Shown here piece after piece: positions 1 through 64,000 of a stretch of 64,000 nucleotides of DNA. The notes under the pieces are model-generated. The model was not told the origin of the DNA. It did not search any database and saw only the letters and a list, made by a program, of their open reading frames with translations. The translations under genes and the position numbers were made by a program. The DNA lies in assembly GCF_035917455.1 (NCBI RefSeq), contig NZ_CP109078.1:1674001-1738000 (forward strand), read 5' to 3'. Position 1 is the stretch's first letter. Each line of letters begins with the position of its first letter. This stretch comes from Micromonospora sp. NBC_01796 (GTDB lineage Bacteria > Actinomycetota > Actinomycetes > Mycobacteriales > Micromonosporaceae).

Positions 1-467
1 GCCTCCGGCAGGCCCGGCATGGCGTTGAAGTGGAAGTGCCACATGGAGGGGTCACGGGTACCGAACTCCCACGGGAACACCCCGGGGATGACAACGTGCA
101 GGATCACCGCGCGAGCCAGTCCGGGGAAGTGACGCAGGTAGGCGAAGGCCGCCATCCCGCCGACGTCGCTGCCGACCAGTGTCACGTCCCTGAGCCCGAG
201 CGCCTCGAACAGTCCGTACAACTTTCCCGCGATCGCCTTCTTGGTCCCGTCGGTCGGATCACCGAGCGAGCCGCCGACCCCGGGCAGGTCCACCGCGATG
301 GCGTGCGCGGAGGGCGCGGCCAGTTCCAGCACCCTGCGGTACGTCACCCAGGAGGTCGGGAAGCCGTGCACGAACACGACCGGGGGTGCCCCGGGCGTGC
401 CGGCCTCCACCACGTGCAGCGACGAATCGCCGACCTGCACCTGACGATGCCGAAGGTTGTCGTCCAT
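1..467 (-). CDS. alpha/beta-hydrolase, epoxide hydrolase/dehalogenase type (3' end off window)
   Basis: This reading frame runs off the left edge, so only about 155 N-terminal residues are visible. It starts at an ATG at 467 preceded by an AGGGGAAA ribosome site. The oxyanion-hole motif HGFPTSW lies near residue 35. The nucleophile elbow reads GSDVGG, placing aspartate where serine hydrolases carry serine. In this fold an Asp nucleophile is typical of epoxide hydrolases and haloalkane/fluoroacetate dehalogenases. The catalytic acid and histidine would lie beyond the edge. It is transcribed away from the flavin monooxygenase at 807 and probably belongs to the same biosynthetic cluster. A tailoring hydrolase is an inference; the substrate is unknown. 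Confidence 0.8.
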   Translation of the reverse strand, partial: MDDNLRHRQVQVGDSSLHVVEAGTPGAPPVVFVHGFPTSWVTYRRVLELAAPSAHAIAVDLPGVGGSLGDPTDGTKKAIAGKLYGLFEALGLRDVTLVGSDVGGMAAFAYLRHFPGLARAVILHVVIPGVFPWEFGTRDPSMWHFHFNAMPGLPE

Positions 468-806
468 CGGTTTTCCCCTAACAGTGAATGGTCTCTGGCT
501 TCCGGTTCCGCGGCATGAGCACGGGGTCGCGCGATCCCACAGGGCTCCGCCGCGAGCGGCGAGCGGCGAGTAGACGGGCATGCGGCATTTTCGGCATTTC
601 GCAGCCCTCGCGGATCTGATTCTGGGTCTCGCCGTACCAAAACCGCATCTCCGAGCGTGCCCCGCAAAGCGCAAGAAATGACCACCGGGATCGCATCCTC
701 GGAGGTGCGCCTACGGCGCACGTCAATGCAGAATCAAGTGCCACATCGCTGGCGACCCGGCTCCATTGCAGAGCACTTCCCAGATTTCGACACCCAGGAG
801 GGCATG
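468..806. promoter_or_regulatory. divergent intergenic region
   Basis: This 339-base gap separates the leftward hydrolase and the rightward flavin monooxygenase, so it should hold promoters for both. It contains a short tandem GCGAGCG-type repeat near 550-566 and a repeated GGCATTT motif near 583-597. Its base composition is less biased than the flanking genes and I see no credible reading frame in it. Confidence 0.4.
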
Positions 807-1994
807 ATGTCGCCGACGCAGACGGTGGCCCCGACGCGTGAAGAGTTGGTCCGGCGCGCCTCGTCGCTGGTGCCGTTGTTGCGCGAGCGGAGCGGGTGGA
901 TCGACGACAACCGGCGGCTGCCCGACGACGTGATCCGGGCGTTCGAGGACTCCGGCCTGCTCAGGATGCGCGTGCCGACACAGTACGGCGGGTTCGAGAG
1001 CGATGCCCGTACCCTGATCGACGTCCACGCGGAGATCGCCCGGGGTGATGGTTCGGCCGCCTTCTGCATCTCGGTCTGGTCCCTGATCAACTGGCTGGTC
1101 GGGCGTTTTCCCGACGAGGTGCAGGACGAGGTGTTCGCCACGCCCAATGTCCGGGTGTGCGGCAACATCTCGGCGACCGGTACGGCCACTCCGGTCGACG
1201 GGGGCTACGTCTACAACGGCCGATGGCGCTTCAGCTCCGGCGTACTGCACAGCCACTGGGTTTTCGCGGCGGCCATGCTGGACAGCCCGGACGGCCAGTC
1301 GGTGCCGATGACCGCGCTCATTCCCGCCAGCGAGATCGAGATCGTCGACGACTGGCACGTGACGGGGCTACGCGGCACCGGCAGTGTCACCACCGTGGCG
1401 AAGGACCTGTTCGTGCCCGCGGCACACGTGGTCGCGCAGAGCGATCTGTTCAGCCCGCAGAGCCAGTCCCGGGCCAACGCGGCGAAGCCGATCTACGAGG
1501 TGCCGCTGCTGGTCACCTCGACCGCGGCGACGGCCGGGCAGACCATCGGCGCCGCGAAATACGCCATGGAGTCCTTCCTGGAACGGCTCCCGGGCCGGAA
1601 GATCACCTACACCTACTACCAGAGCCAGCGCGAGGCGCCGATCACTCATTTCAAGGTGGGCGAGGCGGCGCTGTTGACGGAGGAGGCCGAGGCTCGGGCG
1701 CACCGCTTCGCCGAGATGGTGGAGCGCAAGGCGAAGATCAATGAACCGTGGTCGGAAGCCGATCGCATCTACTCCCGGGTGCAACTCGGGCGGATAGCCC
1801 AGCTCGCCGAGCGGGCGGTCAACATCCTCGCCTCGGCCAGCGGGGCATCGTCGATCTACGAGGACGTCCCGATCCAGCGCATCCAGCGCAATCTGCACGC
1901 CATGGCCATGCACGCGCTGACCCTGCCGGACACCAACATCGAGCTGTACGGCCGCAGCCTGTGCGGGCTCGAACCCAACACCCCGTTCCTCTGA
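807..1994 (+). CDS. flavin-dependent monooxygenase, acyl-CoA dehydrogenase fold (HsaA/HpaH-like)
   Basis: This 395-residue protein has the acyl-CoA dehydrogenase fold, but its C-terminal half resembles the group D two-component monooxygenases (HsaA, p-hydroxyphenylacetate hydroxylase C2). Those enzymes use reduced flavin supplied by a separate reductase to hydroxylate aromatic substrates. The flavin-region motif WRFSSG is at residues 140-145, and the tail carries the PIQRIQRNLHA helix typical of that branch. The ATG at 807 is chosen because GGAGG ends five bases upstream; an ATG at 804 is also possible. No flavin reductase gene is in the window. Its place beside a glycosyltransferase and P450 suggests oxidation of the aglycone. 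A role on the sugar cannot be excluded. Confidence 0.75.
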   Translation: MSPTQTVAPTREELVRRASSLVPLLRERSGWIDDNRRLPDDVIRAFEDSGLLRMRVPTQYGGFESDARTLIDVHAEIARGDGSAAFCISVWSLINWLVGRFPDEVQDEVFATPNVRVCGNISATGTATPVDGGYVYNGRWRFSSGVLHSHWVFAAAMLDSPDGQSVPMTALIPASEIEIVDDWHVTGLRGTGSVTTVAKDLFVPAAHVVAQSDLFSPQSQSRANAAKPIYEVPLLVTSTAATAGQTIGAAKYAMESFLERLPGRKITYTYYQSQREAPITHFKVGEAALLTEEAEARAHRFAEMVERKAKINEPWSEADRIYSRVQLGRIAQLAERAVNILASASGASSIYEDVPIQRIQRNLHAMAMHALTLPDTNIELYGRSLCGLEPNTPFL

Positions 1995-2010
1995 CCCACC
2001 GGGATCCCAC

Positions 2011-2045
2011 GCACCACAGGCCGGAGGCATTCCGGCCTGTGGTGC
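2011..2045. terminator. hairpin terminator after the flavin monooxygenase
   Basis: A perfect 15-bp stem (2011-2025 with 2031-2045, arm GCACCACAGGCCGGA) encloses a 5-base loop. It lies 17 bases after the stop at 1994 and ahead of the oppositely oriented YCII gene. There is no U-tract, as is common in actinobacteria. Confidence 0.75.
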
Positions 2046-2216
2046 ACTGCGTTCGGGCCGCCGTGTCGTGGTGGCCCGAACGCTACCGGGCCGCTTCTCC
2101 GACGGTTTCGAGGTTGTCGCGATGCCGGGCCGGACGATTGTCGCGATGCCGCCCCGAAACGGCGAGGACCCGCGGCGCCGGACGGCGCAGCAGGTCCTCG
2201 ATCTCCCCGCCGGTGC

Positions 2217-2612
2217 TCACATCTCCAGGCCGGACATATCCATGATCGGGTGAATCTCGACGGCGCCGAACCGCGCATCGGGAATCCGCGAGGCGATCTC
2301 GATCGCCCGCTCCATGCTTTCGCAGTCGAGCACGTCGTAACCCGCGAGCTGTTCCTTGGTCTCCAGGTACGGGCCGTCCGTGGTGGTCAGCACGTTGTCG
2401 CGCACCCGAACCGTACGGGTGGTCACCGGATCGGCCAGCGCCGCGGCCACCACCAGCTCGTCAGACTCGCTGATCTCCCGGCCCAGGGCCTCGGCCTGCT
2501 CCGTCAAAGCTTCGCGCTCGGCCGCCGGCATCGCCAGGAACTCCGGATTGCGCAGGAACATGGGATGCTCCCAGTTCTCCGGATTGCTGTAGATCAATAG
2601 CAGAAACTTCAC
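2217..2612 (-). CDS. YCII (DGPF)-domain protein
   Basis: This 131-residue protein is a dimeric alpha/beta-barrel YCII-domain protein. It begins KFLLLIYSNPE and carries the family signature as DGPYLETKE (usually DGPFAETKE) near residue 82. Such proteins are often encoded beside ECF sigma factors, or lie in biosynthetic clusters with no proven reaction. The GTG at 2612 is chosen because GGGGAGG stands just upstream and the family begins at this point; longer frames upstream are non-coding in character. It faces the monooxygenase gene tail to tail and follows the glycosyltransferase on the same strand. No sigma factor is nearby, so a cluster role is inferred only from position. Confidence 0.8.
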   Translation of the reverse strand: MKFLLLIYSNPENWEHPMFLRNPEFLAMPAAEREALTEQAEALGREISESDELVVAAALADPVTTRTVRVRDNVLTTTDGPYLETKEQLAGYDVLDCESMERAIEIASRIPDARFGAVEIHPIMDMSGLEM

Positions 2613-2763
2613 CGTGCCTCCCCGTCGGGAACGCCCACGTCGGACAATACCGGCGAGCGTACCTCTCATACGGCGACCGACGCCGCCGTTGACAGCAACA
2701 CCGGCGCCGGTCGTGTTCCCGTCCGAGAATCGGCACAACTCCGGTTCGCGACGATCCCGGAGA

Positions 2764-4071
2764 TCACGTCAGCGGTCCGGTCCCTCCGCCCGCTTTCCGC
2801 TGCGCCACCAGCTTCTCGAAGACGGCGACGGTGTCGTTCGGGGTGGGTGTCCGCAGATGCTCGTCGCGCAACCGGTGGGCATTGGAGATCATGTCCGGGT
2901 CGGTCAGCGCCTTGACCAGATACTCGCGCAGGAGTTCGGGGGTGAGCTGGTCGGCGTCGGCGACGTACGCGCCCGCCCCCTGCTCCTCCAGCCCGTTGGC
3001 CAGCGCGACCGACGCCCACCACTTCTCGTTCCAGTAGATGTTGGGCACCACGAGCTGCGGAACACCCAGTTCGAGGGCGGTGGCCATCGTGCCGTACCCG
3101 CCGTGGTGCACGACGGCCGAGCAGGTCGTCAGCAGCGCGTTGAGCGGCACGAAGTCGAACACGCGGACGTTGTCCGGAATCGACGCGGAGCCGAGTTGCT
3201 TGGCGTTGAACGTCGCGATGACCTCGATGTCGAGATCCGCGACCGCGTTGAACAACGTCTCGGCGGCCCCGGTCTGGCCGAAGTTGAAGTCCCGGTGCGA
3301 GACACCCTGGGTGATGCACACCCGGGGACGCTCCGGCTTTTCGAACATCCACTTCTCGACCTTGTGCGGACCGTGGAACGCGATCGGGCGCGACTGGATG
3401 TAGTCGACGTCCTTCGGCCGCCACGTCCACGTCGGCCAGCCGATCACCGTACGTTCTCCGAGCAGGACCTCCTCGTCGAAGGGGAAGCCGTACCGCTCGT
3501 AGATCGGCGCCAGCCAGTCGCGCAGCGGGTCCGGCCTGCCCTCGCTGCGGTGCAGCCCGCCGCCCTCGCCGTAACAGTCGGCGCGGAGCTGCGCGAGCGT
3601 GTCCGCGCCCCACAACAGCCGTGCGTCGAGCGCCCCGGACACCCGGGCCGCGAGACCGGCGCCGAACATGAACGGGTCCCTGAGCACCAGATCGGGCTTC
3701 CAGTCGGAGGCAAGCTGTACGAGGTCCTCGTAGATGTCCTCGTGGTGGTAGAGGGTGCTGGACCCGAAGGCCGTCAACTCCAGTTCGGTGAAGGGGTCCT
3801 TCACCTTCCGGTAGTCGGTCTGGGCCGGTCGGTACACCGGCAGGTTCGACCGGTCCGGTCCCCGATCCGGCTCGGTCGAGGACATCATCACGTCCATCGG
3901 AATGGTTCCACCCACCGGTACGCCCATGAACCCGATCGCCCCGATAGCGTCGGTCAGATCGGGTGCGGTGGCGAATCGGACGTCGTGTCCCGCGGTACGA
4001 AACGCCGACGCCATCGGCGCGAACACGTACAGGTGCGTCTTGAACGGCACGGTCACAAAAAGAACCCGCAT
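2764..4071 (-). CDS. TDP-sugar glycosyltransferase (GT1, macrolide/anthracycline type)
   Basis: This 435-residue GT-B enzyme transfers a deoxysugar from TDP to a natural-product aglycone. The N terminus (MRVLFVTVPFKTHLYVF) is the acceptor-domain opening strand of this family. The C-terminal donor-binding motif HHGGYGTMATALELGVPQ is near residues 325-345 and resembles those of EryCIII, DnrS and relatives. The start at 4071 follows GAGAGGAAG at good spacing; an ATG 13 codons upstream lacks one. Many relatives need a cysteine-less P450-like partner (EryCII, DnrQ). The P450 in this cluster keeps its heme cysteine, so no such helper is visible. It is the only glycosyltransferase in view and the likely user of the sugar made by genes 6322-15198. 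Confidence 0.88.
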   Translation of the reverse strand: MRVLFVTVPFKTHLYVFAPMASAFRTAGHDVRFATAPDLTDAIGAIGFMGVPVGGTIPMDVMMSSTEPDRGPDRSNLPVYRPAQTDYRKVKDPFTELELTAFGSSTLYHHEDIYEDLVQLASDWKPDLVLRDPFMFGAGLAARVSGALDARLLWGADTLAQLRADCYGEGGGLHRSEGRPDPLRDWLAPIYERYGFPFDEEVLLGERTVIGWPTWTWRPKDVDYIQSRPIAFHGPHKVEKWMFEKPERPRVCITQGVSHRDFNFGQTGAAETLFNAVADLDIEVIATFNAKQLGSASIPDNVRVFDFVPLNALLTTCSAVVHHGGYGTMATALELGVPQLVVPNIYWNEKWWASVALANGLEEQGAGAYVADADQLTPELLREYLVKALTDPDMISNAHRLRDEHLRTPTPNDTVAVFEKLVAQRKAGGGTGPLT

Positions 4072-4304
4072 CGACTTCCTCTCCACCAGGTCATTTAGCG
4101 TCACACGCATGTGAATCGGACGTGCCCGTCAACCCTCCCATCCGCGTTTTGACCACCGCATCTCCTGGAATGCGGTGCGTACGAGCACTACGGAAGAAGC
4201 TTCGGACCAGTCGTGTGTGCAGACTGGAGGGACCGCCGTGGACGCCATCGGTGCGCGCACGGTGAATGCGCTTGACCGCTTTTCCCCACAGAGGAGAGTC
4301 ATCG
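4072..4304. promoter_or_regulatory. divergent promoter region
   Basis: This 233-base gap lies between the leftward glycosyltransferase and the rightward SgcJ-like gene and must carry both start sites. I see no clear -35/-10 pair and no regulator gene in the cluster portion shown. Confidence 0.35.
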
Positions 4305-4709
4305 ATGACCACCGAGGTCTCTACCGACAAGGCCGCGATCGCGGCCGTCCCGCAGCGCGTCGTCGAGGCGTGGGCCAAGCAGGACGCGGCCGCCTTCGCC
4401 GGTGTCTTCACGGCCGACGGCACGCTGATCCTGCCGGGCCTGTTCCTCAAGGGCCAGGACGACATCCGCGCGTACATGAGCCAGGCGTTCGAGGGCCCGT
4501 TCAAGGGGACCAGGGTGACCGGGCAACCCATCGACCTGCGCGTTCACGGTGACCTCGGAATCGTCGTGACCCAGGGCGGTGTGCTCGCCCCGGGCGACGC
4601 GGAGGTCACGCCGGAGCGGGCCATCCGCGCCACCTGGATCGTGATCAAGGACGACGGACAGTGGCGCCTCGCCGCCTACCAGAACAGCCCGGTCAACACG
4701 CCCTCCTGA
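4305..4709 (+). CDS. SgcJ/EcaC (SnoaL-like, NTF2-fold) protein
   Basis: This small 134-residue protein has the cone-shaped NTF2/SnoaL fold: an N-terminal helix (VVEAWAKQDAAAFAGVF), then DGTLILPG and the closing strands TWIVIKDDGQWRLAAYQNS. It fits the SgcJ/EcaC group (TIGR02246), members of which occur in enediyne, anthracycline and other polyketide clusters with poorly defined roles. SnoaL proper is a polyketide cyclase; this branch usually lacks proof of cyclase activity. The ATG at 4305 follows GAGGAGAG, and the frame upstream has no ribosome site. It leads a rightward series that continues with the P450. A role in maturing or protecting the aglycone is inference. Confidence 0.75.
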   Translation: MTTEVSTDKAAIAAVPQRVVEAWAKQDAAAFAGVFTADGTLILPGLFLKGQDDIRAYMSQAFEGPFKGTRVTGQPIDLRVHGDLGIVVTQGGVLAPGDAEVTPERAIRATWIVIKDDGQWRLAAYQNSPVNTPS

Positions 4710-4731
4710 AGCAGATCCCCGCATTGCCGCG

Positions 4732-4753
4732 CACCCCGTCACCCGGCGGGGTG
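4732..4753 (+). terminator. short hairpin after the SgcJ-like gene
   Basis: A 7-bp GC stem (CACCCCG 4732-4738 with CGGGGTG 4747-4753) lies 22 bases past the stop. It is a weak terminator or attenuator ahead of the P450 gene. Confidence 0.4.
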
Positions 4754-4902
4754 TCCGGCATGTTCGTGCCCGGATTTCGAATACGGACCGGGGACCGGGC
4801 CGCCGCAACGGCCCGCAACGTCGAAGATGCCGGCCGCCGAACAGTGTCCGTACGGTCGAAAAGGACCCAACAAGACAACCGCGTTATTCCCAGGAGGTTC
4901 GG

Positions 4903-6147
4903 ATGGAAGGCCGCTGCCCGTACAAGCTCGACGTGACCGGTCAGGACGTGCACGCTGAGGCGCAGGCACTGCGGGAGCAGGGATCGGGCATCGCCATGGT
5001 CGAGCTTCCGGGCAATGTCCGTGGATGGGTCGTCGTCGGACACGATCTGGCGATGGAGCTGCTGAACAGCCCCAAGGTGTCGAAGAACCCACGCATGCAC
5101 TGGCCCGCCTGGATCAGCGGCGAGATCGGTGCCGACTGGCCGCTGGCGAGCTGGCCGACGATGGAGAACATGACCACGGCGTACGGCCAGGAGCACCAGC
5201 GCCTGCGCCGCCCGGTGGTCAAGGCCTTCACCCCGAAGCGGGTGCGCGCGATGCAGCCGTACATCGAGCGCACCGTCGCGGGCCTGCTCGACCGGCTCGC
5301 CGAGACGCCGCCCGGTGAGACGGTCGACCTCAAGCGCAACTTCTCGTACCCCCTGCCGGCGACCATCATCTGCGACCTGTTCGGCGTGCCGGAGGCGGAC
5401 CGCGCCGCGGTGCTCCGGGGCGGGGAGAAGACGCCGGACTCCTCCCTCACGCCCGAGGAGGCGGAAGCCAACATCCGCGACTGGCACGAGCAGTTCGGCA
5501 AGCTCATCGCCTCGAAGCGGGCGCACCCCCAGGACGACCTCACCACCGACCTGCTGCTCGGCGACGGTGATGACCGGCTCACCGACAACGAACTCATCGG
5601 CACCCTGTTCGTCGCGCTCGGCGCGGGCTCGGAGACGGTGATGAACCTCGTGACGCACGCCGTACTCAAGCTGCTGACCCACCCCGAGCAGCGGGCGATG
5701 GTGGCGGACGGCCGCGCCTCGTGGGACGACGTCATCGAGGAGACGCTGCGGCTGGAGTCCCCGCTCAACATGCTGCCGCTGCGGTTCGCCGTCGAGGACC
5801 TCGAAATCGACGGCACGATCGTCCCCAAGGGTGACCCGATCCTGATGGGGTACGGCGCGATCGGCCGCGACCCGGCCGTCCACGGCGAGACCGCCGAGGA
5901 GTGGGACGTGACCCGGGCCGACAAGGAGCACCTGAGCTTCGGCTACGGCACCCACTACTGCTTCGGGGCGCCGCTGGCCCGACTGGAGGCCAAGATTGCG
6001 CTGCCGGCGCTGTTCGAACGCTTCCCCGACATCCAGCTCGCCGTCACGCCCGACGACCTGGAGTCGCAGGGCACCTTCATCATGAACGGCCACAAGACGC
6101 TCGACGTGGTCCTGGAGAAGGCCCCGGTTCCCGCCGGCGCCGTTTAA
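4903..6147 (+). CDS. cytochrome P450 monooxygenase
   Basis: This is a complete 414-residue bacterial class I P450. The I-helix oxygen-activation motif is A241-G-S-E-T245, the K-helix motif is E280-T-L-R283, and the heme loop is F346-G-Y-G-T-H-Y-C353-F-G. All catalytic residues are intact, so it should be an active oxygenase rather than a glycosyltransferase helper. AGGAGG ends five bases before the ATG at 4903. Electrons could come from the 3Fe-4S ferredoxin at 15242; no ferredoxin reductase is in the window. The likely job is hydroxylation or epoxidation of the cluster's aglycone, and the substrate cannot be read from the sequence. Confidence 0.95.
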   Translation: MEGRCPYKLDVTGQDVHAEAQALREQGSGIAMVELPGNVRGWVVVGHDLAMELLNSPKVSKNPRMHWPAWISGEIGADWPLASWPTMENMTTAYGQEHQRLRRPVVKAFTPKRVRAMQPYIERTVAGLLDRLAETPPGETVDLKRNFSYPLPATIICDLFGVPEADRAAVLRGGEKTPDSSLTPEEAEANIRDWHEQFGKLIASKRAHPQDDLTTDLLLGDGDDRLTDNELIGTLFVALGAGSETVMNLVTHAVLKLLTHPEQRAMVADGRASWDDVIEETLRLESPLNMLPLRFAVEDLEIDGTIVPKGDPILMGYGAIGRDPAVHGETAEEWDVTRADKEHLSFGYGTHYCFGAPLARLEAKIALPALFERFPDIQLAVTPDDLESQGTFIMNGHKTLDVVLEKAPVPAGAV

Positions 6148-6153
6148 CGGTTC

Positions 6154-6188
6154 CGACGTCCCGGCCGGTCCGCCCGGCCGGGGCGTCG
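6154..6188 (+). terminator. strong hairpin after the P450
   Basis: A 15-bp stem with one G-U pair (6154-6168 with 6174-6188, loop TCCGC) starts 6 bases after the P450 stop. It suggests that the sugar genes from 6322 have their own promoter or depend on readthrough. Confidence 0.65.
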
Positions 6189-6321
6189 CCGTGCCCGTCG
6201 AGGAATCGCCGCCCCCTGACGGAGGGCAACGACGAAGTGGATCGGCCGTCGACCTGCCGGCAGGCTGGAGTTGCCCTGGCGATGCGACCTCGGCGAACCC
6301 CATGAGAGGGAGATCCTTCGG

Positions 6322-7704
6322 ATGGCCACAGATGCCCTTCTCGAGGCGCGCGAGGACAACGAACTCCCCGGCCGGTTCGCCCGCTCCGCCGCCGCCACGT
6401 CCGGTGCCGCCCTGCAAACGGCCGACTTTCCGGCGTGGTTCGCGCGGCGCCGCCTGGCCCACGAGTTCCGGGTCCGGCGGATCCCCTTCACCCAGCTCGA
6501 CCGGTGGGACTTCGAGGCGACCACCGGGAACCTCCGGCACCGCAGCGGCCGGTTCTTCACCGTCGAGGGCCTGGAGGTCAGCTCGGAGGACGACCCGACG
6601 CCGATCTGGCAGCAACCCATCATCGTCCAGCCGGAGATCGGCATCCTCGGCATCCTCGCCAAGGAGTTCGACGGCGTACTGCACTTCCTGATGCAGGCCA
6701 AGATGGAGCCGGGCAACACCGGCCTGCTCCAGCTCTCCCCCACCGTCCAGGCCACGCACAGCAACTACACCCGCGTACACGGCGGCAGTGCGGTGAAGTA
6801 CCTCGAATTCTTCAGCAACCTCGACCGGCACCGGGTGCTCGCCGACGTCCTGCAGTCCGAACACGGGTCCTGGTTCTTCCACAAGTCGAACCGGAACATG
6901 ATCGTCGAGACGCTCGACGACGTGCCGCCGGACGACGATTTCCGGTGGCTGACGCTGGGCCAGATCGGCGAACTCCTGCGCCTGGACAACGTCGTCAACA
7001 TGGACGCCCGTACCGTGCTCGCCTGCGCGCCCACCGCGTACGCCGAGGCCGGCGCGCTGCACTCGGACACCGACCTGCTGTCCTGGCTGACCACCGAGCG
7101 GTCCCGGTCCCGCCTGCGTGCCCGGCTCGTCCCGCTGTCCCGGCTGGCCGACTGGCCCCGTCGCGACGCGTCCCTCGGACACGTCCGGGACCGGTACTTC
7201 CGGGTGGTGGCGGTCGCGGTCGAGGCGGGCAGCCGTGAGGTGACGGCCTGGACCCAGCCGCTGATCGAGCCGGAGGGTCCGGGTGTGCACGCGTTCCTGT
7301 CCCGCTCCTTCGGCGGGGTGCCGCACCTGCTCGTGAACGCCCGGGCCGAGGGTGGCCTGCTGGACGTGATCGAACTCGGCCCGACCGTCCAGTGCCAGCC
7401 GCACGACCTCACCGACCCGCTCACCGGGCAACGCTCGCCCTTCCTCGACACGGTCATGAATGCCACCCCGGCGCGGCTGCGCTACTCGGCGCGGCACTGC
7501 GAGGAGGGCGGGCGTTTCCTCCGGGCGGAGAGCCGGTACCTGGTCGTGGACGCCGACGAGGATCAGGCGCCCGCGCAGCCGCCGCCCGGCTACCGCTGGG
7601 TCACCCCCGGCCAGCTCACCTCCCTGGCCCGGTACAGCCGGTACGTCAACGTCCAGGCCCGGACCCTGCTTGCCGTCATCAACGCCGGCGCGGTCCGGTT
7701 CTGA
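6322..7704 (+). CDS. NDP-4-keto-6-deoxyhexose 2,3-dehydratase
   Basis: This 460-residue enzyme removes the C-2 hydroxyl of TDP-4-keto-6-deoxyglucose, the first committed step to 2,6-dideoxysugars (EvaA, TylX3, KijB-type family). It shows the family's two repeated halves: W-F-A-R-R near 33-37 and S-W-L-T-T near 253-257, each followed by a P-L/F-x-x-L-x-x-W unit, then QPIIVQPE-type and QPLIEPEG segments. The ATG at 6322 is preceded by GAGAGGGAG, while the longer frame from 6271 has no ribosome site. The unstable 3,4-diketo product is normally captured by a 3-aminotransferase or a 3-ketoreductase. Here only the aminotransferase (9118) is present, which points to a 3-amino sugar. Confidence 0.92.
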   Translation: MATDALLEAREDNELPGRFARSAAATSGAALQTADFPAWFARRRLAHEFRVRRIPFTQLDRWDFEATTGNLRHRSGRFFTVEGLEVSSEDDPTPIWQQPIIVQPEIGILGILAKEFDGVLHFLMQAKMEPGNTGLLQLSPTVQATHSNYTRVHGGSAVKYLEFFSNLDRHRVLADVLQSEHGSWFFHKSNRNMIVETLDDVPPDDDFRWLTLGQIGELLRLDNVVNMDARTVLACAPTAYAEAGALHSDTDLLSWLTTERSRSRLRARLVPLSRLADWPRRDASLGHVRDRYFRVVAVAVEAGSREVTAWTQPLIEPEGPGVHAFLSRSFGGVPHLLVNARAEGGLLDVIELGPTVQCQPHDLTDPLTGQRSPFLDTVMNATPARLRYSARHCEEGGRFLRAESRYLVVDADEDQAPAQPPPGYRWVTPGQLTSLARYSRYVNVQARTLLAVINAGAVRF

Positions 7705-7751
7705 CCCCCGCCGTTCCGCGCCCGGCACCCACCATCACGGAAGGAGACGCG

Positions 7752-9047
7752 ATGTCGACACAGCACCCGCGGCAGGCGGGGGGCGGTGCCCTACGCTCGC
7801 CGCTGACGGCGGAGGGTCGCGTGCTGCTCGACCTCGCCGCCCCGTACGTACCGCAGATCCGGGCGGAGGCCGAGGAGAACGACCGCCTGGCCGCCTTCCC
7901 GGTCGAGACGTTCGCCGCCTTCGCCAAGAACGGCCTGATGGGCGCGACCGTGCCGACCGAACTCGGCGGCCTGGGTGTGACCCGGCTGCACGACGTGGCG
8001 ACCGCGCTCGCCACCGTGGCCGAGGCCGACGCCTCCACCGCGCTCGCCTGGCACGTCCAGCTCAGCCGCGGCCTCACCCTCACCTGGGAGTGGCGCAACG
8101 GCACACCACCGGTACGGGTGATGGCCGAACAGTTGCTGCGCTCGATGGCCAGCGGCAGGGCGGCGGTCTGCGGCGCGGTCAAGGACCATCCCTCGGCGGT
8201 CACCACCCTCACCCGGGACGGCTCCGGGCGCTGGTCGCTGTCCGGCCGCAAGACCCTGGTCAGCATGACGCCGATCGCCACCCACTTCTTCGTGCACGCG
8301 CAGACGCGGGTCGACGGCGAGCCGCCGATGCTGACCGTCGCGATGCTGCCCCGGGACACGCCCGGTCTGACCGTGCTCACCGACTGGAACGGCCTCGGCA
8401 TGCGCGCCTCCGGCACGGCCGACATCGCGTTCGACAACTGCCCGGTCTCCGACGAGGACGTGCTCCCCCGCCGATCTCTCGGCGGCCGGAACGACGCGGT
8501 CCTGGCCGGCCAGACGGTCAGCTCGATCACCATGCTCGGCATCTACACCGGGATCTCCCAGGCTGCCCGGGACATCGCGGTGGCCCGGTGCGCGGGTGGC
8601 TCCGGCCAGCCGCCGGCCGCGGCGGCCACCCTCCTCGCGGAGATCGACGCCCGCCTCTTCGCGCTCCGGGCGACCGCCGCGACCGCGCTCACCGACGCCG
8701 ACACCGCCTCCGCCGACCACAGCGGCGACCCGGCCGAGCGGGGCCGGCGGATGATGACCCCGTTCCAGTACGCGAAAATGATCGTCAACAAGATGTCGCT
8801 GGGCATCGTCAACGACAGCCTCACGATCGTCGGCGGGATGGCGTACTCGGCGGCGCACCCGCTGGCCCGGCTCGTCCGGGACGTACGCGCCGGCTGGTTC
8901 ATGCAGCCGTACACGTACCCGGACGGCGTCAACTACCTCACCGCGCAGGCTCTGCGGCTGCGGCGGGACAACGACTACGTGAGCGCTCGGGCGGTGCCCA
9001 CCCCGGTGGGCAACACGGAAGATGCCCCGCCCCGCGAGCGGGTGTGA
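7752..9047 (+). CDS. probable aminosugar N-oxygenase (nitrososynthase), acyl-CoA dehydrogenase fold
   Basis: This 431-residue flavoprotein has the acyl-CoA dehydrogenase fold. At the position of the catalytic glutamate loop (normally IYEGT) it reads M384-Q-P-Y-T388, just after the conserved RD pair at 376-377, so the dehydrogenase base is gone. Loss of that base is seen in flavin monooxygenases of this fold, including the TDP-aminosugar nitrososynthases KijD3, RubN8, DnmZ and ORF36, which oxidise a 3-amino group to hydroxylamine and nitroso. It sits between the 2,3-dehydratase and the 3-aminotransferase in one operon, the context expected for such an enzyme. AAGGAGA precedes the ATG at 7752. 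Another sugar or aglycone oxidation remains possible. Confidence 0.75.
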
Positions 9048-9117
9048 CGATGAGAGCCGGAGATCAACGTACGTCAACATCCCCGCGACACCCGTTGGTA
9101 CGAACCGGAAGGCGGCC

Positions 9118-10239
9118 ATGACCACTCGAGTCTGGGACTACCTGCCCGAGTACGAGAAGGAACGGGTGGACATCATCGACGCGGTCGAGACGGTGTTCGA
9201 GTCGGGGCAGCTCGTGCTCGGCGCCAGCGTGTCGAGCTTCGAGTCCGAGTTCGCCGGCTACCACGGTGGCGGGCACTGCACCGGGGTCGACAACGGCACC
9301 AACGCGGTGAAGCTGGGCCTGGAGGCGCTCGGCGTCGGCCCCGGCGACGAGGTGATCACCGTCTCGAACACCGCCGCACCGACCGTGGTCGCCATCGTCG
9401 GCGCCGGCGCCACCCCGGTCTTCGTGGACGTCCAGGAGGACGACTACCTGATGGACACCGACCTGGTGGCCGCCGCCATCACGCCACGGACCAAGGCCCT
9501 GCTCCCGGTGCACCTCTACGGCCAGTGCGTCGACATGGCCCCGCTGCGGCGGCTGGCCGGCGAGCACGGCCTGTCGATCCTGGAGGACTGCGCCCAGTCG
9601 CACGGCGCCCGCCACCACGGCCAACTAGCCGGCACGATGGGTGACGCGGCGGCGTTCTCGTTCTACCCGACGAAGGTTCTCGGCGCGTACGGCGACGGCG
9701 GCGCGGTGCTCACCCGGGACGAGAACATCGACCGCGCGCTGCGCCGGCTGCGGTACTACGGCATGGAGACGGTCTACTACGTGACCGCACTCCCCGGCCA
9801 CAACAGCCGCCTCGACGAGGTCCAGGCCGAGATCCTGCGCCGCAAGCTGCGCCGGCTCGACGAGTACATCGCCGGACGCAACGAGATCGCCGAACGGTAC
9901 GCCGAGGGGCTCGCCGACCTCACCGGCCCCGGCGGCCTGGTCCTGCCCTCGGTCCGGCCGGAGAACGACCACGTCTACTACGTGTACGTGGTGCGCCACC
10001 CGCGCCGCGACGACATCATCGAGCGGCTCCAGCGGTACGACATCGCGCTGAACATCAGCTACCGGTGGCCGGTGCACACGATGACCGGGTTCGCGCACCT
10101 CGGCTACGCCACCGGCTCGTTGCCGGTGACCGAACGGCTGGCCGACGAGATCTTCTCCCTGCCGATGTACCCGTCGCTGCCACGCGCCCGCCAGGACCAG
10201 GTGATCGAGGCCCTGCACGAGGTCCTCGGATCCCTCTAG
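9118..10239 (+). CDS. PLP-dependent TDP-sugar 3-aminotransferase (DegT/DnrJ/EryC1 family)
   Basis: This 373-residue aminotransferase installs the amino group on a TDP-keto-deoxysugar using PLP, usually with glutamate as donor. The Schiff-base lysine is K186 in [15 protein letters not shown]. The substrate and cofactor segments [12 protein letters not shown] and EDCAQSHGA are intact. The opening [15 protein letters not shown] and segment [13 protein letters not shown] resemble the C-3 aminotransferases of vancosamine and kijanose type pathways (EvaB, KijD2). A GGAAGG site precedes the ATG at 9118. With a 2,3-dehydratase upstream and no 3-ketoreductase in view, action at C-3 is the best reading. 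Confidence 0.9.
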
Positions 10240-10285
10240 TCCCGCCGCTTTTCCCCGCCGCCAACGACCGAGGAGCACAGCCATC

Positions 10286-11539
10286 ATGCCTACCGCCGAC
10301 TCGGCCCCGCCCGCGTCCACCACCACCACGTGCCAGGTCTGCGACGGCTCGGTCGAGGAGTTCCTGGACCTCGGGCGGCAGCCGCTCTCGGACGCCTTCC
10401 TGACCGAGCGCGACGTACCGGAGGAGTTCTTCTACCGGCTCGCCGTCGGGGTGTGCCACTCGTGCACGATGGTGCAGCTCGTCGAGCAGGTGCCGCGCGA
10501 GCGGATGTTCCACGAGGACTACCCGTACTACTCGTCGGGGTCGTCGGTGATGCGGGCGCACTTCGAGGAGACGGCCCGTGGCTTTCTCGCGACGGCGTTG
10601 GCCAAGCCCGACCCGTTCATGGTCGAGATCGGCAGCAACGATGGTGTGCTGCTGAAGACGATCCGCGCCGCCGGGGTGCGCCACCTCGGCTTCGAGCCGT
10701 CCGGGAAGGTCGCGGCGGCGGCGATGGAGCACGGGGTACGGGTGCTCAACGAGTTCTTCGACGCGGGCACCGCGGCCAGGGTACGGGCGGACGACGGGCC
10801 CGCCGACGCCATCTTCGCGGCCAACACGATCTGCCACATCCCGTACATGCGGTCGATCCTGGAGGGTGTCGACACGCTGCTCGCCCCGGACGGGGTGTTC
10901 GTCTTCGAGGACCCGTACCTCGGGGACATCGTGGCGAAGACATCGTTCGACCAGATCTACGACGAGCACTTCTTCTTCTTCACCGCCCGGTCGGTCCGGG
11001 CGATGGTGGCCCGTTTCGGCCTCGAACTCGTCGACGTCGAGCGGATTCCCGTACACGGTGGCGAGGTCCGCTACACCATCGCGCGGGCCGGGGCGCGTAC
11101 GCCGTCGGACGCGGTCGCCGAGCTGATCGCCGCCGAGGAGGCGCAGGGGCTCGCCGACCCGGCGACGTTGCGACGTTTCGCCGACGCGACCGCGCGGATC
11201 CGCGACGACCTGCGGGCTCTGCTCCAGCGGCTGCGGGACGAGGGGCACGAGGTGGTCGGGTACGGGGCCACCGCCAAGAGCGCGACGGTGACCAACTTCT
11301 GCGGTATCGGGACCGACCTGGTCTCGTTCGTCTGCGACACCACGCCGGCGAAGCAGGGGCGGCTGACGCCCGGCACGCACATCCCGGTCCGACCGGCGGC
11401 GGCCTTCGCCGACCCGTACCCGGCCTACGCGCTGCTCTTCGCCTGGAACCACGCCGACGAGATCATGGCGAAGGAGCAGGGGTTCCGCGAGGCCGGCGGG
11501 AAATGGATCCGGTACGTGCCGCACGTACACGTGAGCTGA
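10286..11539 (+). CDS. TDP-sugar 3-C-methyltransferase
   Basis: This 417-residue SAM-dependent enzyme belongs to the TylC3/EvaC/KijD1 family, which adds a methyl branch at C-3 of a 4-keto-3-amino deoxysugar. The N-terminal zinc-binding domain shows C16-x2-C19 and C57-x2-C60. The SAM loop is VEIGSNDGVLL from residue 113, and the long C-terminal domain (Methyltransf_14 type) completes the usual length. GAGGAGC precedes the ATG at 10286, 46 bases after the aminotransferase. With the aminotransferase and N-oxygenase it yields a quaternary C-3 carrying methyl and nitrogen, the hallmark of nitrosugars and vancosamine-type sugars. Confidence 0.92.
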   Translation: MPTADSAPPASTTTTCQVCDGSVEEFLDLGRQPLSDAFLTERDVPEEFFYRLAVGVCHSCTMVQLVEQVPRERMFHEDYPYYSSGSSVMRAHFEETARGFLATALAKPDPFMVEIGSNDGVLLKTIRAAGVRHLGFEPSGKVAAAAMEHGVRVLNEFFDAGTAARVRADDGPADAIFAANTICHIPYMRSILEGVDTLLAPDGVFVFEDPYLGDIVAKTSFDQIYDEHFFFFTARSVRAMVARFGLELVDVERIPVHGGEVRYTIARAGARTPSDAVAELIAAEEAQGLADPATLRRFADATARIRDDLRALLQRLRDEGHEVVGYGATAKSATVTNFCGIGTDLVSFVCDTTPAKQGRLTPGTHIPVRPAAAFADPYPAYALLFAWNHADEIMAKEQGFREAGGKWIRYVPHVHVS

Positions 11540-11562
11540 CCACACACGAGACGGAGCTGACC

Positions 11563-12207
11563 ATGTCCGAACACGCGCGGGAACTGGCGATCGGTGGGGC
11601 CTTCGCCTTCACCACCGCGGCTTTCCCGGACGAGCGCGGTGTCTTCCTGTCGCCGTACCAGCAGTCGGTGTTCGTCGAGGCGGTCGGGTACCCGCTGTTT
11701 CCGGTGGCCCAGTGCAGCTACAGCTCGTCCCGCCGGGGCGTGGTCCGGGGTGTGCACTTCACCACCACCCCACCGGGTACGGCCAAGTACGTCTACTGCC
11801 CGCGCGGCAGGGTCCTCGACGTCGTCGTCGACCTGCGGGTGGGCAGCCCGACGTTCGGCGCCCACGACACGGTGGTGATGGGCGGCGAGGACTTCCCGGC
11901 CGTGTACCTCCCGGTCGGGGTCGGCCACATGTTCGTCGCCCTGGAGGACGAGTCGGTGATGACGTACCTGCTCTCCACGGAGTACCGACGGGAGAACGAA
12001 CTCGCCGTCTCCCCCTTCGACCCGAGGTTGTCGCTGCCGATCCCCCGGGAGATCACGCCGCTGCTGTCCGAGCGGGACCGGCTGGCGCCGACACTGGCCG
12101 AGGCGCTGGCCGCCGGGATCCTGCCGGACTACACGGCGAGCCTGCGGGCCGAGGCGGCGCTCACCCCGACGCCGAAGCCGTCCGGGTCGGGTGCACGAGG
12201 GCGGTGA
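11563..12207 (+). CDS. TDP-4-keto-hexose 5-epimerase (RmlC/EvaD family)
   Basis: This 214-residue cupin inverts C-5 (and perhaps C-3) of a TDP-4-keto sugar, turning the D- into the L-series. The catalytic base is H65 in the RGVHF motif, and the general-acid tyrosine is probably Y135 in SVMTYLLSTEY. Because C-3 carries both a methyl and a nitrogen in this pathway, only C-5 epimerisation makes chemical sense, as with EvaD. ACGGAGCTG precedes the ATG at 11563. The last 47 bases overlap the tail of the oppositely transcribed ketoreductase gene. Presence of this gene predicts an L-configured sugar. Confidence 0.9.
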   Translation: MSEHARELAIGGAFAFTTAAFPDERGVFLSPYQQSVFVEAVGYPLFPVAQCSYSSSRRGVVRGVHFTTTPPGTAKYVYCPRGRVLDVVVDLRVGSPTFGAHDTVVMGGEDFPAVYLPVGVGHMFVALEDESVMTYLLSTEYRRENELAVSPFDPRLSLPIPREITPLLSERDRLAPTLAEALAAGILPDYTASLRAEAALTPTPKPSGSGARGR

Positions 12208-13195
12208 CCGTACGGTCCAACGCCTCCCGGAGCGGGACCAGCGGACGCCACCCGGTGGCCGCCCGGAACGCCGACGCGTCCACCACCATGCTGTGCGCGT
12301 CGGTCCCGGTGGCCTGCGCCGGAGGCGGTACGGAGACAACCGGGACCGGGGGTCGGCCGGTGTGCCCGGCGACGACCTCCGCGATCGTCCCGAAGAGGTC
12401 CCGCAGGCTCACTCCGACTCCTGTCCCGAGCGGCCAGTGCCGGCCGGCGAGGAGGTCCGCGTGGTGCAGGGCCGCCACGAAGGCCTCGGCGACGTCGTCC
12501 ACGTACAGCAGGTCGCGCTGGACCGCGCCGTCGGCCCACACGGTGAGCGGCTCGTCGGCGAGTGCCCGGCGGGCCATCGCCGCCACGACCCCACGGTCCG
12601 GTGCCGCCGGAGCCGGGGCCGGTCCGAAGATCGTCGGTAGCCGCAGGGACACGCCCCGGAGCACACCCTCGGCGGTGGCGGCGCGGAGCAGTCCTTCGGC
12701 GGCCTGCTTCTGCCGGTCGTAGGCGGTTGCCGGGTGGTCGGTCTCGGTGCCGTCGATCGGCACCCGGGGCGGCAGGCCGACCTGCGACGTGGACCCGGCG
12801 AACACCACCGCCGGGGCCGGCAGACGGCGGCTGCGCAGCGTCCGGACGAGGTCGTCCAGGACCCCCACGTTGGTGCGCTCGCTCGCCGGGTCGTGGTCGG
12901 CGCCACGCCAGCCGGAGGTGTGCAGGACCAGGAAGACCACCGCGTCGGCGTCCGCCACGGCCGCCTCGACGGCACCGGGGGTGGTGAGATCGGCGGCGTA
13001 CGTCTCGACCTCGGCGACCGCGCCGTGCGGCACCGTGACCGGCCGGCGGGCGACCGCCCGCAGCCGGACCGGGCGGCGGGCCAGGGCCGCCGTCACCGCC
13101 GACCCCACGAAACCGGACGCCCCGAGTACGGCGACCAGCGGCGGCTCCCCGTCCCCACGAGTCGGCCACGGCCCGGGTTCGCGTGTCTGCGTCAT
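12161..13195 (-). CDS. TDP-4-keto-deoxysugar 4-ketoreductase
   Basis: This extended short-chain dehydrogenase/epimerase family protein of about 344 residues reduces the C-4 ketone, the last step before transfer (EvaE type). The dinucleotide motif GASGFVG is at about 25-31 and the catalytic tyrosine-lysine pair appears as TAYDRQK. It is the only sugar gene on the minus strand, convergent and overlapping by 47 bases with the epimerase and divergent from rmlA. The start is uncertain: the ATG at 13195 lacks a good ribosome site, and an ATG at 13246 has GGTGAG too close. I keep the shorter form because family members begin shortly before the glycine motif. Confidence 0.87.
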   Translation of the reverse strand: MTQTREPGPWPTRGDGEPPLVAVLGASGFVGSAVTAALARRPVRLRAVARRPVTVPHGAVAEVETYAADLTTPGAVEAAVADADAVVFLVLHTSGWRGADHDPASERTNVGVLDDLVRTLRSRRLPAPAVVFAGSTSQVGLPPRVPIDGTETDHPATAYDRQKQAAEGLLRAATAEGVLRGVSLRLPTIFGPAPAPAAPDRGVVAAMARRALADEPLTVWADGAVQRDLLYVDDVAEAFVAALHHADLLAGRHWPLGTGVGVSLRDLFGTIAEVVAGHTGRPPVPVVSVPPPAQATGTDAHSMVVDASAFRAATGWRPLVPLREALDRTVTALVHPTRTASASG

Positions 13196-13329
13196 CGCTA
13201 CAGCGTGGCGGCGGCGGTGGTCGGCGGCATCTTCCGGATTGCGCATCTCACCACGGAACGCCGCAATACAGGAGACCTTTCCCAAGGGGTCACAAGCCAA
13301 TACTGGAATCCCCGACGAACGGAGCTGGC
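13196..13329. promoter_or_regulatory. divergent promoter region, 4-ketoreductase / rmlA
   Basis: These 134 bases between the leftward ketoreductase and rightward rmlA must serve both. The low-GC stretch around 13262-13311 is a likely promoter area, but no clean hexamer pair can be called. Confidence 0.35.
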
Positions 13330-14202
13330 ATGAAGGGAATCATCCTGGCCGGCGGCACCGGAAGCCGGCTCTACCCGTTGACCCTGGCGACGTCCAAGCA
13401 ACTGCTCGCCGTCTACAACAAGCCCCTCGTCTACTACCCGCTCTCCGCGCTGATGCTGGCCGGCATCCGGGACATCCTGATCATCTCGACGCCGTCGACG
13501 GTGCCGCTCATGCGCGCCCTGCTCGGCGACGGCTCCCAGCTCGGCCTCCGGATCTCCTACGCCACCCAGGAGGAGCCACGGGGCATCGCCGAGGCGTTCG
13601 TCATCGGCGCCGACCACATCGGACCGGACCCGGTCGCGCTGATCCTCGGCGACAACCTCTTCCACGGCGCCGGATTCGCCCAGCGGCTGCAGCAGTGCGT
13701 GGCCTCGCTCGACGGCTGCACCCTCTTCGGCTATCCCGTCTCGGACCCGAGCCGGTACGGCATCGGCGAGATCGACGAGAACGGGATGCTCGTCTCGATC
13801 GAGGAGAAGCCGCTGCGCCCGCGCTCCAACAGCGCCATCACCGGCCTCTACTTCTACGACAACGAGGTGGTCGACATCGCCCGCCGGCTCACCCCGTCGG
13901 CCCGTGGCGAACTGGAGATCACCGACGTCAACCTGGAATACCTCAAGCAGGGCCGGGCACGGCTGATCCGGCTCAGCCGGGGCAACACCTGGTTCGACTG
14001 CGGCACCCACGACTCGCTCCTGGCGGCCAGCCAGTACGTGCAGGTCATCGAGAAGCGGCAGGGCGTACGGGTGGCCTGCCTGGAGGAGATCGCCCTCCGG
14101 ATGGGGTTCATCGACGCCGAAACCTGCTACCAACTCGGCGTCGGAATGCGCCAGTCGGACTACGGCCAGTACCTCACCCAAATCGCGTACGCGCTGGACT
14201 GA
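13330..14202 (+). CDS. rmlA: glucose-1-phosphate thymidylyltransferase
   Basis: This 290-residue nucleotidyltransferase makes TDP-glucose from glucose-1-phosphate and TTP, the entry step of the sugar pathway. The nucleotide-binding signature GGTGSRLYP is at residues 8-16. The metal and sugar binding segments GDNLFHG, YGIGEID, SIEEKP and TWFDCGTHDS are all present, at the family's normal length. The ATG at 13330 follows GGAGCTGG. The stop lies 6 bases before rmlB, so the two are translationally close. Assignment to this cluster rather than to cell-wall rhamnose synthesis rests on its neighbours. Confidence 0.96.
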   Translation: MKGIILAGGTGSRLYPLTLATSKQLLAVYNKPLVYYPLSALMLAGIRDILIISTPSTVPLMRALLGDGSQLGLRISYATQEEPRGIAEAFVIGADHIGPDPVALILGDNLFHGAGFAQRLQQCVASLDGCTLFGYPVSDPSRYGIGEIDENGMLVSIEEKPLRPRSNSAITGLYFYDNEVVDIARRLTPSARGELEITDVNLEYLKQGRARLIRLSRGNTWFDCGTHDSLLAASQYVQVIEKRQGVRVACLEEIALRMGFIDAETCYQLGVGMRQSDYGQYLTQIAYALD

Positions 14203-14208
14203 GCGGAC

Positions 14209-15198
14209 ATGAGGATCCTGGTCACCGGCGGAGCCGGATTCATCGGTTCACACTTCGTCCGCGCCACCCTCGGTGGCGAATACGGCGAGTACGACAACCT
14301 GCACGGCGCCGAGGTCACCGTCCTGGACAAGCTGACGTACTGCGGCAACCGGGCGAACCTCCAGCCGGTGGCGGACGATCCACGCCTGCGGTTCGTGCCC
14401 GGCGACATCTGCGACGCCCGGCTGGTGAACACGGTCGTCCCCGGCCACGACGCCGTGGTGCACTTCGCGGCCGAAACCCACGTGGACCGCTCCATCGACG
14501 GTGGTGCCGAGTTCGCCCGGACCAACGTGCAGGGCACGCAGACCCTGCTCGACGCCGCCCACCGGCACGGGGTTTCCCGGTTCGTGCACGTCTCCACCGA
14601 CGAGGTGTACGGATCGATCGACGAGGGCTCCTGGGACGAGCGCCGCCCGGTCGCGCCCAACTCGCCGTACTCCGCGACGAAGGCCGGGTCGGACCTGCTG
14701 GCGCTGGCCCATCACCGTACGCACGGACTGCCGGTGATGATCACCCGCAGCTCCAACAACTACGGGCCGTACCAGTACCCGGAGAAGGTCATCCCGCTCT
14801 TCGTCACCAACCTGCTCGACGGGCGGACCGTGCCGCTCTACGGCGACGGGAACAACGTCCGCGAGTGGGTGCACGTCGACGACCACTGTCGCGGCATCGC
14901 CCTGGTGCTGGCCGGCGGCCGGCCCGGTGAGATCTACAACATCGGCGGCGGCACCGAGTTGAGCAACAGCCAGCTCACCGACCACCTGCTCAGCGCCTGC
15001 GAGTGCGGGTGGGAGCGGGTCCGCCGGGTCGAGGACCGCAAGGGCCACGACCGGCGGTACTCGGTCGACGACGGGAAGATCACGGCGGAGCTGGGCTACC
15101 GGCCACGGATCGGGTTCGCGGAGGGCCTCGCCGAGACCGTCGCCTGGTACCGCGCCAATCGCGCCTGGTGGGAGCCGCTGCGCGCAGCCCGCGACTGA
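14209..15198 (+). CDS. rmlB: TDP-glucose 4,6-dehydratase
   Basis: This 329-residue extended SDR enzyme converts TDP-glucose to TDP-4-keto-6-deoxyglucose with bound NAD. The Rossmann motif GGAGFIGSH is at the N terminus. The dehydratase catalytic set is visible as STDEVYGS (Thr, Asp, Glu) and PYSATK (Tyr and Lys). SSNNYGPYQYPEK and REWVHVDDHCRG complete the signature. It begins 6 bases after rmlA. Its product is the substrate of the 2,3-dehydratase at 6322, so it feeds the whole branch. Confidence 0.96.
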   Translation: MRILVTGGAGFIGSHFVRATLGGEYGEYDNLHGAEVTVLDKLTYCGNRANLQPVADDPRLRFVPGDICDARLVNTVVPGHDAVVHFAAETHVDRSIDGGAEFARTNVQGTQTLLDAAHRHGVSRFVHVSTDEVYGSIDEGSWDERRPVAPNSPYSATKAGSDLLALAHHRTHGLPVMITRSSNNYGPYQYPEKVIPLFVTNLLDGRTVPLYGDGNNVREWVHVDDHCRGIALVLAGGRPGEIYNIGGGTELSNSQLTDHLLSACECGWERVRRVEDRKGHDRRYSVDDGKITAELGYRPRIGFAEGLAETVAWYRANRAWWEPLRAARD

Positions 15199-15241
15199 GC
15201 ACCGTCACGGGGCATCGGATCGGACGATCGGAGAGGAAGCC

Positions 15242-15466
15242 GTGGCCACTACCCGGTGGCGGGTCTCAGTCAACCCGAACGCCTGCGTGTCCTCCGGCAA
15301 CTGCGTGTCCATCGCGCGGGGCCGGTTCGAACTCACCGACGACGGGGCACGTCCCCGGGCCGAGCTGCTCGACCCGGACGACGACGTCGTCGAGGCCGCG
15401 GAGACGTGCCCGATGGAAGCGATCAGGATCATCGACGTGACCGACAACTCGGTCGTCGCCCCGTAG
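15242..15466 (+). CDS. 3Fe-4S ferredoxin for P450
   Basis: This 74-residue single-cluster ferredoxin starts with GTG after GAGAGGAAG. Its cysteines C15-x5-C21 and C56-P57 are the three ligands of a 3Fe-4S cluster; the fourth position that would make 4Fe-4S is occupied by a non-cysteine residue. Proteins of this kind, usually encoded beside P450s in actinomycetes, pass electrons to the P450. Here it lies about 9 kb from the only P450 (4903), at the far end of the sugar operon, but it is the only candidate partner in view. Confidence 0.92.
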   Translation: MATTRWRVSVNPNACVSSGNCVSIARGRFELTDDGARPRAELLDPDDDVVEAAETCPMEAIRIIDVTDNSVVAP

Positions 15467-15503
15467 GCGGCGGTTTCCACACGAGCCGAGGCCTACCCGC
15501 GCG

Positions 15504-17216
15504 GTGACGGACCCGTCGCCGAGCTGGGCCGTCGCCCCTTCAGGAACGTCCGACCCTGATAACATCGCGCCCCGCCGGGCGTCGGCCGGAACAGGTGCCG
15601 ACATCCCTCCTAACTCGGAGTGTGAGTTGCACCTTCCACGGCTTTGGTCCCTGGCGTTCGCCGGGTTCTTCCTCGTCATCACCGGTTGGTCCCTCGCCAG
15701 CCCGTACAACGGCAACGCGGACGAGATAGCGCACATCTACCGTGCGTACGGCGTCGTGAGCGGCGACGTGTTCCTGAAGCCGGAGGCGGCCTCGCTCGGC
15801 ACCGGCGCCTTCCACAAGGTGCCGGCGAGCCTGGTGAAGGCGGCGGACATCTGCTGGCAGATGCGTCCCGAGGTGTCGGCAGCCTGTGCCAAGGCCCCGG
15901 ACGGCCGTGACCTCACCCCGGTCGAGGTCGGCAACCCGGCGGGACGGTACAACCCGGTGTACTACGCGGCGGTCGGGCTGCCACTCAAGATCTGGCCCGA
16001 CATGCGGGGGGTGATGGGCGTACGGCTGCTCACCGGTTTGGTCGCCGCCGCGTTGCTCGCCTTCGCGGTGGTCTGCATCGTCCGCTCGCGGCGCCCCCTG
16101 CTCCTCGGCGCGCTGCTGCTCGGTACGAGCCCGATCGCGATCAACATGGCCGGCGCGGTCAACCCCAACGGCGTCGAGATCGCCGCCGGCATCCTGCTCT
16201 TCGCCGCCGGCCTGTCCGTCCTCGCCGGTCCTCGGGACGACCGGCCGCCCACCTGGATGCTCACCCTCGTCGTGATCAGCGCCGCCATCCTGGTCAGTGT
16301 CCGCAGCGGCGGTCCGGCCTGGCTCGCCCTGGCGCTCGGCGCCCTGCTGCTCCCGCTGCGCTGGGCCAACCTGCGCCGCCTGGTCGTCGACCGGTCGCTG
16401 CGGATCGCCACCCTGGTCGTCACGGTCGTCAGCGTGCTGTCGGTGCTGTGGATCGTCGTGATGAAGGCGAGCAAACTCGCCGGGGGCACACCGGCCGGCT
16501 TCGGTCCCGGCCAGATCATGGTGCACGTGGTGGGTCGCTGGCCACAGCTCATGGACCAGATGGTCGGTGAACTCGGCTGGCTCGACGTACACCTGTCCGG
16601 ATCGGCGTACGTCCTGTGGCAGTTGCCGGCCGGAGCGCTGCTGCTCCTCGCGGCACTGGTCGGCAGCGGTGTCGACCGGTGGCGACTGCTCATCGTCGTC
16701 GGTGGCGCGGTGGGCGTCGCGTCCGTACTCGACGCGGTCAACGCCGACGCGACCGGTGGGTTCGTCGGACAGGGCCGCTACCTGCTGCCCGTCCTGAGCG
16801 GGGCGCTGCTGCTCGCCGCCTGGATCATCACCCGCGGCGGCACCCTGACCACCGGGCAGACCGCGCTGGCCGTACGGGCGATCATCGTCATCACGGTGCC
16901 CATCCAGCTCTACGCCCTGCTCGTCGCCGAGGCGCGGTACACCCGCGGCATCCCGCCCATGGCCTCGCCGGCAAGCTACAACCCGCTCGGCGGCGACTGG
17001 CAACCGGCGACAGGTCCGATCGTCCCGCTCATCGTCACCGGTGTGGGACTGCTCGTCGTCGCCGTACTCTGCTGGCGGCTGGCCGCGATCGAGCCGGCAC
17101 CGCCGGTGCACCCGGAAGAAGAGCACAACGCCGACCGGGTACGTCCCACGAGCGGTGCCGGCGGTTCGACGGGCGACACCGGCGCCGTACCGGCCGTGGC
17201 CCCGGTGGCCGCCTGA
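15504..17216 (+). CDS. DUF2142 multi-pass membrane protein
   Basis: This 570-residue integral membrane protein has about ten hydrophobic segments, the first near residues 48-66 and the last near 510-530. A polar loop after the first segment carries the DEIAHIYRAY motif typical of DUF2142 proteins. That family is distantly related to GT-C membrane glycosyltransferases (acidic residues after the first helix), but no activity is established here. The tail is rich in charged and small residues. The GTG at 15504 has no strong ribosome site, so the start may be internal. It is the last gene before a perfect hairpin and tRNA-Ala. It could be a cluster export, immunity or glycosylation protein, or an unrelated neighbour. 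Confidence 0.75.
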   Translation: MTDPSPSWAVAPSGTSDPDNIAPRRASAGTGADIPPNSECELHLPRLWSLAFAGFFLVITGWSLASPYNGNADEIAHIYRAYGVVSGDVFLKPEAASLGTGAFHKVPASLVKAADICWQMRPEVSAACAKAPDGRDLTPVEVGNPAGRYNPVYYAAVGLPLKIWPDMRGVMGVRLLTGLVAAALLAFAVVCIVRSRRPLLLGALLLGTSPIAINMAGAVNPNGVEIAAGILLFAAGLSVLAGPRDDRPPTWMLTLVVISAAILVSVRSGGPAWLALALGALLLPLRWANLRRLVVDRSLRIATLVVTVVSVLSVLWIVVMKASKLAGGTPAGFGPGQIMVHVVGRWPQLMDQMVGELGWLDVHLSGSAYVLWQLPAGALLLLAALVGSGVDRWRLLIVVGGAVGVASVLDAVNADATGGFVGQGRYLLPVLSGALLLAAWIITRGGTLTTGQTALAVRAIIVITVPIQLYALLVAEARYTRGIPPMASPASYNPLGGDWQPATGPIVPLIVTGVGLLVVAVLCWRLAAIEPAPPVHPEEEHNADRVRPTSGAGGSTGDTGAVPAVAPVAA

Positions 17217-17282
17217 CCGCCGCCCGTCCGCCCGGGTACGACCGACACCACGGCTCGTCCGGCCACCGCTGAAAGGACCGCA

Positions 17283-17320
17283 GATCGTCCACCCGCGACT
17301 TCCATCGCGGGTGGACGATC
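17283..17320 (+). terminator. perfect 16-bp hairpin, cluster boundary terminator
   Basis: GATCGTCCACCCGCGA at 17283-17298 pairs without mismatch with 17305-17320 around a CTTCCA loop. It lies 66 bases past the DUF2142 stop and separates the cluster from the tRNA locus. Confidence 0.8.
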
Positions 17321-17340
17321 GGGACGCCACACCTGCCACC

Positions 17341-17388
17341 GAAAACAACAATGCCCTGGTCGACCCGGATGGGTTTCGACCAGGGCAT
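17341..17388 (-). terminator. intrinsic terminator of tRNA-Ala
   Basis: A perfect 13-bp stem (17351-17363 with 17376-17388) is followed on the minus strand by TTGTTGTTTTC. That is a classical U-rich terminator just downstream of the tRNA gene. Confidence 0.85.
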
Positions 17389-17398
17389 CGCCCTAGGG

Positions 17399-17471
17399 TG
17401 GAGCCGAGGGGACTCGAACCCCTGACCCCCACACTGCCAGTGTGGTGCGCTACCAGCTGCGCCACGGCCCC
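17399..17471 (-). tRNA. tRNA-Ala (anticodon GGC)
   Basis: The minus strand folds into a 73-base cloverleaf. The acceptor GGGGCCG pairs with CGGCTCC and includes the G3-U70 pair that identifies alanine tRNA. The D-arm is GCGC...GCGC, the anticodon stem is CCACA/TGTGG with loop CTGGCAG, and the T-arm AGGGG-TTCGAGT-CCCCT is perfect. The anticodon is GGC, reading GCC and GCU. CCA is not encoded. A terminator follows directly. Confidence 0.97.
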
Positions 17472-17592
17472 TAGCTTGCTCAACCGCTCTGTCTTGCCTG
17501 CCCGATCTCTCGGGCACTCGCGCAATATTACACATGCCCCGCTGCTAGGTCATCTCCGAGGGGGTCGCCTCCGGCAACCCGCCCCCGACCAG

Positions 17593-18192
17593 CTAGTTCA
17601 GGGCCACGTCCGGCGGGAAGTGGGCCACCGCGGCCATCATGCCGCCCTGGCGACGCAGCACCATCGGCCACAGGTCGTCCGGCCGGTCGACGAACGCGTC
17701 ACCGGGCAGGGCGTCCAGGACGAACCACGACCCACTCTCGATCTCCGCCTCCAGTTGCCCCGGTGACCAACCCGAGTAGCCGGCGAAGACCCGGATTCCG
17801 GAGACCGCGTCACCGATCCGTTCCGGGTCGACGGAGAGGTCCACCGTGCCGACCGCACCGGAGACCTGGTGGAAGCCCTTCACCCGGCGTACCGGGGTGC
17901 GCATCCGGGCCAGGCAGATCGCCGACTCCGGCTGCACCGGCCCACCCTCGAACAGGACCGCGGGCTCACCGGCCAGGCTGCCCCAGGCGCCGAGCACGTC
18001 GGCCACCGGCACCTCGGTGGCGCGGTTGAGCACCACCCCGAGGGCGCCGCCGGGCTCGTGCGCGACCAGCAGCACCACCGTACGGTCGAAGTTGGGATCT
18101 TTCAGAGACGGGGTCGCGACCAGCAGTTGCCCGGTCATCGACGCCATGGCGCGCCCCCCGATCGCCTGCCCCTCACCCTGTACGCCGGACAT
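17593..18192 (-). CDS. YqgE/AlgH family protein (UPF0301)
   Basis: This protein of up to 199 residues belongs to the widespread UPF0301 (YqgE/AlgH) family, whose biochemical role is unsettled. Family signatures are GQLLVATPSLKDPNFDRTVVLL near the N terminus, HEPGGALGVVLNR, the GGPV segment, and the late FAGYSGWSPGQLEAEI and GSW-F segments. The GTG/ATG choice is open: an internal ATG at 18147 (MASMTGQ) fits the family start better than 18192. It is transcribed away from the MTA phosphorylase gene and stands alone. Confidence 0.9.
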   Translation of the reverse strand: MSGVQGEGQAIGGRAMASMTGQLLVATPSLKDPNFDRTVVLLVAHEPGGALGVVLNRATEVPVADVLGAWGSLAGEPAVLFEGGPVQPESAICLARMRTPVRRVKGFHQVSGAVGTVDLSVDPERIGDAVSGIRVFAGYSGWSPGQLEAEIESGSWFVLDALPGDAFVDRPDDLWPMVLRRQGGMMAAVAHFPPDVALN

Positions 18193-18474
18193 CTCTACTC
18201 GGAGGCGCAGTCACGGGAGGGGCCGAACACCGTCGGCCATACCGGATCCACACCGTCAAACGCGACCATGCGCGCAGTCAACGCCATGCCTCGCACCATA
18301 GCTTGCACGGCTGTCGCTGGCTAAGGTCTGGACGGCCAGTGCGAGTTGAGCAACCGGCGATAAGCCGGACCGTCCGGATCGTCCCGACAGTGGTCCACTT
18401 GCCGGTAACAGCGCCGAACGGTGTGGGGCAGGGCTACCGGTGACCGGAGCGCTCGGGGATGGCAGGGTAGGCCC

Positions 18475-19278
18475 GTGAGTGCACACGCAGAGCTTGCCAT
18501 CATCGGAGGCTCCGGCCTCTACGCCCTCCTGGACGGTGCCACCGAGCACGCCGTACAGACCCCGTACGGCGCCCCGTCCGACCCGATCACGATCGCCGAG
18601 ATCGCCGGCCGACCGGTGGCGTTCCTGCCCCGGCACGGGCGCGATCACCGGTACCCGCCGCACCGGATCCCGTACCGGGCCAACCTGTGGGCGCTGCGCT
18701 CGCTCGGCGTACGGCAGATCCTCGCCCCGTGCGCGGTCGGCGGCCTGCGGCCGGAACTGGGGCCGGGCACGTTCGTGGTCCCGGACCAGTTGATCGACCG
18801 GACCAGCGGCCGGGAGCAGACGTACTACGACACCGGTGCGGTGCACGTGTCGTTCGCCGACCCGTACTGCCCGGACGGTCGGCGTGCGGTGCTGACCACG
18901 GCGCAGCGGCAGGGCATCGACGCCCACGACGGCGGGACCATGGTGGTGGTCGAGGGGCCGCGCTTCTCCACCCGGGCGGAGTCCCGGTGGTTCACCGCGA
19001 TCGGCGGTTCGGTGATCAACATGACCGGGCATCCGGAGGCCGTACTCGCCCGTGAGCTGGAACTCTGCTACACCTCGGTCGCCCTGGTCACCGACCTGGA
19101 CGCCGGGGTGGAGGGTGGCGAGGGCGTCACCCACGAGGAGGTGTTCCGGGTCTTCGGGGAGAACACCGAACGGCTGCGCGAACTGCTCCTCGACGCGGTC
19201 GCGACGCTGCCCCTGGACCGCTCCTGTGCCTGCGCGCACAGCCTGGACGGGATCACCCTGCCGATCGAACTGCCCTGA
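18475..19278 (+). CDS. S-methyl-5'-thioadenosine phosphorylase (PNP family 2)
   Basis: This 267-residue protein phosphorolyses methylthioadenosine (or a related purine nucleoside), recycling adenine and methylthioribose-phosphate from polyamine and SAM metabolism. The N-terminal phosphate loop is IIGGSGLYALLDG, the phosphate-binding motif is LPRHGRDHRYPPHRIPYRAN, and the substrate-site segment is VVVEGPRFSTRAESRWF followed by INMTGHPEAVLARE. The start is a GTG at 18475 with AGGGTAGG upstream. GPRFST and NMTGHPE assign it to the MTAP/MTIP branch. Whether the true substrate is MTA, MTI or another purine nucleoside cannot be told here. Confidence 0.9.
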   Translation: MSAHAELAIIGGSGLYALLDGATEHAVQTPYGAPSDPITIAEIAGRPVAFLPRHGRDHRYPPHRIPYRANLWALRSLGVRQILAPCAVGGLRPELGPGTFVVPDQLIDRTSGREQTYYDTGAVHVSFADPYCPDGRRAVLTTAQRQGIDAHDGGTMVVVEGPRFSTRAESRWFTAIGGSVINMTGHPEAVLARELELCYTSVALVTDLDAGVEGGEGVTHEEVFRVFGENTERLRELLLDAVATLPLDRSCACAHSLDGITLPIELP

Positions 19279-19314
19279 TCCGCCAGCGGCAGGGAGACCG
19301 CCGGCGGATCAGGG
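19273..19314. terminator. bidirectional hairpin terminator
   Basis: CCCTGATCCGCC at 19273-19284 pairs perfectly with 19303-19314. It overlaps the end of the MTA phosphorylase gene and lies between two convergent genes. Confidence 0.7.
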
Positions 19315-19359
19315 CGCGCCGCGCGAGCGCGGCTGCCCGGACCGGGCCGCCGAGGAGGA

Positions 19360-20310
19360 TCAGCGGGCCGTGGTCAGGATCAGCGGCCGTCCGGAGGCGG
19401 CGTCGAGCACGGTACGGGCGGCAAGCGGCGCCTCCAGGGTCACCGTGACCGGTTGCAGCACCAGTTGGTCGGTGCAGATGCCGTCGGAGCGGACTGCCGT
19501 ACCGCCGAGCAGCACCAGGTCGCCCTGTTCCCGTACGAGTGGGGTGACCTCGGTGTCGCAGGCGCCGACGCCGAGCCGGTAGGTCAGTTTGGATCCGTCG
19601 GTCTCGACCAGGTCCTGCGCGCCCACCAGCCCCTCGGCCGGGGTGCCTGCGGGGGCGGGCGGCTCCGGCGGGGTCCCGGTCGCGCTCGCGGCGACCGCGA
19701 CCCGGGCGATCCGGGCGGCGATCTCGTCGATGGTGAACAGCCAGGCCGGCACCGTGGCCTCGCCCCGGCTGGTTCGGATGGTGGTCGTGCCCAGCTCGAC
19801 CTTGGTGACGGTGAGCGGGGTGCAGGCGATCATCGCCGGTCCGCTGACCGAGCCGTCCGGCCCGCTGTCGGCCGGTACGGGCGGCGGCGGGAGCTTCGGA
19901 CCCTTCGGACAGGGCGGCGGGTCCCCCTGGTCGAGTTGGCGGTACGCGGCCTCCGCGCTCACCAGCGGCACGGTGAGCCTCCCGTCCGGGAAGACGATCA
20001 TGCCGTCGGCCGGGACGGCGGACGGCAGCGGTGCCCGCTCCCGGTACCACCCCGCGATGAGGGCCTGCTTGGTGTCCTCACCGAGCCTGGCGTCGGCGGG
20101 CACCACGGTCGGCTCCTGCAACGGGACGTACCCGCTGCGCCAGTCCGGTGGTACCGCCGCCTGCCAGGCCGCCGCGACCTCGGTCGCCCGCTGCTGGAAC
20201 GCCTCCTCCCGGCGGTCCGGTGCGGCGGATCCGGTCGAGGTGTCCGGCTGTGCGCATGCGGCGAGGGTCAACAACATCGCTAGGCCCAGCGGGGCGGGAA
20301 AACGTCGCAT
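19360..20310 (-). CDS. secreted lipoprotein of unknown function
   Basis: This 316-residue protein has a lipoprotein signal peptide: MRRF, a hydrophobic stretch, and the lipobox LAAC with the lipidated cysteine near residue 19. The mature part has a proline-rich segment near 130-150 and four or more further cysteines (CPKG, ACTP, GACD, GICT) that could form disulfides outside the cell. I do not recognise a family. It is convergent with the MTA phosphorylase and separated from it by a hairpin. Confidence 0.8.
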   Translation of the reverse strand: MRRFPAPLGLAMLLTLAACAQPDTSTGSAAPDRREEAFQQRATEVAAAWQAAVPPDWRSGYVPLQEPTVVPADARLGEDTKQALIAGWYRERAPLPSAVPADGMIVFPDGRLTVPLVSAEAAYRQLDQGDPPPCPKGPKLPPPPVPADSGPDGSVSGPAMIACTPLTVTKVELGTTTIRTSRGEATVPAWLFTIDEIAARIARVAVAASATGTPPEPPAPAGTPAEGLVGAQDLVETDGSKLTYRLGVGACDTEVTPLVREQGDLVLLGGTAVRSDGICTDQLVLQPVTVTLEAPLAARTVLDAASGRPLILTTAR

Positions 20311-20403
20311 GTCGATCAGACGTCGTCCGGCGGTGTCGGGTTCCGTACACCCGGTCCTCGGCGCGTCGGACCTCTCCGACCGGGACGACCCGGCCCGGCC
20401 CGG

Positions 20404-20883
20404 TCAGCTCGGGCGACCGATGTCGGTGCCGTAGGCCCGGTAGACCAGGTCGGCCCCGCGCTGTCGGTGCCGGGACAGTTCCCGCAGCAGGTCACCGGCC
20501 CAGCCGCGCAGTTCCTCCGTGGTCGCCTCGGGCAGTTGCGCCCGCCGTTGCAGCGCAGCGAGTACGGCGGCCACCGCGGCGTGCTCGCGCAGCAGCACAT
20601 GTACGGTCCGGGCCAGCCGTGGTGCCCGGTCGAGCAGTTCGGCGTAGAGCCCGGACCGTCCCTCGGTCAGCCTGACGTGCTCGGTGAACTCGCCCCGCAG
20701 CCCGTCCAGCCGGAGCGCGACGCGGTGTCGCCAGTCCGGATCGTCGGCCGGACCGGCCAGGGCCTGTTCGAAGGCGTGGATCTCGCGGAGCAGGGTGACC
20801 CGGTGCCGCCGCGCCGCGCGCAGGGCGATCGGGTCGCCGGTCGGGAACGCCGCCACCGGGTGCTGAATCGGGCCGGTCACCAT
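20404..20883 (-). CDS. hemerythrin-like (HHE) domain protein
   Basis: This 159-residue all-helical protein has the histidine-glutamate pattern of HHE cation-binding domains: LREIHAFEQAL, EFTEHVRLTE, LLREHAAVAAVL and a late LSRHRQ. These would ligate a di-iron centre used for oxygen, NO or iron sensing. The ATG at 20883 is preceded by AAGGAGGT; the longer frame upstream runs into the tmRNA gene and is not credible. The histidine set is incomplete compared with classical hemerythrins, so metal content is uncertain. Confidence 0.7.
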   Translation of the reverse strand: MVTGPIQHPVAAFPTGDPIALRAARRHRVTLLREIHAFEQALAGPADDPDWRHRVALRLDGLRGEFTEHVRLTEGRSGLYAELLDRAPRLARTVHVLLREHAAVAAVLAALQRRAQLPEATTEELRGWAGDLLRELSRHRQRGADLVYRAYGTDIGRPS

Positions 20884-21010
20884 GACGCACCTCCTTGAGC
20901 GCCTACCGCCTGAGCTGATGGTGAGTCCACCACCCCGCCGGTGTCCAGCCCCCGGAGTGCTCGATCCGTCCCCGGTCGAACCCCTCCGGGGCACAGAGCG
21001 GGTAAAACGA

Positions 21011-21044
21011 CTCTGCGCCCCGGTCCGGAGACCGGGGCGCAGAG
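21011..21044 (-). terminator. terminator of ssrA
   Basis: A perfect 14-bp stem, CTCTGCGCCCCGGT (21011-21024) with 21031-21044, lies 3 bases beyond the tmRNA 3' end. On the minus strand it is followed by TCGTTTTAC. Confidence 0.85.
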
Positions 21045-21047
21045 CGC

Positions 21048-21423
21048 TGGTGGAGGTGCCGGGAATCGAACCCGGGTCCTTCGTCGGATTGTCAGGACTT
21101 CTCCGAGCGCAGCTCGCTATGCCTCTACTCGGCCCCACCGATCACGCGAGCGAGTTGGTGTGACGGGCCCAGTCGCTGATTAATCTCGCCGCACGAACCC
21201 CGCGACCGGGTTCGATTGGCCAGCCTTCTAGCTGATGCCGGCAGACTGGGACGAAGGCACTCCCAGGCCGACAGACTTGCTACTCGCCTCAGGCGGCGAG
21301 AGCGAAGTCAGCGCGATTTTGCTTGGCGCTTATTGGTTTCCGACGACCGATTCTCGAGACGACGTCGGCTTCCTCGGCTCGCTTCCCCTGACGCAGCGTA
21401 CGAAGTCGAAACCAGTCACCCCC
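21048..21423 (-). ncRNA. ssrA: transfer-messenger RNA (tmRNA)
   Basis: The minus strand holds a complete 376-base tmRNA. The 5' acceptor GGGGGTG pairs with CACCTCC at the 3' end, followed by an encoded ACCA. GACTGGTTTCGACTTCG is the conserved 5' portion and GGGTTCGATTCCC the T-arm. The tag frame at 21289-21327 reads AKQNRADFALAA followed by UGA, with the ALAA ending recognised by ClpXP-type proteases. It rescues stalled ribosomes with SmpB, whose gene lies 100 bases upstream on the same strand. Confidence 0.96.
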
Positions 21424-21522
21424 TAGACAGGGCCACCTGACGTGGCAGCCACCCCAACCTTAACGCCTCGCGCCACCGGGTTAATTCCGGATCCCCGTCC
21501 CGGCGCGTTGCCCCAGGTCAGG

Positions 21523-21999
21523 TCAGTCCATGCCCTTGCCGCGCCGGCCGGCCGCCTTGGCGATCTCCCGGTCGGCGTCCCGCTTGGCCAGGTCCTGGCG
21601 CTTGTCGTACGACTTCTTACCCCGGGCGAGACCGATCTCCACCTTCGCCCAGCCGTCGTTGAAGTAGACCGAGAGCGGGACCAGGGTCAGGCCGCTCTCC
21701 TTCAGCTTGCCGAGCAGCCGGTTGATCTCGATCCGGTTGAGCAGCAGCTTGCGGGTACGGCGGGGCTCGTGGTTGGTCCAGGTGCCCTGGGTGTACTCCG
21801 GGATGTGCATCCCGTGCAGGAACAGCTCCCCGCTGCGCTCCTGGGCGAAGGCGTCGACCAGCGAGGCGCGGCCGGCGCGCAGGGACTTGACCTCGGTGCC
21901 GGTCAACGCCATGCCCGCCTCGTACGTGTCAAGAATGGCGTAGTCGTGGCGCGCCTTCCGGTTGGAGGCGACGACCTTGCGCCCCTTCTCCCGTGGCAT
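21523..21999 (-). CDS. smpB: SsrA-binding protein SmpB
   Basis: This 158-residue OB-fold protein binds tmRNA and brings it to stalled ribosomes. Signatures are the N-terminal [35 protein letters not shown] and the basic C-terminal tail that enters the mRNA channel ([14 protein letters not shown]). The ATG at 21999 (MPREKGRK) is preferred over a GTG three codons upstream, since GGAGAGG is then about 10 bases away and the sequence matches the family start. ssrA follows directly downstream. Confidence 0.96.
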
Positions 22000-22069
22000 C
22001 CGCGCCACCCCTCTCCGCTGCGTTGACGGCCGCCGGACTCCGTTGACGGCCGCGCAATGCTACCTCGTG

Positions 22070-22117
22070 CACAAGGGCCTCCGGTTAGCGCTTTTCGCGC
22101 CACCGAAGGCCCTTGTG
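22070..22117 (-). terminator. long hairpin between ftsX and smpB
   Basis: CACAAGGGCCT (22070-22080) pairs with 22107-22117, and after one mismatch the inner CGGT pairs with ACCG. It is a candidate terminator of ftsEX transcription, without a U-tract. Confidence 0.5.
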
Positions 22118-22161
22118 TCCGATTACACCCCGAACGGGGCGAACGCGACCCGTACCGGAAG

Positions 22162-23037
22162 CTAGACCCGCAGGTAGAAGCGGAGGGTGACCCAGGCGGT
22201 GACCGCGCTGACCAGACAGCCGGCGCCGGCCATCAGCGGCAGCATCAGCAGCACCCGGCTCCACTCGATCGGGGTGAGCAGGTCGGTCAGGTCCCGTAGC
22301 GAGCCGTCCAGCAGGAAGACCTTGCCCAGGACCAGCGCGCCGAAGCCGATGAGGGAACCGATGAGACCGGCCACCACCGCCTCGAGCACGAATGGTGCCT
22401 GGATGAACCAGTTGGACGCACCGACGAGTTTCATGACCGCGACCTCGCGGCGCTTGCTGTACGCGGCGACCTGGATCGTGTTACCGACCAGGAGGAGGGC
22501 GGCGATCGCCATGATCGAGGCGGCTACCAGGCCCATCTTCTGCACCGCGCTGAGGATGTTGAAGATCTTGTCGAGAAGTCGCCGCTGGTCGACGATCTCG
22601 TCGACGCCCTCGGTGTCCTTGTACTTGTCGTAGACGGCCTGGTACTCCTCCGGGTTCTTCAGCTTCACCCGGAACGACTCGGGGAGCTGCTCCGGCTTGA
22701 CCGCGTTCACCAGGTCGGGCGCGTCCTGGAACATGGTCCGGAACTTGTTGTACGCGTCCTCACCCGACTCGAAGAGGACCTCTTCCACCAGCGGGTCGCT
22801 CTTCAGCTCGCCCTCGAGGCCCAGCCGCTGATCGTCCGGGATGTCGACCTTCAGGAAGATCGCGACTTCGATCTTGTCGTAGTAGAAGTCCTTCATGGTG
22901 TCGACCTGGAGGTACATCAGGCCGCTGGCACCCAGCATCGTCAACGACACGGCCATCGTGATGATCATCGCGATGGTCATCGTCACGTTGCGCCACAGTC
23001 CGACCAATACCTCGGACAGGACGTATTTCACGCGCAT
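22162..23037 (-). CDS. ftsX: cell-division protein FtsX
   Basis: This 291-residue membrane subunit forms a complex with FtsE that couples division to peptidoglycan hydrolases outside the cell. It has one N-terminal transmembrane segment (about 18-40), an extracellular domain of about 110 residues, then three C-terminal segments, with KRREVAVMKLVGAS before the second group. GGAAGG precedes the ATG at 23037. It lies 78 bases after ftsE, which is the usual partner order. Confidence 0.96.
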   Translation of the reverse strand: MRVKYVLSEVLVGLWRNVTMTIAMIITMAVSLTMLGASGLMYLQVDTMKDFYYDKIEVAIFLKVDIPDDQRLGLEGELKSDPLVEEVLFESGEDAYNKFRTMFQDAPDLVNAVKPEQLPESFRVKLKNPEEYQAVYDKYKDTEGVDEIVDQRRLLDKIFNILSAVQKMGLVAASIMAIAALLLVGNTIQVAAYSKRREVAVMKLVGASNWFIQAPFVLEAVVAGLIGSLIGFGALVLGKVFLLDGSLRDLTDLLTPIEWSRVLLMLPLMAGAGCLVSAVTAWVTLRFYLRV

Positions 23038-23115
23038 CGGGGGTTCCTTCCGGATCTCCGCAGAGGGTCGTTCGTCGTCAGGTCAGGGCCGGGTCGGCCG
23101 TCTGAGCGCCGGGGC

Positions 23116-23796
23116 TCAGCCGTAGACGCCACGGGCCTGGTCGCGCACGATGCGACCACTCTCGATCTCGATGACGCGGCGGCGCATCTGGTTGACGATG
23201 TTGGAGTCGTGGGTAACCATCACGACCGTGGTACCGGTGCGGTTGATCCGGTCCAGCAGACGCATGATCTCGATGGACGTGTCCGGGTCGAGGTTTCCGG
23301 TGGGCTCGTCGGCCAGCAGGATCAGCGGCCGGTTCACGAACGCCCGCGCCACCGCCACCCGCTGCTGCTCGCCACCGGACAGTTCGTGCGGGTAGCGGTG
23401 CTCCTTGCCGCCGAGGCCGACCAGTTCCAGCACCTCGGGCACGACCCGGCGGGCGACCGCCTTGGTCTTGCCGATCACCTCGAGGGCGAAGGCAACGTTC
23501 TCGTACGCGGTGCGGTTGGGCAGCAGCCGGAAGTCCTGGAAGACGCAGCCGATAGAGCGTCGGAAGTTCGGGATCTTCCAGGAGCGCATGCCGGTGACGT
23601 CGCGGCTGTTGACCACAACCTTGCCCTTACTGGGAGTCACCTCATGCAGCAGCAGCTTGATGATCGTCGACTTGCCGGATCCGGAGGGACCGATGAAGAA
23701 GACGAACTCACCCTTCTCGATCGAGACCGACACGTCGTCGAGCGATGGCCGGGACGCCTTCGGGTACGTCTTCGTCACTTGCTCAAGCTGAATCAC
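23116..23796 (-). CDS. ftsE: cell-division ATPase FtsE
   Basis: This 226-residue ABC ATPase energises FtsX. Walker A is GPSGSGKST near residues 36-44, the Q-loop is VFQDFRLLP, the signature is [14 protein letters not shown], and Walker B is [14 protein letters not shown] place the start at the GTG at 23796 ([12 protein letters not shown]), which matches mycobacterial FtsE, rather than at the TTG 12 codons upstream. No ribosome site precedes it. A TAGACT hexamer lies 8 bases upstream, so a leaderless transcript is likely. Confidence 0.95.
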
Positions 23797-23915
23797 GGGT
23801 CGTGAGTCTACGCGGTGTAACGAAAAGTCCAAGCCCCACGGGCCATCAATCGGCCCGCAATGTCGGAAAGGAGTGGCCCGCCGTCGGCGCTGGGTGCGCC
23901 CCGGCGGGCCATCGC

Positions 23916-25037
23916 TCAGGCCACCTCGCCAGCGAGCTGACGCTGCTTGCGCCAGCGGATTCCCGCCTCGATGAAGCCATCCAGCTCCCCGTCGAAGACC
24001 GCGGTCGGATTGCCGGTCTCCTGCTCAGTTCGCAGATCCTTCACCATCTGATAAGGGTGCAGCACGTAGGAGCGCATCTGGTCACCCCAGGAGCCGGCCG
24101 CGTCGGTCTTGAGCCCGGCCAGTCGGGCCTGCTCCTCCTGGCGCTTGCGCTCCAACAGCCGCGACTGCAGCACCCGCATCGCGGACGCCTTGTTCTGCAG
24201 TTGGGACTTCTCGTTCTGGCAGGTGACCACGATGCCGGTGGGGATGTGTGTGATCCGTACCGCAGAGTCGGTCGTGTTCACGCTCTGTCCACCTGGCCCG
24301 GACGACCGGTACACGTCGACCCGGATCTCGTTCTCCGCGATGTCGATGTGGTCGGTCTGCTCGGTGACGGGTAGCACCTCGACACCGGCGAAGCTCGTCT
24401 GCCGCCGCCCCTGGTTGTCGAACGGGCTGATCCGGACCAGCCGGTGAGTGCCCGACTCAACACTGAGAGTGCCGTACGCGTACGGGAACTTCACCGCGAA
24501 GGTGGCCGACTTCAGCCCCGCCTCCTCGGCGTACGACGTCTCGTAGACCTCGGTCGGGTACCCGTGCCGTTCCGCCCAGCGCAGGTACATGCGCAGCAGC
24601 ATCTCGGCGAAGTCGGCGGCGTCCACCCCGCCCGCACCGGCCCGGATCGCGACCAGCGCCTGACGCGAGTCGTACTCACCGGAGAGCAGGGTGCGGACCT
24701 CCATCTCCTGGATGGCCTTGCCGAGCCCGCCGATCTCGGTCTCCACCTCGCCGAGCACCCCGGGGTCGTCCTCCGCCTCGGCCAGCTCCAGCAGGACGTA
24801 GGCGTCGTCGAGGCGGCTGCGCAGGCTGCCCAGCCGCTCGATCTCGCTGTTGACGTACGAGAGCTGGGAGGTGACCTCCTGGGCCTTGACCTGGTCGTCC
24901 CACAGGTCGGGCGCGGAGGCCGCCTCTTCGAGCTTGACCTTGTCCTGGCGCAGCCGGTCGACATCGAGGACTGCCTCGATGCTGCGTAGCGTGGCATCGA
25001 GGTCTTTGAGCTGGTCGGCGTAATCGGCAGCGGTCAC
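23916..25037 (-). CDS. prfB: peptide chain release factor 2
   Basis: This 373-residue release factor recognises UGA and UAA stop codons. The stop-codon tripeptide is SPF in [12 protein letters not shown], and the peptidyl-hydrolysis motif is SGPGGQSVN. The frame is continuous, so the programmed +1 frameshift of many bacteria is absent. The GTG at 25037 is preferred over a TTG at 25049. It has no ribosome site, but TATTGT stands 8 bases upstream, again suggesting a leaderless message. It heads the prfB-ftsE-ftsX-smpB-ssrA series. Confidence 0.95.
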
Positions 25038-25104
25038 AACTGTCAACAATAGCGACCGTCAGCGCAAGCGGCCCACTACCTCAGCGACGGGTCCCCGTAG
25101 GAGA

Positions 25105-25620
25105 TCAACTGGCCGGTGCCGTCTTCAGCCAGGAGAGCGCCGCCTTGTGGTACTGGACGGCGAACTCGAGCGCCGCGGCGCCGTACGAGTCACCGGCCTT
25201 CTTGGCGTCCTTGGCCTGCTCACGGGCCATCGCGAGGGCCTCGGTGTGGTACTCGTTCGCCCCGCTGTAGAGGTTGCGCAGCTGGTTCGCCGAGTGCTGC
25301 TCGCCGAAGGCGACCCGCAGTGCGGTCGGGTTGCGCACCGTGTCGCGCCCCGGCACGTCGGTCAGCCAGCGGGAGAATGTCCGCTTTCCGGCCGCCGTGA
25401 TCGCGTACGGCTGGCTGGAGCGCGGGCCGGGCTTGCCGAGCCGGACCAGACCCTGGTCGGCCAGCACCGGGAGTTCCCGGTAGACCTGGCTCCGGGTCAT
25501 CGACCAGTACGGTGCGAGTCGCCGCTCGGCGGCGGCCATCAACTGGCCGCCGGTCATTGGTCCTTCGTGGAGCAGCCCCAGTAGAGCTGCTGCCGTTGGG
25601 TTGATTCCTGAATCCGCCAT
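25105..25620 (-). CDS. PadR-family transcriptional regulator
   Basis: This 171-residue regulator has an N-terminal winged helix: LLGLLHEGPMTGGQLM, YWSMTRSQVYRELPVLADQGLV and the wing PYAITAAGKRTF. A C-terminal helical dimerisation region (about 95-170) completes the PadR pattern. Such repressors usually respond to small molecules and control a neighbouring gene, but no obvious target pair is present. An AAGGGG site precedes the ATG at 25620. Ligand and target cannot be read. Confidence 0.88.
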   Translation of the reverse strand: MADSGINPTAAALLGLLHEGPMTGGQLMAAAERRLAPYWSMTRSQVYRELPVLADQGLVRLGKPGPRSSQPYAITAAGKRTFSRWLTDVPGRDTVRNPTALRVAFGEQHSANQLRNLYSGANEYHTEALAMAREQAKDAKKAGDSYGAAALEFAVQYHKAALSWLKTAPAS

Positions 25621-26053
25621 GCCCCTTACGCTGCCACTTTGGCGCCGTCGCGTCTAGGATTTGGCATGATCTGCGGCAGGTTGTACTCCACTGTGCACCG
25701 TCCGAGGCAGACTGTCCAGTGAGGATGCTCGATATCGTGGCCGATGTGAAGCCCCCGGGACACCCGTCCGGGTGACAGTGGTCCGCCCTCGGGCGGGCCG
25801 ACCACTATCAAGTACCTGCGCTGCCGGGTAGAGTACGCCACAATTCGGGCATTTCGCGCAATTTTCCAAGGATTACCCCGAAGCTCCACCCGCCCGACCC
25901 AGAAGTTCCCCCCAGCCCGCGCCACCACCCCCACCACACGCACCCCCGCCCGCCTTCTCTCGCGATCTAGGGCAAATACGTGTGAATGAAGATCAAAAAA
26001 CACGTATCTGCCCTAGATCGCGCACGGGAGAGGGTGGGGGGCGAGGGGGGTGG
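25621..26053. other. 433-base gap with palindrome and doubtful coding remnants
   Basis: No solid gene is present. The minus strand between 25626 and 25869 shows a CxxCxxC zinc-ribbon-like start in one frame (MENCAKCPNCG, from a TTG) and a second open stretch in another frame ending at 25626. Together they could be a frameshifted small gene. Third-base GC there is clearly lower than in neighbouring genes. The strong palindrome at 25961-26022 occupies the remainder. Confidence 0.4.
25961..26022. repeat. 23-bp near-perfect inverted repeat
   Basis: The arm 25961-25983 (core GATCTAGGGCAAATACGTGT) matches the reverse complement of 26000-26022 except at one base, around a 16-base AT-rich loop. It sits 31 bases beyond the stop of the P5C dehydrogenase gene. 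It may be a terminator or a dispersed palindromic element. Confidence 0.85.
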
Positions 26054-27682
26054 TTAGCCCATGTGGGGGTAACGGTGGTCGGTTGCGGGGACGAAGGTCT
26101 CCTTGATGGTCCGGGGGGAGATCCACCGGGCCAGGTTGTGCCAGGAGCCGGCCTTGTCGTTGGTGCCGCTGGCCCGGGCGCCGCCGAACGGTTGCTGGCC
26201 GACGACGGCACCGGTCGGCTTGTCGTTGAGGTAGAAGTTGCCGGCCGCGTACCGCAGCGCCCCGCTCGCCCAGTCCAGCACCCGGCGGTCGGTGGCGAAG
26301 ATCGAGCCGGTCAGCGCGTACGGGGCGACCGACTCCGCCTGTGCCACCACATCCTCGAACCGGGCGTCGTCGAACACGTGCACGCCGAGGATCGGGCCGA
26401 AGTACTCGGTGGTGAAGACCTCGTGACCCGGGTCGTCGCACTCCAGCAGGGTGGGGCGGACGAAGTAACCGACCGAGTCGTCGGCCGTGCCACCGGCGAG
26501 CACCCGGCAGCTGTCGGCATTCTTGATCATGTCCAGGGCGGTGGCGTGCCGGGCGAACGCCCTGGCGTCGATCACCGCGCCGCCGAAGTTGGAGAAGTCG
26601 GTGACGTCGCCGTACTTCAGTGACTCGACGGTGGCGGCGAGCCGGTCGCGCAGGCCGCCCTCCCACAGCGACCGGGGCACGTACGCCCGGGACGCCGCCG
26701 AACACTTCTGACCCTGGTACTCGTACGCCCCGCGAACCAGCGCGGTGTGCAGCGCGTCCACGTCGGCGCTGCTGTGCGCGATGACGAAGTCCTTGCCGCC
26801 GGTCTCCCCGACCAGCCGCGGGTAGCCCCGGTAGCCGCCCAGGTTCTCCCCCACGGTCCGCCAGAGCTGCTGGAAGACCTTGGTCGAACCGGTGAAGTGG
26901 ATGCCGGCGAGATCCGGGTCGGCGAGGACCACCTCGGAGACCTCCACGCCGTGCCCGGTGACCATGTTGATCACGCCCGGCGGCAGGCCGGCCGCCTCGA
27001 AGAGCTGCATGGTGAAGTGGGCCGCGAACTGCTGGGTCGGCGCCGGCTTCCAGACCACCGTGTTGCCCAGCAGCGCCGGAGCGGCCGGCAGGTTCGCCGC
27101 GATCGCGGTGAAGTTGAACGGGGTGACCGCGTAGACGAAGCCCTCCAGCGGGCGGTGGTCGAACTGGTTCCACACCCCGGCGGACGAGTTCGGCTGCTCG
27201 GCCAGGAGCTTGCGGGCGAAGTGCACGTTGAACCGGAGGAAGTCGATCAGCTCACAGGCGGCGTCGATCTCGGCCTGGATCGCCGTCTTCGACTGGCCCA
27301 GCATGGTCGCGGCGTTGAGGGTGTCCCGCCACGGTCCGGCGAGCAGGTCGGCCGCCCGGAGGAACACCGCGGCCCGGTCGGCAAAGGACAAACCGCGCCA
27401 CATCGGGGCAGCTTCCTTGGCGGCCGTCACCGCCGCCTGAGCATCCGCGTTGGTTGCGTTGTGGGTGACCCCCAGCACATGCTGGTGCCGGTGCGGCTGT
27501 ACGACGTCGATCGCGGCGCCCGCAGCCATCCGTTGCCGACCGCCGACCGTCATCGGCAGGTCCAGCCGCTCCGCGGCCAGTTCGCCGAGCCGCCGCTGCA
27601 GGCTGTCCCGCTCGGCGCTCCCCGGCGCGTAGTCGCGAACCGGCTCGTTACGCGGCTCGGGTACGGAAAGTACGGCGTCCAT
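26054..27682 (-). CDS. L-glutamate gamma-semialdehyde (P5C) dehydrogenase
   Basis: This 542-residue aldehyde dehydrogenase oxidises the proline breakdown product P5C/glutamate semialdehyde to glutamate with NAD. It has the long N-terminal segment typical of the P5CDH branch (EPVRDYAPGSAERDSL), VTPFNFTAIAANLPAAPAL, the glutamate base in GETGGKD, the nucleophile in GQKCSAASR and the C-terminal PFGGARASGTNDKAG. The ATG at 27682 follows AGGAGC; the frame upstream is not coding. No proline dehydrogenase gene is next to it in the window. Confidence 0.94.
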   Translation of the reverse strand: MDAVLSVPEPRNEPVRDYAPGSAERDSLQRRLGELAAERLDLPMTVGGRQRMAAGAAIDVVQPHRHQHVLGVTHNATNADAQAAVTAAKEAAPMWRGLSFADRAAVFLRAADLLAGPWRDTLNAATMLGQSKTAIQAEIDAACELIDFLRFNVHFARKLLAEQPNSSAGVWNQFDHRPLEGFVYAVTPFNFTAIAANLPAAPALLGNTVVWKPAPTQQFAAHFTMQLFEAAGLPPGVINMVTGHGVEVSEVVLADPDLAGIHFTGSTKVFQQLWRTVGENLGGYRGYPRLVGETGGKDFVIAHSSADVDALHTALVRGAYEYQGQKCSAASRAYVPRSLWEGGLRDRLAATVESLKYGDVTDFSNFGGAVIDARAFARHATALDMIKNADSCRVLAGGTADDSVGYFVRPTLLECDDPGHEVFTTEYFGPILGVHVFDDARFEDVVAQAESVAPYALTGSIFATDRRVLDWASGALRYAAGNFYLNDKPTGAVVGQQPFGGARASGTNDKAGSWHNLARWISPRTIKETFVPATDHRYPHMG

Positions 27683-27999
27683 CGCATGCTCCTGAACGAT
27701 CTCGACAACGTCGGCGAAATCGGACCCACCTGTTCCGGCCGGTCGGCCGGTCGCCGTGGCCCGTTCACCGGGGGTGCCGGTTATCCGGGGGTGGGACCTG
27801 GGCCAATCCTCCCACGCACGCCGGCCCGGACGGATCACGGCACGACCCGGAGCGGCCCCGGCGGGACCGGACCGCGCAGGCGGCCCGTGGCCCGGACCGG
27901 CGCGCCACGTACGCTGAGAGGCCCGGCGACCCAACCACGCCGCGCCCCCTCCCGCCGCTGCGGCGGCGCGGCGGGCGGGTACCCGTTGAAGGGGAGACG

Positions 28000-29178
28000 A
28001 TGAGCACACAGTCCGGCAGCACCGCGGTATCGCCCCCGGACCGGTCGGCCACCACCACGGCCGCACCGACGCCGGACGGCGGCACCACCCCGCCCACGTA
28101 CGCCCCTGCGGCACTCGGCCTCGGCGTGCTGGCGATCGGCTGGCTCGCCGCGATGCTCTGGATCGGCCAGGCCGAGATCACCTCCTCGGACATCAACTCG
28201 ATCGTGATCGCCATGGCCGCGCTCGCCCTGCCCGGCCTGATCTCGGCCAGCATGGTCGGCGGCGCCGCGGCGGCCGTCGTGGCGGCCAACCTGCTCACCC
28301 GGCGCGGGGTCCACCGCAGCACCCCCAGGTTCGCGGCAGCGGTCGGTGCCGGGCTGCTCGTCGGGCTGCTCGCCGCACTCACCGTGACCCTGAGCTACGG
28401 CGACGGCGACTCGATCACGGTCCTGGCCGGCACCGTCGCCGCGGCCGCCACCGTCGGCGGAATCGCCGGGGGCGTACGGGCGGTGCCGGTGGTGGGAGCC
28501 GTGGTCGCCGCCGGGCTGACCGTCTTCGTGATCAACACGGCTCTGAACATCTTCAAGGACCCGCTGCTCTCGCTCTACGGCTACGGCGACACCGACCAGT
28601 CGCAGACCAACGCCCTGGAGTGGTTCTCCCGTACCGGTTCGATCGGCGGCGGGCTCGTCGCCGGGCTGCTGGTCTTCTTCTACCTCGGCCTGGCCCGACG
28701 CCGGACCCTCGCGCTGAACCCCCGGGCCAGCCTGCCGCGCTGGCCCGCCTACCTGGTCGCGGGCGCCGGCCCCGGGCTGCTCCTGCTCGCGGCCGAACTG
28801 CTCACCCAGACCGCCGGTGCCCGGCTGCTGGCCGCCGCCGGATCGCTCAGCGAGGTCGACCGGGGGCTCCAGGACCAGCTCAGCGAATACCGGTCGAACC
28901 AGGCCCTCTGGGTGCTCTTCGTCGGCGCGCTCACCGCGCTCATCGCCTTCGGGCGCACCCTGCGCCCGGCCGGCGCCGAGCCGGAGGACGAGACCGCGAC
29001 CGAGTTCACCGACGAGGTGGAGGTCGAGGACCGGGTGGCGGACGAGGACGGGATCTCGGACGAGGACCCGGTGGCGGGCGAACGGCTCGATCCGGACGAC
29101 GACGAGATCGGATGGGACGACGAGGGCGGCACCGACAAGCGATCGGCCGACCGCCGCCCGGACACCGCCCGCTCCTGA
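28000..29178 (+). CDS. integral membrane protein with acidic tail
   Basis: This 392-residue protein has a proline/threonine-rich head (1-38), about eight hydrophobic segments between 40 and 325, and a strongly acidic, charged tail (about 335-392). The tail is probably cytoplasmic. Glycine- and alanine-rich helices dominate. I do not recognise a functional family; similar actinobacterial genes are annotated only as membrane proteins. GAAGGGGAGA precedes the ATG. It is divergent from the P5C dehydrogenase gene and convergent with the DUF6912-like gene. Confidence 0.8.
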   Translation: MSTQSGSTAVSPPDRSATTTAAPTPDGGTTPPTYAPAALGLGVLAIGWLAAMLWIGQAEITSSDINSIVIAMAALALPGLISASMVGGAAAAVVAANLLTRRGVHRSTPRFAAAVGAGLLVGLLAALTVTLSYGDGDSITVLAGTVAAAATVGGIAGGVRAVPVVGAVVAAGLTVFVINTALNIFKDPLLSLYGYGDTDQSQTNALEWFSRTGSIGGGLVAGLLVFFYLGLARRRTLALNPRASLPRWPAYLVAGAGPGLLLLAAELLTQTAGARLLAAAGSLSEVDRGLQDQLSEYRSNQALWVLFVGALTALIAFGRTLRPAGAEPEDETATEFTDEVEVEDRVADEDGISDEDPVAGERLDPDDDEIGWDDEGGTDKRSADRRPDTARS

Positions 29179-29219
29179 CCCTCCGCTCCCCCGGCAGGTA
29201 GCCCCTGCCGCCGGCCCGG

Positions 29220-29720
29220 TCAGCCGAGGTCGTCCAGCTCGGAGATGTCGTACCAGGCCAGTTCGTGGTCCTCGACGCCGTCGACGGTGAACTGCGCGTC
29301 CTCGTCACCGGCGAGCGCCTCGTTCACCACCGCGACCGCCGCGCTCACGTCCTCGACCGCCTCGCTGTCGTCGAGGTGGATCGCGGCCACCGCGCCCACC
29401 GGGACCGCCTTGTCCAGGCGTACGGTGCTGGATCCCAGCTCGACCTCGGCCCGCTGCACCGCCTCGGCGGGCAGGTCGGCGGAGACCACCACCCGACGAC
29501 GGGGGGCGTCGGGATCCTCCCGGAGCAGCCGCAGCGCGTCCTGGGCGGCGCGGGTGAAGGCGACGTACTCCAGTTCCTCCTCGTCGCCCTCGGCGTACCA
29601 CTCGCGCAGCATCGGTGTCACCGCGTGCGCCTCGGTGGCGGGCAACTCGCCCTGCTTGCGCAGGGCGGCCAGCATCGGCACGGTAGCCGGGAGGTACACC
29701 CGAACCAGTTCTGCGCGCAC
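29220..29720 (-). CDS. DUF6912-like conserved actinobacterial protein
   Basis: This 166-residue soluble acidic protein begins with a beta-strand ([11 protein letters not shown]) and contains [26 protein letters not shown], and a C-terminal acidic [11 protein letters not shown]. It resembles a conserved actinobacterial family of unknown function (DUF6912). A GTG start at 29720 follows GGGGGAG. The neighbour in the divergent direction is the HTH gene at 29988. No function can be proposed. Confidence 0.7.
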
Positions 29721-29951
29721 CGTTCTCGTCTCCCCCGCTCGACAACGCCACCGGCGGCGCTGACCCCCACAACGCCGAATCGTCCGACGCCGTCCCTGTC
29801 ATACACCCCGCCGGGCCGGACCGGAAGCGTGCCCCTCCCGGCTGTGGCCGATCAGCAACGTCGGCCACGCCCGCCCGGTCGCCCGGTACCGGTGCGCCCC
29901 CGGAGGGGGTCCGGGTGGGAACCACGGTCGAGCGGGAAACGGCAGTCGATG

Positions 29952-29967
29952 GCAAACTGAAGCAAAC
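29952..29967 (+). promoter_or_regulatory. GCAAAC-N4-GCAAAC direct repeat upstream of the HTH gene
   Basis: GCAAAC occurs at 29952 and again at 29962, exactly one helical turn apart, 20 bases before the GTG start of the excisionase-like regulator. The same doublet recurs at 30322/30332 after the gene, so it is a candidate autoregulatory operator. Confidence 0.5.
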
Positions 29968-29987
29968 ACGACCACCGGGAGTCACTC

Positions 29988-30215
29988 GTGGAGCCCAGGT
30001 TCCTGCTGCTGTCCGACGTCGCCGCCGAGCTGAACGTCTCGGACTCGCAGGTCTACCACATGGTGCGCAGCGGGGAGCTGCCCGCGATCAAGATCGGTGG
30101 CCGGGGTCAGTGGCGGGTCGAACGGGCCCAACTGGAGCAGTACATCCAGCACAAGTACGCCGAAACCGCCGACTGGGTACGCAGCAACCCGCTGATCGAG
30201 CGCGACCCGGAGTAG
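29988..30215 (+). CDS. excisionase/BldC-type HTH DNA-binding protein
   Basis: This 75-residue protein consists of one MerR-like winged helix-turn-helix of the excisionase/BldC kind: LLLSDVAAELNVSDSQVYHMVRSGELPAIKI, then the wing GGRGQWRVERAQLEQYI. It has no effector domain. GGGAG precedes the GTG at 29988. Proteins of this class bind head-to-tail on direct repeats, and phased GCAAAC repeats lie on both sides of this gene. A hairpin follows the stop. It could be a small global regulator; no phage or integrase genes are near, so a true excisionase is unlikely. Confidence 0.88.
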   Translation: MEPRFLLLSDVAAELNVSDSQVYHMVRSGELPAIKIGGRGQWRVERAQLEQYIQHKYAETADWVRSNPLIERDPE

Positions 30216-30226
30216 CCGTACCCGTC

Positions 30227-30259
30227 GAGCGGGTGTCACCACCTGGTGGCATCCCGCTC
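30227..30259 (+). terminator. hairpin terminator after the HTH gene
   Basis: GAGCGGG(T)GTCACC at 30227-30240 pairs with 30245-30259 with one bulge, making a stem of about 14 bp and a 4-base loop, 12 bases after the stop. Confidence 0.6.
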
Positions 30260-30301
30260 CGTGCTGCCCGGAAAACCTTGACGAGCCATCCATCGTTCGC
30301 T

Positions 30302-30357
30302 ACAAATGTGATTGGTCGGAGGCAAACGAAAGCAAACGCAAGATCAAGAAGGGAAAC
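30302..30357 (+). promoter_or_regulatory. 10-bp phased GCAAAC-like repeats
   Basis: ACAAAT (30302), GCAAAC (30322), GCAAAC (30332) and GGAAAC (30352) all lie on the same 10-base phase. They precede or overlap the start of the Rv3235-family gene and match the doublet at 29952/29962. Confidence 0.5.
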
Positions 30358-30971
30358 TCAAGCCCGCCGTACGGACCAGGCCACTCGCCCGCCCCGCCGT
30401 ACGACTGCGACCGGTGCCCCCGCTCGACCCTCCGTTCGACGACGAACTGGCCGGGCCTGGCTGGGTCGCCGGGCTCGACGGGCAGCTCGCCCTGCCACTG
30501 TCCGTTCCGGTGCCGAGGGTCGGCGGATCCGGGGCCACCGACCGGGCCCCCGCCACACCCGTGGCGCCCGCGGCCCTGCCACCGGAGGCGTTGGCCACCG
30601 CCTCGGCGGAGGCACGACAGGCGGCCTACCGGTTCCTGAGCACCGCTCTGGAGATCCTGAACGGCTACCGACCGGCCGCCCACGTCCGGCCCCTGTCGGT
30701 CGGCGCCGACGCGACCGCGATCACCGAGCAGCTCGTCGCCGCCACCCGGCGACTGGGCGAGCACCGCCGCCAGCGCCCGGCCGTACGCCCACCCGGGGCG
30801 GGCGCGGGGCACGTGGCCGTACGCCTGCGGCTGCTGCGGGTCTCCGAACCACACCAGGGGATCGCCGAGGCCGCCGCCGTACTCGGGTCGGACGAACGGA
30901 GCTGGGCGATGGCGTACCGGCTGGAACGGCGGCGGGGGAGCTGGCTCGGCACCTACACGCGGGTGCTCTGA
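30312..30971 (+). CDS. Rv3235-family protein
   Basis: This protein of up to 219 residues resembles the small actinobacterial Rv3235 family encoded near secA. It has a proline-rich N-terminal region (RLRPVPPLDPPFDDE), a low-complexity linker, and a compact C-terminal domain of about 110 residues ending RLERRRGSWLGTYTRVL. Function is unknown. The start is doubtful: TTG at 30312 has no ribosome site and lies inside phased repeats, so initiation further in (for example GTG at 30414) is possible. It converges on secA with a perfect bidirectional hairpin between. Confidence 0.75.
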   Translation: MVGGKRKQTQDQEGKLKPAVRTRPLARPAVRLRPVPPLDPPFDDELAGPGWVAGLDGQLALPLSVPVPRVGGSGATDRAPATPVAPAALPPEALATASAEARQAAYRFLSTALEILNGYRPAAHVRPLSVGADATAITEQLVAATRRLGEHRRQRPAVRPPGAGAGHVAVRLRLLRVSEPHQGIAEAAAVLGSDERSWAMAYRLERRRGSWLGTYTRVL

Positions 30972-31005
30972 GGCGGGCGGACCCCACGCCCAGGTGCTCT
31001 GAGGC
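30962..31005 (+). repeat. 31-base-period duplication at the gene end
   Basis: GGTGCTCTGAGGC occurs at 30962 and again at 30993. The first copy contains the last codons and stop of the Rv3235-family gene, so the second is a duplicated gene end. Confidence 0.7.
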
Positions 31006-31045
31006 AGGCCGACCACGGGCGGTGGCCTGAAGGTGGAAACGGAAA

Positions 31046-31093
31046 CCGGGTCCGGTTCCGGCCACCTGTGTCGGTGGGCGGAACCGGACCCGG
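31046..31093. terminator. bidirectional terminator
   Basis: CCGGGTCCGGTTCCG (31046-31060) pairs perfectly with 31079-31093 between the convergent Rv3235-family gene and secA. Confidence 0.8.
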
Positions 31094-31137
31094 ATCGGTA
31101 GTTGCCTGCCGGCGCCCGTTGCGCGCCAGCGGGTCGG

Positions 31138-33993
<2,856 letters not shown>

Positions 33994-34156
33994 GGATCAA
34001 CGCTCCCCTAGACGGTCTGCCGAACCATCGTAGGCGCTCCGCCGGGGCAATCGGCAGCCGCGCTGTCGACCGGTCCGAGCTAACCGGACAATTCACCCTA
34101 TAGGTTCGAGCAGACGCGCCGAATCCAGTTACGCCCAGGGCGAACTCTCCGGCAAG

Positions 34157-35368
34157 ATGGCCGACGTGAAGCCCGTGGAGATCATCGAGGGCGGCCTACT
34201 GCTCCGCCCCTGGAATCCGGCGGACGCGAGCGCCGTACACCGGGCCTGCCAGGATCCGGACATCCGGCGCTGGACCACTGTTCCCGCCCCCTACCTGCCA
34301 GAACACGCGAAGGGATTCGTCGGCGGCAGCGCACCGGCGGCCTGGGAGGCGGGCACCGGCGCCCCGTTCGCGGTCTGCGACGCCGCCACCGGCGAACTGC
34401 TCGGCTCCTGCGGCCTGGTGACGATCGACCAGAGCCTGCGGTCGGGTGAGGTGGGCTACTGGACCGCCCCCTGGGCCCGGGGTCGCGCCGTCGCCGTCCG
34501 GGCCACCCGCGCCGTCGCCCGATGGGCGTTCCGGGACCTCGGCCTGCGCCGGGTGATCTGGCAGGCCGAGGTGGGCAACCACGCCTCCCGGCTGGTCGCG
34601 CTCCGGGCCGGGTTCCGGGTCGAGGGTGAACTCCGGCTGGCGCAGCCACATCCCCGGGGCGGTTCCGACGGCTGGATCGGTTCGCTGCTCCCGGAGGACC
34701 TGCCCGAGCCGGACACCGACCCGACCGGAACCGGTGGGCCGGCCGGACCGGGCTCGCTCGTGGCCCGCCGGGCCGCGGTCTTCGGCCGCCCGCAACCGGT
34801 GCTGTTCGCCACCACTGCGGACGGGGAGATCCGGCTGCGCCGGCCGGAGGAACGCGACCTGGACGCGATGGTCACCGCCTGCCGCGACCCGTGGGCGCTG
34901 CGCTGGCTGAGCCTGCCGGACCCGTACCAGCGCTCGGACGCGGAGTTCTTCACCCACCGGCACACCGCCCTGCGCTGGGGACGCGGCGACGGGGCGGTGT
35001 TCGTCATCGCCGACCCGGAGGACAACTTCGCCGGCACCATGGAGCTACGCCTGAACGGCAACGACCCCGGCGTGGCCGACGTCGGTTACCTGGTCGCACC
35101 GCACGCCCGGGGGCGCGGCTACTGCCCCCGGGCACTCGCCGCCGTCTGCGCCTGGGGTCTCAGCAGCCTCGCCCTCGCCCGGATCGAATGGCGGGCCCAC
35201 GTCGGCAACGACGCCTCCCGGCGGGCCGCCGAGAAGGTCGGCTTCGTGGTGGAGGGCATCAGCCGGCAGGGCATCCCGCACCGGGGTGGCCGGGTGGACG
35301 TCTGGGTCGGCGCGCTGCTGGCGGAGGACGGCGTCGTACCTGGCCGGGCCGGCGCGGGCACGGCGTGA
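34157..35368 (+). CDS. double-GNAT acetyltransferase
   Basis: This 403-residue protein holds two RimJ/RimL-type GNAT domains in tandem, at about 8-175 and 215-390. Each shows the acetyl-CoA loop pattern: GYWTAPWARGRAVAVRAT in the first, GYLVAPHARGRGYCPRAL in the second. Each also has the late N-x-A-S-R-x-x-x-K/R-x-G-F element. The first domain's loop deviates (RGRAV instead of RGRGV) and may bind CoA weakly. It overlaps the next gene, also a double GNAT, by four bases (GTGA), so the pair is one operon. Targets may be N-terminal amines or small amines; none can be assigned. Confidence 0.88.
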   Translation: MADVKPVEIIEGGLLLRPWNPADASAVHRACQDPDIRRWTTVPAPYLPEHAKGFVGGSAPAAWEAGTGAPFAVCDAATGELLGSCGLVTIDQSLRSGEVGYWTAPWARGRAVAVRATRAVARWAFRDLGLRRVIWQAEVGNHASRLVALRAGFRVEGELRLAQPHPRGGSDGWIGSLLPEDLPEPDTDPTGTGGPAGPGSLVARRAAVFGRPQPVLFATTADGEIRLRRPEERDLDAMVTACRDPWALRWLSLPDPYQRSDAEFFTHRHTALRWGRGDGAVFVIADPEDNFAGTMELRLNGNDPGVADVGYLVAPHARGRGYCPRALAAVCAWGLSSLALARIEWRAHVGNDASRRAAEKVGFVVEGISRQGIPHRGGRVDVWVGALLAEDGVVPGRAGAGTA

Positions 35369-36477
35369 ACCGGGAGACCATCGAGGCGCCCGGCGTACGG
35401 CTGCGACTGTTCCGCGACGCCGACCTCGAAGACCTGATGGTGGGCTGCAACGACCCGCTGACCCGACGGTTCCTCCCGCACCTGCCCGGCCCGTACACCG
35501 CCGCCGACGCCCACTGGTGGATCAGCGACGGTACGGCGGCGGTCTGGGCCCGAGGCGGTGCGGCGTACGCGATCGCCGACCCGGCCACCGACCGCCTCCT
35601 CGGCGGAATCGGCATCGACCAGGTCGCACCCGCGCGGGGTCAGGGCGAGATCGGCTACTGGGTGACGCCCCGCGCCCGTGGTCGCGGGGTGGCCACCGCC
35701 GCCACCACCCTGCTGGCCGGGCGGGCTCTGACCCACGGCTTCGCCCGGCTGGAACTGCTCACCGACCCGGAGAACGTGGCGAGCCAGCGGGTGGCCCTGG
35801 GCAGCGGGTTCAGCCGCGAGGGGATCCGGCGCGGCGCCGGGAACGCCCCCGACGGCAGCCGGCACGACCTGGTGGCCTGGGCCCGGCTGGCGGACGATCC
35901 GCCCGGTCCGGCGGCCCGGCTCCTGCCGGACCTCCCCGGCGGGCTGCTGACCGACGGCGTGGTCACGCTCCGCCCGCTGACCGCGGCCGACACGGAGTTC
36001 GTGCACCGGCTGCGGAGCCTGCCGGAGATGGTCGCGACCAGCGTGCCGCCGGTCGCACCGGAGCGCGCCGAGGTGGCGGACCGGTGTGCCCGCGCACCGG
36101 GCCAGTGGCTGGCCGGCGAACGCGCCGACCTGGTCATCCTGGACACCGCCACCGGTACGCCGGCCGGCGAGATCGGGCTCTACTACCAGGAACCGCAGAC
36201 CGGCCAGGCCATGATCGGGTACGGCATGGGCCCGGAATGGCGGGGCCGGGGTTACCCGACCCGCGCCGCCCGGCTGGTGGCCCGGTGGGCGTTCGAGGAC
36301 GCCGGGATCGAGCGGTTGATCGCCGGCGCCGCACCGGACAATCCCGGCTCCCGGCGGGTGTTGGAGAAGGCCGGTTTCCGGCAGGAGGGTGAGCTACGGG
36401 GCCGGCTGCCCGGTCCCGCCGGACGGCGGCTGGACGACGTGCTCTACGGAATGCTGCCGCAGGACCTGCGCCGCTGA
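35365..36477 (+). CDS. double-GNAT acetyltransferase
   Basis: This 370-residue protein again has two GNAT domains (about 8-175 and 195-360). The CoA loops are GYWVTPRARGRGVATAAT and GYGMGPEWRGRGYPTRAA, both with a full R-G-R-G. It starts at a GTG inside the stop of the upstream double-GNAT gene (GTGA overlap), implying translational coupling. Four acetyltransferase domains are thus made from one message. They probably arose by duplication of a single RimL-like domain. Substrates are unknown. Confidence 0.88.
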   Translation: MNRETIEAPGVRLRLFRDADLEDLMVGCNDPLTRRFLPHLPGPYTAADAHWWISDGTAAVWARGGAAYAIADPATDRLLGGIGIDQVAPARGQGEIGYWVTPRARGRGVATAATTLLAGRALTHGFARLELLTDPENVASQRVALGSGFSREGIRRGAGNAPDGSRHDLVAWARLADDPPGPAARLLPDLPGGLLTDGVVTLRPLTAADTEFVHRLRSLPEMVATSVPPVAPERAEVADRCARAPGQWLAGERADLVILDTATGTPAGEIGLYYQEPQTGQAMIGYGMGPEWRGRGYPTRAARLVARWAFEDAGIERLIAGAAPDNPGSRRVLEKAGFRQEGELRGRLPGPAGRRLDDVLYGMLPQDLRR

Positions 36478-36549
36478 GCTACCGCCGGCGGATCCGGCCC
36501 GGCCGGGCGGGGCGAGTTGCCGCTGCGCCCCGCGCGACCGACCGGCGCC

Positions 36550-37197
36550 CTACTCGGTGAGCGCGATGAGCCCGTAGTCGTAGCCCTTGCGCCGGTAGAC
36601 GACGCTGGACCGTCCGGTTTCCTTGTCCAGGAACAGGTAGAAGTCGTGCCCGACGAGTTCCATCTGGAACAGCGCGTCGTCGACGGTCATCGGCTCGGCC
36701 GGGTGCAGTTTCGCCCGGGCGATGTGGCCCGGCTCGTGCTCCTCGTAGCCGTAGCCGTACGGGTCCTCGGTGGACTCCGGCTCGTCCCGGAGGTCCGGGT
36801 CGGCGGTCAGGGTGGCCACGGCGGAGTCGCCGAGGTCGGCCACTGGCAGGCCGGCCGTCGCGGCGGCGACGGAGATCGGCGCATGCCGGCCACGGTGCAC
36901 CCGGCGGCGGTCGGCAGCCCGGCGCAGCCGGGTGTCGAGCTTGGCTATCGCCACATCCAGGGCGCTGTAGAAGTCTTTGGCGCACGCCTCGGCGCGCACG
37001 ACGGGTCCGCGAGAGACGCAGGTTATCTCTACTCGCTGACAGTTGTCAGCCTGTCGCGGATTGCGTTCGTGGGACAGCTCGACGTCGACTCGAATGAGCT
37101 TGTGATCGTAGCGCTCGATCTTCGCGAGCTTGTCGGCTACATGAACCCGGTAATGCTCCGGGACTTCGACGTTACGGCCCTTGACCACGACATCCAT
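36550..37197 (-). CDS. hpf: ribosome hibernation-promoting factor, long form
   Basis: This 215-residue protein joins an N-terminal S30AE domain (about 1-100, with VDVELSHERNP and FYSALDVAIAKLDTRL) to a C-terminal dimerisation domain (about 155-215, with MTVDDALFQMELVGHDFYLFLDKETG and VVYRRKGYDYGLI). This is the long HPF that forms inactive 100S ribosomes in stationary phase. The linker is rich in acidic residues. It is followed by a gap of 255 bases to comF on the upstream side, which should carry its stress-responsive promoter. Confidence 0.96.
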   Translation of the reverse strand: MDVVVKGRNVEVPEHYRVHVADKLAKIERYDHKLIRVDVELSHERNPRQADNCQRVEITCVSRGPVVRAEACAKDFYSALDVAIAKLDTRLRRAADRRRVHRGRHAPISVAAATAGLPVADLGDSAVATLTADPDLRDEPESTEDPYGYGYEEHEPGHIARAKLHPAEPMTVDDALFQMELVGHDFYLFLDKETGRSSVVYRRKGYDYGLIALTE

Positions 37198-37452
37198 GCG
37201 TGACCTCCTGTGATCGGACGGTCCGGAAACAGAAAAACCCGGTCAGCCTGCCTCCAGGAATCGTCCTTCGGCACCGACCGGTCGAGAATGACGCCGCCTC
37301 CTTCCTTAAACCCGGGGCGGGGTGGAGTCCCCCTCATACCCCCGGTCCCCAAAACGCTAACTCCTGTTCTTCCTATAGTCACCCCCCGCTACCAAGAACC
37401 TTTGGAAACAGTCACTTGTGGCACGATCGTGTGAAATCGGCTGCACGGACCG
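37198..37452 (-). promoter_or_regulatory. hpf: hpf upstream region
   Basis: This 255-base gap between comF and hpf contains the hpf leader and promoter. TGACCTCCTG at 37201 gives hpf a strong AGGAGGT ribosome site on the minus strand. The rest is mixed composition with an AT-rich part around 37350-37435. No riboswitch-like fold was recognised. Confidence 0.45.
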
Positions 37453-38160
37453 TTACCGCCGACCCCGTCGACTCGTTGCCGCGAGTACCGCCGCGGCATC
37501 CACCCGCAGCCCGGCCGCCCGCAGCGAGCCGCTCACCGCGGCCAGGGTCACCCCGGTCGTGACGATGTCGTCGAGCACGACCACGAACCGGCCGGCGCCG
37601 CTGCGGCGTACCGCCGGCAGGCGTCCCGCCCGTACGGCGAAGGCGTGCCGGGCCGCCGCCGCCCGACCGGCGGTGTCCAGCGTGGCGGAGTCCGGTCGGG
37701 GCAGAGCCCGCAGCGGCGCCCCCAGCGCGACCGGCCAACCCGCCGCCCGCAACCGCTGACCGGCGTGCCGGGCCAGCCGGCGCAGGTGGTCACCGTGCCG
37801 CGCGCGAATCGCCACCGCGGTCGTCGGCACCGGGATCAGCAGCACCGGTCGCGGTGCGCCGGCGGCCTCCGCGACCACCTCGGCGAGCAACCGCCCCAAC
37901 GGCCGGGCCAACGAGTGCCGACCCCGTTCCTTGTACGCCAGCAGCATCTCCCGCAGCTCTCCCCCGTACGCCCCGAGCGCCACGCAGGCGGGCAGTCCCG
38001 GTGGTGCCGGGGTGGGGCGTACCGGTGCGGGACGCAGCGCCTGGAGCGCACCGGCACAGCGCGGGCAGACACCGTGCCGCAACTCGGTCCGGGTGACCCG
38101 GCAACCGGCGCACTCGGCCGGCAGCACCAGATCGGCCAGCTCGGCCCAGACTCCGGTCAC
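37453..38160 (-). CDS. ComF-family phosphoribosyltransferase-like protein
   Basis: This 235-residue protein has an N-terminal zinc-ribbon (ECAGC ... GVCPRCAGAL) and a C-terminal phosphoribosyltransferase-like domain with the PRPP motif VVLDDIVTTGVTL near 190-202. It matches ComF/GntX proteins, linked to DNA uptake or DNA metabolism in other bacteria; its role in actinobacteria is not settled. It starts with GTG 15 bases after lpqB, and its place between lpqB and hpf is conserved (Rv3242c). Confidence 0.92.
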   Translation of the reverse strand: MTGVWAELADLVLPAECAGCRVTRTELRHGVCPRCAGALQALRPAPVRPTPAPPGLPACVALGAYGGELREMLLAYKERGRHSLARPLGRLLAEVVAEAAGAPRPVLLIPVPTTAVAIRARHGDHLRRLARHAGQRLRAAGWPVALGAPLRALPRPDSATLDTAGRAAAARHAFAVRAGRLPAVRRSGAGRFVVVLDDIVTTGVTLAAVSGSLRAAGLRVDAAAVLAATSRRGRR

Positions 38161-38175
38161 GTACTCCCCCCGCGC

Positions 38176-40023
38176 TCAGTAACGGAAAAACGGCGCGCTC
38201 GGTTTGCTCGACGCGCTGACCGAGGGCGTCGGGCCGGGGTTCGGTACCACCTGGTCCCGGCCGATCAGCCGGTCCGCCGCCGAGGCGGCGCCGTTGGTCT
38301 CGTACATCACGCCGAGCTGCGTACGGCTGAGCGGATTGTCGGGGTACGCGGCCAGGTGCAGGACGTCACCGCGGGTGTCGTCCACCAGCCCGGTCTCCAG
38401 CACCCCGTCCGCACTGATGTTCTCGATCACCGACCGCCGGTCCGACTGGGCACCGGCCAGCGCGAGCCGGCTCTCCCCGCTCCAGTCGACCGCCGTCACC
38501 GTGGTCAGGGAGGTGTCCAACCGGCGGGCCCGGCCGACGGTGACCGTACCGCCGTCGGTGCTCAGCGCCGCGACGTAGACGGCGCCGCCGGCGACCACCG
38601 CGATCCGGTGCCCGTCCAGTGCCGCGCCGACCCCGGTCACCCGGCCGGTGACCCCCGGCAGCGCGATCCTGACCAGCCGCGCGTTGGAGTCGAATCGGTG
38701 GAGGTTCCCGTCCGCGACGACCAACCCGATCGGCGCCCGCGGGTCGACGCCCTTCAGCCAGATCGGCCGTTCCATGCTCGGGTACGGGTCGCTGAGGGCG
38801 AAGGTCTGCAACGGTTCGGCGCCGCTGGCCACCCGCAGCCGCCACCGCTCCCCGTCCGGGGTGACGAGCGCCGCCCCGACCTGGTTGCCGTCCCGCGTCA
38901 GCGCGGCGGAGTGCACGTCGCGGTTCTGCTCCGGCACGATCGGGACCGGCTCGATCGCCTCGTCCCCGTCCCGCAGCTGGTGCACCGCCCCCTCGGACAC
39001 ACAGAAGCGGGTGGCGGTGCCGGTCAGGGGGTAGGGCGGGTTGACCCGCCGGTAGCCGTCGACGGCGGCCACCTTCCGCCGTTGGCTCTGGATCTTCAAC
39101 TCCAGCTCACCGTCGTCGCCGCCCATGCCCTGCGGATTCGGCGGCAGCAGCGACCAGGCGAGCTGGGTGAAGAGACGGTCCAGGTCGACGTCGTTGGTCA
39201 CCTCGCTGGCCGGCACGGAGAGGTTGACCTCCAGCCGGCCGCCGGACGTCGGCGCGTTGCCGATCCGGCTGGTCCCCTCCGGCAGCGGTACGGCGGCCGG
39301 CGACAGCCACGGTGCCGGGCCACCGATGAGCCAGCCGAGCAGTTCGGTGGCCTGCGACTCCCTCGGCACGGACAGCGGCAGGTAGCGCACGTCGGGCACC
39401 AGCACGGTCCGGCCGGCGTTCCAGAAGTAGATCGTGCGCGGGCTGTAGTACGCGTCCAGCGCACCGGTGCTCATCAGCAGTACCGGCGGCGGGTCGATCA
39501 CCCACATCCCGCCCGTGGGCGGCGCCGCGCCGTCGACGACGGGCGCCGGACCGATCCGGAAGACGTAGGTGCGTTCGGTCAGCTCCGGCTCGCCGATCGT
39601 TCCGTTCATCCGCAGTACGCCGACCTGCTGCACCTGCATGGTGACCAGCCAGCTACCGCTGCGAGCGGGATCGCCCTTCACCTGCGGTCGGCCGATCAGC
39701 CGGACCAGGTTGATCGCCGGTTCGCCGCCGACCTTGAGTTTGAGCTTGCCGCTGCCTTCGGGGATGTAGCTGTTCACCCGCTGGTAGATCTCGTCGGTCT
39801 CGCCCCCGGCCGCGGCCGTCAGGTAGTTCGCCGCGACCTGCTCGGGAACCTCGCTGTCCAGCCGCTGCGGCAGCCGCTGGGTGGAACCGCCGCCCGAGTC
39901 CTGCCCGGACTCCGGTCCCTTGCCGTCGACCCGTACCTCGGTCTCGCCGGGGATGCCGCAGCCGACCAGCCCGACGCAGAGCAGCAGGGCCACCGTCGCG
40001 GCGGGTAGATTCCTCCGACTCAT
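38176..40023 (-). CDS. lpqB: lipoprotein LpqB
   Basis: This 615-residue lipoprotein modulates the MtrAB two-component system from outside the membrane. A signal peptide ends at the lipobox VGCG near residues 20-23, then come a GerMN domain (about 50-330, two copies likely) and a C-terminal beta-propeller-like domain (about 340-590). Its ATG overlaps the mtrB stop by four bases (ATGA), so the two are translationally coupled. Confidence 0.96.
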   Translation of the reverse strand: MSRRNLPAATVALLLCVGLVGCGIPGETEVRVDGKGPESGQDSGGGSTQRLPQRLDSEVPEQVAANYLTAAAGGETDEIYQRVNSYIPEGSGKLKLKVGGEPAINLVRLIGRPQVKGDPARSGSWLVTMQVQQVGVLRMNGTIGEPELTERTYVFRIGPAPVVDGAAPPTGGMWVIDPPPVLLMSTGALDAYYSPRTIYFWNAGRTVLVPDVRYLPLSVPRESQATELLGWLIGGPAPWLSPAAVPLPEGTSRIGNAPTSGGRLEVNLSVPASEVTNDVDLDRLFTQLAWSLLPPNPQGMGGDDGELELKIQSQRRKVAAVDGYRRVNPPYPLTGTATRFCVSEGAVHQLRDGDEAIEPVPIVPEQNRDVHSAALTRDGNQVGAALVTPDGERWRLRVASGAEPLQTFALSDPYPSMERPIWLKGVDPRAPIGLVVADGNLHRFDSNARLVRIALPGVTGRVTGVGAALDGHRIAVVAGGAVYVAALSTDGGTVTVGRARRLDTSLTTVTAVDWSGESRLALAGAQSDRRSVIENISADGVLETGLVDDTRGDVLHLAAYPDNPLSRTQLGVMYETNGAASAADRLIGRDQVVPNPGPTPSVSASSKPSAPFFRY

Positions 40024-41795
40024 GTGGTCACCTCCGTACGCTGCGCGCCGGACTCCGACGCGGTCGGGTCCACCGGCCGGTCCGGTCCGGCGGCCACGGT
40101 CTCCGGCACGGGACCCGCGCCGATCGCCAACCGTGCCCCGCTCGGCACCGGCACCACGGCACCGGCCGCGGCGTCGCTCGGCACCAGTCGCAACGGCGCG
40201 GAGGTCAGCCGGTCACCGGCGCGCACCGGCAGGGTGAGCCGGAACTGGGCCCCCTGTCCGGGTGCGCCCCACGCCTCCAGCCAGCCGCCGTGCAGCCGGG
40301 CGTCCTCCAGGCTGATCGACAGCCCCAGGCCGGTACCGCCGGTCTGCCTGGCCCGGGACGGGTCGGCCCGCCAGAACCGGTTGAAAACGAGCTTCTCCTC
40401 GCCGGGCTTGAGCCCCACCCCGTGGTCCCGGACGGTGATCGCCACCGCCTGCTCGTCAACACCCAGGACCACCTCGACCGGACGTCCCTCGCCGTGCTCG
40501 ACCGCGTTGCCGACCAGGTTGCGCAGGATCCGCTCCACCCGGCGCGGATCCACCTCGGCGATCACCGGCAGGTCGGGCGCGTTCAGGAGCAGCGGTACGC
40601 CGAGCCGGGCGGCCAGGCCGTCGAGGCGCTCCACCACCCGGTGCACGACCGGCACCAGGTCGGTCGGCTCGGCGTCGAGCATGGCGAAGCCGGCATCGAA
40701 CCGGCTGATCTCCAACAGGTCGGTGAGCAGGCCCTCGAACCGGTCGAGTTCGGCCTGGAGCAGCTCCGCGCTACGGGCCACCGCCGGGTCGAACTCGTCC
40801 CGCTCGGCGAAGATCAGGTCGGCGGCCATCCGTACGGTGGTGAGCGGGGTACGCAGCTCGTGTGACACGTCGGAGGTGAACCGCCGCTGCAACCGGGACA
40901 TCTCCTCCAGCCGGACGATCTGCCGCTGGAGGTTGGTCGCCATCTGGTTGAACGAGGCGGCGAGCAGGGCCAGGTCGTCCTCCCCGTTGACCACCATCCG
41001 CTGGTCGAGCAGGCCGGCGGAGAGCCGCTGGGCGGTCCGGGCGGCCACCCGTACCGGGTTGACCACCAGTCGGGTCACCAGGGCGGAGAGCAGCCCGAGC
41101 AGGAGCACCAGGGTGATCCCGGTGGCCACCACGGTCGACCGCGCCTCGTCCGCGATCTTGTCCCACCGGGTCAGCGGTACGAAGTAGTAGAGCTCGACCT
41201 GGCCGAACTTGGTCGGCACCGGGGAGCCGTAGACGAGGTACTTCGCCGTACCGCCGTCGAGGTTGCCGGTGCGGAACTGGTGGGCCACCTCGCCCCCGGC
41301 CACCCGCTCGCGCAGCTCGTCGCTGATCATCGGGCTCACGTCCACCCCGACCGGCGAGGTGGCCGGCTCGATCGTCCGGTACCCGTCCGCCTGGAGCGCC
41401 ACCACCACGCCGGCGACCTGCTCGGGGTCGTTGCCGGCGAGGTAGAGGGCGGTCGTCTCGAAGGTGGCGCTGAGCTTCGGCGCGTACGACACGGTGTAGA
41501 CGTTGATCTGGTCCTCGGCGTAGTTACGGCCGTTCTCCAGCCGCTGCTTGACGTCGGCGGTGGCGTTGTCGAGCAGGATGTTGGTGATCCGCTCGGCGAC
41601 CAGGACGGCGAAGCCGCCGACCAGGAGGCTCGACGCGACCAGGGTGATGCTGACGACCCGCAACTGCAGGGACCGGCGCCAGGCCTGGTGCAGGCCGGCG
41701 GCGATCGCCCGGGACCGGGCGAACGCCGCACGCCAGAACTCCCGGGCCGCGATGCGGGCACGGGTCAGTGCGGGGGGAAGCGCAGGGTGAGCCAC
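40020..41795 (-). CDS. mtrB: sensor histidine kinase MtrB
   Basis: This 591-residue kinase has two transmembrane segments (about 50-72 and 225-250) enclosing an extracellular sensor. A HAMP domain follows (VVNPVRVAARTAQRLSAG), then the dimerisation/phosphoacceptor box FTSDVSHELRTPLTT, and a HATPase domain with NLVGNAVEHG and GTGLGLSIS. A long polar C-terminal extension follows. It phosphorylates MtrA and regulates cell-wall and division genes. The start is a GTG 12 bases after mtrA. Confidence 0.97.
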   Translation of the reverse strand: MAHPALPPALTRARIAAREFWRAAFARSRAIAAGLHQAWRRSLQLRVVSITLVASSLLVGGFAVLVAERITNILLDNATADVKQRLENGRNYAEDQINVYTVSYAPKLSATFETTALYLAGNDPEQVAGVVVALQADGYRTIEPATSPVGVDVSPMISDELRERVAGGEVAHQFRTGNLDGGTAKYLVYGSPVPTKFGQVELYYFVPLTRWDKIADEARSTVVATGITLVLLLGLLSALVTRLVVNPVRVAARTAQRLSAGLLDQRMVVNGEDDLALLAASFNQMATNLQRQIVRLEEMSRLQRRFTSDVSHELRTPLTTVRMAADLIFAERDEFDPAVARSAELLQAELDRFEGLLTDLLEISRFDAGFAMLDAEPTDLVPVVHRVVERLDGLAARLGVPLLLNAPDLPVIAEVDPRRVERILRNLVGNAVEHGEGRPVEVVLGVDEQAVAITVRDHGVGLKPGEEKLVFNRFWRADPSRARQTGGTGLGLSISLEDARLHGGWLEAWGAPGQGAQFRLTLPVRAGDRLTSAPLRLVPSDAAAGAVVPVPSGARLAIGAGPVPETVAAGPDRPVDPTASESGAQRTEVTT

Positions 41796-41807
41796 AGTGT
41801 GCCCAGG

Positions 41808-42497
41808 CTATCCGGTGCCCGCCTTGTAGCCCACGCCCCGCACGGTCAGGATGATTTCGGGGCGCTCGGGATCTGGTTCGATCTTGGCCCGCAGCCGCTG
41901 TACGTGCACGTTGACCAGCCGGGTGTCGGCCGCGTGCCGGTAGCCCCAGACCTGTTCGAGCAGGACCTCGCGGGTGAACACCTGGCGGGGCTTGCGGGCC
42001 AGGGCGACCAGCAGGTCGAACTCCAGCGGGGTCAGCTTGACCTCTTCGCCGTCCCGGCTCACCGTGTGCGCCGGTACGTCGATGTTGATCTGGTTGCCGG
42101 GCGGGCCGATGGTCAGCATCTCCGGCGCGGCATCCTCGCCCCGGCGCAGCCGGGCCCGCATCCGGGCCACCAGTTCCTTGGGCTTGAACGGCTTGACGAC
42201 GTAGTCGTCGGCCCCCGACTCCAGGCCGAGTACGACGTCGACGGTGTCACTCTTCGCAGTCAGCATGACGATCGGCACGCCCGACTCGGCCCGGATCGAC
42301 CGGGCCACGTCGATGCCGCTCATCCCCGGCAGCATCAGGTCGAGCAGGACGATGTCGGGCCGGCTGTCGCGGAACGCGGCCAGCGCCCGCTCTCCGTCTG
42401 CGACGAAGGAGGGCAGGAATCCCTCGCTGCGCAGCACGATGCCGAGCATCTCGGCCAGCGCGGGGTCGTCGTCGACCACCAGTACCCGGGCTCTCAT
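41808..42497 (-). CDS. mtrA: response regulator MtrA
   Basis: This 229-residue OmpR-type regulator has the phosphoacceptor D53 in VLLDLMLPG, the acidic pocket VDDD at 8-11, the conserved T and K in MLTAKSD, and a C-terminal winged-helix DNA-binding domain ending TVRGVGYKAG. It heads mtrA-mtrB-lpqB-comF. In actinobacteria MtrA is a global, often essential regulator that can also repress antibiotic clusters, which may link this locus to the cluster at 1-17 kb. Confidence 0.98.
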   Translation of the reverse strand: MRARVLVVDDDPALAEMLGIVLRSEGFLPSFVADGERALAAFRDSRPDIVLLDLMLPGMSGIDVARSIRAESGVPIVMLTAKSDTVDVVLGLESGADDYVVKPFKPKELVARMRARLRRGEDAAPEMLTIGPPGNQINIDVPAHTVSRDGEEVKLTPLEFDLLVALARKPRQVFTREVLLEQVWGYRHAADTRLVNVHVQRLRAKIEPDPERPEIILTVRGVGYKAGTG

Positions 42498-42551
42498 GGC
42501 ACCAATATTCCATCCCCGTTCATGTTCATGGGACCGGCACCACCCCGACGA

Positions 42552-43832
42552 TCAGTCAAAGAGTGCGCGACCCCAGAAATCGCCCTGATCCCGTACGCCG
42601 GGCGGGCAGGCAAAGAGCCCGCTGGATACGTGCCGTAGATATTCGTTCAACGCATCGTGACGAGCGAGCTGGGTCTGGATGGACACGAACTGCTTTCGCG
42701 GATCACGCTGGTACGCCATGAAGAACAGGCCGGCGTCGAGCCGACCGAGCCCGTCGGAGCCGTCGACGTAGTTGTAACCCCGGCGGAGCAGCCGGGCCCC
42801 GTTGTTCAGGTCGGGGTGGGCCAGCCGCACGTGCGCCGTCTCGGCGATCGCCGGCTTGCCGTCCGGGCCGGTCGCCTTGAAGTCGATCGGGTCGAACTCG
42901 TCGTGCTGCCCGAGCGGTGCCCCGCTGCCCTTGGTCCGGCCGACCAGTTCCTCCTGCTCGCCCAGGGAGGTCCGGTCCCAGGTTTCGATGATCATCCGGA
43001 TCTTCCGGGTCACCAGGTAGGAGCCGCCGGCCATCCACTCCTGGCCGTCGCCCGGCTGGACCCAGAGGTGGTCCCGGAGCAGGTCGGTGTCCTCGGCCTT
43101 CAGGTTGGCCGTACCGTCCTTGAACCCGAACAGGTTTCGCGGGGTGGCCTGCTCCCGAGAGGTCGACGAGGTACGGCCGAAGCCGAGCTGCGACCAGCGG
43201 ACGCTCACCACGCCCATGCCGAGCCGGGCGAGGTTGCGGATCGCGTGCACCGCCACCTGCGGGTCGTTGGCGCAGGCCTGTACGCAGAGGTCGCCACCGG
43301 AGATCTCCGGTTGCAGGGCGTCGCCCGGGAAGCGGGGCAGCTCGGCCAGGGCGGCGGGGCGCCGGTCGGCGAGGCCGAACCGGTCCCGGCCGTCGGCGTC
43401 CCGGAACAGGGTGGGGCCGAACCCGACGGTCAGGGTGAGCCCTGACGGTGGCAGGCCGAGCGCCTCCCCGGTGTCGTCCGGCGGGGCCTCCGGTGCCCCG
43501 TTCACCGCGCCGACGACCCCCGCGTCCTGGCCGGCGGTCATCCGCGCGGCGGCCACGGTCCAGTCCCGGAGCAGCTCGACCAGGCGGGCCCGGTCCTTGG
43601 TGATCACGTCGAAGGCGACGAAGTGCAGCCGGTCCGGCACCTCGGTGGTGATGCCCGCCTGGTGCTCGCCCCGGAACGGGACCGCACCGGAGGCGGAACT
43701 GGCCGAGGTCGGTTTCGGGTCGAACGTACCGCGCAGCAGCGCACCCGTACCGGCGGCGACCCCGACCCCGGCGACGCCGGCCGCCCCGGCGAGCCCGATC
43801 GCCCGCCGGCGCGACACCCGGTTTTCCGTCAC
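42552..43832 (-). CDS. efeB: Tat-exported Dyp-type heme peroxidase EfeB
   Basis: This 426-residue deferrochelatase/peroxidase is the periplasmic heme enzyme of the EfeUOB iron-uptake system. A twin-arginine signal (VSRRRAIGLAGAAG) lies near 8-21. The DyP signature is GFKDGTANL, and the proximal heme histidine is in AHVRLAHPD. I use the GTG at 43832, preceded by GGGAGATGGG, because the frame above it is proline/arginine noise. It is third in the minus-strand order efeU-efeO-efeB. Confidence 0.95.
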   Translation of the reverse strand: MTENRVSRRRAIGLAGAAGVAGVGVAAGTGALLRGTFDPKPTSASSASGAVPFRGEHQAGITTEVPDRLHFVAFDVITKDRARLVELLRDWTVAAARMTAGQDAGVVGAVNGAPEAPPDDTGEALGLPPSGLTLTVGFGPTLFRDADGRDRFGLADRRPAALAELPRFPGDALQPEISGGDLCVQACANDPQVAVHAIRNLARLGMGVVSVRWSQLGFGRTSSTSREQATPRNLFGFKDGTANLKAEDTDLLRDHLWVQPGDGQEWMAGGSYLVTRKIRMIIETWDRTSLGEQEELVGRTKGSGAPLGQHDEFDPIDFKATGPDGKPAIAETAHVRLAHPDLNNGARLLRRGYNYVDGSDGLGRLDAGLFFMAYQRDPRKQFVSIQTQLARHDALNEYLRHVSSGLFACPPGVRDQGDFWGRALFD

Positions 43833-43942
43833 GTCCCATCTCCCAACCGCTCGCCCGTCCCACGCCGCCCGGCGCCGCCCGAGGCAGCGCCGGGCACCGG
43901 TCGACCCACCCGGCTCGACCGCCCTACCCGGCGACCACCGCC

Positions 43943-45079
43943 CTACTTGGCGACGACCGCGGCGACCTTGCTGATCGGCTCGGCGAGCGCGTTGATCGCG
44001 TCCGAGAGATCCTTCAGGTCGGCCTTGCTCAGCTCGTTGTGCAGCTTCCACCCGTCACCGGCGCGGTGCTCGGCGAGCGTGGTGTCGACCGTGGCGAACC
44101 CGGCGTCGAGCGAGGTGACCAGGTCGGGCGCGCGCTCGGTGAGCACCGGGCGGAGCGCGGCGATGGCCGCCTTGGAGCCTTCGACGTTGGCGTTGAAGTC
44201 CCACAGGTCGGTGTGCGAGTAGCGGTCCTCCTCACCGGTGATCTTGCCGGTGGCGACCTCGTCGAGCAGTTCCTTGGCGCCGTTGGCCAGGTTCAGCGGG
44301 GAGAGCTTCTCCGCGTTCGCCTTGGCCACGATCTCCTTGACGTCGGTCAGCAGCCGGTCCGCGATCGGGCCGTCCTTGCTGACGTCGCCGGTGGTCCAGA
44401 GGTCCTTCTCCAGGCGGTGGAAGCCGGTGAACTCCATGCCCTCCTCGAGCACCTCCTCCCGGCCGTCGATCTTCGGGTCGAGGTCACCGAAGATCTCCGC
44501 GACCGGCTCGATCCGCTCCCAGTAGGTCCGGGCCACCGGGAAGAGCGCCTTGGCCCGCGCCACGTCGCCGGCCTTGACCGCGGTGACGAACTCGGTGGTC
44601 TTGTCCAGCAGCGCACCGGTCTGGCTCTGCACGTACCGCTGGTAGCTGTCGGTCGCGCCGGCCAGGGCCGCGTCGTCGGTGAGCGGGGCGGCGGAGCCGC
44701 TGACGGTCAGCGCACCCCGGATGCCCTTGCCGATCATGCCCGGCTTGCAGGCGGTCTCGTACGTGCCGGCGGGCAGTTCGACGTGCAGCTCGCGACTGAG
44801 GCCGGGAACCACGTTCTCGACCTCGCCCATCACCCGGTCACCGGCGGCGTAGACGTAGAACTCGGTGACCTTGGCACCGGAGTTGGTCACGTTGAACACG
44901 ACCGTGCCGGCGCCGACCTCGGTCGAGCCGACCTCGCACGCGGTGTCGCTGGCCTTGACGGTGATCGGCCCGCCACCGGCGGCGTCCCCGGCGCTGTCGT
45001 CCTCGGCGCCACAGCCGGCCAGGCCGGCACCGGCGAGCACGCCGGCGGCGGCCAGCGCCAGAAAGCGGGTGGTACGCAT
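43943..45079 (-). CDS. efeO: iron-uptake lipoprotein EfeO
   Basis: This 378-residue lipoprotein has the lipobox LAGC near residue 23, an N-terminal cupredoxin-like domain (about 38-130) and a C-terminal M75 peptidase-like domain (about 135-378). The latter includes the metal-site motif as GFHRLEKDLW (usually HxxE). It is thought to capture ferrous or ferric iron and pass it to EfeU. AAGGAGAA precedes the ATG at 45079. An efeU-efeO spacing of 104 bases and efeO-efeB spacing of 110 bases fit one operon. Confidence 0.95.
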   Translation of the reverse strand: MRTTRFLALAAAGVLAGAGLAGCGAEDDSAGDAAGGGPITVKASDTACEVGSTEVGAGTVVFNVTNSGAKVTEFYVYAAGDRVMGEVENVVPGLSRELHVELPAGTYETACKPGMIGKGIRGALTVSGSAAPLTDDAALAGATDSYQRYVQSQTGALLDKTTEFVTAVKAGDVARAKALFPVARTYWERIEPVAEIFGDLDPKIDGREEVLEEGMEFTGFHRLEKDLWTTGDVSKDGPIADRLLTDVKEIVAKANAEKLSPLNLANGAKELLDEVATGKITGEEDRYSHTDLWDFNANVEGSKAAIAALRPVLTERAPDLVTSLDAGFATVDTTLAEHRAGDGWKLHNELSKADLKDLSDAINALAEPISKVAAVVAK

Positions 45080-45183
45080 TCGGGTTCTCCTTGCGGTTCG
45101 GGTGATCCGGCCCGGTCGGCTGCCGCCGGGATGGGCGGGAGCGGACACGGGCAGGCTTCGAGCAGTCGGTGTGGTCGAACGGG

Positions 45184-46035
45184 TCAGGCCGATTGGGCCG
45201 CGGGCGCCGGTGCGGCGGGCGCGGCGGTCCCGGACGCGCGGCGTCCGGGAAGCAGGAAGAGGAGCAGAACCGGGATCGCGTACGCCGCCCAGGCGACGAT
45301 CTCCAGCACGGTCGACTCGGCGGTGACGTTGAACATCCCGCTGAGCAGGGTGCCGTACCAGGTCGACGGGTCGAACAGGCCGGAGTACGCCAGGTTCCTG
45401 ATGCCGGGCAGGACGCCGGCCTCCTGGAAGTCGTGGGTGCCGTACTTGAAGATCCCGGCGGCGACCAGGATGAGCAGCGCGCCGGTCCAGGTGAAGAAGC
45501 GGGTCAGGTTGATCCGGACCGCGCTGGCGTAGAGCAGGTAGCCGATCGCGATCGCGGTGGCGATGCCGCCGATCAGTGCGTAGAGCGGGCCGCCGTTGAC
45601 GTTCGCGCCCTGCACGGCCGAGTAGAAGATGAGGGCGGTCTCCAGTCCTTCCCGGACCACGGCCAGGAAGGCCATCAGGGCGACCGCCAGGGAGCCGACG
45701 GCGAGCGCGTCGGTGAGCTTGCCCCGCAGTTCGCCGCTGAGCGAGCGGGCCGCCCGACGCATCCAGAAGATCATCGCCGTGACGAAGGCGACCGCGGCCA
45801 CCGAGGTCACCGCCTCGAACAGCTCCCGGTCGGAGGACCGGGCCAGCAGGGTGGTGCTGGTGTATTCGAGGAGCCAGCCGAAGAAGACGGAGAGGACGAC
45901 CGCGAGTGCGACGCCACCCCACACCTGGGGCAACCGGTCCCGGCGCTCGGACTTGACCAGGAACGCGACCAGGATGCTGACCACCAGGGTGGCTTCCAGT
46001 CCCTCACGCAGACCGATCAGGTAGGTGGCGAACAT
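45184..46035 (-). CDS. efeU: ferrous/ferric iron permease EfeU (FTR1 family)
   Basis: This 283-residue permease has seven predicted transmembrane helices and two iron-binding R-E-G-L-E motifs, REGLEATLV near residue 10 and REGLETALI near 128. They are characteristic of FTR1/EfeU. It is first in the operon and is preceded by two iron-box-like sequences, so it should be induced under iron limitation. CGGAG precedes the ATG at 46035. Confidence 0.96.
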   Translation of the reverse strand: MFATYLIGLREGLEATLVVSILVAFLVKSERRDRLPQVWGGVALAVVLSVFFGWLLEYTSTTLLARSSDRELFEAVTSVAAVAFVTAMIFWMRRAARSLSGELRGKLTDALAVGSLAVALMAFLAVVREGLETALIFYSAVQGANVNGGPLYALIGGIATAIAIGYLLYASAVRINLTRFFTWTGALLILVAAGIFKYGTHDFQEAGVLPGIRNLAYSGLFDPSTWYGTLLSGMFNVTAESTVLEIVAWAAYAIPVLLLFLLPGRRASGTAAPAAPAPAAQSA

Positions 46036-46055
46036 CAGGACTCCGGGTCACTCGG

Positions 46056-46085
46056 TTAGGCGTCCCTAAGTTAGGACAGCCTACC
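46056..46085 (-). promoter_or_regulatory. tandem DtxR/IdeR-type iron boxes
   Basis: Two palindromes lie side by side: TTAGG-CGTC-CCTAA (46056-46069) and TTAGG-ACAG-CCTAC (46071-46084). Both fit the core of the DtxR/IdeR consensus (TTAGGTTAGCCTAA) and lie 21-50 bases before efeU. A TTGACA is present on the minus strand at 46107-46112. Iron-dependent repression of efeUOB is the expected effect. Confidence 0.7.
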
Positions 46086-46150
46086 TTGCTCCCTCCTTCT
46101 ACATCTTGTCAATGTGGCGCCGCACACCGGCTCTCTGATCCAATGACCGC

Positions 46151-46318
46151 ATGAAGGCCTTCGTACCGTGGCTGGTCGTACTGGCGGTCATCTTCGCGCT
46201 CAGCGCGTTGCGACTGCGCCCGCTCGCCACCGCGGTCGCGCTCGGCTGGCTCGGCTACTGCGTCTGGACCTGGATCCGCGCCGCCCGCGCCGGAAACAAC
46301 AGCGGTCGGGCCGGCTGA
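46151..46318 (+). CDS. 55-residue membrane miniprotein
   Basis: This short frame starts at ATG 46151 and encodes a protein with two hydrophobic segments: WLVVLAVIFALSALRL and LATAVALGWLGYCVWTWI. A basic tail, AARAGNNSGRAG, follows. Codons end almost entirely in G or C, which supports coding. There is no strong ribosome site, so a leaderless message is possible. It sits between efeU and sahH, divergent from the first and convergent with the second. Function is unknown. Confidence 0.6.
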   Translation: MKAFVPWLVVLAVIFALSALRLRPLATAVALGWLGYCVWTWIRAARAGNNSGRAG

Positions 46319-46358
46319 CGCGAGCGCCAACCGACCCGACCGGTGGTACGGCGGAGAC

Positions 46359-47858
<1,500 letters not shown>

Positions 47859-48176
47859 GAAAGCTCCTGTCGTACGGGTCTGCTGCGCGACCCTCCACAT
47901 TACGCCCGACCGCACCCGTGCCGGCACAGGCGGTGCCGTCCGCTGGCGGACAAGCACGACATTTGGCAACGACAACGGGTACGGGGGGGCCATGGTTGGC
48001 CGGCGTCTACGCCAGCGATGGTCGCACAGCGCGCGGGGCGGTGGGGCATGGACGGTTTCCCGCCCAGCATCCCTCCGCCCCGCGCATCCCCCCGGTTTGG
48101 TACCCCCGCGCGCGTCTTACGACCCCCATCGCAATGACGCTGCGTGGTTATAGAGTCACACTCCGCTAATGGCCTG
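47859..48176 (-). promoter_or_regulatory. sahH leader region
   Basis: This 318-base gap lies between manA and sahH. On the minus strand TTGACA (48175-48180) overlaps the manA stop, with TATAAC about 22 bases on, a rather long spacing for a promoter. The leader is GC-rich with several possible stems. I could not fit it to the SAH riboswitch consensus and found no reading frame in it. Confidence 0.35.
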
Positions 48177-49370
48177 TCAAGCCGATCCGGGAATATCCGA
48201 AATGCCGGCCGCGCCGACAAAAACCTCTCCCCGACCGGAGAAGACCAGCTCACCACCGTCGGCCGCCCCGATCGCCGCCCGACCGGGCTCGACCGTCACC
48301 GCACCGGCCGCGTCCCGTACGGTCACCGCACCGGAGGTGCCGACCAGCACCCGCGGCCCGGTCACCGTGAGCCGGGCCTCCGGCAGCGCGTCGTCCAGGC
48401 GCACCCGGTACAGGGCGAAGTCGTCCACCGGCACCGGCCAGGTGACCACACCCGGTGCCACCGGAGCCGGGGCGAGCAGCGGATCCTCCAGCACCTCGAA
48501 CCGCAGCACCCGGAGCAGTTCGGCGATGTCCACGTGCTTCGGCGTCAGCCCGCCCCGCAGGACGTTGTCACTGGCCGCCATGATCTCCACACCGGCACCC
48601 CGCAGGTACGCGTGCAGGTTGCCGGCCGGCATCCAGATCGCGGACCCCGGTTCCAGCCGTACGTGGTTGAGCAGCAGCGCGACCAGCACCCCCGGATCGG
48701 CCGGATACCAGCCGGCCAGCCGGCGGACGAGTTCCTGCTCCTCGGTGAACTCCGGACCGAGATCGGTGCTCCGGACCGTCTCCACCAGCGCGGCCCGGTC
48801 CACCGCCGGCCACGTCAACAACCGCTGTACGGCGTCCCGCAGCCCCGCCACCCCCGTACGCAGGCACGCCACCACCGGCTTCAACGCCGGGATGTCGAAC
48901 GCCTCCAGCACCGCAGCCGACTCCCGGGGATCCCGGAAACCGCAGAGCGCCTCGAACGGCGCGATCGCCACCAGCACTTCCGGCTTGTGGTACGGGTCGA
49001 CGTAGTTGCGGTGCGCGGTCGGGGGCAGGTCCTGGTCGGCCGCGTACCCGGTGCGGGCCTGGTCGGGATCCGGGTGGGCCTGCAACGACAGCGGTGCCTC
49101 CGGCGCCAGCAGCTTCATCAGGAACGGCAGCCGCCCGTCGAACCGGGCCAGCACCTCGTCCCCCAGCCAGCGCCCCGGCTCGGCGGCGAGCAGTTCCACC
49201 AGGCTGATCCGGGCGTCCTGCTGGCACACCATCGCCGGGGATCCGGGGTGTGCGCCGAGCCAGAGTTCCGCCTCCGGCCCGGCGCTCGGCACGGATCTAC
49301 CCTGCAACCCGGCGATCACCGTCCGGGATCCCCAGGCGTAGTCGCGGATCGGGCCGTACAAGGGTTCCAC
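48177..49370 (-). CDS. manA: mannose-6-phosphate isomerase, class I
   Basis: This 397-residue zinc enzyme interconverts fructose-6-phosphate and mannose-6-phosphate. It shows the opening PIRDYAWGSRT, the zinc/active-site segments SLQAHPDPDQA and YVDPYHKPEVLVAIAPFEALCGF, and the C-terminal IMAASDNVLRGGLTPKH with the catalytic arginine region. It starts with GTG 2 bases after the CDF gene. With manB it supplies GDP-mannose precursors for mannosylated lipids and glycoproteins. Confidence 0.96.
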   Translation of the reverse strand: MEPLYGPIRDYAWGSRTVIAGLQGRSVPSAGPEAELWLGAHPGSPAMVCQQDARISLVELLAAEPGRWLGDEVLARFDGRLPFLMKLLAPEAPLSLQAHPDPDQARTGYAADQDLPPTAHRNYVDPYHKPEVLVAIAPFEALCGFRDPRESAAVLEAFDIPALKPVVACLRTGVAGLRDAVQRLLTWPAVDRAALVETVRSTDLGPEFTEEQELVRRLAGWYPADPGVLVALLLNHVRLEPGSAIWMPAGNLHAYLRGAGVEIMAASDNVLRGGLTPKHVDIAELLRVLRFEVLEDPLLAPAPVAPGVVTWPVPVDDFALYRVRLDDALPEARLTVTGPRVLVGTSGAVTVRDAAGAVTVEPGRAAIGAADGGELVFSGRGEVFVGAAGISDIPGSA

Positions 49371-49372
49371 GC

Positions 49373-50359
49373 TCAGCCTTTCCCGCCCGTTTCGCCGCCA
49401 ACCGGCGGCTCCACGTTCTCCGACGCGCTCCGCAGGTTCGCGGCCCGCGCGCTGTAGATGTCCGGCTCCAGGTAGATCACCCGGGCGATCGGCACCGCCG
49501 TACGGATCCGCGCCTCGACCGTGTCGATGTCACGGGCCAGTGCCTCGGCCGACGCCGACGGCGTGACCGCGATCTTCGCGGCGACCAGCAGCTCCTCCGG
49601 CCCCAGGTGCAGGGTGCGCATGTGGATGATCCGCTCGACCTCGGAGCCCTCGTTGACCGCCCGCTCGATCGCGCTGACGTCCTCCGGGGAGGCCCCCTCG
49701 CCGAGCAGCAGGCTCTTCGTCTCCACCGCCAGGATGACCGCGATGCAGACCAGCAGGATGCCGATCGCCAGGGTGCCGGCCGCGTCCCACCGGCCGTTCC
49801 CGGTGACCAGCGTCATCGAGACGCCGACCAGGGCGAAGATCAGACCGATCAGGGCACCCAGGTCCTCCAGGAGCACCACCGGCAACTCAGGTGCCTTCGC
49901 CCGGCGGACGAACTGCACCCAGTTCGCCCTGCCCCGGATGTGGTTCGACTCCTTGATCGCGGTACGGAACGAGAACCCCTCCAGGCCGATCGCGACGACC
50001 AGCACCGTGATCGGCAGCCACTGCCAGCTGTCGAACCCGTGCGGGTCTCTCCACTTGTGGTAACCCTCGTACAGGGCGAAGAGGCCACCGACGCTGAACA
50101 GCACGATCGACACGATGAACGCGTAGATGTAGCGCTCACGCCCGTACCCGAAGGGGTGTTGTGGGGTCGCGCCGCGCTGGGCCCGACGGCCGCCGAGCAG
50201 CAGCAACGCCTGGTTTCCCGAGTCGGCCACGGAGTGGATCGACTCGGCCAGCATCGACGACGAACTGGTCAGCAGGTACGCCACGAACTTCGTGATCGCG
50301 ATACCCAGGTTGGCCAGCAACGCGGCGATGATCGCCCGCGTCCCCCCACCGGCGCTCAT
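49373..50359 (-). CDS. cation diffusion facilitator transporter
   Basis: This 328-residue CDF protein has about five to six transmembrane helices in its first 220 residues and a cytoplasmic ferredoxin-like domain at about 225-310. Metal-site residues appear as HSVADSGNQ (HxxxD) in helix 2 and EDLGALIGL in helix 5. CDF proteins export Zn, Mn, Fe or Co; HxxxD suggests zinc or manganese. The C-terminal tail ends in a short disordered stretch. It is wedged between the SIS gene and manA, both zinc- or sugar-linked. Confidence 0.93.
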   Translation of the reverse strand: MSAGGGTRAIIAALLANLGIAITKFVAYLLTSSSSMLAESIHSVADSGNQALLLLGGRRAQRGATPQHPFGYGRERYIYAFIVSIVLFSVGGLFALYEGYHKWRDPHGFDSWQWLPITVLVVAIGLEGFSFRTAIKESNHIRGRANWVQFVRRAKAPELPVVLLEDLGALIGLIFALVGVSMTLVTGNGRWDAAGTLAIGILLVCIAVILAVETKSLLLGEGASPEDVSAIERAVNEGSEVERIIHMRTLHLGPEELLVAAKIAVTPSASAEALARDIDTVEARIRTAVPIARVIYLEPDIYSARAANLRSASENVEPPVGGETGGKG

Positions 50360-50390
50360 GCCGGCGTCCCCCGCCGGTCGCTCTGTACGT

Positions 50391-51581
50391 TCACGGGTTC
50401 GAAAGCTCCTTCATCTCGGTGACCGCAGGCACCGCCATCGGATCGAGCCCGTGTGCCAGAGCCAGGTACACGGACGCGAAGTCCGGTACGGCGATCAGCG
50501 ACGCGAGCCGCTCCAGGGCCGAGCCGCCCTCGGCGGTGACCACGTCGCAGCGCACCCCGCGCCGCTCGGCCAGGGTCTGCAACGCGTCCGCCCGCCGTTC
50601 CTCGACGGCCAGCGGCTCGTCGCTGTCGTCGTCGGCGTTCAACCCGCCGTCGCGCAGCAGCACCACCCGCAGCCGGGTCCAGTCGGACTCGTCCTCCGGG
50701 TCGGCGAAGATGTCCCGGGTCGACTCGGCGAGCCCGCCGAACACCCCGTCGAGCAGCCCCACCCGGCCCCGGCCCGCCTCGCCGAGCGCACCGGCGACCA
50801 CGGGGTAACGCGCGTTTGCCGACAGCGTGTCGCCGAACCGCCGGGCGGCCACCGTGGCCAGCGGGGACGAGCCCCAGACCACCGGCACCGACCCGGCCAG
50901 CGCCAGGGCCAGCGACTTGGCTGGGTTGACGAACGACTCGGCGTCGGGCCGGCTCCGGTCGGCATCGGCGTCCAGCCGGGCGGCCGTCTCGGCCAGATCC
51001 GCCTCGTTGACCTTCACCAGCCCGAGCGCGCGGGCGGCGAGCAGCACCGGCACCGTCAGGCCCCAGAGGCTGGCCCGGGCGGGCGCCCGCCGCGGCACCG
51101 GGATGAACGGCGCCCGGACCCCCTCGGCCACCGACTGGAGCTGCGAGTCCGGGGCACCGACGGCGACCAGCCTGGCCCCGCGCCGGGCAGCCGCCTCGGC
51201 GGCGCCGAGCGCCTCCGGGCTGCGTCCCGAGGCGCTCACCGCGATCACCACGTCGGCAGCTCCCACCCAGCCCGGCACCCCGGCACTGCGGTGCGCGATG
51301 ACCGGCACCGGGCAACGCGGCCCGGCGACGGTGGCGAGGATGTCGCCGGTACGTCCGGCGGTACCGATGCCCGCGATCACCACGGCACGCGGGCGGCCCT
51401 CCTCGGCCAGCACCCCCAGGTTCGCCTCCGCGGCCAGCGCCGCCGACTCGCGTACCTGGGCACCGGCCGAGGCGGTGAACCGCAGCATGCCGCCCGGATC
51501 GGCCTCGGCCAGCGCCGCCACGTCGTCGAGCAGCCCCTCGTCGGGGACCCGTCGCCCGCTCACGCCGGCGTGGGCGTCCAT
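50391..51581 (-). CDS. SIS-domain phosphosugar isomerase-like protein (TobH/Rv3256c type)
   Basis: This 396-residue protein has two SIS-like sugar-isomerase folds. The N-terminal one includes VVIAGIGTAGRTGDILATVAG and DVVIAVSASGRSPEALGAAEAA, and the C-terminal one includes VPVVWGSSPLATVAARRFGDTLSANARYP. It resembles the Rv3256c/TobH group between manA and manB, whose activity is not established but may be phosphomannose isomerisation. The ATG at 51581 shares one base with the preceding stop, and AGGAGGAG gives a strong ribosome site. Confidence 0.88.
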   Translation of the reverse strand: MDAHAGVSGRRVPDEGLLDDVAALAEADPGGMLRFTASAGAQVRESAALAAEANLGVLAEEGRPRAVVIAGIGTAGRTGDILATVAGPRCPVPVIAHRSAGVPGWVGAADVVIAVSASGRSPEALGAAEAAARRGARLVAVGAPDSQLQSVAEGVRAPFIPVPRRAPARASLWGLTVPVLLAARALGLVKVNEADLAETAARLDADADRSRPDAESFVNPAKSLALALAGSVPVVWGSSPLATVAARRFGDTLSANARYPVVAGALGEAGRGRVGLLDGVFGGLAESTRDIFADPEDESDWTRLRVVLLRDGGLNADDDSDEPLAVEERRADALQTLAERRGVRCDVVTAEGGSALERLASLIAVPDFASVYLALAHGLDPMAVPAVTEMKELSNP

Positions 51582-51769
51582 CACTTCTCCTCCTGAGCGG
51601 TACCGCCGCGGGCCTCGTCGAGCAGGAGCACCGGTACGTCGTCGCGAACCTCGAAGATCCGCTGGCATTCGGTGCAGGTCAGGGTCTGCGCCTCCGCGTC
51701 GTAATCGAGCGGGGCGTGGTGCGTGTCCGGGCAGGCGAGAATCTCGAGTAACTGCGGGTCAAGGGCCAC
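51581..51769 (-). CDS. Trm112-family zinc-ribbon protein
   Basis: This 62-residue protein has the Trm112/YcaR fold: LDPQLLEILACPDTHHAPL, then TLTCTECQRIFEVRDDVPVLL. Three cysteines are visible (CPD, CTEC), one short of a full zinc site, as in several bacterial members. It may be a small chaperone or activator for a neighbouring enzyme. It overlaps the SIS gene start by one base and lies 62 bases after manB. Confidence 0.9.
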   Translation of the reverse strand: MALDPQLLEILACPDTHHAPLDYDAEAQTLTCTECQRIFEVRDDVPVLLLDEARGGTAQEEK

Positions 51770-51831
51770 GGTGCGGCTCCTTCCACGTCATCCGGGCGGC
51801 CGGATCGGCGTTCCGGCCGGCGCACGGGATC

Positions 51832-53232
51832 TTATCGGCGTACCAGGTCGAGCACCTCGTCGCGGAGCGAGGTCATCCGGTCCTTGGTCGGCCCCTCCAC
51901 GTTCAGCCGCAGCAACGGTTCGGTGTTGGAGGGGCGCAGGTTGATCCAGGCCCCGTCCGGGAAGCGGACGGTCAACCCGTCCAGCTCCTCGGTCTCGGCA
52001 CCCTGGTAGACCTGCTTGACCTCGGCCAGCTTCGCCGCCTGGTCGGCGACCGTGGAGTTGATCTCGCCGGAGCAGACGTACCGCTCGTACTCGGCGGCGA
52101 ACTCCGACAGCGGGCGGTCCTGCTCGCCGAGCGCGGCGAGCAGGTGCATCGCGGCGAGCATGCCGGTGTCGGCGAACCAGAAGTCACGGAAGTAGTAGTG
52201 CGCCGAGTGTTCACCGCCGAAAACCGCATTCGTACGGGCCATGTCGGCCTTGATGAACGAGTGCCCCACCCGGCTGCACAGCGGCTTCCCGCCGTGCTCC
52301 CGGATGATCTCCGGGACCGCGCTGGAGGTGATCAGGTTGTGGATGACCGTGGAGCCGGGGTGCTTGGCCAGCTCGCGTACGGCCACCAGGGCGGTGATCG
52401 CGGACGGCGAGACCGGCTGGCCGCGCTCGTCGATCACGAAGCACCGGTCCGCGTCGCCGTCGAAGGCGAGTCCGAGGTCGGCGCCGTGTTCCAGGACCGC
52501 CGCCTGGAGGTCGACCAGGTTCGCCGGGTCGAGCGGGTTGGCGTCGTGGTTGGGGAAGGAGCCGTCCAGCTCGAAGTAGAGCGGCACGATGGTCAGCGGC
52601 AGGGCCGGCAGGACGGCGTCGCCGAGCACCACCGGGACGGTGTAGCCGCCCATGCCGTTGCCGGCGTCGACCACCACCTTGAGCGGGCGGATGCCACTCA
52701 GGTCGACCAGTTTGCGCAGGTGGGCGGCGTACTCGGGGAGCAGGTCGCGCGGTTGCACCGGTTCCTGGGGCTCGCCGGCCGGGTGCGCGTCGGCCTTGTC
52801 CAGCATCGCCTGGGCCCGCTCGCGGATCTCGGCCAGGCCGCTGTCCTGGCCGATCGGCCGGGCACCGGCCCGGCACATCTTGATCCCGTTGTACTGGGCC
52901 GGGTTGTGGCTGGCGGTGAACATGGCACCGGGCAGGTCGAGGCTGCCGGAGGCGTAGTAGAGCAGGTCGGTGGAGCCGAGGCCGGTGTCGATGACCGACA
53001 TCCCCTCGGATCGGACTCCGGCGGCGAATGCAGCGGCGAGACCGGGTCCGGTCTCCCTCATGTCGTGGGCGATCACGACGGCGTTGCGGTCGCCGGCCGG
53101 TTCGCCGTCCGGGTCCGCGCGCACCACCTGTGCGAAGGCCGCGCCCAATGCCTCGGCGACCCGCTCGTCCCACTGTTCGGGGACGGTACCGCGGACGTCG
53201 TACGCCTTGACGATTTGGGACAAATCAGACAA
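51832..53232 (-). CDS. manB: phosphomannomutase/phosphoglucomutase
   Basis: This 466-residue alpha-D-phosphohexomutase converts mannose-6-phosphate to mannose-1-phosphate. It shows the catalytic phosphoserine loop TASHNPAQYNGIK, the metal loop FDGDADRCF, the sugar loop GGEHSAHYYF and the phosphate loop RPSNTEPLLRLN. The TTG start at 53232 is supported by GAGGAG 9 bases upstream. It leads the minus-strand block manB, Trm112-like, SIS, CDF, manA, sahH. Confidence 0.97.
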   Translation of the reverse strand: MSDLSQIVKAYDVRGTVPEQWDERVAEALGAAFAQVVRADPDGEPAGDRNAVVIAHDMRETGPGLAAAFAAGVRSEGMSVIDTGLGSTDLLYYASGSLDLPGAMFTASHNPAQYNGIKMCRAGARPIGQDSGLAEIRERAQAMLDKADAHPAGEPQEPVQPRDLLPEYAAHLRKLVDLSGIRPLKVVVDAGNGMGGYTVPVVLGDAVLPALPLTIVPLYFELDGSFPNHDANPLDPANLVDLQAAVLEHGADLGLAFDGDADRCFVIDERGQPVSPSAITALVAVRELAKHPGSTVIHNLITSSAVPEIIREHGGKPLCSRVGHSFIKADMARTNAVFGGEHSAHYYFRDFWFADTGMLAAMHLLAALGEQDRPLSEFAAEYERYVCSGEINSTVADQAAKLAEVKQVYQGAETEELDGLTVRFPDGAWINLRPSNTEPLLRLNVEGPTKDRMTSLRDEVLDLVRR

Positions 53233-53397
53233 CGGTCTCGCTCCTCAGTCATGCGCCGCCAACGGCCTGAGCGTATCGGAGCCAACGCCCCGAGCCGGGT
53301 GCAAGGCCGGTTGCGGGCAAGGCTCAGCGTGGTCGGGCGCGGGGGTGAAGCTCAGGATCTGGCGTCGGAAACTCGGGCGCGGTCGCCGGAATCGGGC

Positions 53398-54264
53398 TCA
53401 GGGGCGGATCCGGGGCATGACCACGGTCGCGTCGCCACCCGCGCCGGCCGGCGGCGGAAACGGCGGACGCGGCCCGGCACCCGGTACGCCACCGGCACCC
53501 GGCTCGTCCCGGCCACCCCTGGCCCGGCGGAGCAGGAGCACCAGCAGGGCGATACCGATCCCCACCATCCCCACCCCGACCACCATCACCATGGAGCCGA
53601 CCCCGCCACCACCGCTGTCGCCGGCACCGGCACCCAGACCCGGCTGACCGGTCGGTACGACCGCAGCCACCTCGGTCTCCTCCGGCTCCGACCCGAAGGT
53701 CGTCTCCTCCGGCGTCGGGCTCGGGCTGGGCGACTTCGAACTCCGCTTGGTCGGGGTGGGAGTGCCCTTGGCCCCGTTCACCTTCCGGGCCTCGGTCGCC
53801 CGCGCGATCAGCGGACCCCCGCCCGCGTACGCCTCGGCGACAATGTTCAGCCGACCGGCCGGCACACCGGCGGCGAAGGACAGCCGGTAGCGGACCGAGA
53901 CGCTCTTGCGCTCACACAGCTCCGGCTTCTCCGGCGCCACCCGGCCACTGCGGACCAGGTCGTTGCCGGACACCGGCACCTCCTGCCAGCGGCCGTTCTG
54001 GGCGACCAACAGGGTCACGTCACCCGCGGACAGCCCCGGTAGCTGGAACATCAACGCGGTCCGGGCCGAGACACAGCCCTTGGACCGCTTGGTGACGGCC
54101 ACCGTGATCGAGCCCGCCGAACCACCGGCGGTGAAACTGCTGGACGAGCCGAGCCGGACCGAGTCCTCGTCGTCGGCGAACGCCGGTGCCGCGCCGACCA
54201 TGACCAGTCCGGCCAGCAGCGTGCCGACCGTCGCGAACCGAGCCGCTCCGCGCCGTACCAACAT
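53398..54264 (-). CDS. secreted membrane-anchored protein of unknown function
   Basis: This 288-residue protein has an N-terminal signal peptide (cleavage after APAFA, near residue 30), an extracellular beta-rich domain with two cysteines (GCVSA, LCERK; likely a disulfide), a proline/serine/threonine linker near 165-190, a single transmembrane helix near 225-245, and a basic proline-rich tail. No family is recognised. The ATG at 54264 follows GAGGTGAT; a GTG two codons earlier is less well placed. It could be a surface protein with a cytoplasmic anchor. Confidence 0.75.
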   Translation of the reverse strand: MLVRRGAARFATVGTLLAGLVMVGAAPAFADDEDSVRLGSSSSFTAGGSAGSITVAVTKRSKGCVSARTALMFQLPGLSAGDVTLLVAQNGRWQEVPVSGNDLVRSGRVAPEKPELCERKSVSVRYRLSFAAGVPAGRLNIVAEAYAGGGPLIARATEARKVNGAKGTPTPTKRSSKSPSPSPTPEETTFGSEPEETEVAAVVPTGQPGLGAGAGDSGGGGVGSMVMVVGVGMVGIGIALLVLLLRRARGGRDEPGAGGVPGAGPRPPFPPPAGAGGDATVVMPRIRP

Positions 54265-54367
54265 GATCACCTCGCCGGTTCCGGTTGGGGTACGGCCGAC
54301 AGGCTACCGTGCGCCGCCATCCGTACTCCTGCCGCGCACGCCGCCGACCGGTCACCGTACGTGTGGA

Positions 54368-55255
54368 TCACGGCAGTTCGGCGGCCAGCCGAGCCAGCCA
54401 TGCCCGCGACTCGTCGCAGGTCAGGGCGTCTGCCTGGAGGTTGTCGAAGACCATCCGGTAACGGGCCACCCCGGGCTCCTTCTCCACGTAGATGTCACCC
54501 GCCTCGTTCTCCACATAGACCACATCACCGTCGGCCGGTTCCCCGACGACCTCCTCGCCGTCGGCCGGGGAGAAGCCGAGCAGGAGGAACGGGCCGGTGT
54601 TGCAGGCGTACGCGCCCCGGTCGAACGGGAGCACCTGGAGCTGCACGTTCGGCCGCCCCGCCATCTCCACCAGGTGGCGCAACTGCGGGCCCATCACGTC
54701 CGGTCCACCCACCTGCCGGCGCAGCACCGCCTCGTCCAGGATCGCCCGGAGCCGGACCGGATCCTGGGCTCGGGTGAGAATCCGCTGCCGGGCCAGCCGG
54801 ACCACGAGTTTCTCCTCGGTCGCGGCGTCGGCCTGCTCCAGCAACGTCTTGCGCAGCACGGTACGGGCGTACTCCTCGGTCTGGAGCAGCCCCGGCAGCA
54901 CCGACGACTCGAACGTACGCAGCTCGGTGGCGTCGTGCTCCAACGCGATGAGGGTCGAGTACTCCCAGGTCAGGGCGTCGCTGTGGGCCTGCCACCAGCC
55001 CGCCTCCTGGGCCTGGCGGGCGAGCGCGACCAGACGCTGCCGCTCGGCTCCCTCGACCCGGTAGACGTCGAGCAGCTCGTGCACCGTGCCGGGCGTGATC
55101 CGTACCCGGGCCGTCTCGATCCGGCTCACCCGCGAGGGTGAGCAGCGCACCTCCAGGGCGACCTGCTCCGCCTTGAAGCCCGCGGCCTCGCGCAGTTTGC
55201 GCAGCTCGCGGCCGAGTTGCCGGCGTCGCACGGTGGGTGGTGATCCGACGACCAT
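54368..55255 (-). CDS. XRE-family regulator with DUF5753 domain
   Basis: This 295-residue protein joins an N-terminal HTH_XRE domain (about 12-68; LGRELRKLREAAGFKAEQVALEVRCSPSRVSRIE) to a DUF5753 effector domain (about 100-285; PGLLQTEEYARTV). This pair is abundant in filamentous actinomycetes, usually beside a DUF397 partner; no DUF397 gene lies next to it. The ATG at 55255 is chosen because upstream codons do not match the family. Targets are unknown. Confidence 0.93.
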   Translation of the reverse strand: MVVGSPPTVRRRQLGRELRKLREAAGFKAEQVALEVRCSPSRVSRIETARVRITPGTVHELLDVYRVEGAERQRLVALARQAQEAGWWQAHSDALTWEYSTLIALEHDATELRTFESSVLPGLLQTEEYARTVLRKTLLEQADAATEEKLVVRLARQRILTRAQDPVRLRAILDEAVLRRQVGGPDVMGPQLRHLVEMAGRPNVQLQVLPFDRGAYACNTGPFLLLGFSPADGEEVVGEPADGDVVYVENEAGDIYVEKEPGVARYRMVFDNLQADALTCDESRAWLARLAAELP

Positions 55256-55406
55256 TCGGTGCCTCCCTGTCCGATTCCCCGAGGCAGTCTCCCGCACAGC
55301 ACGTGCTTTGTCAGCAACAGATCGTTGTCTTTCCTGGCCCCCTCGATCGACATCACCGTGCGTCGCGAGAGCCCCGGTGGCACCGGATTCCGCTCCCCGA
55401 CCACCA

Positions 55407-56093
55407 TCAGTCCAGGTCCGTCCCCCGCGACCGGCCCAACGCGACCCGACACAACCGATCCGCCTGGCGGGTGGTCTCCGGCAGCCGGTAACGCGGAGTC
55501 AGCGCCAACACACGGGCGCAGGCGTTCGCCAGATCCATCCGGTGTCCCACCGACACGAACACCGGCTTGACCCCGTCCCGGGTACGCAGCACCCGGCCGA
55601 CCACCTCACCGCCGTCGCGCAGCGCCGACCAGGCACCCCGCTCGTCGCCGGGCGGATCCCACGACCCGACCAGCGGGGTCTTGCCCACCCCGATCGCCGG
55701 GAGCCCGGTGAGCACGCCCAGGTGGCAGGCCAGCCCGAACCGCCGTGGATGGGCCAGCCCGTGCCCGTCGCAGACCAGCAGGTCGGGCGTGGTGGTAAGG
55801 CTCGCGAGCGCGTCCAGCAACGCCGGCAGCTCCCGGAACGCGAACAGGCCGGGAACATACGGAAAGGCCGCCCGACCGACGGTCACCGCCGTCTCCACCA
55901 CGGCCAGCGTCCGCGCGTCCAAGACCGTCACCGCCGCCGCGAGCCGGTCACCGTCCTCGGCGTACGCGACGTCCAGGCCGGCGACCGTACGCGGCTGGTC
56001 CGGTCCCGGCCCGACCAGGTCGACCAACGGCCGCAACCGATCCTGTACGGCCTCCGCCTCGGCAACCGTCTCCGGCCAGTCCCCACCCGTCAT
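55407..56093 (-). CDS. nfi: endonuclease V (deoxyinosine 3'-endonuclease)
   Basis: This 228-residue enzyme cleaves DNA one base past deoxyinosine, starting repair of deaminated adenines. Catalytic acidic residues are visible in VAGLDVAYA and VCDGHGLAHPRRFGLACHLG, and the family segment FPYVPGLFAFRELP is present. The ATG at 56093 is chosen over an upstream start because its frame above is atypical. It sits between a regulator and an LtrA-type membrane protein. Confidence 0.94.
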   Translation of the reverse strand: MTGGDWPETVAEAEAVQDRLRPLVDLVGPGPDQPRTVAGLDVAYAEDGDRLAAAVTVLDARTLAVVETAVTVGRAAFPYVPGLFAFRELPALLDALASLTTTPDLLVCDGHGLAHPRRFGLACHLGVLTGLPAIGVGKTPLVGSWDPPGDERGAWSALRDGGEVVGRVLRTRDGVKPVFVSVGHRMDLANACARVLALTPRYRLPETTRQADRLCRVALGRSRGTDLD

Positions 56094-56137
56094 CCGCCCG
56101 CATCCCTCCCCCGTCCGGTTCGTCCCCACCACCCGAG

Positions 56138-57331
56138 TCACAGCGGTGGGTTCGAGGCGGGCTCACGCCGCCCGGTGAGAGTCTCGTACGCCACCAGCCC
56201 GGCCAGCACGAGGGTGGCACCGAGCGGGGCGGCCAGTGGCGGCAGGAAGACCATTCCCGGCGCGGCGGCGACCATCACGATCAGCCCGACCCACATCGAC
56301 GGACGTACCCGACCGAACAACTGGTGTTCGAATCGGACCCGACCGGCCAGGAAAAGTGCCGGCCCACCCATGATGGCGACCACCCATGCCGGATCGACCG
56401 GCGGTTCGGGGTCGTCGATGATCAGCCGGAAACCGACCCCGGCGACGAGGATTCCGGCCACCATCACCAGCAGGGTGTAGCTCGCCGACTGGCTGAGCTG
56501 GATCGCACTGGGTGCCCGGTGCAGGGCCTGCGCGAGGGCGAGTCCGGCATGGTAGAAGAAGATTCTCCAGAACAGCACCGTGGTCAGGAAAGAGGCGACG
56601 AAGACAATCATCCGCTCGGTTTCGAATGGGCGTACGCTGATTTCGATTCCGGTGGCGATGACCGATTCTCCGAGCGCGATCAGCAGGAACTGTACGTAAC
56701 GTTCGGCGAGGTGGTCCTCGGCCAGGGTCCACTCCGGCTCCCGGGGTCGGCCGAGTCGCGGCGTCGGCCACCGCAGCGCCGGACCGACCAGTTCCAGCAG
56801 CACCGCCACGATCCAGAAGGCCGCCCGCCCCTCCCCGCCGCTGATTCCACCGGATAGCCAGAGCACACCCGCGGCCAGTGCCCAGACCAGCACCCGGATC
56901 GAGGTCGCCTGCCGGTCATGCCCGCGCAGCGCCCAGACCAGGTACAGCGGCCGACCGACCTGGATCGTGACGTACGCGCAGGCGAAGATCAGGCCACGGT
57001 CGCCGAACGCCTGGGGCAGACAGACCGCGATCAGCAGGCTGCCGAACATGGTCACCACGACCACGAGTTGGATGTCGGCCCGCTGCGGGTCGAACCTGCT
57101 GGTCATCCAGGCGTTGAGGTACCAGACCATCCAGAGGGCGAGCAGCAGCAACAGGGTCTGGCCGGCTTCGGAGAACAGCATGCGACGGGCGATGGTGAGA
57201 TCGTCGGTCACCCGTTGGGCGACCCGGGTCAGGGCGAACACGAACACCACGTCGAAGAGGAGTTCCAGGACGGTTACCCGGGGCGTACTCGTGTGGTCCC
57301 CGAGCCGGCCCCGCGCGGAGGACGCGCTCAC
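56138..57331 (-). CDS. low-temperature-requirement A (LtrA) family membrane protein
   Basis: This protein of about 397 residues has around twelve hydrophobic segments and the LtrA signature RVTVLELLFDVVFVFALTR near residue 22. Others are WMVWYLNAWMTSRFD, LAERYVQFLLIALGESVIATG and the late SAVL-type helices. Function is unknown despite the name. The start is uncertain: the frame is open up to GTG 57499, but GTG 57331 with AGG upstream fits the family, which has only 20-30 residues before the signature. Confidence 0.85.
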   Translation of the reverse strand: MSASSARGRLGDHTSTPRVTVLELLFDVVFVFALTRVAQRVTDDLTIARRMLFSEAGQTLLLLLALWMVWYLNAWMTSRFDPQRADIQLVVVVTMFGSLLIAVCLPQAFGDRGLIFACAYVTIQVGRPLYLVWALRGHDRQATSIRVLVWALAAGVLWLSGGISGGEGRAAFWIVAVLLELVGPALRWPTPRLGRPREPEWTLAEDHLAERYVQFLLIALGESVIATGIEISVRPFETERMIVFVASFLTTVLFWRIFFYHAGLALAQALHRAPSAIQLSQSASYTLLVMVAGILVAGVGFRLIIDDPEPPVDPAWVVAIMGGPALFLAGRVRFEHQLFGRVRPSMWVGLIVMVAAAPGMVFLPPLAAPLGATLVLAGLVAYETLTGRREPASNPPL

Positions 57332-57627
57332 GAAGCCTGCCGTGCGCGACTCGTCAGGGTGTGGGTGGACCGATCGGGACAGCACTCGGCGTACGACTGC
57401 TCCAGACCCGGCATAACACCCACAACGATCGACCCCGCGCTGCGTCACCGGCGTCCCGTGGTCCGGACCGTCCGCCCTCCCACACCTCGCCCGGTCCACG
57501 TTGCCCCCACTGTGGACCGGCGGACGTTTACCGTCGGTATCGCGAGCTGTACGGGCTGACGCGAAACGTCGTGGTCCGGTAACTTCGCGGACGGTGTCCG
57601 GCTGAGCAGGAACGGGGGGACTTGCAC
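57332..57627. promoter_or_regulatory. divergent promoter region
   Basis: These 296 bases separate the leftward LtrA-like gene and the rightward three-domain immunity-like gene. A GGGGGG ribosome site ends 8 bases before the ATG at 57628. No clear promoter boxes were recognised. Confidence 0.35.
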
Positions 57628-58848
57628 ATGATCAGCCGCCAGGAAGCCGAAGGAATCGCCGACAGATGGGCGCAGCGGGAGGCACTGCGGCTCGGCCATC
57701 CCTGCACCCCGACGCTGGACGAGTTCGACGTCGGCTGGGTGATCCTGGTCGATCCGCCCGCCGTTTCCGGAGCCGGTGGAACCACCATCATCGACAAGGA
57801 GACCGGCGAGGTGTCGACCTGGCCGGGCCTGCCGCCGGAGGTCGTGTGCGACATGTACCGCACCGACCGGTTGGGGCGCAGCCGGCTGACCCGGACGGTG
57901 GACCCGGCGGTGGAGTTGGGCCGGTCCACCCGGCGCCTGCCGACCCCCGGTGCCACCGCCCGCCTGACCGTCCAGCACGACCTGCACGTCGGCCACTCGG
58001 CAAAGGGCGACCTCCGTTTACAGCACCACCGGCTGATCCGGGGCTACCTGGACCGCCTGCCGACCGGACATCTGGTACGCGGCGCCGAACGGCACGCCGA
58101 ACTCGTGGTCGTCTCGGACGTGCTGCACGAGTACGACCGCAGGCTGGCCACGCTCGGGCAGCCCGAACTGACCCAGGAGTCGGCGCGGGAACTGTTCGGC
58201 AGCGCCCACCTGGAGGTGTTCCGGGTCCGGGAGCCGGGCGACCCGTTCGGCTGCGCCGCCGAGCGCCCCTGCGACTCGTGCGTACCCGCACTGGTCCACT
58301 TCGGACTGCTCCCGTGGGCCCATCTCGCCTTCGCCGAGGAGTGGCGACCGGCACCGCAGCCGGTTCCCGACCCGGACCGGTTTCCGGCCGAGGTCGCGTA
58401 CGCGCTGGTCGAGGGGGGCTGGCGGCCGGGTTTCGGGGACAGGCTGCTGGCCGGCGAGGCGATCACGAAGGTGTGCGGGGTGCCGGGCGTGCACCACCGG
58501 CACCAGGGGTTCGAGGCCGCCGAGCGGACCCTGACCGCGTTTCCCGGCGTGGTCTGCGGGCGGCGCGGGCCGGGCGAGCAGGTGTGGATCCGGCGCTTCG
58601 AGATCAACCCGGCCGGGGCCGCGTACAGCGCCGACAGCCTGGCCGGACTCGGCGCCGTGCTCGGCGTACGACTCTTCCCGATCGGCACCGAGGGCGGCGA
58701 CAGCATCCTCGCCGTCGACGAGTTGGGTCGGATCTTCGCACTCGACGAGGCCGGCGAGTGGTTCCTCGGCCCCGACATCGACACCGCCCTGACCAGCCTG
58801 CTCCTCGGTCGCGCACCCGCCCGGGTCCACGACGACGGCACCTGGTAG
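57628..58848 (+). CDS. three-domain protein: Imm35-like, YwqJ-like deaminase, SUKH-3
   Basis: This 406-residue protein appears to combine three domains from polymorphic toxin-immunity systems. Residues about 1-95 resemble an Imm35-type immunity domain (DEFDVGWVILVDPPA). Residues about 110-235 carry a cytidine-deaminase-like zinc motif: H156-A-E158 and P214-C215-D-S-C218, as in YwqJ-type deaminases. Residues about 250-400 match SUKH-3 (GGWRPGFGDRL, LFPIGTEGGDSILAVDELGRIF). A GGGGGG site precedes the ATG at 57628. No WXG100, secretion or toxin gene is beside it. The deaminase site looks intact, so it may be an active enzyme rather than a pure antidote. Confidence 0.78.
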   Translation: MISRQEAEGIADRWAQREALRLGHPCTPTLDEFDVGWVILVDPPAVSGAGGTTIIDKETGEVSTWPGLPPEVVCDMYRTDRLGRSRLTRTVDPAVELGRSTRRLPTPGATARLTVQHDLHVGHSAKGDLRLQHHRLIRGYLDRLPTGHLVRGAERHAELVVVSDVLHEYDRRLATLGQPELTQESARELFGSAHLEVFRVREPGDPFGCAAERPCDSCVPALVHFGLLPWAHLAFAEEWRPAPQPVPDPDRFPAEVAYALVEGGWRPGFGDRLLAGEAITKVCGVPGVHHRHQGFEAAERTLTAFPGVVCGRRGPGEQVWIRRFEINPAGAAYSADSLAGLGAVLGVRLFPIGTEGGDSILAVDELGRIFALDEAGEWFLGPDIDTALTSLLLGRAPARVHDDGTW

Positions 58849-58864
58849 CCCCGGCCCTGCCCGG

Positions 58865-60319
58865 CTACAGGTCGACGCCGGTGAGGACCATGACCCGGGG
58901 TTCGGTGTAGTCGTCCATCGCACTGCGTACGCCCTCGCGCCCGACACCGCTGCCCTTCACCCCGCCGTACGGCATCTGGTCGGCCCGGTACGACGGCACG
59001 TCGCCGACGATCACCCCACCGACCTGGAGGGTGCGGTGGGCGGTGAACGCGGTCTGGAGACTGTGCGTGAAGACCCCCGCCTGAAGCCCGTACGCCGAAT
59101 CGTTGACCGCGGCGAACGCGGCCCGGTCGTCGGCGACCGGGGCGACCACCAGGACCGGCCCGAACACCTCCTCGGTCCAGACCTTGGCCGCACCCGGCAC
59201 TCCGGTCAGCACCGTGGGCGGGAAGGAACTGCCCGAACGCGGGCCGCCGAGCGCGGACGCCCCGCCGGCGGCCACCGCCTCGTTCACCCAGTCCTCGACC
59301 CGGACCGCGGCCGTCTCGCTGATCAGCGGTCCCACGTCCGTGGCATCGTCGGCCGGGTCACCGACCCGCAGCGCCTTCACCGCGCCGACCAGCCGGGACA
59401 GGAAACCGTCGTAGAGCCCCTCGTGCACGAACACCCGCTGCACCGCGATGCAGCTCTGCCCGGCCTGGTAGTTGGCGAAGGTGGCGATCCGCTGCGCCGC
59501 CCAGTCGAGGTCGGCGTCGCTCGCCCAGTCACCGCAGATCACCGCGGCGGCGTTCCCGCCCAACTCCAGGGTGACGTGCTTGTCCGGTACGGCCCGCCGG
59601 ATCGCGGCGCCGACCGGCCCGGAGCCGGTGAACGACACCACCGGCAGGCGTGGGTCCCCGGTCAGCTCGGCGGCCCGGTCGTTGGGCAGCGGCAGCACCG
59701 AGAACAGCCCCGCCGGCAGCCCGCCGTGCGGCTCGGTCACCTCGGCCAGCAGTTCACCGAGGAGCAGGGCGGTCAAAGGGGTCGCCGGTGCCGGCTTCAC
59801 CACGATCGGTGCACCGACGGCGAGCGCCGGGGCGACCTTGTGCGCGACCAGGTTCAGCGGGAAGTTGAACGGCGTGATGCCCAGGACGGGGCCGCGCGGC
59901 ACCCGGCGTACCAGGGCGATCCGCCCGGTGGCGGCCGGGTCGGTGTCCAGTCGTTGCAGTTCGCCGGAGAACCGCCGGGCCTCCTCGGCGGCCCACCGGA
60001 AGGTGGAGACCGCCCGGGTCACCTCGATCCTGGCCCACTTCACCGGTTTGCCGCTCTCGGCGGTGATCAGCCGGGCGAACTCCTCCGCCCGCTCGGCGAG
60101 GCGGCGCGACACGTGGTCCAGCGCGGCGGCCCGGACGTGCGCCGGCAGCGCCGCCGCCGTCGCGGCGACGTCGTGGGCGGCGGCCACCGCCCGCTCGACC
60201 TGGTCCGCGGTGGCATGACTGGTACGCCCGACCTCCCGCCCGTCGTACGGGTGCGAGACGACCACGACGTCGTCGCCACTGGCCGGCGTACCGGCAACGT
60301 AGAACGGGGTTGCCTTCAT
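58865..60319 (-). CDS. NAD(P)-dependent aldehyde dehydrogenase
   Basis: This 484-residue aldehyde dehydrogenase shows ITPFNFPLNLVAHKVAPAL, the catalytic glutamate in VTLELGGNAA and the nucleophile in QAGQSCIAVQR, with a C-terminal GGVKGSGVGREG. It belongs to a lactaldehyde/succinate-semialdehyde-like branch. Next to gamma-aminobutyraldehyde dehydrogenase and GabT, the most sensible substrate is succinate semialdehyde, the product of GABA transamination. This is inference from position. The ATG at 60319 lies in the region shared with the divergent gene at 60477. Confidence 0.9.
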   Translation of the reverse strand: MKATPFYVAGTPASGDDVVVVSHPYDGREVGRTSHATADQVERAVAAAHDVAATAAALPAHVRAAALDHVSRRLAERAEEFARLITAESGKPVKWARIEVTRAVSTFRWAAEEARRFSGELQRLDTDPAATGRIALVRRVPRGPVLGITPFNFPLNLVAHKVAPALAVGAPIVVKPAPATPLTALLLGELLAEVTEPHGGLPAGLFSVLPLPNDRAAELTGDPRLPVVSFTGSGPVGAAIRRAVPDKHVTLELGGNAAAVICGDWASDADLDWAAQRIATFANYQAGQSCIAVQRVFVHEGLYDGFLSRLVGAVKALRVGDPADDATDVGPLISETAAVRVEDWVNEAVAAGGASALGGPRSGSSFPPTVLTGVPGAAKVWTEEVFGPVLVVAPVADDRAAFAAVNDSAYGLQAGVFTHSLQTAFTAHRTLQVGGVIVGDVPSYRADQMPYGGVKGSGVGREGVRSAMDDYTEPRVMVLTGVDL

Positions 60320-60476
60320 GCAGTGCAGCGTAAACGAACACGTGCTTGCACTAAAACAGTCGCTCAAGCCCTTGTCTGCCGCGAATTCAGTAGCCAGGAT
60401 GGCAGGCAGGTTGCGATTACCTCCGCGACACCGCCTCCTCCACGACAGCGCGCAGGCTACCCCCGGGAGACCCGAC
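60320..60476. promoter_or_regulatory. divergent promoter region of the putrescine/GABA genes
   Basis: These 157 bases serve the leftward aldehyde dehydrogenase and rightward patD-gabT. The AT-rich stretch 60330-60360 contains AACACGTGCTTGCACTAA, with a CACGTG palindrome, a plausible operator. No regulator gene is adjacent. Confidence 0.4.
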
Positions 60477-61913
60477 ATGACCGACAAGCAAGTACTGCGC
60501 AACTTCGTCAACGGCGAGTACGTCGATCCGATCGACGGCCACAGCGTCGACCTGATCGACCCGTGCACGGGTGAGGTGTTCGCCCAGTCGCCGGTCTCCG
60601 GGGCGGCGGACGTCGACGCGGCGATGACCGCCGCCGCGACCGCCTTCGAGAGCTGGCGGGACGTCACCCCGGCCGACCGGCAGCGGGCCCTGCTGAAGCT
60701 GGCCGACGCGGTGGAGTCACGGGCGGCCGAGCTGGTCGACGCCGAGGTACGCAACACCGGCAAGCCCCGCCAGCTCACCGCCGACGAGGAGCTGCCGCCG
60801 TCGGTGGACGAGTTCCGGTTCTTCGCCGGGGCGGCCAGGATGCTGGAGGGACGCTCCGCCGGGGAGTACCTGGCCGGGCACACGTCCTACGTACGGCGCG
60901 AGCCGATCGGCGTCTGCGCCCAGGTCACCCCCTGGAACTACCCGCTGATGATGGCGGTCTGGAAGATCGCCCCCGCGCTCGCCGCCGGCAACACGGTGGT
61001 GCTCAAACCGTCGGACACCACCCCGGTCTCCACCCTGCTGCTCGCCGAGATCGCCGCCGAGTTCTTCCCACCGGGGGTCTTCAACGTGGTCTGCGGTGAC
61101 CGGAACACCGGCCGCAGCCTGGTCTCCCACCCCACCCCGAGAATGGTGTCGATCACCGGCTCCACCCGTGCCGGCATCGAGGTGGCGGCCTCCGCCGCGT
61201 CCGACCTGAAGCGGACCCACCTGGAGTTGGGCGGCAAGGCACCGGTGGTGGTCTTCGACGACGCCGACATCGCTGCGGCGGCCGAGGCGATCGCGGTCGG
61301 CGGGTACTTCAACGCCGGCCAGGACTGCACCGCCGCGACCCGCGTACTCGCCGGTCCCGGCGTGTACGACGACTTCGTCGCCGCCCTGACCGAACAGGCG
61401 CGCAACACCAGGACCGGTGCACCGGACGACCCCGACGTGCTCTACGGCCCACTCAACAACGCCAACCAGCTCGCCAGGGTCAGCGGCTTCCTGGACCGCC
61501 TGCCCGACCACGCGGAGCTGCGGTCCGGCGGCAACCGGGTCGGCGAGCGCGGCTACTTCTACGCCCCCACCGTCGTTTCCGGGGTCCGGCAGTCCGACGA
61601 GATCATCCAGGACGAGGTGTTCGGGCCGGTCATCACCGTGCAGCGGTTCACCGACGAGGACGAGGCGGTCCGGTGGGCCAACGGCGTCGAGTACGGCCTC
61701 TCCGCCTCGGCCTGGACGAAGGACCACGGACGGGCGATGCGGATGACCCGACGGCTCGACTTCGGCTGCGTCTGGGTGAACACCCACATCCCGTTCGTCT
61801 CCGAGATGCCGCACGGCGGGTTCAAGCACTCCGGCCACGGCAAGGACCTCTCCATCTACGGCCTGGAGGACTACACCCGGATCAAGCACGTCATGCACAA
61901 CATCGAGAGCTGA
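60477..61913 (+). CDS. gamma-aminobutyraldehyde dehydrogenase
   Basis: This 478-residue aldehyde dehydrogenase has VTPWNYPLMMAVWKIAPALAAGN, the glutamate in LELGGKAPVVV, the nucleophile in NAGQDCTAATR, and the C-terminal MPHGGFKHSGHGKDLSIYGLEDYTRIKH typical of PatD/aminobutyraldehyde dehydrogenases. It would oxidise 4-aminobutanal from putrescine to GABA. A gabT gene follows 4 bases later, so the two steps are in one operon. Confidence 0.9.
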   Translation: MTDKQVLRNFVNGEYVDPIDGHSVDLIDPCTGEVFAQSPVSGAADVDAAMTAAATAFESWRDVTPADRQRALLKLADAVESRAAELVDAEVRNTGKPRQLTADEELPPSVDEFRFFAGAARMLEGRSAGEYLAGHTSYVRREPIGVCAQVTPWNYPLMMAVWKIAPALAAGNTVVLKPSDTTPVSTLLLAEIAAEFFPPGVFNVVCGDRNTGRSLVSHPTPRMVSITGSTRAGIEVAASAASDLKRTHLELGGKAPVVVFDDADIAAAAEAIAVGGYFNAGQDCTAATRVLAGPGVYDDFVAALTEQARNTRTGAPDDPDVLYGPLNNANQLARVSGFLDRLPDHAELRSGGNRVGERGYFYAPTVVSGVRQSDEIIQDEVFGPVITVQRFTDEDEAVRWANGVEYGLSASAWTKDHGRAMRMTRRLDFGCVWVNTHIPFVSEMPHGGFKHSGHGKDLSIYGLEDYTRIKHVMHNIES

Positions 61914-61917
61914 CCCG

Positions 61918-63222
61918 ATGACCAGCGCACCCCGGCCCGCATCGCCGGCCAGCTCCGAGGACCTGCACAAACGGCGGGCCGGTGCGGTCGCCCGTGGCGT
62001 CGGCAGTGTCATCCCGTCCTACGTGGACCATGCCAGCGGCGGCACCATCGTCGACGTCGACGGCCGGGAGTGGATCGACTTCGCGGCCGGTATCGCGGTC
62101 ACCAACGTCGGCAACTCCGCCCCCCGGGTCGTCGCCGCCATCCGGGAGCAGGCGGAACGGTTCACCCACACCTGCTTCATGGTCGCGCCGTACGAGTCGT
62201 ACGTGGCCGTCTGCGAACAGCTCAACACCCTCACCCCCGGCACGTACGAGAAGCGTTCGGCGCTGTTCAACTCCGGTGCCGAGGCGGTGGAGAACGCCGT
62301 CAAGATCGCCCGCCACGTCACCGGCCGAGCGGCGGTGGTGGTCTTCGACCACGCGTACCACGGGCGGACCAACCTGACGATGGCGTTGACGGCGAAGAAC
62401 ATGCCGTACAAGCACCGCTTCGGGCCGTTCGCCGGAGAGATCTACCGAGTGCCGATGTCGTACCCGCTGCGCGACGGCGGGTTGACCGGTCCCGTTGCGG
62501 CAGCCAACGCCATCGAGCTGATCGAGAAGCAGGTCGGTGCGGAGAACGTGGCCGCACTGCTGATCGAGCCGATCCAGGGCGAGGGCGGTTTTGTCGTACC
62601 GGCTCCGGGTTTCCTGCCCGCGTTGCGGGAGTGGGCGACGGCGGCCGGGGTCGTCTTCGTCGCCGACGAGATCCAGACCGGCTTCTGCCGTACCGGCGAC
62701 TGGTTCGCCCTCGACCACGAACAGGTCGAACCGGACCTGATCACCCTGGCGAAGGGAATCGCCGGTGGACTCCCGCTCGCCGCCGTCACCGGCCGCGCGG
62801 AGCTGATGGACGCCGTACACGTCGGCGGCCTGGGCGGCACCTACGGCGGCAACCCGATCGCCTGCGCCGCCGCACTGGCCGCCATCGAGACCATGCACGA
62901 ACTGGACCTCCCCACCGCCGCCCGCAACATCGAGGCGACCATGCTCCCCCGCCTACAGACCCTGGCCGCCCAGGACCCCAGGATCGCCGAGGTACGCGGC
63001 CGAGGCGCCATGCTCGCCGTAGAGCTGGTCCTGCCGGGCACCCTCACCCCCGACCCCACCACCACCGCCGCCATCTCCGCCGCCTGCCACCGCCTGGGCC
63101 TACTCACCCTCACCTGCGGCACCTACGGCAACGTTCTCCGCTTCCTCCCCCCGCTCGTCATCGACACCCCCACCCTCACCCGCGCCCTGACCCTCCTAGA
63201 AACCGCCTTCACCACCACCTGA
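61918..63222 (+). CDS. gabT: 4-aminobutyrate aminotransferase
   Basis: This 434-residue class III PLP aminotransferase transfers the amino group of GABA to 2-oxoglutarate, giving succinate semialdehyde. The PLP lysine is in ITLAKGIAGGLPLAAV, and NSGAEAVENAVKIAR, EPIQGEGGFVVP and VADEIQTGFCRTG are intact. It lies in the same operon as the aminobutyraldehyde dehydrogenase, forming a putrescine-to-succinate-semialdehyde route with the dehydrogenase at 58865. Confidence 0.93.
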   Translation: MTSAPRPASPASSEDLHKRRAGAVARGVGSVIPSYVDHASGGTIVDVDGREWIDFAAGIAVTNVGNSAPRVVAAIREQAERFTHTCFMVAPYESYVAVCEQLNTLTPGTYEKRSALFNSGAEAVENAVKIARHVTGRAAVVVFDHAYHGRTNLTMALTAKNMPYKHRFGPFAGEIYRVPMSYPLRDGGLTGPVAAANAIELIEKQVGAENVAALLIEPIQGEGGFVVPAPGFLPALREWATAAGVVFVADEIQTGFCRTGDWFALDHEQVEPDLITLAKGIAGGLPLAAVTGRAELMDAVHVGGLGGTYGGNPIACAAALAAIETMHELDLPTAARNIEATMLPRLQTLAAQDPRIAEVRGRGAMLAVELVLPGTLTPDPTTTAAISAACHRLGLLTLTCGTYGNVLRFLPPLVIDTPTLTRALTLLETAFTTT

Positions 63223-63311
63223 ACCCCACCCCCCGGTCCCGGCCCCACTCCCTCCCCACCCCGCTCCCTCCCCGCTCCCTCCCCGCCCCTCGCCCCGCTC
63301 CCCGCTCCCCG

Positions 63312-63387
63312 CGTCGATCTTGCAGTTGTGGTCGTAGACATAAGCCGCAAAGGAAATGGATCAGGCGCCACAACTGCAAGATCGACG
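63312..63387. repeat. 20-bp perfect inverted repeat in C-rich/G-rich flanks
   Basis: CGTCGATCTTGCAGTTGTGG (63312-63331) pairs perfectly with 63368-63387 around a 36-base AT-richer loop. A C-rich tract (about 63225-63310) precedes it and a G-rich tract (about 63388-63425) follows, so the flanks could extend the cruciform. It sits between convergent gabT and the DUF559-like gene. Confidence 0.85.
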
Positions 63388-63431
63388 GGGCCGGGGCGGG
63401 CGGGCCGGGGCCGGGGCGGGCGGGGGCGGAT

Positions 63432-64000
63432 TTAGGGGAGGAGGATGGCGCGGACTGTGGCGGCTATGTGGGCGGGGCGGCTGTAGAGGTCGCGGGCGGT
63501 GAAGTAGCGCATTTTCCAACCGTTGGTGGCGAGCCAGTTCATCCGGGCGCGGTCGTAACGGAGCCGCTCGGGGTCGAGGTGGGATGCACCGTCGTACTCC
63601 AAGCCAATCCGACGCTCCCGGTATCCCAGGTCGAGCCGGTAGACCCGCGAGCCGTACCGGTCGCACGCCCAGATCTGCGGCTCCGGCACCGGCAGGCCCG
63701 CGTCGATCAGCACCAGACGGAGTTGGCTTTCCTGCCTGCACTCGGCACGAGGGTCAGCGATCGGCACCAGGTTCCGCACCTGACAGACTCCCCGCAGTCC
63801 GGCATGCCGACCGACCTCCGCCCACAAATCGTCGGTACGGCAGGCACCGGACCGGAGTACGGCATCGAGCAGCGGCAGGGCATCCATCCGGCGCAACTGC
63901 CGCGCCAGGTCGATCGCGCACCGGGCAGCCGGTACGCAGGGCACACCGGCAAGTTCAACCGGGCCGAGCACCGGCAGCACCGCCTCGTGCGCGACAACGC
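63432..64000 (-). CDS. DUF559/AbiEi-like endonuclease-fold protein (5' end off window)
   Basis: This frame is open at the right edge, so the start is not visible; about 189 residues are present. The C-terminal part has the VSR/DUF559-type core: SQLRLVLIDAGLPVPEPQIW, YRLDLGYRERRIGLEYDGASH and WKMRYFTARDLYSRP. Its E-x-D/E pattern fits the family's catalytic acids (LDLGY, EYDG). The preceding segment (CVPAARCAIDLARQLRRMDALPLLD) resembles the AbiEi-like helical region found with DUF559 in actinomycetes. Function in defence or repair is not established for this group. Confidence 0.8.
   Translation of the reverse strand, partial: VVAHEAVLPVLGPVELAGVPCVPAARCAIDLARQLRRMDALPLLDAVLRSGACRTDDLWAEVGRHAGLRGVCQVRNLVPIADPRAECRQESQLRLVLIDAGLPVPEPQIWACDRYGSRVYRLDLGYRERRIGLEYDGASHLDPERLRYDRARMNWLATNGWKMRYFTARDLYSRPAHIAATVRAILLP

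Follow-up and report, generated by a model that had tools for sequence, protein, structure and literature searches.

A nitrosugar gene set of Micromonospora sp. NBC_01796 is likely the sugar module of a split, mosaic enediyne pathway

We analyzed a 64,000-nucleotide stretch of the genome of Micromonospora sp. NBC_01796 (contig NZ_CP109078.1, positions 1,674,001 to 1,738,000), hereafter called the window. We consider it likely that its deoxysugar genes serve as the sugar module for an enediyne pathway split over two loci, in which a nitrosugar would be attached to an enediyne core encoded further left. Enediynes are antibiotics that cut DNA and are highly potent, and the most likely product would be a nine-membered enediyne carrying an evernitrose-like sugar. 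Coordinates are counted from the first letter of the window, negative values lying to its left and outside it. Block B designates the window's own block of sugar and tailoring genes, and block A the enediyne core to the left (Table 1). Genus-backbone genes occupy the roughly 34 kb between the blocks, and their joint working is thus deduced by comparison.

Table 1. Genes of blocks A and B. Linked clusters are the seven named clusters of other genomes with a nitrososynthase and an enediyne marker on the same contig.
Feature	Coordinates	Strand	Remarks
Enediyne core cassette	-69797..-43750		outside window
Iterative PKS	-58642..-52844		outside window; KS, AT, KR, DH
Sigma factor	-9193..-7943		outside window
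BBE oxidase	-7602..-6124		outside window
Methyltransferase	-5954..-5049		outside window
MFS	-4992..-3526		outside window
FAD monooxygenase	-3325..-1931		outside window
Epoxide hydrolase	-1727..-567		outside window
Alpha/beta hydrolase	1..467	-	extends past left edge of window
HsaA-like two-component flavin monooxygenase	726..1994	+	reciprocal best match in 5/7 linked clusters
YCII-domain protein	2217..2612	-	in 6/7 linked clusters
EryCIII-like glycosyltransferase	2764..4110	-	in 7/7 linked clusters, 47-73%
SnoaL-fold protein	4305..4709	+	closest solved relative SgcJ (161 bits); in 5/7 linked clusters
Cytochrome P450	4903..6147	+	closest solved relative CYP154A1
NDP-hexose 2,3-dehydratase	6271..7704	+	PF03559, 506 bits; 6271 is the first possible start
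Sugar nitrososynthase by sequence (3mxl/3m9v/DnmZ group)	7752..9047	+	
Sugar aminotransferase, DegT family, probably C-3	9118..10239	+	PF01041; first ATG at 9022, alignment of relatives begins at 9118
Sugar 3-C-methyltransferase, TcaB9-like	10286..11539	+	653 bits to TcaB9
dTDP-sugar 5- (or 3,5-) epimerase, RmlC-like	11563..12207	+	PF00908, 160 bits
SDR-type ketoreductase, taken as 4-ketoreductase	12161..13246	-	PF01370; carbon reduced is inferred
RmlA glucose-1-phosphate thymidylyltransferase	13330..14202	+	TIGR01207, 415 bits, cut-off 361
RmlB-like dTDP-glucose 4,6-dehydratase	14209..15198	+	assigned at Pfam level only
Small ferredoxin (Fer4_15)	15242..15466	+	possible P450 partner; no match in linked clusters, with thresholds strict for such a short protein

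An earlier note on this DNA had described a compact gene set for a branched nitrosugar, and the eight enzymes that it named are all present, the sugar set spanning 6271-15198. The sugar genes themselves bear out this description; what does not hold is the view of a stand-alone set, which appears instead to be the sugar part of a wider pathway, probably one for an enediyne. As the note had claimed, the glycosyltransferase is the only one called in block B, and no 3-ketoreductase of the GFO/IDH type was found among the scanned block-B proteins (a 124-aa protein at -9637 lies outside the scan). The methyltransferase that was missing from view, and that the note allowed might lie further left, was found outside the window and is present in 7/7 linked clusters. 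To call nitrosugars rare, as the note did, is also fair, with 16 of 354 family genomes carrying a nitrososynthase at E<=1e-100.

The flavoprotein scores 557 bits with 3mxl, 502 with 3m9v and 444 with DnmZ, and 87 with the first protein outside this group; we take 3mxl to be ORF36 and 3m9v to be KijD3. The Glu of the EGT motif is the catalytic base of acyl-CoA dehydrogenases. Our alignment retains it in six of nine acyl-CoA-dehydrogenase-like paralogs; the window protein has Gln at this site, as do 3mxl and 3m9v, and DnmZ has His, so that the description as base-less fits. The bit scores and the absent Glu rule out a true acyl-CoA dehydrogenase. Since the protein lies far from these enzymes by scores, tree and alignment, the grouping with them that would have spoken against the note is not seen. 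By its sequence, the flavoprotein is a nitrososynthase, predicted to oxidize a TDP-3-amino-3-C-methyl sugar to the nitroso form.

Alternatively, the sugar could end as an amine or hydroxylamine (vancosamine type), or be cleaved oxidatively as in baumycin formation, rather than staying in the nitroso or nitro state. The relationship with DnmZ speaks for such an outcome. So does a paper cited in the available text of PMC6165268, by whose title a nitrososynthase triggers the cleavage of a C-C bond when baumycin is made; that paper reportedly concerns DnmZ. However, the window enzyme is nearer to 3mxl and 3m9v than to DnmZ and the accompanying gene set matches the 3mxl locus, and we regard this outcome as unlikely.

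The aminotransferase probably acts at C-3, on evidence that is good though not clear-cut. Its nearest solved structures are 7b0d (306 bits), 2oga (291 bits, which we take to be DesV) and QdtB (268 bits), with far lower scores against 2po3 (134 bits, presumably DesI) and CalS13 (86 bits). The C-3 assignment is supported by a 75% match to the gene beside that of 3mxl. Pointing the other way, the perosamine synthetases reach 209 bits, and two models of C-4 enzymes, PseC (223) and ArnB (200), score highest in NCBIfam, although its best models all stay far below their cut-offs.

The gene beside that of 3mxl belongs to the everninomicin producer Micromonospora sp. ATCC 39149; in the columns compared, the nitrososynthase of this strain does not differ from 3mxl. 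Seven sugar enzymes are found in our genome (dehydratase, 3-aminotransferase, 3-C-methyltransferase, epimerase, 4-ketoreductase, nitrososynthase and methyltransferase), and six of them have contiguous homologs in this producer: nitrososynthase 67%, aminotransferase 75%, 3-C-methyltransferase 71%, epimerase 61%, 4-ketoreductase 61% and methyltransferase 64%; no dehydratase lies within the stretch compared. Because these 61-75% homologs lie together in the locus of the 3mxl gene, the gene set is predicted to make an evernitrose-type sugar. The everninomicin aglycone is an orthosomycin and, unlike in the linked clusters, the enediyne marker of that genome lies 4.1 Mb from the nitrososynthase, which counts against our reading. 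The kijanimicin and tetrocarcin pathways resemble the window's in their nitrososynthase (3m9v) and 3-C-methyltransferase (TcaB9); they have a spirotetronate aglycone and a D-sugar, whereas here the epimerase is of RmlC type and the core is that of an enediyne.

RmlA/RmlB, the 2,3-dehydratase, 3-aminotransferase, 3-C-methyltransferase, epimerase and 4-ketoreductase would thus yield TDP-2,3,6-trideoxy-3-C-methyl-3-amino-L-hexose; the note's prediction of this hexose and its N-oxidised form holds. The nitrososynthase would convert the amine to nitroso, further oxidation would give nitro, and the methyltransferase may cap O-4 to complete an evernitrose-type sugar. The O-4 position is suggested by the gene neighbourhood, the homolog adjoining the 4-ketoreductase gene in the everninomicin producer; a Pfam score of 22.9 against a cut-off of 30 and the absence of a PDB relative in our search count against it. 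The glycosyltransferase would then transfer the sugar to a core that is assembled by the cassette of the iterative PKS, found 44-70 kb before the window begins, and finished by the block-B epoxide hydrolase, SgcJ-like protein, FAD monooxygenases and P450. The sequences show directly which genes are present, how they are linked elsewhere, that the trees disagree and that backbone lies between the blocks; the order of substrates, the stereochemistry, the attachment site and expression are inferred. The intact haem Cys motif of the P450 (FGYGTHYCFG), together with a TIGR04515 score of 131 bits against a cut-off of 343, rules out a Cys-less glycosyltransferase activator.

In block A, the iterative PKS, a 4HBT thioesterase, a UnbV/ASPIC protein, two DUF1702 proteins and an adjoining 346-aa protein occur together with a GMC oxidoreductase, a DUF5987 protein and a flavin reductase; which of these genes correspond to E3, E4 or E5 is presumed. 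The domain set of an enediyne PKS is KS-AT-ACP-KR-DH-PPTase, and the fact that Pfam called neither ACP nor PPTase here weighs against us. According to the available text of PMC5181780, enediyne clusters carry an E3/E4/E5/E/E10 cassette, and the nine-membered ones have E2 and lack R3. The genes of block A match such a cassette. Relatives of SgcE6, SgcF and SgcJ are all found in our blocks: the flavin reductase is nearest to 4r82 (185 bits), the epoxide hydrolase to 4i19 (586 bits) with 5f4z as a further relative, and the SnoaL-fold protein to SgcJ. We take 4r82 to be SgcE6 and 4i19 to be SgcF, and all three proteins to originate from the nine-membered C-1027 cluster. No neocarzinostatin-type apoprotein was seen among the Pfam-scanned block proteins (called proteins only), a further point against; such an apoprotein is not universal, being found in 7/21 predicted clusters in the available part of PMC5181780. 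The ring is probably nine-membered. A ten-membered enediyne would fit the DynE8 match of the PKS (183 bits, the best match reaching 313), DynE8 presumably belonging to a ten-membered pathway, but the closest solved relatives of the three accessory proteins argue against it, and we hold it to be improbable.

The window pathway shares with C-1027 and neocarzinostatin the enediyne-type PKS cassette and the relatives of SgcJ, 4i19, 5f4z and 4r82, the last three presumably stemming from these clusters. The sugars of these two compounds are not known to be nitrosugars and, unlike in their clusters, the scanned block proteins include none annotated as an apoprotein, an NRPS or an enzyme for naphthoate or benzoxazolinate. 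Jejucarboside and amycolamycin are cycloaromatised nine-membered enediyne glycosides with branched or amino sugars, but the sugar of the former is 3-methyl-4-methylamino-4,6-dideoxy-D-gulose and the aminosugar of the latter arises by a dehydrogenase/decarboxylase route; the available text of PMC10381858 and PMC8037709 mentions a nitrososynthase for neither.

Other genomes suggest the link between the two blocks. Of the 19 genomes tested that have a nitrososynthase, 15 also carry an enediyne marker, and in seven of these both lie on one contig, about 14-42 kb apart. In the other twelve the marker is absent (four), 4.1 Mb away (one) or on another contig and not counted as linked (G008, G012, G013, G014, G017, G018 and G021). 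With two further linked genomes (about 19 and 47 kb) and the window's own, ten genomes hold nitrosugar and enediyne genes near each other. The nitrososynthase, aminotransferase, 3-C-methyltransferase, epimerase and 4-ketoreductase recur in 7/7 linked clusters and the dehydratase in 6/7, a recurrence indicating that the gene set is not due to chance; RmlA and RmlB exceed 40% identity in 1/7 and 2/7. Within the stretches fetched, the core is represented by UnbV (7/7), the 346-aa protein (7/7), the PKS (6/7) and the thioesterase (5/7).

This physical linkage is the real signal, and genome-wide co-occurrence is weak evidence. Among the 354 family genomes, 16 have a nitrososynthase and 92 an E9-like gene; six share both, about four being expected by chance. 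Among these six, the two genes lie on different contigs in G067 and G224, and at least 345 kb apart in G304, which tells against our reading. So do ten of the 16 nitrososynthase genomes, which have no E9-like gene at E<=1e-150, two of these (G253 and G262) carrying another core marker; nitrososynthases often serve other aglycones. A single clade of enediyne-linked nitrososynthases was rejected, the tree requiring 3 changes against a shuffled mean of 2.8, and this too counts against our reading.

Well-supported trees of the core, tailoring and sugar genes conflict, and the pathway is, on sequence grounds, split and mosaic. The core tree left out the Nocardiopsis row (3/9 genes), G002 was left out of the tailoring (1/4) and sugar (0/7) trees, and G074 and G018 are in none. 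The core-tree position of Streptomyces CB02056 shifted between two runs, the second with an extra gene row for it, and for this reason we draw nothing from it. The core of the same-genus genome G002 comes with an epoxide hydrolase, an FMO and three SgcJ-like genes for itself, which were not seen in the core of our strain and are present in its block B. Five other epoxide hydrolases of the block-B type (43-57% to that of G002) were found in our genome, which was searched for this one accessory gene, and they count against our reading.

The sugar might instead decorate another compound, for example a modular polyketide, next to an unrelated enediyne core whose product is unglycosylated, as that of G002 may be. 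The backbone between the blocks, the lack of nitrosugar genes in the 140 kb examined around the G002 core and of a nitrososynthase genome-wide, and the 23 ketosynthase matches of our genome, including a large modular PKS near 6.05-6.07 Mb, favor this; but epoxide-hydrolase-, SgcJ- and FMO-type genes, which our core lacks, among others, relative to G002, recur beside the enediyne cores of the seven named clusters (7/7, 5/7 and 5/7) and are held by block B, and the sole ketosynthase match within 100 kb is the iterative PKS, which also excludes an aglycone from another nearby PKS, and we judge this alternative improbable. The genome has one E9-like gene at E<=1e-150, a point in favor of our reading.

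Going beyond the likely nitrosugar-bearing enediyne, we see evenly balanced chances for an undescribed family of evernitrose nine-membered enediynes, spread over ten or more actinomycete genomes. Its pathways would have arisen by the exchange of three modules, each inherited independently (core; tailoring plus glycosyltransferase; sugar), and the genus-shared core of the window strain, in which epoxide hydrolase, monooxygenase and SgcJ genes are lacking, would be completed by a foreign block about 34 kb away. In the largely open-access literature we found no report joining enediynes with nitrososynthase, nitrosugar, evernitrose or kijanose. The words "enediyne" and "nitrososynthase" met only in the monooxygenase review PMC6165268, in whose available text the latter stands in a reference. 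PMC10381858 lists ten types of product that are nine-membered enediynes or their cycloaromatised forms, "nitrogen" being the sole word starting with "nitro" in its available text; the available main text of PMC5181780 has no "nitro" and reports that four of the clusters predicted to be nine-membered hold amino-sugar genes.

If these pathways are active, they would provide new enediynes bearing a redox-sensitive sugar, and Amycolatopsis saalfeldensis DSM 44993 and Microbispora amethystogenes NBRC 101907 are named strains to examine. A nitroso or nitro group on a DNA-cleaving enediyne could, if our reading is true, tune its activation or binding. The split mosaic copy of the window strain would open the exchange of peripheral modules among enediyne cores to direct testing.

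Block B, the group of sugar and tailoring genes across the left edge of the window, encodes on the plus strand a 2,3-dehydratase, a nitrososynthase-like flavoprotein, an aminotransferase, a 3-C-methyltransferase and an epimerase; a ketoreductase lies within this set on the minus strand, followed by RmlA and RmlB-like genes. The earlier note had proposed a compact gene set for a 3-C-methyl-3-nitro(so) L-deoxysugar, and all the genes it named, from the dehydratase through the RmlB-like gene, were confirmed. Its separation of the flavoprotein from true acyl-CoA dehydrogenases also held: the protein's match to PDB 3mxl ('Nitrososynthase'), which we take to be ORF36, reaches 557 bits, with 502 for 3m9v, presumably KijD3, and 444 for DnmZ, but 87 for the first protein beyond this group, and the Glu of the EGT motif, kept in six of nine aligned acyl-CoA-dehydrogenase-like paralogs, is Gln in the flavoprotein, 3mxl and 3m9v. 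This Glu is likewise absent from a paralog (31-32% to the nitrososynthase) at loci L029, L030 and L031, in three of three genus members. The assignment of the aminotransferase to C-3 fared less clearly. It is favored by the nearest solved structures, 7b0d (306 bits), 2oga (291 bits, presumably DesV) and QdtB (268 bits), over 2po3 (134 bits), which we take to be DesI. However, the best NCBIfam models are those of the C-4 enzymes PseC and ArnB, both far below their cut-offs.

At L006, the nitrososynthase locus of Micromonospora sp. ATCC 39149, the nitrososynthase is identical to 3mxl across the compared columns and has neighbours related to the window's aminotransferase (75%), 3-C-methyltransferase (71%), epimerase (61%) and 4-ketoreductase (61%); the L006 stretch compared contains no dehydratase relative. 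Another neighbour is related (64%) to a 301-aa methyltransferase of block B, which has weak profile support and for which a search for PDB relatives found none. ORF36 belongs to the everninomicin pathway, where the nitrosugar is L-evernitrose, with a 4-O-methyl. On the basis of the 3mxl-identical enzyme, its matching neighbours and this role of ORF36, we predict from sequence an evernitrose-type sugar with putative O-4 methylation.

The stretch left of the sugar genes runs across the window edge and encodes an SgcJ relative (161 bits), an epoxide hydrolase nearest to 4i19 (586 bits), presumably SgcF, an FAD monooxygenase, an HsaA-like flavin monooxygenase, a BBE oxidase, a YCII protein, a sigma factor, a single EryCIII-like glycosyltransferase and a P450 whose Cys motif is intact. 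To the right of block B's ferredoxin gene lies that of a DUF2142 membrane protein, which has no match at the same place in two same-genus genomes, G001 and G002, nor in seven linked clusters of relatives. Further left, block A, the enediyne core, comprises an iterative PKS of 1,932 aa (KS, AT, KR and DH domains; no ACP domain called), a 4HBT thioesterase, a P450, UnbV/ASPIC, two DUF1702 proteins, DUF5987, a flavin reductase nearest to 4r82 (185 bits), which we take to be SgcE6, and a GMC oxidoreductase, here labelled 'E9-like'. Inside this core, a CopC-domain protein with an apparent C-terminal membrane stretch is 76-77% in G002 and has a match in none of the seven linked clusters. We infer that blocks A and B function jointly; the five further epoxide hydrolases of the block B type in this genome, a single contig of 8.56 Mb in which the window occupies bases 1,674,001-1,738,000, count against this link.

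Positions of the features (negative values lie left of the window start; L004 and L078 are own-genome stretches left of the window)
Feature	Window position	Other coordinates
Block A	-69.8 to -43.7 kb	
CopC-domain protein	-61626..-61042	L078:18374-18958
IS4-type transposase gene	-37799..-36306	L004:2201-3694
Caspase-Cpn60/TCP1 protein	-33994..-31526	L004:6006-8474
Block B	-9.6 to +15.5 kb	
301-aa methyltransferase	-5954..-5049	
DUF2142 membrane protein	15627-17216	
Block B site in G002		C1:1006107-1032903 (27 kb)
Block B site in G001		C1:5484822-5526229 (41 kb)
E9-like gene of G001		C1:1531886-1533496

Much of the ~34 kb separating the two blocks also occurs in G001 and G002 and is therefore regarded as backbone. 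It contains an IS4-type transposase gene, in an alignment gap versus both genomes, and an 822-aa protein fusing a caspase domain (PF00656) to Cpn60/TCP1 (PF00118), 81-84% identical to its counterparts at the equivalent position in the two genomes. In G001 the sequences that border block A lie 1.3 kb from each other, which makes block A a clean insertion by comparison with that genome. The block B site, occupied by unrelated genes in G002 and G001, is a variable locus. All 19 block A genes are present in G002 (75-95% protein identity), with an epoxide hydrolase (55% to the window's), an HsaA-like enzyme (48%), three SgcJ-like proteins and some others; the 140 kb examined there holds neither block B sugar genes nor the block B glycosyltransferase. 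None of these accessory genes is seen in the own core, and block B carries separate versions. G001, which lacks block A, has an E9-like GMC oxidoreductase gene (82%) away from the block A site; another enediyne cluster may thus lie there.

Scanning genomes for the nitrososynthase returned 20 loci, spread over 19 genomes; a 346-aa protein of the core, sought in these 19, was found in 15. Both genes lie on one contig, ~14-42 kb apart, in seven (Actinomadura sp. BRA 177, Amycolatopsis saalfeldensis, Nocardiopsis ansamitocini, Amycolatopsis sp. CA-126428, Microbispora amethystogenes, Streptomyces sp. CB02056 and S. griseus NCTC13033), on separate contigs in seven, including Streptomyces sp. McG3, and 4.1 Mb apart in Micromonospora sp. 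ATCC 39149. Among 354 genomes of the window's family, 16 have the nitrososynthase, 92 the E9-like gene and six both. The pairs are close in three of these six, namely the own genome, G126 (~19 kb), where core, tailoring and sugar genes lie inside ~48 kb, and G074 (~47 kb); they are 345 kb or more apart in G304 and on different contigs in two. A single clade of enediyne-linked nitrososynthases was sought and not recovered. Given the seven linked genomes of the first survey and the three near pairs of the second, a recurring enediyne-linked nitrososynthase family exists, the linkage being seen for a minority of nitrososynthases.

The accessible part of PMC10381858 lists neocarzinostatin, C-1027, kedarcidin, maduropeptin, N1999A2, sporolide, cyanosporaside, fijiolide, amycolamycin and jejucarboside, and makes no mention of a nitrosugar. 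The available portion of PMC5181780 gives a ring-size rule based on E2 versus R3 content and mentions that four clusters predicted to be nine-membered carry genes for amino sugars. An enediyne combined with a nitrososynthase, nitrosugar, evernitrose or kijanose was not found in the parts of the literature searched, a scope that leaves out most subscription journals.

The concatenated trees conflict, each with support 100/100: the own genome groups with G002 for the core, with A. saalfeldensis for the tailoring and glycosyltransferase genes, and with G126 for the sugar genes. For the core (p-AU 1e-47) and the sugar genes (9e-5), a constraint placing it with A. saalfeldensis was rejected, as was one placing it with G126 for the tailoring genes (3e-117). 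These p values are only indicative, since the tested groups were picked after identities were known. The simplest account is that a core belonging to the genus was completed by a horizontally gained block, itself mosaic.
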